Source: Lachnospiraceae bacterium
Lineage (GTDB): Bacteria > Bacillota > Clostridia > Lachnospirales > Lachnospiraceae
Assembly: GCA_910575105.1 (NCBI GenBank)
Contig: CAJTDK010000026.1
Span: forward strand, 1 to 40,827
Direction of reading: 5' to 3'
Length of the DNA: 40,827 nucleotides
In this document: positions 1-40,827 of the stretch, piece by piece
Numbering within the stretch: the stretch's first letter is position 1
Layout: every line of letters begins with the position of its first letter
Translations under genes and position numbers: made by a program
Notes under the pieces: generated by a model
What the model was told of the DNA's origin: nothing
Databases searched by the model: none
What the model saw: only the letters and a program-made list of their open reading frames with translations

Positions 1-10
1 CACAAGAACC

Positions 11-69
11 TTGACATCTGAAGAAGCCTAAAACCATAGTTATAGGGATAGTCTGCCCTTTTTTAGGGC
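11..69 (+). promoter_or_regulatory. candidate promoter and small hairpin ahead of the BREX operon
   Basis: A perfect TTGACA (11-16) is followed after 18 bases by CATAGT (35-40, 4 of 6 matches to TATAAT). Downstream, GCCCT (55-59) and AGGGC (65-69) form a short stem around five T residues, which may act as an operator or weak attenuator. The rest of positions 1-132 shows no gene. This is the only promoter-like match I see ahead of the operon. Confidence 0.35.
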
Positions 70-132
70 TCTTTGTAGGTATTTCTATGCTGGAAGCAGT
101 CTAAAGGTGTTTTCAGAGGTTCTTATAGTGCC

Positions 133-1851
133 ATGAATAATTCAGGTTTAGGAAGAAGTAGAAGAACTCAAAGCGATAAGAAATCTTCGGTTGAAAATCA
201 GGAAGATGAAACTTTTATGGAGTTATATCCTGAACTGTATATGAGGCTTCGTTCAATGTCAAAGGTATATGATGATCCGGGAGGATTTCATGTTGAGCAT
301 ATAAAGGATACGCTTGGGATTGAGATTGACATGGATGAGTTGATGTCCATTCTTCGAGAAATTTCGTGGATAACGGAAGTGGATGAAAATATTTTTTCAT
401 TTTCAAAAAGCGCAAGGCCTTATGAAAAATTGATTGAGTTTAATCAAGATGCATTTATCCGTGTATTGTTGAACCGATATCGTGGTGGGATGAGATTTGA
501 TTCAATAGATTTGGAGAATTTCCGCAATATATATTTGGATTTTGAAGATGAAAAAATTGATATGACGGATGCTGAATTGGAAAAGTGTTTAAGAAAATGC
601 GGTATCGTGTGGCAAGAACGCTTATTCCCAGTAGAAGCAATTATTGCGAATGATGTAAAGGAGAATTTATTAGAGTACATCCATTCAAGCTTTTGTGAAG
701 GAAAACAGGTGTTGTATTACAAAGCAATATTTAGGGATTTATCTGATATTTTTGAGTATTGTTTTAACCTCACAGATCCAATGATGCTGAAGCCTTATCT
801 CGAATATGTATGTGAACCGGGTGAATACTATTTTTTTGATGAGTTTGTTTCAAAAGAAAAAAATGTGAAAATAGACCACACTTCTGAGATAGAAGAGTTT
901 CTTTTAGCGGCAGGGAAGCCATTATCATATGATGAAATTTTTGTGGGACTAGCTCATATTTCCAAGGAAATAATAAGCTCAGAAATCAGAGCTAATGATA
1001 ACATAGTGATGAACTCTAGGGAGCATTATTTCCATTATGATTTGTTTGAATTTTCATCAGAGGATGCTGACCGTATCACTGAATATATCAATCAAGAAAT
1101 TGATGAGGAAGGTTACTGTATTTGGTCAAGAGTTTTTGAAAGAGTGAAAGCAGAAATGCCACTTTTTATTGAGAATAATTCATATCTTTCATCGTTGGGA
1201 ATTAGAAATTCTATAGCAAAAAAACTTTCAGGGCGTTTCACTTTTGAAAGTGAAGTTATAGGTAAGCTTGGACAGTCGATAAATATGGCTGGAGTATATA
1301 GTTTATACGGAAGACATCATGCCCCATTTAGTGATAATGATGTCTACTTATTTTCAAAAGAGGTTAGTGGAGGCGTTATCTATTTTGATGCTTTGGCAGA
1401 AAATACAGTTCGTGTAAGTAGAGAATTGTTTGTACTTAAGGAACATATTGAGTTTGATATACAAGAAATAGATAAAGCCTTATCTACTTATTTAATTACT
1501 GGATATATGTTGATAAAGGATGTTGATTCTTTTTTAATGTTTCCAAATATTAGATATGAATGGAATATTTTTTTGCTAGAAAGCTATTTACTCCATTATA
1601 GTAAAGAATATGCTCTTTGTAACAATGGTCAATCTTTAAATAATGTTGCAGGGGCACTTGTAAAAAAAGGTGGCAACTTTGATGAATTTGAAGATGTTTG
1701 TGCAGATGTTTTGGCGAATGGTTATGTTGAACTAAACAAGTCGGCGGCTTTGGATTTCTTGGCTGAACAAAATCTTCTTACGAGAAGGAGCTATACCGGC
1801 ATAGAGATGGCATTACAAAAAGCAAAACAAATAAGGAACAAGAAGGGATAA
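133..1851 (+). CDS. hypothetical protein, first gene of the BREX type 4-like operon
   Basis: I do not recognise this 572-aa protein. It is acidic, soluble-looking, and shows no signal peptide, membrane segment or nucleotide-binding motif. It appears to be built from several alpha/beta segments of about 70 residues that resemble tandem winged helices (for example around residues 30-95, 250-310 and 500-560, where phrases such as 'kplsydEIfvgL' look like a DNA-binding wing-helix start). The ATG is the first possible start after two in-frame stops at 64 and 76; the nearest Shine-Dalgarno-like AGAGG (115-119) is unusually far, about 13 bases. It ends 8 bases before brxP, so it is almost certainly co-transcribed with the BREX genes. 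It may be a regulator or a DNA-binding accessory subunit of the system; that role is inferred from position only. Confidence 0.6.
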   Translation: MNNSGLGRSRRTQSDKKSSVENQEDETFMELYPELYMRLRSMSKVYDDPGGFHVEHIKDTLGIEIDMDELMSILREISWITEVDENIFSFSKSARPYEKLIEFNQDAFIRVLLNRYRGGMRFDSIDLENFRNIYLDFEDEKIDMTDAELEKCLRKCGIVWQERLFPVEAIIANDVKENLLEYIHSSFCEGKQVLYYKAIFRDLSDIFEYCFNLTDPMMLKPYLEYVCEPGEYYFFDEFVSKEKNVKIDHTSEIEEFLLAAGKPLSYDEIFVGLAHISKEIISSEIRANDNIVMNSREHYFHYDLFEFSSEDADRITEYINQEIDEEGYCIWSRVFERVKAEMPLFIENNSYLSSLGIRNSIAKKLSGRFTFESEVIGKLGQSINMAGVYSLYGRHHAPFSDNDVYLFSKEVSGGVIYFDALAENTVRVSRELFVLKEHIEFDIQEIDKALSTYLITGYMLIKDVDSFLMFPNIRYEWNIFLLESYLLHYSKEYALCNNGQSLNNVAGALVKKGGNFDEFEDVCADVLANGYVELNKSAALDFLAEQNLLTRRSYTGIEMALQKAKQIRNKKG

Positions 1852-1859
1852 TGATTTAA

Positions 1860-4244
1860 ATGTATGCATATGAATGGGATTCGTCAACAGGAGGTTATGT
1901 ACTTACTCCTATGCCATTGACGTTTTCGAAAGAACCAAGACCAGTATATTATAAAGAGCTTGATATCTTAGGATTTGATAAGTACTGGGATTACGATAAG
2001 AATGATTCTTTTCCATATATGTGGGCAGAAGCAAATAATTACTTTTATCGTGGACGTTTAGTTGCAAAAACGAAAGGAGGTTCTGTTTGTTCTGCACCTG
2101 AAATTGTAATAATAGAGGAACCAGAACCAGCTAGATATCCGTTGAGATTTGTTGATATACCTGCTATGGTTGAGAAAAATCATGGAATTATGGAACAGAT
2201 GGAACAGGAAACTATAAAAAAGATATACAATACTTACACGAAATACCTAAACAAGGTTGATGTGTTTTATGTAGCATTTTCGGGAGGAAAAGATAGTGTT
2301 GTTGTTTTGGATTTAGTGCAACGGTCATTACCACATAATGAATTTAAGGTCTTGTTTGGCGATACAAGAATGGAATTCCCCGATACTTATGATGTAGCAA
2401 AAAAGATCCACGAATATTGTGCAATGGAACAAATTGATTTTCTTACATCAAAGTCAAAACTTTCCCCATTGGAGACTTGGAATGTGTTTGGACCACCAGC
2501 ACAAACAATGAGATGGTGTTGTAGTGTTCACAAAACAACTCCACAAATACTGATGTTAAGGGAATATACATCCAATCCTCATTTTAGAGGTATGGCATTT
2601 ACTGGAATACGTGGAGATGAAAGTGCATCAAGAAGTGAATATGATGATGTGAGCGATGGAGAAAAAATCAGAGGTCAGTATAGTTGTCATCCAATATTAG
2701 AATGGAATTCAGCTGAGTTGTTTAATTACATATACGATAAAAATCTGATATTAAACGAAGCTTATAAGAAAGGAAATAGTAGAGCAGGGTGTTTGGTTTG
2801 CCCAATGGCTACATATAAAAATATGTATTTCAAGGAGGTTTCCTATAGTAAAGGTCAAGGAGACTGCTTGGGGACATCAGATTTTAATCAGATAATCTTG
2901 AATACATCATCAAAACCTTTATCTAATGAAAAACAAAAAAAAGAATTCATGGAAATTGGTGGATGGAAAGCCAGACGAAGTGGTAGAGAATTATCAATTG
3001 CAAAAAATTACTGTACGTACTCTTTTGCGAAAGGAATTTTTGAGGTGAAGGTAACTAGGGAGAACACAGACTGGCATGAATGGATAAAAACAGTTGGAAA
3101 AGTTGAATTTCCATACGATGATACTGTAGAAATAATTTTTGATGACAATAAGTATGTTGGGAAATATCACAGAAATAGAATGGGCTTAGAGATAGTGTTC
3201 AATATTGATACTAATACAAAAACAGATATAAATTTTATGTCTGCATTTAAAATAGCAATGAGAAAGGCCGCTTATTGTGTAGGATGCCAAGTGTGTGAAG
3301 CTAATTGTCCACATGGATTTATTAGATTTGAAAATGGAAATGTCTCAATAGATGATCGTTGTGTAAAGTGTAGAAAATGTCATGATATTTTTCATGGTTG
3401 TCTGTTAGCCAATTCAGTACGATTACCGAAAGGAGAAGGAAAAATGGCTGGTATTAATAGATATGGAAATATGGGAGTTGAATATGGATGGTTAGAACTT
3501 TATTTTCAGTTAAAAAATGAATTTTGGACATCAAAAGATAATGATTTAGGCTCAAAGAAAATAGAATATCTTAATAAATTCCTATTGGATACAGGAATGG
3601 GAGTGAAAGAGAAAAAAGGTGATAAATACCCATTAATATCAAGATTTGGAGAAATTATTTCTGATATTGGAATTGATAGTAGTTTAGCCTGGGCACTAAT
3701 TGCGGTTAATTGGTCATACTCTAGCCAGTTTGGATGGTGGGTTAAAAATATTGTGTTTAATAACACCTATTCGCCAGAGGCAATATATGAGATGATTGAT
3801 GATACTTTAAGTGCAACCGTAAGAAATCATATTGTATCTGCATACAAAAACATTTTCATTTCTATTGAGCCGTTGGGTAAGGAACTTGGTTTTGGAGTAT
3901 GTGATTATGAAGAAAAGAGGGGAAGAAAGCTTATTTCAGTAATTAGATTTCCTTGGAGCAATCCTGATGAAAGAGTTATCCTTTATTCTCTTTATAAATT
4001 TGCTGAAGTATGTGGAAATAGAAGACAATTTTCATTAACAGAGCTTCTTGATTCATCCATTGAAAGAGATGGGGTAAGTCCTACAGAAATATTTGGACTA
4101 GATAGAGATACGATGGAAAAAATATTGAATGGACTTACATTTAATTACAAAGATTATGTGGAAGCCAGTTTTACGCATGGACTTGATAATATTACGCTGA
4201 AGAGTGATATGAGTGTAGCAGAGATTCTTGATGAATTGTTCTAG
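1860..4244 (+). CDS. brxP: BrxP-like PAPS reductase/DndC-type sulfurtransferase with ferredoxin domain
   Basis: This 794-aa protein carries the PP-loop ATPase motif SGGKDS at residues 141-146 and a RWCC-type segment (218-221), both typical of the phosphoadenosine phosphosulfate reductase/DndC family. Members of that family activate a substrate with ATP and transfer or reduce sulfur. A dicluster ferredoxin-like segment follows, with cysteines at about 473, 476, 479 and 483 and again at 501, 504 and 507, suggesting 4Fe-4S clusters. The C-terminal 270 residues are not recognised. A PAPS-reductase protein next to BrxC-like, PglZ and BrxL genes is the signature of type 4 BREX, which has no PglX methyltransferase. 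The chemistry is inferred: by analogy to DndC, it may sulfur-modify host DNA. The start has an AGAAGGGA ribosome site at 1841-1848. Confidence 0.82.
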   Translation: MYAYEWDSSTGGYVLTPMPLTFSKEPRPVYYKELDILGFDKYWDYDKNDSFPYMWAEANNYFYRGRLVAKTKGGSVCSAPEIVIIEEPEPARYPLRFVDIPAMVEKNHGIMEQMEQETIKKIYNTYTKYLNKVDVFYVAFSGGKDSVVVLDLVQRSLPHNEFKVLFGDTRMEFPDTYDVAKKIHEYCAMEQIDFLTSKSKLSPLETWNVFGPPAQTMRWCCSVHKTTPQILMLREYTSNPHFRGMAFTGIRGDESASRSEYDDVSDGEKIRGQYSCHPILEWNSAELFNYIYDKNLILNEAYKKGNSRAGCLVCPMATYKNMYFKEVSYSKGQGDCLGTSDFNQIILNTSSKPLSNEKQKKEFMEIGGWKARRSGRELSIAKNYCTYSFAKGIFEVKVTRENTDWHEWIKTVGKVEFPYDDTVEIIFDDNKYVGKYHRNRMGLEIVFNIDTNTKTDINFMSAFKIAMRKAAYCVGCQVCEANCPHGFIRFENGNVSIDDRCVKCRKCHDIFHGCLLANSVRLPKGEGKMAGINRYGNMGVEYGWLELYFQLKNEFWTSKDNDLGSKKIEYLNKFLLDTGMGVKEKKGDKYPLISRFGEIISDIGIDSSLAWALIAVNWSYSSQFGWWVKNIVFNNTYSPEAIYEMIDDTLSATVRNHIVSAYKNIFISIEPLGKELGFGVCDYEEKRGRKLISVIRFPWSNPDERVILYSLYKFAEVCGNRRQFSLTELLDSSIERDGVSPTEIFGLDRDTMEKILNGLTFNYKDYVEASFTHGLDNITLKSDMSVAEILDELF

Positions 4245-4255
4245 GAGGGAAGAAG

Positions 4256-7200
4256 ATGAGTTATCGCGATTATTTTGATATTGATCCGGATTATTTTCCG
4301 CAGGTTGACAAGAAGATCATCGATACGGTGCCTGATTTATGGAAGAAGTTTTATCCGCATCCTTCTTTCGTTAATCTCTTAAAAGCTATGACAGATGTTT
4401 TAAAGAGAAAGTACAAGCTCTCAGTATGGGTAGATGGTGCATATGGCACAGGAAAATCACATGCCGTTCTTACTTTGAAGAAATTATTAGAGGCTTCTGA
4501 GGAGGAGACAAAAGCATATTTTGAAAAGTATAATCTTGATAATTTTCTGTGTAAAGATTTGATGGCACAAAAAGAGGCTGGAAAGATTCTGGTGTGTCAT
4601 CGTTATGGCTCTTCTGATATATCAAACGATACAGATCTTATTGTGGCTTTGCAAGAGGGAATTGAAAAAGCATTAGTGGATAATGGAATTGAAAATCAGG
4701 CAAATATTTCGTTAAAAAATTCTCTTATTCGTTATTTTGAGAATGCAGAGAATATGCAGAGCTTTGATATTTATGCGGCTGGAACCTACAAGGACATACT
4801 TGGGGGTGATATGGCTGAAAATATCTTGGAGAAGCTTAAAATATATGAGGATGATGCTTTACGAAAATTAATCGCTAAGATATTTAAGGTTCCGGTTGTT
4901 CGTGGCAGTTTCTCTATGAATACGGGTGAAATGTGTGATTGGATAAGAGAAGTTATTGAAAAAAATAACTTATATAATCTTGTATTTATATGGGATGAGT
5001 TTTCAGAGTATTTTGAAAATAATTTGCATCATTTAACTGGATTCCAGCAGATTGCAGAGTTATCTGCAACTGCTCCATTTTGTTTAATGATTGTAACACA
5101 TAAGGCAGAGGGATATTTTTCTGATAGTGATCCAGATAAAAAGAAAATCATAGATCGTTTTGTTCGTCCGATACATATCTCTTTACCAGAGAATATTGCA
5201 TTTGCATTGATGCATGAAGCTATGAAGGTAACAGAAGATGAGGTATTGGCAGAAAAATGGGAGAGAAATAAGAAGAGCTTAAAGACAAGAACGAATAGCA
5301 GTAGAACTATAGTAAAGAATGCTATTAACCTTTCGGATTTGGATTTGTCAAATGTATTACCTATACATCCTTATGCAGCTTTGTTATTGCAGCATATTTC
5401 CATTTATTATACTTCAACGGCTAGAAGTATGTTTAACTTCATTAAAAATGATGAGGGGGATCATGTAGAAGCTTTTCAATGGTTTATCGATAAATATGAT
5501 TTTTCTTCACTGAACCCATTCGTTACGGTTGATATGCTTTGGAGTTTCTTTTATGAGAATGGTCAGGATAAGCTTGCATCAGGCATAAAAGAAGTTCTTA
5601 GTTGTTATACAGCGAAGATGGACAAAGAGTTAATAGAAGAAGAAAAGAGAGTGTTGAAAACAATTCTTTTACTTCAAGCTGTATCAGATCGAATGAGTGG
5701 AAATAAAGATATTTTTCTCCCAAATGATAAGAACTTAACTATGGCTTTTGAAGGAACAGATATTTATTTTTCGGCGAAAAATATTGCCAAGAAATTACTA
5801 AACACACATGTTGTTACAAGAACACCTCTCACAGGCGATGTGTTCTCGTATTGTTGCAAGAATACAGGTGCATCAATAGATTCAACACCGTTTATTAAAG
5901 ATGCTCAAAATAAGTCTACGAAAGATTTGTCATTTATGACGGGATGTGAGCTTCGTAGCACTGTAGAACTTAGTGGAGCATTAAAGGCAAGATATAGTTT
6001 GGCTTATGCTACAGTATCCGATTTCGATGGTGAAGTAAAGAAAGCAAATAATCCAGACTCAGTAAGCAATAAACTGTATGCTGTTGTGACTATTGCACGC
6101 AATGATAGTGAAAAGGTAACATTACAGAAAAAGATTAAGACTTTTTATGAAACAAATGTGGACAGTGATGTAGTGGTTATCGATGCAGCAAATGCTATTT
6201 TGGGTGAGACTAATTATAATGAATTTGTAGAAAACTATGCTATGGCACTTGCTATTGGAAATAGTGATATCAATCAGAGAAAGACTTATGAAGGATATGC
6301 AATCGAAGTATTGAAAAACTGGGCGAAGAAGATTAAGTCTGGAGATTTCTATGTTTATTCAAAATATGTAAAAGACGGTGATAGAGCTACTAATTTTGCT
6401 GATTTAACAGTAAAGCTGATGGAAATCAATAAATTTCATTATCCGGAATGTTTGGAGGCGGCATTTCCGAATGTTCTTAATACTATGTATGATGCGAACT
6501 CATTAGCTGCGGGAGCTACTTGTGGTATTACCGAGGAGACTAAAGGTACATTCCGTTCTGGTAATGAAGCAACAAAGCTTGAAAATGCATTAAAAGGTGC
6601 ATGGCAGGTAGCAGATTACTGGAAATCTTCTCATTCTTATATTGCAAATTTGAAGAATGCAGTTGTAAAGATTATTGATGATGTTTATAAGGATCATGAC
6701 AGGGTGGCTATTACGCATATTTACAATATATTGAAGGCTGAACCATATGGATTTTTGCCTTGTAACTTGACGGCATTTATTCTCGGGTTTGTATTAAAAG
6801 AGTATGCTAATACTGTTTATTCGTACAGTGATAATTTGACTACTGGTCCGCTTGATACAGGGAAGCTTGCGACTATGATTTCTGAAGTGATTAAGCAAGA
6901 AAATACACCTGATAAGCGTTATAAAGATAAGTATATTGTTACTCTGACAGAATCAGAGAGAGCGTTCAATCAAGCAACATCAGAGGTGTTTGGTATTGAT
7001 CCAAAGTATTGTGTTACTATCACTGATACTAGGTCGAGAATAAGAGAGCAGATGAAGACTTTTTCGTTCCCTATTTGGTTGATTGAATATGCTATTGATG
7101 GCGTGAACTTTAAGACAAGTAAAGATAAAGTATGTGCTTTAATCAATAGCTATTGTTCACTTGCGAATAACCAAAATGACGGAAAGGGCAAATCTGATAG

Positions 7201-8440
7201 TGATATTGCTCTTGAAATTGGAGATATGTGTATTGCCGAAAAGGATATTGTGGAGGATTTGAAGTCAGTACTTCTTAAAGATATATGCAAAAAAGGAATG
7301 CAGAAATATCTTGAAACATATGCAGGCGGAAAATTAGTTGCAATTGCAAATGAATTAGGTGACGGTGGACAGTATATTAATCATCTTGGGTATAAGTTTA
7401 GTTCCGATGCGGCGAATTGGGTATGGAATAAAGATACTGTGCATAGCAAAATTGATGAACTGATTATTGAATATGAAATAATTGAATATAGTAATAAGGT
7501 ACTTGCAAAACATGTTTCATACATTGAAACAGTGAGAGCATGGTGTGATAGAATTGGACAGATTAAGTTAGCATATTCAGTGATTAAGAATAGTATTGAC
7601 GAAGGGAGAGAATTTTACGAAATGCTTCGTGACTTAAAAAAGGCTAATAGTCTTTTGGATTCACAAAAAGCTAAATTCTTGTCTCTTTTGAAAGCTAATG
7701 TTGAAAACTTCAGAATATTTATGTCATCACAGGCAGAGATGTTTATGAAGGCGTGTTCCCATTATTTAGATGAACTTACACTGAATGATGTGAGAGCTAT
7801 GTTAGAAGATGATCAGTATTCTTTCAAAGGTTCATATATATCAGAACCGGACAAGTATATTGAAAAGGTTCAAAACGCTGTTAACGCTTATAAAGGAACA
7901 CTTGAAAATGTTAAGCTTCGTAAATTGTGGAAAGAATTAACGGGAACTGAAACACCATTTAATTGGGCGGATACATATTCTATGCCAATTATGGCAATGG
8001 TACCTGATTTAGATAGTGAAATTGCAAGAAAAGCATTTTCGACCATTAATACAGGGAAGAATGACTTTAATGCAATAGCCAGTGCAAAGGACTATATTTC
8101 GAAAATGCCCTATGTTGATAAACTTACAAGTAAAGAAGCAAGAGATAAAGCTTTTGTTGATGCGTTTTTAAAGGATTATGAGGTTCTGTTTGAGGGTGTT
8201 GATTCGATAAAGGATTATTTGAAAGCGCATATTACAGAACAACCATACTATTGGCTGGAAAACAAAACTGTGACTTCAAAAATTCGTGACCTTGCAAGGG
8301 TTAAGTATATGGAGACTGGTTATTCAAAAGCAAAGAAAGCAATTGATGATATGCCGGCTGAAAAAGTAAAAGACTATTTGAAACAGCTGATAGAAGATAA
8401 TGTATTGGTTGGTGTAGAAATCATGAAGAGCAATATGTGA
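4256..8440 (+). CDS. brxC: BrxC/PglY-like giant P-loop ATPase of the BREX system
   Basis: The 1394-aa product has a Walker A motif, GAYGTGKSH, at residues 61-69 and a Walker B-like FIWDEFSEYF with Asp247-Glu248. An N-terminal ATPase with a very long, mostly helical remainder is the architecture of the BrxC/PglY ATPases, the large core ATPase of BREX systems. The start is supported by a GGAGGGAAG ribosome site just upstream, 12 bases after the brxP stop. In BREX this ATPase is required for both modification and exclusion of phage, probably as a scaffold or motor on DNA. The order (sulfurtransferase, large ATPase, PglZ, BrxL) fits type 4. The family call is firm from motifs and context; details of its action here are inferred. 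Confidence 0.85.
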   Translation: MSYRDYFDIDPDYFPQVDKKIIDTVPDLWKKFYPHPSFVNLLKAMTDVLKRKYKLSVWVDGAYGTGKSHAVLTLKKLLEASEEETKAYFEKYNLDNFLCKDLMAQKEAGKILVCHRYGSSDISNDTDLIVALQEGIEKALVDNGIENQANISLKNSLIRYFENAENMQSFDIYAAGTYKDILGGDMAENILEKLKIYEDDALRKLIAKIFKVPVVRGSFSMNTGEMCDWIREVIEKNNLYNLVFIWDEFSEYFENNLHHLTGFQQIAELSATAPFCLMIVTHKAEGYFSDSDPDKKKIIDRFVRPIHISLPENIAFALMHEAMKVTEDEVLAEKWERNKKSLKTRTNSSRTIVKNAINLSDLDLSNVLPIHPYAALLLQHISIYYTSTARSMFNFIKNDEGDHVEAFQWFIDKYDFSSLNPFVTVDMLWSFFYENGQDKLASGIKEVLSCYTAKMDKELIEEEKRVLKTILLLQAVSDRMSGNKDIFLPNDKNLTMAFEGTDIYFSAKNIAKKLLNTHVVTRTPLTGDVFSYCCKNTGASIDSTPFIKDAQNKSTKDLSFMTGCELRSTVELSGALKARYSLAYATVSDFDGEVKKANNPDSVSNKLYAVVTIARNDSEKVTLQKKIKTFYETNVDSDVVVIDAANAILGETNYNEFVENYAMALAIGNSDINQRKTYEGYAIEVLKNWAKKIKSGDFYVYSKYVKDGDRATNFADLTVKLMEINKFHYPECLEAAFPNVLNTMYDANSLAAGATCGITEETKGTFRSGNEATKLENALKGAWQVADYWKSSHSYIANLKNAVVKIIDDVYKDHDRVAITHIYNILKAEPYGFLPCNLTAFILGFVLKEYANTVYSYSDNLTTGPLDTGKLATMISEVIKQENTPDKRYKDKYIVTLTESERAFNQATSEVFGIDPKYCVTITDTRSRIREQMKTFSFPIWLIEYAIDGVNFKTSKDKVCALINSYCSLANNQNDGKGKSDSDIALEIGDMCIAEKDIVEDLKSVLLKDICKKGMQKYLETYAGGKLVAIANELGDGGQYINHLGYKFSSDAANWVWNKDTVHSKIDELIIEYEIIEYSNKVLAKHVSYIETVRAWCDRIGQIKLAYSVIKNSIDEGREFYEMLRDLKKANSLLDSQKAKFLSLLKANVENFRIFMSSQAEMFMKACSHYLDELTLNDVRAMLEDDQYSFKGSYISEPDKYIEKVQNAVNAYKGTLENVKLRKLWKELTGTETPFNWADTYSMPIMAMVPDLDSEIARKAFSTINTGKNDFNAIASAKDYISKMPYVDKLTSKEARDKAFVDAFLKDYEVLFEGVDSIKDYLKAHITEQPYYWLENKTVTSKIRDLARVKYMETGYSKAKKAIDDMPAEKVKDYLKQLIEDNVLVGVEIMKSNM

Positions 8441-8456
8441 TTGTGGGGTGTAACAT

Positions 8457-10739
8457 ATGACACTTGAAAAAATTGAGAAACGCATTGAAGCGTTTTTGGT
8501 ATCAGATAAAAGATGGCCAATTATTGTTGATTTTACAAACAAAGGAGACTTGAAAAATTTTGTTGATCATTTCTCTGTTGGCTCTAATGCTATCATTTCT
8601 GCAGGTAAATTTTGTGAAAAAGATGGAACGATTAAGTTTGAAGAATTATTGAATCGAATAGAGAATAATACCAACAACAGTTTTTTGACGCATATATCTG
8701 GCTTCTTGAAATTATATGGTGATAATGAAATAAAAAGCCAGCTAAAGACGATTCTTTCTGAGAGTATCAATGGTCATGTCGTTATTGTTACATATCAATG
8801 CCGAAATTACATAAGATTTTCAGATAGTCGATTTAATGAAAGAGGTCAGATTTTGACTGTTGATGGCGATTTTGATGAAATATCTGATATTTGTTTGATT
8901 TCTCCTGATTTGGCTACGGCATTCAAAGGCTCGTATAGTGGATTTGAAAAGATAGGAGAAGCGATAGAAACATCTTTGGAGAAAATTATATACATTGCGA
9001 CGGATGTAAAAAAACAATTGTTTAATATGTCTGTTATTCATATTTCTCAGTTAAGTAATGGATATGATGTTTTGTGTTCAAAAGATTCTCGCATCAAGAA
9101 TGTTCCAGAGAGCTTTGGTGAACCTGAACAATGGAATAGATTACTCAAAGAGATGGGAGAAAGCAACATATCCTATGTTGTTGATTATGTATTTGGCGGC
9201 GAGGCTAACTTAATTGAGTGTGTAAGAAAGTATCCAACATTCAAGGATGAGAAAAAATGGATATTCTATATTTTATTATGCATATTTGGAACGAAAAAAA
9301 GTGCATATTTATCACATGTATTGTCGATGGTATCAAATTATAAGGATATTCCAAAGGCAATCTATCTTGGGATTTTGTCGTTGGATAAGGATGATGCGGA
9401 TTTTGAAAAAATATATGATGAAAGAAAAGAGATCTTACCCAGTTATGTAGATTATCTAGGTGAGGCTGTTGACTATTGTAAAATTGTGTCCACAAAACAA
9501 GAAGATTCCATTTATTTCTTGACGGATGTTACTCAGCCGGAAAGGGAGAAGATAATTGAATGGCTCGGTATATATGGGAATAAGTATGATTCGACTCAGC
9601 TGATTCAAATTCTCGGAAAGGTATATCCTGATTTGGCGGCCTATTTGTCAAATTATAGATTCAAGAAAGAGTTTTTAAATACCTATTTTGAAAAATACAA
9701 GTATCAAAAGGTAATAAATAAGGTGCTCCCTGCTTTTGAAACGGTGGTAGAAGGTCAAGCTACAGAACTTGATTTTGTTAGCTTGTTACCTGCAAGAACA
9801 AATGTATTTGATAAGGTCGATCTCGTAGGTGCCAGAGTATTTTTCTTTGATGCGTTAGGGGTCGAATATCTTGGATATATTCAGAGCAAATGTAATGAAT
9901 ATAGTTTGTCTGCAAATATAATATGTGCTCACAGCGAACTTCCATCTCTGACATGTTTTAATAGAGAATTTGTGGATGTCTGTATTTCAAAAGGGTGTAA
10001 GGTTACAGATATTAAGGAGCTTGATGAGATTAAGCATCATGGTGAGGACAGTTTTGATTATGAAAAAACAAAAACTCCTATATATCTCATAAAGGAGCTT
10101 GAGATCATTGATAATGTTTTAAAGGCTATCAAAGGTGCAATATTAAGTGATAAGTATACCAAGGCAGTTATTGTTTCGGATCATGGTTCAAGTCGTTTGG
10201 CTGTTTTACACGAGACTGAAAATTTATGGCAGATGGAAACAAAAGGAATGCACTCAGGTCGATGCTGTCCTAAGAATGAAATAAATGTAAAACCGTCTTT
10301 TGCGATTGAGGCTAACGATTATTGGGTGCTTGCCAATTATGATAGATTTAGGGGAAGCAGAAAAGCTAATGTTGAGGTTCATGGTGGTGCTACAATAGAA
10401 GAGGTTACTGTTCCTATCATTGAGATAACAAGAAAAGTGGATGGTATTGAAGCATGGATTCTTGATGAATATAAGGTAATAACTCTTGGGGCTGGGGAGG
10501 TGCCGACAATAAAAATTTATGTTAGTGTTGTTAGTAACAATATCTCAATAAAGGTTGGAGAAAAATATTATGATGTACATAGCACACCAGAGCAATACAT
10601 TTATTCAGCACAACTTGATGATTGTGTGAAGAAAGGCATATATATTGCGGAAATCATGAATGGTTCGGAGATTGTAACATCTGGAAACACTTTTGAGATT
10701 AAAAAGAAAGGTATGACAGAAGTAAGTTTATTTGACTAA
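8457..10739 (+). CDS. pglZ: PglZ-domain protein of the BREX system
   Basis: This 760-aa protein belongs to the PglZ family of alkaline-phosphatase-fold proteins found in all BREX types. Metal-binding signatures are visible in the second half: FFDALGVEY near residue 464 and VSDHGSSR with Asp575-His576, followed by a conserved His-rich stretch around residue 600. The C-terminal 100 residues look like a beta-rich domain. PglZ is essential in BREX but its substrate is not established. The gene lies 16 bases after brxC, and its stop codon overlaps the first possible start of brxL, consistent with translational coupling. Confidence 0.87.
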   Translation: MTLEKIEKRIEAFLVSDKRWPIIVDFTNKGDLKNFVDHFSVGSNAIISAGKFCEKDGTIKFEELLNRIENNTNNSFLTHISGFLKLYGDNEIKSQLKTILSESINGHVVIVTYQCRNYIRFSDSRFNERGQILTVDGDFDEISDICLISPDLATAFKGSYSGFEKIGEAIETSLEKIIYIATDVKKQLFNMSVIHISQLSNGYDVLCSKDSRIKNVPESFGEPEQWNRLLKEMGESNISYVVDYVFGGEANLIECVRKYPTFKDEKKWIFYILLCIFGTKKSAYLSHVLSMVSNYKDIPKAIYLGILSLDKDDADFEKIYDERKEILPSYVDYLGEAVDYCKIVSTKQEDSIYFLTDVTQPEREKIIEWLGIYGNKYDSTQLIQILGKVYPDLAAYLSNYRFKKEFLNTYFEKYKYQKVINKVLPAFETVVEGQATELDFVSLLPARTNVFDKVDLVGARVFFFDALGVEYLGYIQSKCNEYSLSANIICAHSELPSLTCFNREFVDVCISKGCKVTDIKELDEIKHHGEDSFDYEKTKTPIYLIKELEIIDNVLKAIKGAILSDKYTKAVIVSDHGSSRLAVLHETENLWQMETKGMHSGRCCPKNEINVKPSFAIEANDYWVLANYDRFRGSRKANVEVHGGATIEEVTVPIIEITRKVDGIEAWILDEYKVITLGAGEVPTIKIYVSVVSNNISIKVGEKYYDVHSTPEQYIYSAQLDDCVKKGIYIAEIMNGSEIVTSGNTFEIKKKGMTEVSLFD

Positions 10740-10753
10740 TGGGAGGAATTAGT

Positions 10754-12193
10754 GTGGAGGAAAAATTACGAGATTATTTTGAAGAAATGGTTGTATATAA
10801 GGACTTAAAGAACAATAACTTCTTTTCTTCCTTAGGATTACCTGCATTCTTGAGAGATTATTTATTGAAAACTTTTAGTGATGATTATGGGCGTTTTAAT
10901 ATGGATGAGGTATCTGAATTTATAAAGAAGTTCATTCCTAAAAAAGAGGAATGGATGAGGATAAAGAATCAAATTATATATGAAAATGAGACAGTTCAAC
11001 TTTTAACTAAAATAGCTGTTGATATCAATATTAAGACAGGTGAGATTTCATTTGCCTTACCAGATTTTGGGGTAACGGATAAAGAAACCATGATTGAACC
11101 ATCCGTATGGGAACTTTATAAAAATGATCTTATACAAAGTGGTGAGGTTTGGGGGATTATTAAGCTTGGATATCGCCAACCGGATGATACAGTTAAGCCT
11201 AAAATTTCTGGAAAGATTAAACTTGTAGGATTTAAAAATTTCTGTCCATATACTGTGGACTTGGATTATTATAAAGAAATGAGAAGCCATTTTACTACTG
11301 ATGAATGGTTGGATGTAGTATTGGGCGCAATTGATTATAATGCAGAAGGGTATGAAACAGAACTTCAAAAATTGTCAATGTTGACTAGGTTATTACCTTT
11401 TGTAGAAAAGAAAGTAAATATTATTGAGCTTGCTCCAAAAGGAACTGGTAAGAGTTATGTATTTGGACATGTCAGTAAATATGGATTGCTTACTGATGGT
11501 GGAAAAGTTACTAGATCTAAGATGTTCTATGATGCAGCGAGAAGAAAACCAGGATTTATTTGCGGTCCAGATTTTGTGGCAATAGATGAAGTAAAGTTGG
11601 TTAACTTTGGTGATGAAAATGAGATGAGGTCTATTCTGCAAGGCTATTTGGAATATGGAAAGTTCAATGCTAACGGTTATGATGGAGAATCAAATGCAGG
11701 TGTAGTATTTCTTGGCAATATCAAAGAAGAGAATATGAATGAATATGAATATATGCTTGCAGAACTTCCGACACTTTTCCAGGAAACGGCATTGCTTGAT
11801 AGAATTCATGGATTTGTAAAAGGCTGGGACATTCCACGAATGAATGATAGTTTGAAAATTACTGGCTGGGCATTAAATTCTGAATATTTTTGTTCTATTT
11901 TACATGAGCTTAGAAATGATACTAGCTATAGAACGATAGTAGAAAAAATTGTGGAGGTACCAGAACATGCAGATACTAGAGACACAGAAGCAATTAAGAG
12001 AGTAGCAACAGCATATCTAAAGTTATTATTTCCACACGTAAGAAGTATTAACGATATTGATAGAATTGAGTTTACTGATTATTGTTTGACACCAGCAATG
12101 AAGATGCGTAGAATTATCAAATTGCAACAGGGAATGATTGATAGGGAGTATAAAGGAAAAGATGTCCCATTTTTGAAAGTGAAGGAGTTTTAA
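10754..12193 (+). CDS. brxL: BrxL-like AAA+ protein (short, Lon-related class)
   Basis: An AAA+ protein with Walker A (APKGTGKS, residues 227-234) and Walker B (VAIDEVK, Asp278-Glu279), matching the short BrxL class rather than the roughly 680-aa form carrying a C-terminal Lon-like domain. I chose the GTG at 10754 (479 aa) because a strong GGGAGGA site lies at 10741-10747 with 6-base spacing. An ATG at 10739 overlapping the pglZ stop would add five residues but has no ribosome site of its own. BrxL proteins are ring-forming DNA-binding ATPases needed for phage exclusion in some BREX types. Being fourth in the core order fits type 4 BREX. Confidence 0.83.
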   Translation: MEEKLRDYFEEMVVYKDLKNNNFFSSLGLPAFLRDYLLKTFSDDYGRFNMDEVSEFIKKFIPKKEEWMRIKNQIIYENETVQLLTKIAVDINIKTGEISFALPDFGVTDKETMIEPSVWELYKNDLIQSGEVWGIIKLGYRQPDDTVKPKISGKIKLVGFKNFCPYTVDLDYYKEMRSHFTTDEWLDVVLGAIDYNAEGYETELQKLSMLTRLLPFVEKKVNIIELAPKGTGKSYVFGHVSKYGLLTDGGKVTRSKMFYDAARRKPGFICGPDFVAIDEVKLVNFGDENEMRSILQGYLEYGKFNANGYDGESNAGVVFLGNIKEENMNEYEYMLAELPTLFQETALLDRIHGFVKGWDIPRMNDSLKITGWALNSEYFCSILHELRNDTSYRTIVEKIVEVPEHADTRDTEAIKRVATAYLKLLFPHVRSINDIDRIEFTDYCLTPAMKMRRIIKLQQGMIDREYKGKDVPFLKVKEF

Positions 12194-12194
12194 A

Positions 12195-12392
12195 GTGGAA
12201 AAAGAATGTTTAGCATGTCGAAAGACTCCTTTAAATAAAGACACGATAGGTATTAACAAGAAAATGCTTGGAACAAATATTAAGTCATTTTATTGTATGG
12301 ATTGTCTTGCTGATTATTTAGGTTGTACGATAGAGGACCTTTTGGAAAAAATAGAAGAATTTAAGGATGAGGGATGTACTCTATTTAAATGA
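12195..12392 (+). CDS. small Cys4 (zinc-ribbon-like) protein linked to the BREX/cysteine desulfurase genes
   Basis: A 65-aa protein starting with GTG one base after the brxL stop; AAGGAG at 12183-12188 gives a normal ribosome site. It has CxxC near the N-terminus (CLAC, residues 5-8) and FYCMDC (33-36 region), a four-cysteine arrangement that would bind zinc or an iron-sulfur centre, plus an acidic helical tail. It sits between brxL and a cysteine desulfurase gene, so it may pass sulfur or recruit the desulfurase to BrxP; that is inference. I do not recognise a named family. Confidence 0.72.
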   Translation: MEKECLACRKTPLNKDTIGINKKMLGTNIKSFYCMDCLADYLGCTIEDLLEKIEEFKDEGCTLFK

Positions 12393-12399
12393 GGAATGT

Positions 12400-13551
12400 A
12401 TGAGCGGATATATTTATGCCGATAATGCGGCAACTACAAAACTTGATATAGATGCATTTGAAGCAATGAAGCCATATTTGCTTGATTATTATGGTAATGT
12501 TTCGCAACCGTATTTTTTTGCAAAGAAGCCTAAGGTGGCATTGAAACAGGCCAGAAAGACGATAGCAGAATGCATTGGGGCAGAACCAGAGGAGATATTC
12601 TTTACATCGGGCGGCAGTGAAAGTGATAATTGGGCAATAAAACGATTTGCTCCATTTGCTACAGATATAAGGCACATAATTACTTCGAATATAGAACACC
12701 ATGCAGTTTTGCACTCTGTTGAATCAGAAAAAAACTATAGTAAGGCAAATGTGTATTATCTAAAGGCAAATGAAAAAGGTTTAATTCAAAAAGAAGATTT
12801 GGAAAGGTTATTAAATCGTCCAAGGATAGCAGTTGCTACCTGTGAGTCTACACTTGTTTCTGTGATGTTTGCAAATAATGAGATTGGTACAATACAGCCT
12901 ATTGAAGAGTTGGCACATATTACTAACGAGTATGGAGCTGTATTTCATACAGATGCTGTGCAAGCAGTAGGACATATTCCTATTGATGTTAATAGACTTG
13001 GTATCTCATTACTTTCTGCATCTGCACATAAATTTAATGGACCTAAGGGAGTTGGTTTTTTATATTCACGAAGAGGAATCGCCAATTTAATTGATGGTGG
13101 TTCTCAAGAAATGGGAATGCGTGCAGGAACAGAGAATGTGGCTGCTATTGTTGGTATGGCTGTTGCACTTAAGAAGAACTGTGAAGAAATGGAAGTAAAT
13201 ACTCGTAAGATAAAGCATTTAGAACAAATTTTACTTGACACATTGGATGTTTCAGGCTTGGATTATATTCGCAATGGAGTAAATCAACTGCCTGGAAATA
13301 TAAGTTTGTCCTTTGCTGATGCAGAAGGGGAAATGCTCTTGCATAGACTAGACTTGAAAAAAATATGTATATCCACTGGCTCTGCGTGTGATAGTGTAAA
13401 TACACAAATTTCACACGTAATCAGAGCCATTGGAGTTCCGGAAAAATATGCAAATGGAACTATAAGGATTTCTCTGGGTAAAGAAAATACAGAAGCAGAA
13501 GTGAGGACAATAGCAGATTCGATAATTGCGATTTTGAAAGGAGGACAATGA
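12400..13551 (+). CDS. cysteine desulfurase (NifS/IscS/DndA-like)
   Basis: A PLP-dependent enzyme that removes sulfur from cysteine as a protein persulfide. The 383-aa product shows the NifS-family landmarks: ADNAATT at residues 7-13, the SGGSESDNW region (70-78), EHHA histidines at 100-101, HTDAVQAVGH (183-192), the Schiff-base lysine in SASAHKFNGPKG (Lys211), and the catalytic cysteine in STGSAC (Cys330). I chose ATG 12400 over an upstream ATG at 12367 because GAGG at 12391-12394 lies at proper distance and overlaps the previous stop. It closes the BREX-like operon and parallels DndA/SspA, the sulfur donors of phosphorothioation systems, which supports a sulfur-based role for BrxP. Confidence 0.9.
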   Translation: MSGYIYADNAATTKLDIDAFEAMKPYLLDYYGNVSQPYFFAKKPKVALKQARKTIAECIGAEPEEIFFTSGGSESDNWAIKRFAPFATDIRHIITSNIEHHAVLHSVESEKNYSKANVYYLKANEKGLIQKEDLERLLNRPRIAVATCESTLVSVMFANNEIGTIQPIEELAHITNEYGAVFHTDAVQAVGHIPIDVNRLGISLLSASAHKFNGPKGVGFLYSRRGIANLIDGGSQEMGMRAGTENVAAIVGMAVALKKNCEEMEVNTRKIKHLEQILLDTLDVSGLDYIRNGVNQLPGNISLSFADAEGEMLLHRLDLKKICISTGSACDSVNTQISHVIRAIGVPEKYANGTIRISLGKENTEAEVRTIADSIIAILKGGQ

Positions 13552-13573
13552 GCAGAAATGACAAATGGCATAA

Positions 13574-13649
13574 TATAATTAATTTAGTCCAAGATTATAT
13601 CAAAATAATCTAAGATTAGCCCAAGATTTAGTTCAAGATTAGTCCAAGA
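13574..13649 (+). promoter_or_regulatory. TATAAT box and phased TTAGTYCAAGA repeats upstream of the AlbA_2 gene
   Basis: A perfect TATAAT lies at 13574-13579 without a clear -35 box. It is followed by five same-strand copies of an 11-base motif, consensus TTAGTCCAAGA, starting at 13584, 13605 (degenerate), 13616, 13628 and 13639. Spacings are 21, 11, 12 and 11 bases, so all copies lie on nearly the same face of the DNA helix. The last copy ends 5 bases before the AGGA-containing ribosome site. This looks like a multi-site operator for a cooperative DNA-binding protein, plausibly the downstream gene product. Confidence 0.6.
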
Positions 13650-13664
13650 CGGAAAGGAAATTAT

Positions 13665-15335
13665 ATGATATATACAGACGAACAACTTATAGATAAAATC
13701 AAAGATATGATAGAAAAATTTGAAGATGAAGTTGTTGAGTTTAAGGAAGCAAGAACAAACTATTCTTTCAAGGATATTGGCAAATATTTCTCTGCATTGG
13801 GAAATGAAGCAAATATCCGTGGGAAGAAAGAGGCATGGCTTGTTTTTGGAGTAGATAATCATAAAAATATTGTAGGTTCTGCCTACCGAAAAGATGGCAG
13901 CCTGCAAAATTTGAAAAAAGAAATCGTCGGTGGAACAAATGAACGAGCAACATTTATGGAAATCTATGAGCTTGAAATGGAAGGGCATAGAATAGTGGCG
14001 TTTCAAATACCACCGGCAACACGAGGGATACCTACTACTTGGCAGGGTGCAGCTTATGCCAGAGAAGATGAAAATTTGTGCCCGTTGCCGATAGATAAAA
14101 TGGATTTAATTAGGAGTCAGGTTGGCGTAGATTGGTCTCAACAAATTGTAGAAAATGCAAGCTTTGATGATTTGGATTCCGAAGCTGTGGCAATGGCGAG
14201 AGAGTTGTTTTTAAAGAAACATAAGGCTGCTAAAAAATCGACGGATCTACTTGAGAAGATGAGTGACATTGAGATTCTTAACAAGGCTGGGATACTGATA
14301 AAAGGACAGATTACAAATTCTGCATTGATACTTTTGGGAAAAGCGGAGTCATCATATTTGTTTGATGGATTCATTCCGAGAATTACATGGACTTTATATA
14401 ACGGAAATGGTGTGGCAAAGGCGTATGAGCATTTTGATATGCCGCTCTTATTGGCTGTTGATAAAACCTACGCAAAAATTCGTAATGAAAAGTATAGGTA
14501 TATGGCAGGACAGCAGACGCTTTTTCCGGACGAGACATATCAATATGATCAGGATGTAGTTAAGGAGATTATCAACAACTGTATTGCACATTCAAATTAT
14601 CAGTTGCGTGGCAAGATTAATGTAGAAGAATTTGAGGACCGTCTTGTGTTTATTAATGAAGGTTATTTTATCCCAGAGACCATAGAGCAAGCTTTAGAGG
14701 AGGGATATAAGCCGCCATATTACAGAAATACATTTTTGTGTAGAGCAATGGTAAATTTGTATATGATTGACACAAACTCCATGGGAATTCCTATGATGTA
14801 TCAGGTGCAAAGAGAAAGGTGCTTTCCATTACCAACCTTTGATTTAGAGAATCCTAATAGAGTAAAGGTAACATTATACGGACAAATTTTGGATAAGAAT
14901 TATACGCAGCTTTTGCATGCGAATGGCGATTTGGACTTGCCAACAGTATTTTTACTTGATAAGGTACAGAAGAAGGAGACTATTTCTAAGGAAAGCTATC
15001 TACAGTTAAAGAAACAAAATTTGGTAGAGGGTAGATATCCTCATATTTATGTTTCATATGAAGTTGCTAATATTGTGGGACAACAGGCAGATTATGTCAG
15101 AAATAAAGGATTAAGCAACGATGTTTACAAGCAAATTATTATTAATGCATTAGAAACAATGGAAAGAGCAAGTGTTAATGAATTAAAGCAGATATTGTCT
15201 GGTGCATTGCCGGCTGTTTTGGATGATAAGCAGCAGTCAAAGAAGGTATCCAATATTCTTCAAGCTATGAAACGAGAAGGTACTGCTGATGTTGATGGAA
15301 CCGGACATAGTGCGAGATGGTATTTGAAAAAATAA
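13665..15335 (+). CDS. Schlafen AlbA_2 domain ATP-binding regulator (COG2865-like)
   Basis: This 556-aa protein starts with an AlbA_2/Schlafen-type nucleic-acid-binding domain: 'VVEFKEA' near residue 25 and 'YFSALGNEANIRGKKEAWLVFGVDN' across residues 45-67. A central segment, EIINNCIAHSNY, then 'EEFEDRLVFINEGYF' (about 305-345), resembles the GHKL-like ATP-binding part of COG2865 proteins. The C-terminal 100 residues look like winged helices. Such proteins are predicted transcriptional regulators and are frequent in defence islands. AAAGGAA (13654-13660) supports the ATG. Phased TTAGTYCAAGA repeats on both sides suggest self-regulation. It may regulate the neighbouring BREX or TOTE genes, or act as an independent defence gene; the sequence does not settle this. 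Confidence 0.75.
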   Translation: MIYTDEQLIDKIKDMIEKFEDEVVEFKEARTNYSFKDIGKYFSALGNEANIRGKKEAWLVFGVDNHKNIVGSAYRKDGSLQNLKKEIVGGTNERATFMEIYELEMEGHRIVAFQIPPATRGIPTTWQGAAYAREDENLCPLPIDKMDLIRSQVGVDWSQQIVENASFDDLDSEAVAMARELFLKKHKAAKKSTDLLEKMSDIEILNKAGILIKGQITNSALILLGKAESSYLFDGFIPRITWTLYNGNGVAKAYEHFDMPLLLAVDKTYAKIRNEKYRYMAGQQTLFPDETYQYDQDVVKEIINNCIAHSNYQLRGKINVEEFEDRLVFINEGYFIPETIEQALEEGYKPPYYRNTFLCRAMVNLYMIDTNSMGIPMMYQVQRERCFPLPTFDLENPNRVKVTLYGQILDKNYTQLLHANGDLDLPTVFLLDKVQKKETISKESYLQLKKQNLVEGRYPHIYVSYEVANIVGQQADYVRNKGLSNDVYKQIIINALETMERASVNELKQILSGALPAVLDDKQQSKKVSNILQAMKREGTADVDGTGHSARWYLKK

Positions 15336-15336
15336 A

Positions 15337-15455
15337 TCTTGGGCTAAATTAGTTCAAGAAATAATGTTTTAGTCTAAGATTTAGTCCAAGAAAATGCTGA
15401 AGCGCTGAAAACAGAAGGTTTTCGTCTTGAACTAAGCAATATACTTAGTTCAAGA
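15337..15455. repeat. second cluster of TTAGTYCAAGA repeats, both orientations
   Basis: Six more copies of the motif that precedes the AlbA_2 gene. Same-strand copies begin at 15349, 15369, 15381 and 15445; inverted copies lie at 15337-15347 and 15425-15435. The last two form a perfect 12-base inverted repeat (TCTTGAACTAAG, 7-base loop, CTTAGTTCAAGA) at 15425-15455, able to form a hairpin between the AlbA_2 gene and the TOTE gene. Spacing again follows multiples of about 10-12 bases. Confidence 0.7.
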
Positions 15456-15511
15456 TTATGATGATTCTATATGTTTAAGGCATAGTTTTTGCTCTGCCAG
15501 GGAGGAATATA

Positions 15512-17332
15512 ATGCGTGACCCGATTGAGAATATTAGCAAATTGCAAAAACAATTGAATGATTTGCAATTGGAAAACCAAATATTAAAAAATATTCTGGA
15601 TCAGGCAGGAGTATCTTATAAGCAATCGATAGCTCGTCTGAAAGCGGCGGATGAGATAGAAAATTATGATCCGGAGCAGGGAAAAAGAATTATACATCCT
15701 GATGCAATTACGGACGAGATGGCAAATAATTTTTTTGCGAGATTTTGGGGACGCCGGGATGTTTATGCTAAGAGAAATGAAAACAAAGATACTGGAAAAG
15801 CCGGGTACTATACACAATGCAGGAATTTTTGGACAAGTGTGTGCCATAGGAAGTTAAAAACGGGTGTTTCATGTAGAAACTGTGAGTATTATGAATATAA
15901 ACCATTAACAAAGAAAGACATACTTGCTCATTTAAGAGGAAATGCCTACAATGCTTCCGACGTGATAGGGGTGTATCCGCTCCTTAAAAACAATACCTGC
16001 CGTTTCCTGGTATTTGACTTTGATAACCATGAGAAAAATGCGGAGGAGAATGATTTCGCAAATATGGATGATGCGTGGATAGAAGAAGTGGAAGCAATGC
16101 GGAACATCTGTGTTTTGAATGGAATAGATCCACTGGTAGAACGTTCACGTTCAGGACGGGGTGCACATATCTGGATATTTTTTGACAAGCCAATTCCTGC
16201 TTCTTTGGCAAGAAGATTTGGAACAGCATTACTTGATAAAGGTGCTGAACAAGTCAACCTGAAATCCTTTAAGTATTATGACAGAATGCTTCCGGCACAG
16301 GATAAATTGCCGGAAGGCGGACTTGGCAATCTGATAGCTCTTCCGCTGCAGGGAAAGGCATTGAGGAGTGGGAACAGTGCGTTTGTTGACAGTAATTGGA
16401 ATGCGTACAGGGAACAATGGGTAGTGCTATGGAGCAAGCCAAAGCTGTCACAGGAGTTTTTAGAGTTGAAAATAAAAGAATGGTCGTTATTGCTTGGAGA
16501 TATGGAGGAAAGTGAACAAGGAGAAAACCGTGAAAAGCCTTGGGAGAGGAATAGAAAATTTGCGGTAAGTGATGTGGCTGGAAAGCTTAGTATTACATTA
16601 TCAAATGGCATTTATATTGATAATACCAATGTGAAAGCTGCTATGCAAAATAAGATTCGAAGAATGGCTGCAATCAGCAATCCTGTTTATTTCAAAAATC
16701 AGGCAATCGGTACATCTAATTATGATACCTCAAGATGGATTTACTTGGGAGCAGATCATTTGGGCGGATATATAGAAATTCCACGAGGACTCTATGATGG
16801 ATTAATAGATAACTTAGAACAGGTACAAATTGAATATGAAATTCAGGACGAAAGGCAGGCTGGAAGAAGTATTCACGTTGAATTTAAAGGACAATTAAGA
16901 GAAGAACAGGCGCTTGCACTTGAAGGATTAACAAAGTTTGATAATGGAATATTACATGCCGCAACAGCTTTTGGAAAAACAGTTGTATGCAGTGCGTTAA
17001 TTGCCAGGAAAAAAGTAAATACACTTATTTTGTTGGAATCCTCTTCTTTAGTAGAACAATGGCAGGAATCTCTGGAAAAGTTTTTGGAGATAGATGAAGA
17101 ATTACCTACCTATAAGACTAAGATGGGGAGACTTAAAACAAGAAAAAATATAATCGGCAGATTACAGGGTGCACATGACTCCATGACTGGAATTATTGAT
17201 ATTGCTATGGTTGGTTCGTTATGCAAAAAGGGTGAATACCATGATCTGTTGAATCAATATGGACTTGTGATATGCGATGAGTACGGCATAATAGGACAAG
17301 TCAGAAGAAGACCGATTTTAAAGGCTTCCTGA
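15512..17332 (+). pseudogene. TOTE-type archaeo-eukaryotic primase-helicase, 3'-truncated
   Basis: The open frame encodes 606 aa, of which roughly the first 592 look native. A short coiled coil (residues 5-35) precedes a CxxC zinc-like segment (about 125-130) and an archaeo-eukaryotic primase domain with catalytic FDFD (Asp169, Asp171) and SGRGAHIWIFF. A superfamily 2 helicase domain follows, with Walker A TAFGKT (485-490) and motif II ICDE (Asp589-Glu590). Primase plus helicase in this order is the core of TOTE conflict systems, which are predicted NTP-dependent defence systems. Immediately after motif II the family sequence is lost and replaced by a GC-richer tail ending at a stop, so motifs III-VI and the rest of the protein are missing. 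GGGAGGA (about 15500) is the ribosome site. Probably inactive as a helicase. Confidence 0.75.
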
Positions 17333-17349
17333 CCAAGTCCTATTTTTTT
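17292..17349 (+). terminator. intrinsic terminator at the left edge of the integrated element
   Basis: TAGGAC-aa-GTCAG pairs with CTGAC-caa-GTCCTA (an 11-pair stem with a small internal loop), followed directly by seven T residues at 17343-17349. It lies across the 3' end of the truncated TOTE frame and marks where the base composition becomes GC-richer. Confidence 0.75.
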
Positions 17350-17548
17350 GACCTACTGGAAACGGGGTTGAGATGTAAGGACGGCGCCGAATTTACAATC
17401 GAATACCTACACTAAGAAGGCAGAGGGGTTCCAGACCCCGAATGGACGAAGAATGCCTTCGTGAGAGTGGGGTGATGCTTATCAGAGCAAATAGGGCTTT
17501 GATCCGCGGGAGTAGTATGCTCCCAGACGGATCTGGCCCTTATTTTTT
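17350..17548 (+). ncRNA. candidate structured RNA ending in a strong terminator
   Basis: No gene fits here, but three successive hairpins can be drawn: GGGGT/ACCCC (17425-17439), ACGAAG/CTTCGT (17446-17462), and a long three-part stem (AGGGC, GATCCG, GGGAG paired with CTCCC, CGGATC, GCCCT, 17493-17540) followed by TATTTTTT (17541-17548). The last is an excellent rho-independent terminator. It sits between the edge of the element and symE. It may be a small RNA, a leader attenuator for the symE-parAB genes, or an antitoxin RNA; I cannot assign a class and see no clear promoter. Confidence 0.4.
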
Positions 17549-17609
17549 ACCTATCGGAGCCGGATGCGGACAGGCATCCATATTATAGACAATCGAAGGA
17601 GGAAATCAG

Positions 17610-17942
17610 ATGAAGAGATTCAAAGAGCGTAGGAATATGAAGGTCTACGGAATGAGCGGATACAATTACAAGTCAACACCGACCATCATGCTGAAAGGCC
17701 AGTGGCTGAAGGAGCTGGGGTTTGAGATCGGCGGGTATGTCACGGTGAGCTGCGAGAACGGCAGGCTGGTCATTACACCGGATGCGGAGATGGCGGCGAT
17801 GAAGGAAGCAGAGGCGGCTTTCATGAAAAGAGAGACTAAGCTTCTACAGAAGAGGTTTGAAGCTGAAAAAGAGAAGCTGCACGCACAGTTCGTGGCTGAG
17901 AGGAAAGCGGATTATGGCGTTTGCGCGGAACAGGGGGTGTGA
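17610..17942 (+). CDS. symE: SymE-like toxin-family protein
   Basis: A 110-aa protein whose residues 10-57 match the SymE pattern: 'STPTIMLKGQWLKELGFEIGGYVTVSCENGRLVI', an AbrB/MazE-like swapped-hairpin fold. The C-terminal half is a charged helix of about 45 residues. SymE in Escherichia coli is an RNA-targeting or nucleoid-affecting toxin held down by antisense RNA; members on mobile elements are often annotated as type I addiction toxins. AAGGAGGAAATCAG before the ATG is a strong ribosome site. It ends 4 bases before parA and heads an apparent maintenance operon. The structured non-coding stretch upstream could contain its control RNA, which is unproven. Confidence 0.7.
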   Translation: MKRFKERRNMKVYGMSGYNYKSTPTIMLKGQWLKELGFEIGGYVTVSCENGRLVITPDAEMAAMKEAEAAFMKRETKLLQKRFEAEKEKLHAQFVAERKADYGVCAEQGV

Positions 17943-17946
17943 TGAT

Positions 17947-18714
17947 ATGGGAAAGATAATCATGATCGGAGCGATGAAGGGCGGTGTCGGTAAATCCGTT
18001 ACGGCGTTCAATCTGGCGTATTCCCTGCAGAAGAAGGGTAAGAGGGTTCTGGCTGTGGATTTTGATCCACAGTCCAACCTGACCACCTGCTTCGGGGCGG
18101 AAGATGTGGATGTAGCGATCGGGGATCTGATACTGAACGTGATCGAGGATGAAGAGCTTCCGGAGCGTGAGGAATATATCTGGGAGAGGAATAGCGTGAA
18201 CTTCATACCGGCATCCATAGGGCTTTCCGCGGTGGAAGCGAAGCTGAGAATGGAAATGGGTACGGAGAAGATGCTGGCGGCTATCCTGGAGCCGCTGAGA
18301 GATGATTATGACTATATCCTTGTCGATACTTCTCCGTCCCTGGGAGCGCTGACCATAAACGCTATGGCGGCGGCAGATGAAGTAATCGTGACGGTGAATC
18401 CGCAGCTCCTGGCGATGAAGGGACTGCAGGACTTCCTGAAGACGGTGAAGAAGATTAAGAGCCGTATCAATGGGCGGCTGGATGTGGCGGGTATCCTGCT
18501 CACGATGTGCGATGCCAGGACGATATTGTGTAAGACCATTACGGAGCAGGTGGCGGAGACATTCCAGGGACAGATCAGGATCTTCAAGAGCAAGATTCCG
18601 AATACCGTGAAGGTAGGAGAGAGTGTTTACTACAGTGAGCCGCTGATCGAGTACGCGCCGGGATGTAACGCGTGCAAGGCTTATGAGCGGCTGGCGGGGG
18701 AGGTGATCGCATGA
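17947..18714 (+). CDS. parA: ParA-family partition ATPase
   Basis: A 255-aa ParA/Soj-type ATPase with a deviant Walker A, KGGVGKS (residues 11-17), the VDFDPQSNLT motif (about 38-47) and VDTSPSLGALTINAM (Walker B region, about 122). It uses ATP-dependent DNA binding to segregate replicons and many integrative elements. I chose ATG 17947, preceded by GGGGGTG, because the upstream part of the frame only overlaps symE. The stop overlaps the parB start by 4 bases (ATGA). Its GC-rich codons contrast with the BREX genes, indicating a different origin. Confidence 0.93.
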   Translation: MGKIIMIGAMKGGVGKSVTAFNLAYSLQKKGKRVLAVDFDPQSNLTTCFGAEDVDVAIGDLILNVIEDEELPEREEYIWERNSVNFIPASIGLSAVEAKLRMEMGTEKMLAAILEPLRDDYDYILVDTSPSLGALTINAMAAADEVIVTVNPQLLAMKGLQDFLKTVKKIKSRINGRLDVAGILLTMCDARTILCKTITEQVAETFQGQIRIFKSKIPNTVKVGESVYYSEPLIEYAPGCNACKAYERLAGEVIA

Positions 18715-19658
18715 AGGCTAACGGACCTAAGAGGAAGATTTTTGATGCCGTGGATATGATGACAACGGACGTGTCGCAGGCGGAGACCGGAAACGGCCTC
18801 CAAAGCCTGCCGGTAGATAAGATCAAGCCGTTTCACGACCATCCCTTCCACCTGTATGAGGGTGAGCGCCTGGATGACATGGTGGAGAGTATCCGGGAGC
18901 ATGGGGTGCTGAATCCTGTGATTGTGAGAAAGAAGGGCAGGGGCTATGAAATGCTTTCCGGGCATAACCGTCAGAATGCGGCGAGAATCGCGGGGCTTAC
19001 GGAGATACCGGCTATCGTGAAGGAAGGACTGACCGATGAAGAGGCTTATATCTATGTGATCGAGACGAATGTGATCCAGCGGTCCTTTACGGATCTTGCA
19101 CCGAGCGAGAAGGCGGCGGTACTGTCCGCAAGGTATGAGAAGGTTATCAGCCAGGGCAAGAGGAATGATATCCTGCGGGAGATCGAAGAGATCGGAACTT
19201 GTGGACATGATGTCCACAAGTCAAAGAGCCGGGACGGCATTGGTGAGGAATACGAGATGACCGGCAGGAACATCGCCCGGTATATGAGGGTGGACAAGCT
19301 GATCAGGCCATTCAAGGACAGGCTGGATGCCGGAGAGATAACATTGACGGCGGCGGTGGAGCTTTCCTATCTGTCAGAAGAGGAACAGGGCATCGCTGCG
19401 GCAGAGGACAGCCAGATCAATGGAAGCACGGCGAAGGCAATCCGGGCGGCAGCAGGGGAGCTGACCGCTGAGAAGTTGGAAGAGATCCTGCATCCGGCGA
19501 AGAAACCTCTCCCGGCGAGGTCTGTGAGCATTAAGATTCCGGCAGAGGCGGAAGAAAAGTATTTCTCCGGGATGAAGGCAAGGGAACGGACGGATCTGGT
19601 CATGAAGGCTCTGGACGCATGGTTTGCCGGGAAGGAGGCTGCCTATGTTCAGCAATGA
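18711..19658 (+). CDS. parB: ParB-family partition protein
   Basis: A 315-aa ParB/Spo0J-type protein. The N-terminal CTPase/nuclease-like domain contains 'LPVDKIKPFHDHPFHLYEGE' (residues 25-44), 'IREHGVLNPVIVR' and 'YEMLSGHNRQNAARIAG' (the GHRR-type motif), followed by ETNVIQRSF and a helix-turn-helix around residues 180-205. It should load on a centromere-like site and partner with ParA. The gene itself contains a 23-base palindrome at 19198-19220, which might serve as that site. Translationally coupled to parA by a 4-base overlap. Confidence 0.93.
   Translation: MKANGPKRKIFDAVDMMTTDVSQAETGNGLQSLPVDKIKPFHDHPFHLYEGERLDDMVESIREHGVLNPVIVRKKGRGYEMLSGHNRQNAARIAGLTEIPAIVKEGLTDEEAYIYVIETNVIQRSFTDLAPSEKAAVLSARYEKVISQGKRNDILREIEEIGTCGHDVHKSKSRDGIGEEYEMTGRNIARYMRVDKLIRPFKDRLDAGEITLTAAVELSYLSEEEQGIAAAEDSQINGSTAKAIRAAAGELTAEKLEEILHPAKKPLPARSVSIKIPAEAEEKYFSGMKARERTDLVMKALDAWFAGKEAAYVQQ
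19198..19220. repeat. perfect palindrome inside parB, possible parS-like site
   Basis: CTTGTGGACAT and its exact reverse complement flank a single G. It encodes the residues TCGHDVHK of ParB. It is unlike the canonical chromosomal parS, but long perfect palindromes next to parAB genes are typical of partition sites. Function is inferred. Confidence 0.4.
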
Positions 19659-19917
19659 AGACCTGAAATACCTGGATCCGAAGTATTTCTCCATCATTAC
19701 CACGGATGCCTATGATGTGACGATCATGAGCCGCAACACCGGCCATTACTGGTATCTGCATAACCCGGAATATTCGGAGCAGGGGACGGTGATTATATTC
19801 CACAAGCACAAGGCTTCCCACCCGTACCACCAGCACGGCAGGGCGAACACCCTGCGGCAGGCGGTACGGAGCATCCGGGGGCATGATCGGTGGCAGATGA
19901 ATGGGAGAAGAAGGTAA
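19645..19917 (+). CDS. hypothetical protein following parB
   Basis: A 90-aa protein starting at ATG 19645, supported by GGAAGGAGG about 8 bases upstream and overlapping the end of parB by 14 bases. It is rich in His, Tyr and aromatic residues ('HYWYLHNPEYSEQGTVIIFHKHKASHPYHQHGRA') and has no membrane segment. The coupling to parAB suggests it is part of the element's maintenance operon. I do not recognise the family. It ends just before the left end of an IS200-like insertion. Confidence 0.65.
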   Translation: MFSNEDLKYLDPKYFSIITTDAYDVTIMSRNTGHYWYLHNPEYSEQGTVIIFHKHKASHPYHQHGRANTLRQAVRSIRGHDRWQMNGRRR

Positions 19918-19925
19918 GAAATCAA

Positions 19926-20579
19926 AGCACCTCTGTATCGCTGATTGATTAACGTAGAACATCGATAGACGTTCGGAGTTATGGGATACATACCCCGCAG
20001 CTTGCTGAGGAAGGGCGGATCACATCATGGCAGAGAGCGAATACCTACATGCATCCCATAACGTAAGTAATCTGGTTTACCATTTCGTATGTCCGGCAAA
20101 ATACCGTCGGATCATATTCACAGACCCAGTAGATGAGACGCTCGTGCAAATTTGCGCGGGCATCGAAGAACGATATGACTGGATCAGGTTTTTGGAAATA
20201 GGAGCTGATAGGAATCATGTGCATTACCTGATCCAGTCGACACCAAACCATAGCCCGAGTGAAATCATAAAAGTCGTAAAAAGCATAACTGCCCGCAGGA
20301 TATTTGCCGAGCATCCCGAAGTCAAAAAACAACTATGGGGAGGGCAGTTATGGACCGACGGCTATTTTGTATCGACAGTCGGAAGATATACGAATGAAGA
20401 TGTCATAGCCAAATACGTCCGGGAGCAAGGTAAACCAGATTACGAAGAGTACAAGCAACTAAGCATGTTCGAGCGGTGATCCGTGGCGCGCAGCGCCCTA
20501 GATACCCCGCTCGCGAAGCGAGGCAAGCGTCCAGTGGACGCTTGAGTGCTTGCACCGGGGTAGTTCATTCAGAGGTGCT
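19926..20579 (+). mobile_element. IS200/IS605-like insertion sequence
   Basis: A single-gene insertion with a Y1 HUH transposase. Its outer limits are suggested by AGCACCTCTG at 19926-19935 and its reverse complement CAGAGGTGCT at 20570-20579. The right non-coding end is rich in hairpins: CTCGC/GCGAG near 20512, and AAGCGTCCA/TGGACGCTT at 20525-20543. Subterminal hairpins are what IS200-family transposases recognise. The true ends are uncertain, since this family normally lacks terminal inverted repeats. Confidence 0.7.
20027..20479 (+). CDS. tnpA: IS200/IS605 family transposase (TnpA, Y1 HUH)
   Basis: A 150-aa single-strand transposase. The HUH metal motif appears as NHVHYL (His64, His66) and the catalytic tyrosine is probably Tyr130 in 'EDVIAKYVREQ'. 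Length and motif order are typical of TnpA, so the enzyme looks complete. No TnpB-type RNA-guided nuclease accompanies it. It works as a dimer on single-stranded DNA at subterminal hairpins. It sits at the boundary between the GC-rich backbone and the AT-rich restriction cargo. Confidence 0.92.
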   Translation: MAESEYLHASHNVSNLVYHFVCPAKYRRIIFTDPVDETLVQICAGIEERYDWIRFLEIGADRNHVHYLIQSTPNHSPSEIIKVVKSITARRIFAEHPEVKKQLWGGQLWTDGYFVSTVGRYTNEDVIAKYVREQGKPDYEEYKQLSMFER

Positions 20580-20604
20580 ATTAAAAAGATAGTTAAATGA
20601 TAGC

Positions 20605-20634
20605 TTGATGTTGCATTTATGTTTCTAATATGAT
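20605..20634 (+). promoter_or_regulatory. candidate promoter of the restriction-modification operon
   Basis: TTGATG (20605-20610), an 18-base spacer, and TATGAT (20629-20634) precede the XRE regulator gene by about 60 bases. No other -35/-10 pair is as good between the insertion sequence and the operon. Confidence 0.45.
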
Positions 20635-20692
20635 AGTATTAAGAAGTCGAAATGTGGTATTTGAGTTCGAGGTTAAATCGAGAGGTAATGTG

Positions 20693-20902
20693 ATGGCTTT
20701 TTCTGAAGATATTAAAAGGATCCGGCGTAAAGCATTGATGACTCAGGAAGATTTTGCTAAAGAAATTGGCGTTTCATGTATTACTGTCACGCGATGGGAA
20801 ACTGGAAAAGCAAAACCGAATCTGAAAACCATGCGCCTAATTGATGAGTATTGCAAAAGAAACAAGATTGATTTCGATGTGAGTGAAGAGATAGCTGATT
20901 AA
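20693..20902 (+). CDS. XRE-family helix-turn-helix regulator (possible RM controller)
   Basis: A 69-aa Cro/CI-type DNA-binding protein: 'MTQEDFAKEIGVSCITVTRWETGKAKPN' (about residues 16-43) is a clear XRE helix-turn-helix. I chose ATG 20693, with GAGAGG upstream, because the conserved domain starts within its first ten residues; an earlier possible start at 20630 adds an atypical tail. It is 9 bases upstream of the first methyltransferase and probably controls timing of restriction-modification expression, as C proteins do. The target site is not identified. Confidence 0.85.
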   Translation: MAFSEDIKRIRRKALMTQEDFAKEIGVSCITVTRWETGKAKPNLKTMRLIDEYCKRNKIDFDVSEEIAD

Positions 20903-20911
20903 GGAGTAGAA

Positions 20912-22147
20912 ATGCCTAAAACATATAATTTTATTGACCTATTCGCAGGTTGCGGTGGGCTCAGCGAGGGTTTTTATGCTCAAGGTTTTAATGCTTTGTG
21001 TCATGTGGAAATTGATCCGTTCGCATGTGAGACACTAAGAACCCGCATGAAGTATTATGGATACAAGAATGAAGAGGATGCTGTCTTAGAAGCAGATATA
21101 ACCTCAAAAGATATTCTTGCAAAAATAAAGAAAGTTGTTGGGGATCAAACTGTTGATATTATTATTGGAGGACCTCCATGTCAAAGTTTTTCTCCGTTGG
21201 GAAAGGCAAAAGATGATAATAATATGCAAAATGATCCGAGGAACTATCTGTTCGAGAATTATGTAAAAGTATTAAATCATTTCAAGCCAAAGATGTTTGT
21301 TTTTGAAAATGTAACTGGTTTACTTGATACAGAGGTAAAGGGGAAGAGCATTTTCAAAATGATACTACGCAGGCTCAGAAGAAATTATAAGGTCGCGAGC
21401 AAGGAAGAGATGATAGTTCTTAATGCTACTAATTATGGTGTCCCTCAGGAAAGAAAGAGGGTCATCTTAATTGGCGTGCGAAAAGATATAGATATGGCTG
21501 TAGAAGATGTATATAGTGCAATAACAAAAACTCACTACTTACCTGGGGCGAGGAAGGAAGCCAAAGAAGGATTAAAAAAATATGTAACAGTGAAAGATGC
21601 TATTGGAGATATGCCTACATTGCAACAGGGGCAGGGAGAAAAATCTGTAGATTATCCTAATACTTATGCCTCATGTAATGCTTATGTTAAGAAGATCAGG
21701 AAAAAAACTGATAAGAAGTTACGTGATCACGTCGCTCGGATGAACAATGAGAAAGATGTGGAACGTTATCGTGTAATGGCTGAAAACCATTGGAACTTTC
21801 TGGAACTATTGGAGTATAGGCCTGATTTAGGACATGAAAAGAAAAGAGTGTTTTTCAATAGTTATAAGGTTCAGTGGCGGGATATGCCTGCAAGAACCAT
21901 AATTGCGCATCTGCATAAGGATGGGAATCAATTCATTCATCCTGATCCTGATCAGGGAAGAAGTATAACAGTTAGAGAAGCTGCAAGGTTACAATCGTTC
22001 CCGGATGATTTTGTGTTTGAAGGATCCAGATCAGAGCAGTTTAAGCAGATAGGAAATGCGGTTCCTCCGATGTTGGCTGAGGCAATAGCAAAAGCCGTGA
22101 AAGCCAAATTAGATAGTATAGAACAGGAGCAGGACAATAATGTTTGA
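20912..22147 (+). CDS. C5-cytosine DNA methyltransferase 1 (LlaJI-like system)
   Basis: A complete 411-aa 5-methylcytosine methyltransferase. Motif I is IDLFAGCGGLSEGF (residues 8-21), motif IV GGPPCQSFSPLG with catalytic Cys90, motif VI FENVTG, motif VIII QERKRVILIG, and motif X IGNAVPPMLAEAI near the C-terminus. It protects host DNA from the partner nuclease. Its stop overlaps the start of the second methyltransferase by 8 bases. Two C5 methyltransferases followed by McrB-like and LlaJI-like subunits match the LlaJI layout, where each enzyme modifies one strand of an asymmetric site. Specificity here is unknown. Confidence 0.95.
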   Translation: MPKTYNFIDLFAGCGGLSEGFYAQGFNALCHVEIDPFACETLRTRMKYYGYKNEEDAVLEADITSKDILAKIKKVVGDQTVDIIIGGPPCQSFSPLGKAKDDNNMQNDPRNYLFENYVKVLNHFKPKMFVFENVTGLLDTEVKGKSIFKMILRRLRRNYKVASKEEMIVLNATNYGVPQERKRVILIGVRKDIDMAVEDVYSAITKTHYLPGARKEAKEGLKKYVTVKDAIGDMPTLQQGQGEKSVDYPNTYASCNAYVKKIRKKTDKKLRDHVARMNNEKDVERYRVMAENHWNFLELLEYRPDLGHEKKRVFFNSYKVQWRDMPARTIIAHLHKDGNQFIHPDPDQGRSITVREAARLQSFPDDFVFEGSRSEQFKQIGNAVPPMLAEAIAKAVKAKLDSIEQEQDNNV

Positions 22148-23681
22148 TTCGGTTTCGGAATACCGTTTATGGGATAACGCAAAGAAGCGTTTTTATAAAG
22201 AAAAAATAGAGGTTTTTATTAAGACTGTTCATGCAGTATCTCAAATATATAATTTGAATAGCGTGCAAACTGATGAGGATGCTTGCATAAATCTATTTGT
22301 AGAAATGGGGATAATAAAATGCGCTGATGATTTTACTCTTCTTCAGCCGATATTAAAAAGAGAACTCTATACAGAGCTTTTAGCGTGTGGAACATTGGTG
22401 TCTACGAATAGAGCAATCTTTGATCCATATTTATGCAAATTGAACGAGACTAAGAGGCTTGAGCTACAAGAGATAGAAAAGAACAGTAATAAGATTAAGC
22501 TTGTAGACATGTTCTGTGGGGCAGGAGGATTAAGCCTTGGTTTTATACATGAGGGTTGTCGGGTTGTATTTGCTAATGATGTAGATGAATTATGTATGGA
22601 AACATATAAGTATAATCATCCTGAAACGCCAGAGGAATTGATGCGATGTGAGGATATTAAAAAACTGGTATCCAACATAGATAGTTATATCACGGAAGAT
22701 GTAGACATAGTGATTGGGGGACCTCCATGCCAGGGATTTAGTTCAGCAAACAAACATCATAGAGTAATCAATGATCCAAGGAATGAGTTGTATAAGTATT
22801 ATATCAAGGTCGTAGAAAGTCTGGCGCCAAAGATTGTTGTTATGGAAAATGTGCGTGGGATGCTTAAAGTTGCGGATCAGGTGGTTGAGGATTATGAAGC
22901 TATTACTGTAACTAAGGATGGAAAGCAATATAGCTATTCTGTAGCATACCGCTTACTTAATTCTGCTGATTTTGAAGTTGCTCAAAGTAGGGAGAGGTTG
23001 ATATATATAGCAATAAGAAATGACATTGTTGAGGAATCTGGTCAAACTCCAGAAAACATATTTGAAGCGATTGAGCGGAGTAATGAAAATCATGAGGTGT
23101 ACAATCTGTCTGCAGCACTTGAAGGTGTAAGGGAGTTAGAACCACCTGAGACGATGGGGGTTGGAGAAGTAGATACTGAAGAAGGTGGAAGAAAGATAGA
23201 TGTTAATCCTTTTAACGGTCGGGAGAATGAATATTTGAGGCTAATAAATGATGATAGGGAAATGGATTTAGTGTTTAATCACAAAGCAAGATATTGCAGT
23301 CCTCTTAATCATGAGATTTATCGGCGTCTTGAACCGGGGGATGATGCAACAAATGAAAAAATAGTAGATATATTTCCGTATGCTCATAGAAATGATAAGT
23401 TCAAAGATAAGTATTATCGATTGTATGCTGACAGGCCTTGTAGAACGATAACCGCACATTTGCGTGCAGATTGTCATTCTCACATTCATCCTACAGAAGC
23501 AAGAACGTTGACTCCGCGTGAAGCGGCAAGGGTTCAGTCGTTTCCTGATGATTACTTGTTTTTAGGACCCTATTTGAAGACATATATTCAGATTGGTAAT
23601 GCTGTTCCGCCTTTAATGGCGCGTGGGATTGCAAGAGCTTTAATTAGGTTGATCAAAAAGGAAGATGCAAATGAAGATTGA
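22140..23681 (+). CDS. C5-cytosine DNA methyltransferase 2 (LlaJI-like system)
   Basis: A 513-aa 5-methylcytosine methyltransferase with an N-terminal extension of about 115 residues not found in the first enzyme. Motif I is VDMFCGAGGLSLGF (about 121-134), motif IV GGPPCQGFSSAN with catalytic Cys197, motif VI MENVRGM, motif VIII QSRERLIYIA, and motif X IGNAVPPLMARGI. The stretch between motifs VIII and IX, which sets target specificity, is unrelated to that of methyltransferase 1, so the two probably modify different cytosines. It overlaps the next gene by 11 bases. Confidence 0.95.
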   Translation: MFDSVSEYRLWDNAKKRFYKEKIEVFIKTVHAVSQIYNLNSVQTDEDACINLFVEMGIIKCADDFTLLQPILKRELYTELLACGTLVSTNRAIFDPYLCKLNETKRLELQEIEKNSNKIKLVDMFCGAGGLSLGFIHEGCRVVFANDVDELCMETYKYNHPETPEELMRCEDIKKLVSNIDSYITEDVDIVIGGPPCQGFSSANKHHRVINDPRNELYKYYIKVVESLAPKIVVMENVRGMLKVADQVVEDYEAITVTKDGKQYSYSVAYRLLNSADFEVAQSRERLIYIAIRNDIVEESGQTPENIFEAIERSNENHEVYNLSAALEGVRELEPPETMGVGEVDTEEGGRKIDVNPFNGRENEYLRLINDDREMDLVFNHKARYCSPLNHEIYRRLEPGDDATNEKIVDIFPYAHRNDKFKDKYYRLYADRPCRTITAHLRADCHSHIHPTEARTLTPREAARVQSFPDDYLFLGPYLKTYIQIGNAVPPLMARGIARALIRLIKKEDANED

Positions 23682-24348
23682 GAGTTTTATAAAAAGGTTA
23701 AATGCTACTGAAGTCGGCGAGGGAGTTACAAACGATACCTATATTGCAATTCCCAGAGATGTTGACTTGTCGAATATTTTAGTCAACCAAGAGGCAATGA
23801 CCATCTATGATAGAGTCGGTGGAGTTCTATATACGCCTGCTAACTCAAACATTAAATATGTTCAGACTGGCCAAAACAATCAAGAAAGAATCTCTGGATT
23901 GGGACAGTATTTCAGAAGCGTGGATGCAAAGGTTGGCGATGAGATACTGATAGAGCGTGTTGTTGATGGCGATGAAAGCAAACTGTATCTTGATTTTAGG
24001 CACCGGAATGTGATCGTTTTCCAGAAGAATAAAGACTGGGTAGAGATTCTTACACCAGATAGAATGACTCCGTATGCTCAGGGCAACGATTATACAGTTG
24101 ATGTGACATATTTGAACAGAAATGTCGAGCTGTATGTTAAATATCTTGGACAAAAGATGAAGAAAAAAACATCTCCATCGGATACAGCTGCATTTGATCT
24201 GCTTATCGAAAATAAGAGTATTCTGGGTGATTATGAATACCTTGATTACATTGAGATTGGTATAGAAAATGATAAGAAACGATTAGCCAGGATGAAAACT
24301 TATTTTCTTTCCTTTGTAGGCATGATGGAGAATGGAGGCCAGCAATGA
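23671..24348 (+). CDS. unrecognised RM-linked protein, possibly a B3-like DNA-recognition subunit
   Basis: A 225-aa protein between the methyltransferases and the McrB-like gene. I chose ATG 23671, since AAGGAAG (23658-23664) is correctly spaced from it and not from the ATG two codons earlier. The first half looks beta-rich; 'ISGLGQYFRSVDAKVGDEILIERVVDGDESKLYLDF' (about residues 72-108) resembles the end of a B3/EcoRII-N-like DNA-binding barrel. The rest is mixed, with a helical C-terminus. No nuclease motif is evident. Its start overlaps methyltransferase 2 and its stop overlaps the McrB-like gene by 4 bases, so it is an integral operon member. The B3 suggestion is a reading by eye. Confidence 0.6.
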   Translation: MKIESFIKRLNATEVGEGVTNDTYIAIPRDVDLSNILVNQEAMTIYDRVGGVLYTPANSNIKYVQTGQNNQERISGLGQYFRSVDAKVGDEILIERVVDGDESKLYLDFRHRNVIVFQKNKDWVEILTPDRMTPYAQGNDYTVDVTYLNRNVELYVKYLGQKMKKKTSPSDTAAFDLLIENKSILGDYEYLDYIEIGIENDKKRLARMKTYFLSFVGMMENGGQQ

Positions 24349-25928
24349 ACTATTATATTTTTATTCTTGAAGAGAAGATAAAATCATTTTCACTGATAGG
24401 GCATGGCGAAAAGTGCGCTGTAGCAATGATGTTAAAGGGTTTTCCGAATCCGCTTAATGGAATTGTAGAGGGAGACAAGGTTGTTGGCTTTGTTTCCGGG
24501 AATGTACGTAAATTCTCATATTTGTTTAATGCAGGGTTTGATGAGTCATCGAACCAGTTTTATTTTGAAAAAACTCTTGAAATGAAATCCGGAGCCAGCC
24601 TTGAAACGGTATCCCCGGAAATAAGGGAGTTGATAGAATCGAAGGAGCAAACGGAATCTTTCATTCAAATTGATAAAGATATGTACAACCAGATTATGGA
24701 GGCTATGCTTACCGGAATCGAGAACATGGATGAATTTTCTCAAACGGAATCTTATGAAAAGATAGATGAAGAAAACCGGATAGCAGACGGGACAAATGTG
24801 CTTTTGTATGGTGTTCCGGGGTCTGGAAAAAGCTGGACCATAGCAGAAGAGTATTGCAAGGACGAAGATAGAATGGAAAGGCTTGTTTTCCATCCGGATT
24901 ATATGTATTCGGATTTTGTTGGTCAGATTCTCCCGGTGGCTAAGACTGGGAAGGTAGAGTATAAGTTTGTTCCAGGTCCGTTCACAAAGATATTGAGCAA
25001 AGCATATCATGACCCTGGAAATCCTTATTATCTGATTATAGAGGAAATAAACAGAGGCAATGCACCTGCGATTTTCGGAGATGTATTCCAGCTTTTAGAC
25101 AGGATTACGGAAGATAAAGATGGGTTTAAGGCAGGAACAAGTGAATACCCTATTTCTAATGAGAACATAGCAAAAGCTGTTTATGGTGACAAGAACATAA
25201 AGGTAAGGATACCGTCCAATCTTTCGATAATAGGAACCATGAATACGTCGGATCAGAATGTATTTACTTTGGACAATGCATTTCAACGAAGATGGCATAT
25301 GAGGCTGATCCCGAATAAATTTGATGATCATCCATATGCGATGAAGGGTATTTTGGATACAACTGTCTCTTGGCGGGGGTTCTGTGAAGTAATAAATACG
25401 GAAATACTACGAAGAGATAGTGTTGCATCTTCAGAAGATAAGCGGCTGGGTGCTTATTTTGTGGCATTAAGTGATCTAATCTGGAACCAAGAGGAAGATC
25501 AAATTCAGGATAAAAAATCAAAAGAATATATAACAGCAAAACATAAGAACGCTCACTTTGCGGAGAAAGTTTTGAAATACCTTTGGGATGATGCGTTCAA
25601 ATTTAATCATCCAGATGTTTTTGTTACATCTAAGGATGGAAAAGATGTTAATAGCTTGGAAGTGTTAATTGAATGCTTCTCTTCCGCCAGAGGCAATAAA
25701 CGATTTGATGTTTTTGAGGATACGATAAAGGAAGCTCTTCTGGAAACAAGACCAGCAATTTCGGATGCTTCAGATGTAGCTAATAATGGTGGCGAGGATG
25801 TCATATCTGATGATGGTGAAACGGCATCAGAAGTAATAGACGGAGGTACAGTTACAACATCTTCAGATGAACAGGTAGTAGATGTTGATGGCGGAAATGC
25901 TGCTGGTATAAATGGAAGTAGTAATTGA
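24345..25928 (+). CDS. McrB-like AAA+ GTPase subunit of the LlaJI-like restriction complex
   Basis: A 527-aa motor subunit. The N-terminal 130 residues ('GDKVVGFVSGNVRKFSYLFNAGF') resemble an EVE/PUA-like recognition domain. The AAA+ core has Walker A GVPGSGKS (156-163), the McrB-type Walker B/signature IIEEINRGNAPAIFGDVFQL (about 231-250) and IGTMNTSDQN (about 318), where MNTxD is characteristic of GTP-using McrB proteins. The C-terminal 70 residues are acidic and Gly/Ser-rich, probably disordered. In McrBC-type enzymes this subunit translocates DNA with GTP and drives cleavage by the nuclease partner encoded next. Confidence 0.9.
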   Translation: MNYYIFILEEKIKSFSLIGHGEKCAVAMMLKGFPNPLNGIVEGDKVVGFVSGNVRKFSYLFNAGFDESSNQFYFEKTLEMKSGASLETVSPEIRELIESKEQTESFIQIDKDMYNQIMEAMLTGIENMDEFSQTESYEKIDEENRIADGTNVLLYGVPGSGKSWTIAEEYCKDEDRMERLVFHPDYMYSDFVGQILPVAKTGKVEYKFVPGPFTKILSKAYHDPGNPYYLIIEEINRGNAPAIFGDVFQLLDRITEDKDGFKAGTSEYPISNENIAKAVYGDKNIKVRIPSNLSIIGTMNTSDQNVFTLDNAFQRRWHMRLIPNKFDDHPYAMKGILDTTVSWRGFCEVINTEILRRDSVASSEDKRLGAYFVALSDLIWNQEEDQIQDKKSKEYITAKHKNAHFAEKVLKYLWDDAFKFNHPDVFVTSKDGKDVNSLEVLIECFSSARGNKRFDVFEDTIKEALLETRPAISDASDVANNGGEDVISDDGETASEVIDGGTVTTSSDEQVVDVDGGNAAGINGSSN

Positions 25929-25945
25929 GGTGATTTAGTTCAGGT

Positions 25946-27235
25946 ATGGGCGACTTAGGATTGAATTTGCATTTTAGGTGTCGAGTAGATACTGGAGAAG
26001 AGGGCGACCGGTTTGTTGGAATCAAAGCTGATTCCAATGGAACGCTGGTCTATTTTCCTATGGGTTATAGATTACCTCAAGACGAACAAGAACTTCAACG
26101 CGAAGTTCTGCAGCTGATAAATGTCCTTCAAGAGTTTATGCAGAAAAAAGACAAAGTTCTGCATATGCCTAAAAATGATGCACCTCAATCAGTGGATTTT
26201 CCTATCAACGCATACATGAATATTATTCGTGATTATAGAAAGCGAAAGGGATATTATAAGGAAAAGGAAAGAGTACGAAAAACCAGTGATCACGGACGTA
26301 TAGATTGGGCAACTTCATTGAAGAAAAACGTTGCATATTATCAGGAAGATGGATCTCCTTTCTTCGATAAGTATACTGTCGTTGATATGAAGCCGAATGA
26401 GAGAGAATGGATTACAAAAATTCATAAATATTGTGTATATGAAAGCTATCAGAAGTTAGGCTGCTTTTTTATACCGGATCTTCCTGCGGATCCACATATT
26501 CCGCTTGATGCACGGATGTTTCTTTCGATATTGAATAGTAAGCTTCGTAATACCAATAATAGTGATGAAAAGCTTCTCTTTCAATCCATGATTGCAATGC
26601 TTAAATACAAGGATGAAGAGACAAAAGAAAGACAGTTCTTTTTCGGGACAGATCGGTTTGAATATGTATGGGAAAACTTGATAGACACTGTATTTGGAAT
26701 TAGAAATAAAGAGGACTATTTTCCACGCACATACTGGAATTTGCGGCAGGGTAATAATAAGAGAAACAATGCATTGGAGCCAGATACGATTATGCTTTGC
26801 AATGACAAGATATATGTTTTGGATGCGAAGTATTATCGATATGGAATTACTGGGGAAGCGAAGCATCTTCCCAATTCTTCTTCAATTAACAAACAGATTA
26901 CTTATGCTGAATATATTCAGGCGAATGATGAGTTGAGGAAAATTCATGGACAAGATGTGCCAATATATAATGCATTCCTAATGCCGTTTAATATGATGGA
27001 AAATGAGTTTTCCATAGATGTTCCGTTTGGTAATATCGGAGAAGCAAAAAGCACATGGAAACATGATAAATATGATTACGAACGTGTCCAAGGTATAGTA
27101 GTTGATATTCATTATCTAATGCATAAATACTATGGCTCACATAAAAAAATCACACAAGAAATAGCGGACATGATTGATTCCGCGATTGAAGAAAACAAGT
27201 CATTAACAGTAGAGGCTGTTGGCTCCGGCAATTAA
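25946..27235 (+). CDS. LlaJI-family restriction endonuclease subunit (McrC-like)
   Basis: A 429-aa nuclease subunit. A PD-(D/E)xK active site is visible as EPDTIML (Asp280) and VLDAKYY (Asp293, Lys295), with the McrC/LlaJI-type context 'WENLIDTVFG' upstream and 'INKQITYAEYIQA' downstream. It should be the cutting subunit working with the McrB-like GTPase. The ribosome site is not ideal: GAGGTG (25926-25931) is 14 bases from the ATG. The gene ends inside a terminator and overlaps the convergent zinc-finger gene by 4 bases. Confidence 0.88.
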   Translation: MGDLGLNLHFRCRVDTGEEGDRFVGIKADSNGTLVYFPMGYRLPQDEQELQREVLQLINVLQEFMQKKDKVLHMPKNDAPQSVDFPINAYMNIIRDYRKRKGYYKEKERVRKTSDHGRIDWATSLKKNVAYYQEDGSPFFDKYTVVDMKPNEREWITKIHKYCVYESYQKLGCFFIPDLPADPHIPLDARMFLSILNSKLRNTNNSDEKLLFQSMIAMLKYKDEETKERQFFFGTDRFEYVWENLIDTVFGIRNKEDYFPRTYWNLRQGNNKRNNALEPDTIMLCNDKIYVLDAKYYRYGITGEAKHLPNSSSINKQITYAEYIQANDELRKIHGQDVPIYNAFLMPFNMMENEFSIDVPFGNIGEAKSTWKHDKYDYERVQGIVVDIHYLMHKYYGSHKKITQEIADMIDSAIEENKSLTVEAVGSGN

Positions 27236-27254
27236 GAATCCGGAGCCTTTTTTA
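27221..27254 (+). terminator. intrinsic terminator between the RM operon and the convergent gene
   Basis: GGCTCCGG (27221-27228) and CCGGAGCC (27240-27247) form a perfect 8-pair stem with an 11-base loop, followed by TTTTTTA. Both convergent stop codons lie in the loop. The T-run is only on the plus side, so it mainly ends RM operon transcription. Confidence 0.9.
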
Positions 27255-28434
27255 TTTTTATTCGGTGCATTCTTGAATTATTTGCATCTCTGCATTTCTT
27301 ACAGCAATAAATCCTCCGACCATTTGTAGATGATACTGAGAAGTATTTTTTGCATGTTGGATTGGCGCATCTTCTAAACACACTTTTGCCAGGTCGCATA
27401 TAAAAAAGAGAAAAGAATAAAGCGGAATGAAGACTGGTTGCGCGCCAGGTTGTATTTAATGTATCTGCGCTAAAAAACGGCCGGACAGAGCGAGAAATAA
27501 TAGTATTTATCTCATTTGCAACAACGATTCGGGCGGTTATCATAAGTGCAGAGTTAAGCTGCTCGTCAATTGTTTTCCCCTGGGGATCTTTATAATATTC
27601 TATGCCGTTTCTATAATCGATTTTCTTTATAACGCCAACTTCATACATATAATGGAACAAAAAATCTATTATACGGCGAGAGTTGCGATTAAGATTATGA
27701 TTTGTTTTATAGACGGATATTATCTTCCGGTAACGAGCGTCGGTGTTTTCTGGATTCTTGTGCCAAGGATCGTCCCCAGAAATAACAGAGTCATAATCTT
27801 CAGCGTCAAGCTCATAAGTCCCATTGTAAACAGTATCCTTAACAGTATAGGTGCCTTTTTCAGCAGCCTCATCGGTATCGTAATCGGTATTTACGGCAAT
27901 ACTTGATTGGTTAATAATATTCATTGCTTCATGGAGCGGTGATGAAAAAATAGTTTTATTTGTATCATCGTTGTATAGCTCCACACTTTCACCAAGTAAG
28001 AGGTAGAGCGTTGAGAATAACATTTGATCCATATCTGGATCCATCGAACCTAAATCACTGATTAGTTCGGTTGTTGCCATTAACCGATAAATAATATTCA
28101 AACAATCATTCAATTTCATGGAGACCGTTCCATTCTGTAGGGGAAAGAAAAAGCCATTTTCTTCTAAGAATTGGAGTATAAGGTCTTCATTTTTTATGTC
28201 TAAAGAAGCCAGTTCCAATAATAAGTTCTTTTTTCTTACGGATCCGAATTTGGTGGTCAGACACAGACCGTTTATTCCGTCAAACGAGTAGTATAGTGGT
28301 TCGTCTGATACTTTTTCGACATTAATCCAAACTGCACCATCGTCATCGTTATTTTTCTTAATTCGGCACTTGTTTGACGGAAGGGAGAAAGTCTCTACTC
28401 CAAGTTCAAATCCGGATATCTCTAAATTATCCAT
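27232..28434 (-). CDS. CGNR-like zinc-finger protein, convergent to the RM operon
   Basis: A 400-aa protein whose C-terminus (about residues 350-395) is a treble-clef-like zinc finger: 'FRRCANPTCKKYFSVSSTNGRR' followed by YCCKKCRD and a basic tail. That arrangement is characteristic of CGNR-type DNA-binding domains. The N-terminal 330 residues are not recognised. A GGGAGGA ribosome site precedes the ATG. It has its own promoter with a palindrome and direct repeats, so it may be a self-regulated transcription factor. It is AT-rich like the RM genes, and marks the right part of the cargo. Confidence 0.72.
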   Translation of the reverse strand: MDNLEISGFELGVETFSLPSNKCRIKKNNDDDGAVWINVEKVSDEPLYYSFDGINGLCLTTKFGSVRKKNLLLELASLDIKNEDLILQFLEENGFFFPLQNGTVSMKLNDCLNIIYRLMATTELISDLGSMDPDMDQMLFSTLYLLLGESVELYNDDTNKTIFSSPLHEAMNIINQSSIAVNTDYDTDEAAEKGTYTVKDTVYNGTYELDAEDYDSVISGDDPWHKNPENTDARYRKIISVYKTNHNLNRNSRRIIDFLFHYMYEVGVIKKIDYRNGIEYYKDPQGKTIDEQLNSALMITARIVVANEINTIISRSVRPFFSADTLNTTWRATSLHSALFFSLFYMRPGKSVFRRCANPTCKKYFSVSSTNGRRIYCCKKCRDANNSRMHRIKIKKAPDS

Positions 28435-28448
28435 TTTATCCTCCCAAT

Positions 28449-28546
28449 AAGTAAGAGATAAAATAAGAGGTACATGTACTTTATAACAGATTTCGTATCA
28501 AATTTCAACAAGTTCAGCTGATTATAGCTTAAAAAGTAAGAGATAA
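28449..28546 (-). promoter_or_regulatory. promoter and operator region of the CGNR zinc-finger gene
   Basis: On the minus strand, TTGAAA (28503-28508) is followed by exactly 17 bases and TATAAA (28480-28485). The perfect palindrome GTACATGTAC (28470-28479) sits at the expected start of transcription. A 13-base direct repeat, AAGTAAGAGATAA (plus-strand spelling), occurs at 28449-28461 and 28534-28546, one copy on each side of the promoter, as expected for a looping operator. Confidence 0.6.
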
Positions 28547-28615
28547 TTTCAGAAATTTACTTACTATGTGAAATGTCCGAAAATAGTAGCATCAAAGATA
28601 TTTGGAGGTGCTGAG

Positions 28616-28816
28616 ATGACACGAGAAGAGAGAAATAACTGGATTTTGAACATTGAAAATACCGCAGCCTACATTGCTTCGGAAATCGGAGAAGCGGTTG
28701 TCGCTTCAACCTTATATAAGTATGGAGCTTCTTCCATAGAGCAGATCGCTTCCTCGGATTTAGCTGAGGTATTCAGTGAGTTGTATGCCATTGAAGCAGA
28801 TTTGCGAGCTGATTGA
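28616..28816 (+). CDS. small hypothetical protein of the mobile element backbone
   Basis: A 66-aa protein starting at ATG 28616, preceded by GGAGGTG with correct spacing. It is helical and acidic ('NNWILNIENTAAYIASEIGEAVVASTLYKYGASSIEQIASSDLAEVFSELYAIEADLRAD'-type composition), without cysteines or membrane segments. No family name can be given; similar small proteins occur next to phage-like replication genes in Clostridia elements. It is the first gene after the AT-rich cargo. Confidence 0.65.
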   Translation: MTREERNNWILNIENTAAYIASEIGEAVVASTLYKYGASSIEQIASSDLAEVFSELYAIEADLRAD

Positions 28817-29205
28817 CCGGAAAAATACGGATAAAAGCCGCTTAGTAAGACAGGGGTTGCAAATATCCCAGAGAAATATAAGAGGAAAATCGGAAAACAC
28901 CACTATCTCATACCTATACTTGTAGAACGGTGGATACGGATCAGAGTCCTCATCGGGGGATGAAGGTTCTGATGGGTGTCCAGCGGACGCTCAAATAGCT
29001 ATTTACAAATTTCATATCGGCCCATGATGCGCAGTGGACAGGATACGAACATATTGCATTCCAGACAGTTGCCGGTACGGCAGCAGCGGAAAGCGATATG
29101 TATGTACCCTTGCTTCATTGCGCCTTTTTGCAGCATGGGTACGTCGGGGGATAAGCCTGTCGGTGTCTTGTCTCACTGTCTCCGGGCCAGAAACGGAGGC
29201 AAAAG
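28817..29205 (+). promoter_or_regulatory. non-coding leader with hairpins ahead of the sigma-like gene
   Basis: No convincing gene is present in this 389-base stretch. Three hairpins are: TCAGA..TCTGA around 28941-28972; GTACCC-t-TGCT paired with AGCA-t-GGGTAC at 29104-29142; and CTCCG/CGGAG at 29180-29198. The last stem includes the GGAGG ribosome site (29195-29199) of the next gene, which would hide it and allow translational control. Confidence 0.4.
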
Positions 29206-29739
29206 ATGTTATTCAGAAAAACACCGACAAGTGAGAGAGGCAACTATGTGTACAGGTTCAATGATGGTACGGTTTCCGTCATTGCCGAGGGAAGCGAAGC
29301 GGAGGTCTGGATCAGGTCGCTCCATTCTTTTGATGATGCGGAAGTTTACAACAACATCAAGAACAGCAGGCCGCAGCTTGAACCCTGGCAGAAGAAAGCC
29401 CTGGAGGAATGGAAGGCGCAGCATCCGGGCGAAGAGCCGGACAAGAACTGGAACCTGTCGATGGACGGGCTGATGATGACGGAGAATCCGGACACTAGTG
29501 TTTACGCAAAGCAGCTGGCGGAGATGACGGCGGAAGAGCCTGATCCGATGAAAGAACTTCTTTATGAAAAGCTGTCCGAGCTTCCGGAAGAAGACCAGGA
29601 ACTGTACAGGCTCTATTACATTGAAGAGCATTCTCAGGAACAGATCGCGAAGATGAAGGGCGTGTCCCAGAACACCGTCTCAAAGAAGCTACGCAGGATC
29701 GCCAGGCAGCTGACCGAGATGTGCAGGAAAGAAATCTGA
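29206..29739 (+). CDS. sigma-70 region 4-like DNA-binding protein
   Basis: A 177-aa protein with a C-terminal sigma factor region 4-type helix-turn-helix: 'LSELPEEDQELYRLYYIEEHSQEQIAKMKGVSQNTVSKKLRRIARQL' (about residues 124-170). The N-terminal part is charged and lacks an obvious region 2, so it is more likely a sigma-like transcription regulator than a full sigma factor. Such proteins are common in Clostridia prophages and integrative elements, where they activate late or transfer genes. GGAGG at 29195-29199 supports the ATG, but it lies in a possible hairpin. Confidence 0.82.
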   Translation: MLFRKTPTSERGNYVYRFNDGTVSVIAEGSEAEVWIRSLHSFDDAEVYNNIKNSRPQLEPWQKKALEEWKAQHPGEEPDKNWNLSMDGLMMTENPDTSVYAKQLAEMTAEEPDPMKELLYEKLSELPEEDQELYRLYYIEEHSQEQIAKMKGVSQNTVSKKLRRIARQLTEMCRKEI

Positions 29740-29833
29740 AAAGTTTTTTCAGGGAGGGGTTTAAAAAGCCCCTCTTTCTTTGACTGGGATATGTAAGGAA
29801 GAGGAACTTCCTTCGGAAAGCGAGGTGGAAAGG

Positions 29834-30079
29834 ATGGCATTGAGACACAGGATCACCATCAATGTCACGGATCCGCGGGGCAAGACCGGGACGGTACTCA
29901 AAGGGGCTGACGTAAGGCTTCCGGCGAGGCTGATCAGGTTCCTGTTCGGGGATTTCACGCAGGTGTACCTGCTTAAGCCCGGACAGTCGGTCGAGTCGGT
30001 GGACGTGAAAGAAGTCAAGGAAGGAGGATGCGGCAATGGGAAAGATGAGCGAGCTTGCGGCGGAACTTGCAGAGCTTAA
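29834..30079 (+). CDS. small hypothetical protein, element-backbone type
   Basis: An 81-aa protein beginning 'MALRHRITINVTDPRGKTG', with GAGGTGGAAAGG in front of ATG 29834. It is predicted to be a small beta-rich domain ('KGADVRLPARLIRFLFGD'); the last 20 residues are glycine-rich. It overlaps the next gene by 44 bases. Equivalent small genes sit before replication genes in related elements; no function is known to me. Confidence 0.6.
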   Translation: MALRHRITINVTDPRGKTGTVLKGADVRLPARLIRFLFGDFTQVYLLKPGQSVESVDVKEVKEGGCGNGKDERACGGTCRA

Positions 30080-30380
30080 GAGATGCGGCGAGGTGCTGAT
30101 CGGCATATCGGAAACGCTGACGGAGATGTTCTCCGGTACGGAAACAGAGGCGGAGCCGGTATCCGAGGCAAAGGAAGAAAAGAAGCCTGCGAAGAAGGCG
30201 AAGGCAAAAGAGGTGACGCTTGCGGAGGTCAGGGCGGTCCTTGCGGAGAAGTCCAGACAGGGGCATACCGCACAGGTGAAGGAGCTGCTTTCCAAGTATG
30301 GCGCGGACAAGCTGTCCGAGGTGGACGCGTCGAAGTACGCGGAGCTGAAGGCGGAAGCGGAGGTGCTGGGCGATGGCTAA
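30036..30380 (+). CDS. hypothetical helical protein with lysine-rich linker
   Basis: A 114-aa protein. Residues 1-45 form a predicted coiled-coil-like helix, residues 46-60 a Glu/Lys/Ala-rich linker ('EEKKPAKKAKAKE'), and residues 61-110 a small helical domain ('VTLAEVRAVLAEKSRQGHTAQVKELLSKYGADKLSEVD'). That last domain resembles one found in phage-like proteins often misnamed as rRNA biogenesis protein Rrp5. GGAGGATGCGGCA supplies the ribosome site. It overlaps the preceding gene and the start of the DUF2800 remnant. Confidence 0.65.
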   Translation: MGKMSELAAELAELKRCGEVLIGISETLTEMFSGTETEAEPVSEAKEEKKPAKKAKAKEVTLAEVRAVLAEKSRQGHTAQVKELLSKYGADKLSEVDASKYAELKAEAEVLGDG

Positions 30381-30456
30381 ACATGCTTTTTTGTCGGCGT
30401 CATCGGCGCACAGGTGGCTGGAATGGCGGAGTTCGCGAGCAGCGATGACCAGGTGA
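30373..30456 (+). pseudogene. DUF2800 nuclease gene remnant (first ~16-18 codons only)
   Basis: From ATG 30373 the frame reads MAKHAFLSASSAHRWLEW, the usual opening of DUF2800 (RecB-like phage nuclease) proteins that normally run to about 370 aa. After about 17 codons the match is lost and a stop follows at 30454-30456. In related elements DUF2800 is followed by several replication genes before VapE; here VapE sequence begins at once, indicating an internal deletion. Confidence 0.6.
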
Positions 30457-31817
30457 AGCTGAACATCTTCGCGGAACGGCAGCAGGAGGCTTCAGCGGAG
30501 TTCGATGAAGAGGATCCGGACGCATGGAAGACGCAGCTGACTTACCAGAAGAAGACGGCGCAGATCGAGAACACGCTTCACAACCTGAAGCTGATCATGG
30601 AGAACGATGAAGCCATGAAGCAGATCGTGTTCAACCAGCTGGCGGACGGGATGGAAATCAGGGATCCGGTGCCGTGGAAGCATCCTTCAAAGTTCTGGCG
30701 GGATGCTGATGACGCGCAGCTGATCTGTTATGTGGATGAGAAGTACGGCACATTCTCACAGAGGAATTACAGTATCGCCGTTGCAAAGGTCGTGGATGAC
30801 CGGTCATACCATCCGATCAGGGATTTCTTCCAGAATCTGCCGGAATGGGACGGGGTGAAGCGTGTGGAGACAGCCCTTGTGGATTATCTGGGAGCGGAGG
30901 ATACGCCTTATGTTCGGGCGGTGACGAGGAAGCTGCTCTGCGCGGCGTATGTCCGGGTTCATAACCCTGGGATCAAGTTTGACAACATGATCGTGCTGAA
31001 CGGGGACCAGGGAATCGGCAAAAGTACCTTTATTGCGAAGCTTGGCGGGGAATGGTATTCGGACAGCCTGAACCTGTCGGACATGAACGACAAGACGGCG
31101 GCGGAGAAGCTGCAGGGATACTGGATTTTGGAAATCGGCGAGCTTGCGGGAATGAAGAAGGCTGACCTTGACAAGGTGAAGGCTTTTATTTCCAGACAGG
31201 ATGATAAGTATAGGGCGAGTTTCGGGCGCAGGGTGACGCCGCATCCGAGACAGTGCGTTTTCTTTGGCACCACGAACAATGAGAACGGGTATCTCAGGGA
31301 TATCACGGGCAACCGCAGGTACTGGAACGTGAAAGTGACCGGCAGGGGAAAGCATAGGGCGTGGGAACTGGATGACGATACAGTGCGCCAGATATGGGCG
31401 GAAACAAAGGTGATAGCGAAAGCCGGGGAAAAGCTTTATCTTCCGCCGGAGCTTGAGGAATTTGCCAGGGATGAGCAGCGGGCGGCGATGGAGCGTGACG
31501 ACCGTGAAGGCTTGGTGGTGGAGTACCTTGATATGCTCCTGCCGGAAGGCTGGGATGAGATGGATGTCTACAAGCGCAGGGATTATGTGCGTGATACGGA
31601 TGACCCTACAAGGAAAGAGGGCGTCACGAAGAGGATGGAGGTCTCAAATATCGAGATCTGGGCGGAATGCTTCGGTAAGCCCAAAGAAGACATGAAGAAC
31701 GCGGACTCTTATGCCATATCCGCGATCATGGCGTGTCTGGACGCCTGGGTAAAGACCGGGAATACGAAGACCATACCAATTTACGGGAAGCAGCGGATAT
31801 ATGCCAGGAAAGAGTGA
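30414..31817 (+). CDS. VapE/virulence-associated E family helicase, N-terminally truncated
   Basis: A 467-aa P-loop ATPase of the VapE/VirE family with Walker A NGDQGIGKS (residues 196-204), 'LEIGELAGMKKADLDKVKAFISRQDDKYRASFGRR' (Walker B and sensor region, about 240-275) and 'FFGTTNNENGYLRDITGNRRYWNV' (about 282-305). Such proteins are replicative helicases of phages and satellites, usually about 780 aa with an N-terminal primase part; that part is absent here. The start at GTG 30414 (or ATG 30423) has no proper ribosome site and lies at the fusion with the DUF2800 remnant in another frame. Expression may therefore be poor or depend on coupling. Confidence 0.8.
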   Translation: MAGMAEFASSDDQVKLNIFAERQQEASAEFDEEDPDAWKTQLTYQKKTAQIENTLHNLKLIMENDEAMKQIVFNQLADGMEIRDPVPWKHPSKFWRDADDAQLICYVDEKYGTFSQRNYSIAVAKVVDDRSYHPIRDFFQNLPEWDGVKRVETALVDYLGAEDTPYVRAVTRKLLCAAYVRVHNPGIKFDNMIVLNGDQGIGKSTFIAKLGGEWYSDSLNLSDMNDKTAAEKLQGYWILEIGELAGMKKADLDKVKAFISRQDDKYRASFGRRVTPHPRQCVFFGTTNNENGYLRDITGNRRYWNVKVTGRGKHRAWELDDDTVRQIWAETKVIAKAGEKLYLPPELEEFARDEQRAAMERDDREGLVVEYLDMLLPEGWDEMDVYKRRDYVRDTDDPTRKEGVTKRMEVSNIEIWAECFGKPKEDMKNADSYAISAIMACLDAWVKTGNTKTIPIYGKQRIYARKE

Positions 31818-31823
31818 CGGCTT

Positions 31824-32043
31824 GGAACAAGCGGGCGGAACAAGGAACGGAACTTGTTCCCTGTTCCCGAACTTGTTCCCGGAATAAAGGCTGAGAAACA
31901 GGTGTTTATGACAGATTCGGAACAAAAGAACAGGAATTTCTATATAGCACAAAAAATAGGTGTTTTTAAGGGATTACACCGGCGCGTGTGTGCGTGAGCG
32001 CACGTATTACGCGCGTATAGGGATTTTTCGTTCCACTTGTTCC
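31824..32043 (+). repeat. GGAACAAG/CTTGTTCC inverted repeats between VapE and the next gene
   Basis: GGAACAAG occurs at 31824-31831 and 31837-31844, its complement CTTGTTCC at 31853-31860, 31872-31879 and 32036-32043. The inner pair makes a perfect 8-base stem with an 8-base loop, nested inside the outer pair. A GC-alternating tract (about 31980-32022), including GTGCG-tgag-CGCAC, lies between. No gene occupies 31818-32067. It may be an operator or attenuator for the recombination genes. Confidence 0.5.
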
Positions 32044-32067
32044 TGACAGAAACGGAGGATTCAAAAA

Positions 32068-32343
32068 ATGATCAGAAATGGAAGACCTTATACAAATGAG
32101 AACGGCTGGGAGGACGCTGGGCTTATCACGGGCCATCCGCAGGAAGAGCAGGATATCGTGCTGGACTGGATCCGCAGGAACATCCTTCCGAGGAAGACGG
32201 TGCTGCATGGCAGGACGAGCTATGGCATGAAGCACATCCTTGAACATGATACGAAGATCTATCTGACCAACAACGAGTTCAAGGACGCGATGATGATATG
32301 CGGGTTCAAGCCGGTTGATCCCAACATGCTGAACTGGATATGA
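32068..32343 (+). CDS. hypothetical protein preceding the serine recombinase
   Basis: A 91-aa protein with a good CGGAGG site before the ATG. The central 'HGRTSYGMKHILEHDTKIYLTNNEFKDAMMICGFKPVDPNMLNW' region looks like a conserved globular domain. The stop overlaps the recombinase start by 4 bases, so both are translated together; it may be an accessory of recombination or excision control, which is inferred from coupling only. Family not recognised. Confidence 0.7.
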   Translation: MIRNGRPYTNENGWEDAGLITGHPQEEQDIVLDWIRRNILPRKTVLHGRTSYGMKHILEHDTKIYLTNNEFKDAMMICGFKPVDPNMLNWI

Positions 32344-34019
32344 AAGCACCAGTGGATACTGCGGTAAGGACTTTTTCCACGGCGATATATGTGAGGCTTT
32401 CCATTGAGAACAGCGGCAAGGATGATGCCGGGGATTCCATAGAGAATCAGACGGGTATCTGCCGCGAATATGTGGAAGCAAGGCCGTATCTGAACCTTTA
32501 CGGCATCTATTCGGATAACGGAGAAAAGGGATGGAAGTTTGACCGCCCGGAGTTTACAAGGCTGATGGATGATGTGAAGTCTGGGAAGGTGAATTGCATT
32601 GTGGTGAAAGACCTGTCCCGCTTTGGGCGTGATTATATCGAGACCGGGAACTATCTGGAAAAGATATTCCCGTTCCTGGGCGTTAGGTTCATATCCATTA
32701 CGGATAACTTTGACAGCTTCACCTGTGATGACGCGAAGAGCGCGCTGATGATACCGCTGAAGAATATGGTCAACGATGTTTACGCGAAGGATATCAGCCG
32801 TAAGATCATCACGTCATTTAGGCAGCGGCAGGAAACGGGGGATTTCCTTCCAGGGAATCCGCCCTATGGTTATATCAAGTCGAAGGAAAGACAGTTCCGC
32901 TATGACGTGGATGAAAAAGTCGCTCCATATATCAGGATGTTGTTTGAGTGGAAGGCTGAGGGAGTGAGCCATGCGGAAATGGCGAGACGGCTGAATGAGA
33001 TGGGTGCGGTGACGCCTGCAAGGCGTAAGATCGAGCTTGGCATCTGGCACGCCGAGAAATATAAGCATACTGTATGGGGTGGCCGGACGCTGATCGATAT
33101 CCTGACCAATCCAGTCTATACCGGGGCTCTGGTTTATGGGAAGATCCCGAAGTCGCTTTATGAGGGGATACGGATGCACCGGGCACCGAAAGAGGAATGG
33201 CGCATCCTGGAAGGGATGCATGAGCCTATCGTCAGCAAGGAACTGTTTGATAAGGTGCAGGATATCTTTGATCAGAACAGGAAGATCGTGCATGAGAAAT
33301 ATGAGGCGAATGCGAAGAACCGGGAAGGCATCGTGAACCGGTTCAGGGGGAAGATCATCTGCGCTGATTGCGGTAAGAATATGCGTTATACAAGGGGCTA
33401 TTCCAAGAAGCATAAAAAGATGTATGGGAATTATACCTGCGGCGGATATATCGATTCCCACAGGACAAGGTGTTCACTCCATTATATCTATGCGTCGGAT
33501 GTGGAGGCTGCCGTGTATGCGGTAATACAGGAACAGCTGAAGCAGGCGGCTGACATGGAAGAGGTCATGGAGCGGTTGAAGGGCGGAACCGGCGAGAGGA
33601 ACCGTCTGGAAGCCTTCAATGTCCGTATCAGTAACCTGATGCAGGAGATTACGAAAACGAATGTCAGGCGGCAGGGCTTGTATGAGAACTTTGTTTTTGG
33701 GATGCTGGATGAATCGGAGTACCAGTACGCAAAGAAGGAATATGATGAGCGGATGTCCGGTCTGAACAGGGAACTGGATGAAGCGAAGAAGGAAAAGAAG
33801 CAGTTTGAGACTGTCTTTTCCAGAGATAACAAGTGGCTGAAGGGCATCCATATCGCAGATGACGTATCAGAGATTACGGATGAGATGATCAGCAGGCTTG
33901 TGGAGGTCGTGAAGATCTATGAGGACAGCCGCGTGGAGGTTGTGCTGAATTATACGGATGACCGGGAGAAACTGGCGGAGCTGCTGAAGGAACTGGAGGC
34001 GGAATATGGTAATCGGTAA
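32340..34019 (+). CDS. large serine recombinase (site-specific integrase)
   Basis: A 559-aa recombinase with the resolvase catalytic domain (YVRLS with nucleophile Ser21; KDLSRFGRDYIETG about 96-109), the recombinase domain ('PPYGYIKSKERQFRYDVDE', 'LTNPVYTGALVYGK'), a zinc ribbon (CADCGKNM and later cysteines, about 341-380) and a C-terminal coiled coil (about 430-500). Length and domain order look complete. This class integrates and excises phages and integrative elements using short att sites. A second recombinase starts 14 bases before its end, and such pairs are common in Clostridia elements. It is the likely integrase of the backbone that starts near 17285. Confidence 0.94.
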   Translation: MKAPVDTAVRTFSTAIYVRLSIENSGKDDAGDSIENQTGICREYVEARPYLNLYGIYSDNGEKGWKFDRPEFTRLMDDVKSGKVNCIVVKDLSRFGRDYIETGNYLEKIFPFLGVRFISITDNFDSFTCDDAKSALMIPLKNMVNDVYAKDISRKIITSFRQRQETGDFLPGNPPYGYIKSKERQFRYDVDEKVAPYIRMLFEWKAEGVSHAEMARRLNEMGAVTPARRKIELGIWHAEKYKHTVWGGRTLIDILTNPVYTGALVYGKIPKSLYEGIRMHRAPKEEWRILEGMHEPIVSKELFDKVQDIFDQNRKIVHEKYEANAKNREGIVNRFRGKIICADCGKNMRYTRGYSKKHKKMYGNYTCGGYIDSHRTRCSLHYIYASDVEAAVYAVIQEQLKQAADMEEVMERLKGGTGERNRLEAFNVRISNLMQEITKTNVRRQGLYENFVFGMLDESEYQYAKKEYDERMSGLNRELDEAKKEKKQFETVFSRDNKWLKGIHIADDVSEITDEMISRLVEVVKIYEDSRVEVVLNYTDDREKLAELLKELEAEYGNR

Positions 34020-35751
34020 ATATATCCGTCTGTCGCAGGCGGATCAGGATTTGATGAAAAAAGAGAACAAGACGGAGAGCGAGAGCATTTCACATCAGAG
34101 GGATCTGATCCAGAGGTACATCAATTTCCATGCTGACCTTAAAAACTGCGAGGTCAGGGAGTTTTACGAGCTGAAAGATACAGTATCACAACTGAAAACA
34201 ATGGTATCTGAACAGACTGAGCTGAACAGATCTCTCCGTCTTATGATTGACGAAAAATCCAGTCATGAGAAAGCACTCCAGGAACAGGTGGATTATCTGA
34301 CCAAAAAACTTTTCGGGTCTTCCAGCGAAAGGAGCTCCGATGATATTCCAGGCCAACAGAATCTCTTCGATGAAGCGGAAATGGAACAGGACCCATCCCT
34401 GCTGAAAGAAGAAACGGTAATCCGGGAGCATACCCGCAAAAAGAAGGCAACCCATGAGGATCTCTTCAAAGGCCTGAAGGTTGAAAAAGTAGTCATCCCT
34501 CTCCCGGAAGAAGACCAGATCTGCCCGGTCTGCGGTACGCAGATGGTTCTGATCGGCGAGGAGTATGTCCGCCGGGAACTGGAATTCATTCCTGCCACCT
34601 GTAAAGTGATCGAATACTACAGCCAGAGTTACGGATGCCCATCCTGCAAGGAAGGACTCGGCGATACGGAAAAACCCGTGATCGTAAAGTCTCAGATTCC
34701 GGCGTCTCTGGTTGGGAAAGGTCCTGCCTCAGCATCCACTGTTGCATGGACGATGTATCAGAAGTATGCCAACGGGCTCCCCCTTTACCGACAGGAGAAG
34801 GACTGGAAACAGTATGGGGCCCAGATCAGCCGCACTACCCTTGCCAACTGGATCATCTACTGTTCGCAGAACTATTTTCAGCCGATGTATGATTACTTTC
34901 ATCGGGAGTTGCTGAAACGCAGCTTTGCAATGGCAGATGAGACCCGGGTCCAGGTGTTGAAAGAAGAAGGGCGCAGGGCTCAGAGCCAGTCATTCATGTG
35001 GCTGTTCCGAAGCGGTGAGGATGGACTTCCGGTGATCCTCCTGTATGGCTATTCTCCGACCAGGAGCGGCAGCCATGCAAAAGAGTTTCTGGAAGGCTAC
35101 AGCGGATATCTGGAAACGGACGGCTATCAGGGCTATAACAATCTGCCGGGAATCCGGCGCTGCTCCTGCTGGGCACATATCCGTCGATACTTTATCGATG
35201 CTGTTCCCAAAGGCAAGCAGTATGATTACAGCCAGCCGGCAGTGCAGGGAGTCCAGTACTGCAACCGGTTATTCGCCATTGAGGACTCCATAGACAAAAA
35301 GTATCCCGGTGATTATGAAAAGCGGAACCAGATGCGTCTCGAGAAGGAAAAACCTGTTCTGGAGGCCTTCTGGTCGTGGCTCGAGCAGCAGAAGCCAGTC
35401 CGGAACACCCGGATGGATAAAGCGGTTAATTATGTTCGTAATCGGCGAGATACAGCGGAGACCTATCTGGAAGACGGGCGGTGCAGCTTTACCAATAATC
35501 TCAGCGAGAATGCGATCCGTCCATTCGCAATAGGGCGGAAGAACTGGCTGTTCAGCAGTTCCGTAGAAGGAGCGAATGCCAGTGCAGTAGTCTACACAAT
35601 GGTTGAGATAGCAAAAGCACACGGCCTGAATATTTACGAATATCTCAAATTTCTGCTGGAGCATCGGCCAAGTAAAGATATGACCGATGAACAGCTGGCG
35701 GAACTGACGCCGTGGAATGAAAAACTTCAATCTATCAAAAATCGCATGTGA
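34006..35751 (+). CDS. fusion: truncated serine recombinase N-terminus joined to IS66 TnpC transposase
   Basis: One open frame of 581 codons with two origins. Residues 1-56 are the start of a second serine recombinase (KYIRLS with Ser10; 'SISHQRDLIQRYIN'; REFYE), broken where 'EDDGYSG' would be expected. From about residue 57 (34174) it is IS66-type TnpC: a coiled coil, the zinc finger CPVCG..CPSC (about 175-215), and DDE-type residues in MADETRV, LETDGYQGY and NNLSENAIRPFAIGRKNW. The C-terminal IS66 domain is complete. The transposase has lost its own start and the tnpA/tnpB genes, and no left inverted repeat is visible. The recombinase part is certainly dead; whether the fusion makes active transposase is open. 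Confidence 0.88.
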   Translation: MVIGKYIRLSQADQDLMKKENKTESESISHQRDLIQRYINFHADLKNCEVREFYELKDTVSQLKTMVSEQTELNRSLRLMIDEKSSHEKALQEQVDYLTKKLFGSSSERSSDDIPGQQNLFDEAEMEQDPSLLKEETVIREHTRKKKATHEDLFKGLKVEKVVIPLPEEDQICPVCGTQMVLIGEEYVRRELEFIPATCKVIEYYSQSYGCPSCKEGLGDTEKPVIVKSQIPASLVGKGPASASTVAWTMYQKYANGLPLYRQEKDWKQYGAQISRTTLANWIIYCSQNYFQPMYDYFHRELLKRSFAMADETRVQVLKEEGRRAQSQSFMWLFRSGEDGLPVILLYGYSPTRSGSHAKEFLEGYSGYLETDGYQGYNNLPGIRRCSCWAHIRRYFIDAVPKGKQYDYSQPAVQGVQYCNRLFAIEDSIDKKYPGDYEKRNQMRLEKEKPVLEAFWSWLEQQKPVRNTRMDKAVNYVRNRRDTAETYLEDGRCSFTNNLSENAIRPFAIGRKNWLFSSSVEGANASAVVYTMVEIAKAHGLNIYEYLKFLLEHRPSKDMTDEQLAELTPWNEKLQSIKNRM

Positions 35752-35826
35752 ATTATAGTGAATTACTCCAACTCACAAAGGGCTGGGGTAATTTTGTATC
35801 TGACCGCATTAATATTTGGCGCTTAC
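34174..35826 (+). mobile_element. IS66-family element, 5'-truncated
   Basis: The IS66 tnpC body is followed by a non-coding tail ending GGCGCTTAC (35818-35826), whose reverse complement GTAAGCGCC is the usual IS66 terminus. No matching left end exists near 34174, so the element lost its left part, including tnpA and tnpB. AT-rich, unrelated DNA begins right after 35826. Confidence 0.75.
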
Positions 35827-35936
35827 TTTATAATAAACATAGATTGGTATAGTCGTTGAAAGTAATGCAGGTCATTAAAGATAGGCGGCTTATATCCTGC
35901 CTGATATTAAATAGGTTTGGGATAGGGGGACTAACG

Positions 35937-36665
35937 ATGAAAAATAATGATGAAACAATTAAATCTGAAATTGGAACGGAAGCTGCTTGGAGGGGGTTTT
36001 CTACACAAACACTATATATTGCAAAGCGATTATTGGAAGCAGAAAACAATGTTCAGTTATATCCTGAGCAAGTTGAAGACTTAATGATTATTGAAAACGA
36101 TAAGATAATTGAGCTGGTTCAAGTTAAAAATTTGTCAAATGATTTATCTTTATCAGATTTATCACCGAAAAAGAATGATTCTTTTTTTAGAAGGTGTTTA
36201 ACGTATAAAGATAGTAATATTCGTTTGAGAATAGTATCGTTTGGAAATATTGGTTTGGAATTTCGGAAAATGCTACAGACAAAAAATAGAAGAAAAAGTA
36301 GTGTCTTTGACAAATTATTATCATATGGATATGAAGATAGTGATGTTTTTTGGTTGTTAGAGCATTTGGAAATTGAAAAGGTAGATGAGTTGGAGGTTGA
36401 AAATAGCATTAAAGACGAACTCAAGAAATATATAGAAGTGATAGCGGCATACAACTTAGTAAATGATAGCTTAATCTATTACATATATAAACTTTCTAGG
36501 GAAAAAGGGTATACATCTAAAAAGTTATGGGAGGAAAGAATAAGCAATATTGTTAAAAATATAATGGCAATAGATTCGGTGAAAAAACAATATCAAAAAA
36601 CAATCGTTCCATTGTGTGACTATAAAAGCAATAAAACAAGAGAGGAGTTATTTTCTTGCTTATAG
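35937..36665 (+). CDS. N-terminal fragment: DUF4297/Cap4-like nuclease domain
   Basis: The 242-aa first fragment as written in the sequence. It contains the whole nuclease-like domain (residues 10-75) and a helical linker. The frame runs off at 36651-36654; after ARG-GLU-GLU-LEU-PHE it adds three residues and stops, whereas the neighbouring frame continues the family-like sequence LAYRMGVNAHPDH. Confidence 0.7.
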   Translation: MKNNDETIKSEIGTEAAWRGFSTQTLYIAKRLLEAENNVQLYPEQVEDLMIIENDKIIELVQVKNLSNDLSLSDLSPKKNDSFFRRCLTYKDSNIRLRIVSFGNIGLEFRKMLQTKNRRKSSVFDKLLSYGYEDSDVFWLLEHLEIEKVDELEVENSIKDELKKYIEVIAAYNLVNDSLIYYIYKLSREKGYTSKKLWEERISNIVKNIMAIDSVKKQYQKTIVPLCDYKSNKTREELFSCL

Positions 36666-37038
36666 AATGGGAGTTAATGCCCATCCGGATCATATTAGAA
36701 ATAACTGTGATTTATGGAGAGAAAGATGGATTAAAGAAATTGATAGGAGATTTATCAAAAATAATATTGTTCTTATAAAAGGGGCATCAGGTCAGGGAAA
36801 GTCTACATTGGCATATAGGTATCTTATTGATACATATCCAGAATTGAATGTTATGTGTATTCAGAAACTTCTTTCAGAAGAACAGGCAATAGATATACTT
36901 AGTATTCTTAGGGGATTGAATGATAGAAAAGATATTGTAATATATATGGATGTAGAACCTTATGATATTCAATGGTTGTGGCTTTGTGAAAAGGCAATGG
37001 AATTTGGAATAGACATAAAAATACTTGTTTCTATCTAG
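36616..37038 (+). pseudogene. middle fragment: P-loop NTPase start
   Basis: Open frame carrying LIKGASGQGKSTLAYRYL, a Walker A motif, then IVIYMDVEPYD. The GTG at 36616 is only where the frame opens; the authentic continuation starts near 36652. It stops at TAG 37036-37038 while the next frame carries on with SREEDFQRSP, typical of the sequence after a STAND Walker B. Confidence 0.6.
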
Positions 37039-39385
37039 AGAAGAAGATTTTCAGAGAAGTCCTATAGACTATTCAAAACATAATTTTGAGGAAATATCAT
37101 TGAATTTTTCAAAGGACGAAGCAAAAGAAATATATAATATGTATTCAAATAGTACATACTTGTCATTTGATGATGCATGGAAGTCGTTTGGTGAAAAAGG
37201 ACCATTAATGGAATATATTTTTATGCTTAATGAATCAAAGACTTTGGTTGCAAGAATAAATGCTCAAATAGAAAATATAGTTAACCATGAGGTACAGGCA
37301 GATACATGGCTTGAATGTTTAGCAATTATATCTTTGGGAGGAATTCATAATAATAGTATATCTTTAAATAGTATGTTTCAAAAAGTAGAATGCAAGCAAA
37401 AAACCAAAATGATTAAACATTTTGAAAAAGAATACTTTATTAAAATCACACAAAATAATACATATATAGAGTGTTTACATGTATTAAGGGCAAGGATTAT
37501 ATACAATTTGTTGATGGAGAGAGGAATATTTGATAAGGAAAATATTTTAATGAAAACTCTTGGGGTAATAGAACATAATGCAACACAGATACTAATAGAA
37601 TATGTTTATGGGACGAGAATAACAGAAGATTTCATTAATAAGATTGCAAATATAGAATATTTGAGTATTGAAGTATATGCTGATATTGTAAAAGCATTGC
37701 TGTGGTGTGAGATATATTATTACTATCGAATAAATAAAAAAGTTATTGAAGAAGGTGATCTGCTATTTAATAATCAATTTATGTTTCTGGGTAATACAGA
37801 TATTACAGGTTTATTGGAAATTGATACCTTACAGGATATATGCAAGATGTTTAATAATGTAAAACCAGATTTTGAGGAACAAATGAGGAATCAATTGAGT
37901 AGATTACCTATGCTCAAGTTGGATTATAGATTTTTGGATTGTTTTTTTGAACTTACAAATAAGACGATAAACAATTTGTATGAAATTAATGAAGAGAACT
38001 TGACGGCATGGGGATATGTTTTATTCTGGCTTTCATATAGAAATTTTATTTTAGAACCGATTTCGGAACCACATGTTGATTGGAAATTAAATATTGAAGA
38101 AACCTTAAATTATGTATTAGGCATTAGTAAGCAAGGTTGGCTTAATATGCGGGATAGCATTGTCAAAGTAATAATGCCATCTATTTTGCTAGAAAATGGA
38201 GTTATTTACTATGAAATTAAAAGTAATGCAGTGTCTGCAATAATTAATGTCCTGCTGGGTAATGATCAGGAACAACCACATTCACGGATTATGAAATTGA
38301 TAAGTATTTTTCAGCGTTCATTTCCAGAAAAGAAAAAATATAATGTTAAGATTGTTGGATATTCTTTCATGGAGGAGGTGGAAATTCCAGATACAGAAAA
38401 AAATATTTCACAAGAGCATTTACCGTATGTTTGGATTACACAATTAAATAGATGTTTTGGGAATATGCAGAAATACCATAATCTTCCTCAAAATTGGAAA
38501 GATATATACGAAAGAATAATTAATGCAAGAAATGCTATTTTAGATTATTTTATAATTCTGCTTGATGCTGTAGAAAAATTATATAGAAACGAAAATGCTA
38601 GGATTTTCAGTTCGGACAATTATAAGAAAAAGAAGGTAATAGCATATAATCTTACTAAAGAAAATCCATATATTGAGCCAATGTGTGCTGTAGACAGGTA
38701 TGGACTTCGTAATGATAATTATGTTGTCGAGGATAATCATCAGAAATATTCTATTGAATGGCATCAAGAAAGCGATAAAGAACATATATCATATTTGTGT
38801 CATCAATATTTTTCAAATGTTCATGCTTTTTGTGAAAACTGTGAAAATATATTAGTAGATGCTAAAACCAAAAAACAGCAAGGGCAAAAGTCTAGGATTG
38901 CATATTATAATTTAATTCAAGCATTAATGAAAATAGATGCATTCCAAGAAAAATTTGATGATTATTTTAGCTCGTTTGGTATTTTTACCAATAGCAAACG
39001 GGAATTAGATATTTTAGAAAAAACAGCAGCAGTTTTTACAATTGTTTTTTTCAATAATTATGCGAGAGAAAAATCTATTTGCTATAGAGCAAAGGAAAGC
39101 GTGCGTTCTACAGAACGAAAAATAGTACAATTTATGAAAAGTGGTATCAATATGCTGCCAGGTGTTACAAGGAAAATAGGCGAAATTAATCAACCTGTAG
39201 TAGATGTGGAAATTTTCCAATTTGAAAAATTTCTTTTACAATTCTATAATTCACTAAAGAAGTTAGGGAAGGATATGGACAATACATCATTTTCAGGATA
39301 TTTATTAAAAAACATTTCAGTAAATTACATGTCAATCCTATTTGTGATGGAGAGAATACATTTCCAAGTATTGATATTCCGGTAA
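37025..39385 (+). CDS. large C-terminal fragment: rest of NTPase and helical sensor region
   Basis: A 786-codon frame opening at a TTG without ribosome site. It begins with the end of the NTPase (SREEDFQRSPIDY) and is otherwise alpha-helical and rich in Lys, Asn and Ile. No known repeat was recognised. If the frameshifts are real, this part would not be made except by ribosomal slippage. Confidence 0.6.
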   Translation: MFLSREEDFQRSPIDYSKHNFEEISLNFSKDEAKEIYNMYSNSTYLSFDDAWKSFGEKGPLMEYIFMLNESKTLVARINAQIENIVNHEVQADTWLECLAIISLGGIHNNSISLNSMFQKVECKQKTKMIKHFEKEYFIKITQNNTYIECLHVLRARIIYNLLMERGIFDKENILMKTLGVIEHNATQILIEYVYGTRITEDFINKIANIEYLSIEVYADIVKALLWCEIYYYYRINKKVIEEGDLLFNNQFMFLGNTDITGLLEIDTLQDICKMFNNVKPDFEEQMRNQLSRLPMLKLDYRFLDCFFELTNKTINNLYEINEENLTAWGYVLFWLSYRNFILEPISEPHVDWKLNIEETLNYVLGISKQGWLNMRDSIVKVIMPSILLENGVIYYEIKSNAVSAIINVLLGNDQEQPHSRIMKLISIFQRSFPEKKKYNVKIVGYSFMEEVEIPDTEKNISQEHLPYVWITQLNRCFGNMQKYHNLPQNWKDIYERIINARNAILDYFIILLDAVEKLYRNENARIFSSDNYKKKKVIAYNLTKENPYIEPMCAVDRYGLRNDNYVVEDNHQKYSIEWHQESDKEHISYLCHQYFSNVHAFCENCENILVDAKTKKQQGQKSRIAYYNLIQALMKIDAFQEKFDDYFSSFGIFTNSKRELDILEKTAAVFTIVFFNNYAREKSICYRAKESVRSTERKIVQFMKSGINMLPGVTRKIGEINQPVVDVEIFQFEKFLLQFYNSLKKLGKDMDNTSFSGYLLKNISVNYMSILFVMERIHFQVLIFR

Positions 39386-39432
39386 GAAATTTTCTTATTT
39401 ACAAAGAATTTGATAAATTTTTAAGTAAAGTA

Positions 39433-39894
39433 TTGCCAAATGATGAAAAAGATAATTGGGAAATTATAAATTCATCTCAGGCAGCAATTCAGGGGATAGG
39501 GGCAATATCCTCACTTAAAATATTATTTGTCTATGCATCGGAAATAGAGCATGAGTTGTTAGATAAACAAGAAAGTACTATTATGAAGGATGTTTATTGC
39601 CTATATCGGAGAAAGGTGATGAACTTAATCGTTGATGCGGCAAATATATTAAAAAGTGTAGCGGAATATATTTTTGCAAATGCAATTATTAATATTTCTG
39701 AAATAAAAGAGGCTAATATGGCATTGGAAGAGGTTGCAGATCAACTATGTGATGCTATTTTTGATATGGCAAAAGAATTATCTTACGAAGAAATAGCAAA
39801 TTTTTTTGAGGAACTTACAACACAATTTTGTAAGTATGTAGATGCGTCTGGCGTTGTAATTGCAAATGGAGAGATTGATAATATGTACCAATAA
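39433..39894 (+). pseudogene. C-terminal tail fragment of the same gene
   Basis: Frame of 153 codons from a TTG with no ribosome site. Reading this frame back to 39313 gives KLHVNPICDGENTFPSIDIP, which joins smoothly to the previous fragment if the A6 run at 39307-39312 is given a seventh A. It is helical and acidic, and ends the gene at TAA 39892-39894. Confidence 0.6.
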
Positions 39895-40192
39895 TTTTTC
39901 TTTGTGGTAGTATTGTTAGAGTTGACGTAATACTCGGAGTGTAAAATATCATCTGGTATTTGTTCATTGACTGTTTCGTGTTTGTTTTTATTTTTGCTTT
40001 ATCTAAATCGTGTCAAAATGAGAAGTGAAAGGGTCAATGAAGTGATTAGGCTTAATAAATAATATCAGAATTACGGCAGAGGAGATTGTGCAGAGGGAAC
40101 TGATATATGTGTGATTCTGATTGGGACGGGAAACTGCCCCTATTTTTTGAGAAAATTTGTTTTGTCCTGATAATTTTCTAGGAGCCCTCAGT
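39895..40192. other. AT-rich non-coding stretch before the repeat array
   Basis: I see no gene, promoter pair or terminator of quality here. Short frames lack ribosome sites. It separates the broken nuclease-NTPase gene from the heptamer array. Confidence 0.5.
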
Positions 40193-40679
40193 GATATAGA
40201 ATTGATATAATACTCATCCATTTCGATATAGCAATGATGTAGAAATCGGAAAAATGATATAGTAACGATATAGTGTCTGCAACCATGAAAATTTTCAGCG
40301 ATATAGAAATGATATAGGAATCGAAAAAACGATATAGGTATGATGTAGGAACGGTGTAGAAATGATATAGTTTTTGGACATTCACATAAAGCATCAAACA
40401 GGGTGTCCGTAGATTGGATTTGTACAAAATATCCTATCCGTTGGTAGTAAATCTTGTGTCCGCATTTAGGGGTACATTATATGCCAGGATGATATAGAAA
40501 TGGTGTAGATTCTGAAGATTTTGGTGTAGGAATGGTGTAGAAATCAGAAATAATGATGTAGAAACGGTGTAGGCTTTTTGCAGGGAGATTTTTCGATGAT
40601 ATAGAAATGATGTAGAATCTCCCGATTTTGATATAGGAATGATATAGACAATGCCCAAAATGATGTAGGAATGATGTAG
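40193..40679 (+). repeat. helically phased array of 24 GATRTAG heptamers
   Basis: Twelve copies start at 40193, 40204, 40225, 40236, 40256, 40267, 40300, 40311, 40331, 40342, 40353 and 40364, and twelve at 40491, 40502, 40523, 40534, 40555, 40566, 40598, 40609, 40630, 40641, 40662 and 40673. The forms are GATATAG, GATGTAG, GGTGTAG and one GATATAA, all on the plus strand, usually followed by AAAT or GAAY. Spacing is 11 within pairs and 20-21 between most pairs (33 or 32 in two places), so all sites face the same side of the helix. The 11-base step excludes a peptide-repeat origin. It is probably an operator or recognition array for a protein encoded nearby, perhaps just beyond the window. Confidence 0.85.
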
Positions 40680-40798
40680 ATTTCATATTTTATGCTATTT
40701 AGTGACTGCTGATTAAGTCAATGGTTTTTTAAGTACATATAGAAAATTCTTTTCTCGATCCAATAAAATTTAACAGATGTATTTTCAAATCACTATCC

Positions 40799-40827
40799 CT
40801 TTTACAGTTCTCTAAAAACTGTAAAAA
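40799..40827. other. AT-rich inverted repeat at the window end
   Basis: TTTTACAGTT and AACTGTAAAA form a 10-base stem around CTCTAAA. It could terminate a gene reading leftward from beyond the window, or be an operator. The window ends here. Confidence 0.35.

Follow-up and report, generated by a model that had tools for sequence, protein, structure and literature searches.

The combination of a partition system with a centromere near the origin of transfer (oriT) is already known from one kind of ICE. In the SXT/R391 elements, the ParM/ParR-type system srpMRC has its site srpC located, together with oriT, between srpMR-int and mobI; srpC contains repeats, and SrpR is described as having no homology to known ParR proteins (PMC4489591). 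On plasmids of C. perfringens, the ParR of a given ParMRC family binds the parC direct repeats of its own family and not those of another one, and this sets compatibility; in pCW3, parC comprises 192 bp with four direct repeats of 17 bp (PMC9426499). The partition proteins of R1 parMRC promote conjugation (PMC4949242), and in the case of NAH7, ParR is a homologue of KorA and binds to the region of oriT (PMC12421886). SGI1 mimics the parS of IncC; this mobilizable element bears copies of the centromere of its helper and relies on the partition system of the latter (PMC10954446). Chromosomal ParMs were described in 2025 (PMC12270681).

The locus considered here lies at the right end of a stretch of 40,827 nucleotides from a Lachnospiraceae bacterium, referred to as the window, which is an entire contig (CAJTDK010000026.1). 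It holds an array of short repeated sites that is likely to be a centromere of the parC type, belonging to a type II (ParM/ParR) partition system carried by Clostridial ICEs and placed beside oriT. The features of this end are the following:

40034–40111, + strand: 3'-terminal remnant of a 147-aa gene (26 codons, 77% identical to the related locus L126, E 1e-8)
40193–40370, + strand: cluster 1, 12 heptamers, mostly GATATAG, in two three-pair blocks
40193, 40225, 40256 / 40300, 40331, 40353, + strand: pair starts of cluster 1
40371–40490, no strand: inter-cluster spacer, within a 509-bp stretch 89.4% identical to the related locus L125
40491–40679, + strand: cluster 2, 12 heptamers, GATATAG, GATGTAG and GGTGTAG mixed, in two three-pair blocks
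40491, 40523, 40555 / 40598, 40630, 40662, + strand: pair starts of cluster 2
40680–40698, no strand: right flank of the array, cut here
40699–40827, no strand: end of a repeated insertion sequence (IS), with near-identical copies elsewhere in the genome

The array is real. Its 24 sites (40193–40679), all on the + strand, comprise 23 exact GRTRTAG heptamers (12 GATATAG, 6 GATGTAG and 5 GGTGTAG) and one GATATAA variant at 40204, and the minus strand of the segment has no heptamer. In 2000 dinucleotide shuffles of the segment the exact heptamers reached a mean of 0.41 and a maximum of 4 versus the 23 observed, and exact pairs separated by N4 a mean of 0.0005 and a maximum of 1 versus 12; over the whole window GATRTAG occurs 32 times versus 11.5 expected, and 0 of 100 shuffles got that high. 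The initial annotation of this DNA had reported 24 GATRTAG sites with pair spacing and a single orientation, all of which was found again, except that the consensus is GRTRTAG. It had also given the steps of 11 bp within pairs and 20–21 bp between pairs, and these are present, together with steps of 32–33 bp between three-pair blocks and a 127-bp step from cluster 1 to cluster 2; it missed the higher order in which each cluster is made of two blocks of three pairs with starts 107 bp apart (40193 to 40300 in cluster 1, and 40491 to 40598 in cluster 2). Three consecutive 11-bp steps occur at 40331–40370, and cluster 2, with a span of 189 bp, shows its best lag at 32 bp. The earlier view that the array is neither CRISPR, nor coding, nor a simple tandem repeat was supported. 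There is no sign of a structured RNA either: the best Rfam E was 6.4, and the folds of the GATRTAG arrays as RNA are no better than those of shuffles (z 0.12, 0.18 and 1.50).

A pattern scan of genome contigs gave 102 stretches, from which 14 relatives were kept by their heptamer rhythm (L048, L050, L057, L061, L069, L074, L083, L084, L100, L102, L125, L126, L129 and L133); four of them are labelled Lachnospiraceae and the rest Clostridia, Eubacterium, Lawsonibacter, D16-36, D16-51 and uncultured bacterium, among others. The 88 stretches that were dropped are mostly ones from Bacteroidota with plain 11-bp repeats. Loci of this sort (L043–L144) carry GATATAG repeats in plain 11-bp steps in Flavobacterium, Chitinophaga, Weeksella and others, with an unrelated rhythm. 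Three more loci, L149 and the degenerate pair L146/L147, came from a DNA search, which makes 17 in all. The scan of viral contigs returned six matches, none with the rhythm, and a search of phages returned zero; likewise, the rhythm was found neither elsewhere in the window's own genome nor in the genomes of 97 other relatives. The initial annotation had named, as the outcome contrary to its reading, arrays scattered without gene association; this is not what the relatives showed. They fall into three settings:

Class I, ICEs: L050, L100, L149 and L061 (extensions L328/L329)
Class II, mobilizable elements (IMEs): L048, L057, L074, L083, L102, L129 and L187
Class III, islands: the window, L069, L084, L125, L126 and L133

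In class I the order is RadC (PF04002), DUF3991/TOPRIM (PF13154/PF13155), array, putative oriT block, a protein of about 190 residues, a NikA/MobC-like protein and a MOBP relaxase (PF03432); the ICE L186 additionally has a T4 coupling protein, a TraG-type ATPase and an NlpC/P60 protein. In each member of class II a divergent relaxase of the MobA/MobL or Mob_Pre type is found beside the array, and contigs that extend far enough also show an Xre-type HTH gene and a tyrosine integrase; L188 was put in this class by its flanking sequence alone, and a relaxase was looked for there and none was detected. Class III islands have the array and the oriT block (the latter absent in the cut window), and no relaxase was found in the DNA fetched. 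The TOPRIM gene was not found in the IMEs and islands carrying the array. Several islands (L327, L332 and L126) have a 409-aa Pfam-less protein after the oriT block, split in L126 and L327. The protein of about 190 residues, Pfam-less and with a DDxIDxVCEWNYE-like motif, lies between oriT and mobC in most ICEs of the family, at these places among others:

L050:3002-3673, L100:6674-7255 and L149:2010-2558: protein of about 190 residues

The oriT block is present in 11 of the 17 loci, and the other six are class II loci. L125, with 89.4% identity to positions 40193–40701, continues where the window is cut, with a block that contains the inverted repeat GTTTTGTGACACAAAAT and then GCGTATCTGGC; the same right flank continues into the putative oriT block in L069, L125 and L126. 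The IS that starts at about 40699 severs the array of the window from its oriT side. Several further copies of this IS are found at other contig ends of the same genome, and their left flanks differ from one another; therefore, the array is not part of the IS. Since the contig ends inside an IS copy, the extension past 40827 that had been suggested earlier is impossible. Two relatives also carry ISs, with rve and Mu-type transposases, in the array region, i.e., between the two clusters of L126 (2120–3600, rve) and at positions 4016–7570 of L061, which makes this region a recurrent insertion place.

The same architecture was found with other letters. In ICEs the array sits between the DUF3991/TOPRIM gene and the putative oriT of the MOBP type, which consists of an inverted repeat and a nic-like motif and is followed by mobC and the relaxase gene; the array is always on the same side of this oriT, within a few hundred bp. 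A search with the TOPRIM protein gave matches in 16 of 150 family genomes, and 27 gaps were inspected (25 places, L191 and L186). The oriT motif was present in 15 of these, and in 14 of the 15 a repeat array was seen by eye, with differing letters; L211 has the oriT and no array by eye. The Enterococcus plasmid L191 (NZ_CP079928.1) holds the TOPRIM-gap-mobC-relaxase module, and its gap contains repeats of the GTGATAGC type, which form two blocks of three and have a period of 32 bp; this stretch also holds predicted fexA and optrA. Spacings of 32, 32, 64, 32 and 32 bp recur in L191 to L194 and L197. When lags of 20–60 bp were evaluated in 25 ICE arrays and the two clusters of the window, the best lag was 31–33 bp in 22 of the 27 and lag 32 had z > 3 in 20; L189, L227, L228, L283 and L284 prefer another lag, and L284 shows no 32-bp signal. 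Several of the other-letter arrays are built of inverted repeats that could fold as single strands. The gap of a distant R. albus plasmid relative (L339, ParM-ParR-mobC-relaxase) has no array. The place of the array between the TOPRIM gene and the mob operon would suit an operator for a transcription factor that controls one of these operons; nevertheless, 24 sites in a fixed 3+3 rhythm go far beyond the need of an operator, the array persists in islands whose DNA, as far as read, has no mob operon, and ISs split it in L126 and L061, so that this explanation is highly improbable.

Upstream of the TOPRIM gene a ParM-like gene was found in 11 of the 15 ICEs that were read in this direction; in the other four the stretches, of 3.0–7.1 kb, run into the contig end. 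The protein matches PF17989 and PF21522 in the relatives and ALP12 (PDB 4apw) with an E of 9e-7, and its plasmid homologues are annotated as ParM/StbA; in two annotated plasmids a ParM-ParR-like pair is directly ahead of mobC and the relaxase gene. Among 397 genomes of the family, 100 contain a ParM-like gene at E 1e-30 or better. Directly 3' of it there is a small ORF in all 11 ICEs, and in most, not all, of the 50 ParM-bearing stretches (L298 has no small ORF, and L271, L282 and L300 have odd lengths). Conserved residues in the product of this ORF are an H and an R close to the N terminus and a W close to the C terminus; its profile gave no credible match in Pfam, NCBIfam or PDB, and its predicted structure is of low confidence (mean pLDDT 48.3). 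Gene order, size, the N-terminal pattern and the conserved C-tail suggest its likeness to ParR. Of the features of a type II system, the relatives have an actin-like ParM, a small gene directly downstream that would encode the adaptor, and repeated sites, but the array is not directly upstream of parM: this usual parC place has no array, with at most five of the array 7-mers, and oriT lies 3.8–14.5 kb downstream of the ParM gene in the 11 ICEs measured. The arrangement is therefore a variant and not a standard parMRC locus.

The N end of the ParR-like protein reads RFS[MLF]KK in the three ICEs with GATRTAG arrays and in 0 of 22 others; these three ICEs are closely related, with about 92% identity in ParM, so that the shared motif is not independent. 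The same motif is found in three ParR-like genes of islands bearing the GATRTAG array, namely the orphan genes of L126, L133 and L331 (truncated; from the contig of L069), with RFSLKK or RFSFKK. The C-tail of the orphan proteins of L126 and L133 resembles that of the ICE proteins. In L126 about half a kilobase separates the end of the orphan gene from the array, with the 147-aa gene between the two, and in L133 and L331 other DNA intervenes.

The remainder of the window is rich in defence genes. Positions 133–12193 contain an operon with a PAPS-reductase-domain protein, a large Pfam-less protein, DUF7862-7864 and BrxL (BREX-like) proteins; a TOTE-type archaeo-eukaryotic primase with a helicase domain is at 15512–17332, and an LlaJI-like restriction-modification set of two C5 methylases, an AAA protein and an endonuclease at 20912–27235. 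Four adjacent or overlapping ORFs at 35856–39894 give weak matches to Cap4 nuclease and STAND ATPase, and are perhaps a broken defence gene. A type I ParA/ParB pair is at 17857–19655, with a ParB 31% identical to a ParB-like protein encoded just upstream of the orphan ParR-like gene of L126. Defence genes also occur near the array in some relatives, e.g., hsdR in L069 and a C5 methylase in L126, as would be expected if a nearby defence gene used the array for recognition or sensing, which was the proposal of the initial annotation. However, these genes differ from locus to locus, and the listed IMEs and ICEs have the array beside mobilization genes instead; the relatives tie it to oriT, relaxases and ParM/ParR. 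A sensing role is thus extremely unlikely, and the defence genes near the array, in the window as in these relatives, are cargo. The other suggestion made at that time, of a helically phased protein-binding array for a polymerising regulator, agrees with a ParR/ParM centromere.

The letters of the array and the ParR-like protein diverge together. From 51 ParM stretches, 25 yielded both an array and a ParR-like protein, and 26 were left out, many of them since the contig or stretch ended first. Two pairs of close ICEs were compared over the stretch from ParM downstream. In pair A (L279 and L281) the ParR-like protein has the lowest identity of the 12 matched ORFs, 51%, versus 90% for ParM-like, 90% for TOPRIM, 88% for RadC-like and 86% for MobC; in pair B (L268 and L285) it is again the lowest, of 15 matched ORFs, with 64% versus 91%, 91% and 99% for ParM-like, TOPRIM and MobC. 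In both pairs the array letters have been replaced, and the shared repeated 6-mers amount to 0.23 (A) and 0.28 (B) versus 0.69–0.98 in the six most alike pairs. The identity of the N end of ParR is 60% versus 79% for the C-tail in pair A, and 58% versus 67% in pair B. Over all pairs of 24 of the 25 ICEs (L264 was left out), the Spearman correlation with array similarity was 0.44 for TOPRIM, 0.36 for the N end of ParR, 0.27 for its C-tail, 0.19 for ParM and 0.09 for MobC (p 0.16). Given ParM, the partial rank correlation over 21 ICEs was 0.40 for the ParR N end (permutation p 0.0005), 0.33 for TOPRIM, 0.23 for the C-tail and 0.04 for MobC (p 0.35); in the same 21 ICEs the ParR N end given TOPRIM retained 0.27, and TOPRIM given the ParR N end 0.15. 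The correlation of TOPRIM is as linkage would give, and this protein was ruled down mainly because it is 90–91% identical in pairs A and B despite the replaced letters.

These comparisons bear on two further explanations. The TOPRIM gene adjoins the array in L050, L061, L100 and L149, ending at or just before it, and from this position its primase-like product could use the array as iterons or single-strand initiation sites of ICE replication, for which the inverted repeats of several arrays could provide folds. This possibility is remote, since TOPRIM, the only adjacent replication-type protein, kept its sequence in the two pairs while the letters were replaced, the GATRTAG arrays fold like shuffles as RNA, and the IMEs and islands carry the array where no TOPRIM was found. 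The second explanation is less remote, although still unlikely: a relaxosome protein other than ParR might bind or wrap the DNA beside nic, and aid nicking and the docking of the coupling protein. TraK-like and TraM-like proteins are relaxosome proteins of such kind. The constant side of the putative oriT and the short distance to it agree with an accessory array of oriT, and the 189-bp span of cluster 2 suits wrapping. Against it, MobC, the obvious candidate, was rejected as the array binder for its lack of co-variation with the array letters, with near-identical strand residues beside different arrays, and TOPRIM is disfavoured by the same two pairs. This explanation and the ParR reading are compatible, as ParR at oriT could do both jobs.

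If the array is the centromere, ParR-like dimers would occupy it pair by pair along a single face of the DNA, with one helical turn between the heptamers of a pair, and each block of 12 sites would be covered by a nucleoprotein cluster. Through its conserved C-tail, ParR would capture and cap ParM filaments; these would move the excised circular element to the daughter cells, and they may in addition present oriT to the machinery of transfer. As the array and the relaxase gene flank oriT on opposite sides, the array would be expected to enter the recipient early. Because the array letters and the predicted DNA-binding end of ParR change together, the array may act as a compatibility tag, and the mobilizable elements and islands that carry the same tag would probably do so to use the ParM and transfer machinery of a resident ICE.

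The genomes of such passengers were inspected for a partner. Among the seven genomes with a class II array, three (G343, G345 and G348) have a ParM-like gene with 93% or more identity to the one in L185, followed each time by an RFS[ML]KK protein; G341, G346 and G347 have no ParM-like gene at E 1e-20, and G349 has a distant one only. The same was found in three of six genomes with islands (G343, G344 and G345), whereas G350 and G351 have distant ParM-like genes only and none was found in the genome of the window. A ParM partner is thus often, not always, present, and most of these genomes are draft assemblies. The arrays of the ICEs are nearly pure, i.e., GATATAG with RFSMKK (L185 and L230) or GGTGTAG/GATGTAG with RFSLKK (L189). 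Class II arrays start with GATATAG and end with GATGTAG/GGTGTAG in L048, L057, L074, L083 and L129, and are short and mostly GATGTAG/GGTGTAG in L102, L187 and L188; among the islands, the window, L125, L126 and L069 have mixed arrays, and L084 and L133 pure or nearly pure GATATAG ones. From this, a piracy of centromeres at oriT can be tentatively envisaged, in which a swappable, ParR-bound centromere fused to oriT serves as an identity tag, and composite arrays of both types would let passengers ride the actin motor of either ParR allele of resident ICEs, both to be segregated and to be delivered to the transfer pore; the idea of two alleles depends on one ICE of the second type (L189). These unrelated passengers would be IMEs with MobA/MobL-type relaxases as well as defence islands that carry oriT and the array and sometimes also an orphan ParR; the C-tail of this ParR is taken as still fitting the ParM of the ICE.

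On this basis, the array of the window is a predicted composite, double-length GATRTAG centromere at the edge of a defence-rich island. The copy is probably severed or helper-dependent, because no ParM was found in its genome, although an empty answer from a single genome says little; the same applies to the oriT block, a 193-aa protein and the right flank of L125, for which this genome gave no match. A ParM for this array, if there is any, must come from elsewhere.

If the centromere reading is true, many Clostridial ICEs carry an actin-based segregation system with its centromere at the transfer origin, and a single DNA site joins vertical and horizontal inheritance. It would then be possible to tell from the array letters which elements can share a cell and which passengers can ride which ICE, compatibility could be read from the sequence alone, and the mobility of defence-gene islands that lack a relaxase of their own in the DNA read would be explained.

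A literature search limited to titles and the openings of abstracts, and hence a weak one, gave no description of such arrays in Clostridial ICEs. The array described here differs from that of R1 parMRC in that it adjoins oriT (PMC4949242), and from the ParMRC systems of C. perfringens, which are plasmid-borne and not tied to the oriT of an ICE (PMC9426499). SGI1 uses a type I parABS system in Gammaproteobacteria, whereas here the array would be of type II and the use of a helper is inferred only (PMC10954446). The system of SXT/R391 is likewise ICE-borne and of the ParM/ParR type, with a centromere-like site near oriT; the SXT/R391 centromere is directly upstream of srpM, and here the array and oriT are 3.8–14.5 kb downstream of the ParM gene (PMC4489591). 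Also unlike SXT/R391, the ICEs described here are Clostridial and have a MOBP relaxase, the letters of the array vary by element, and copies of it are carried on IMEs and islands (PMC4489591).
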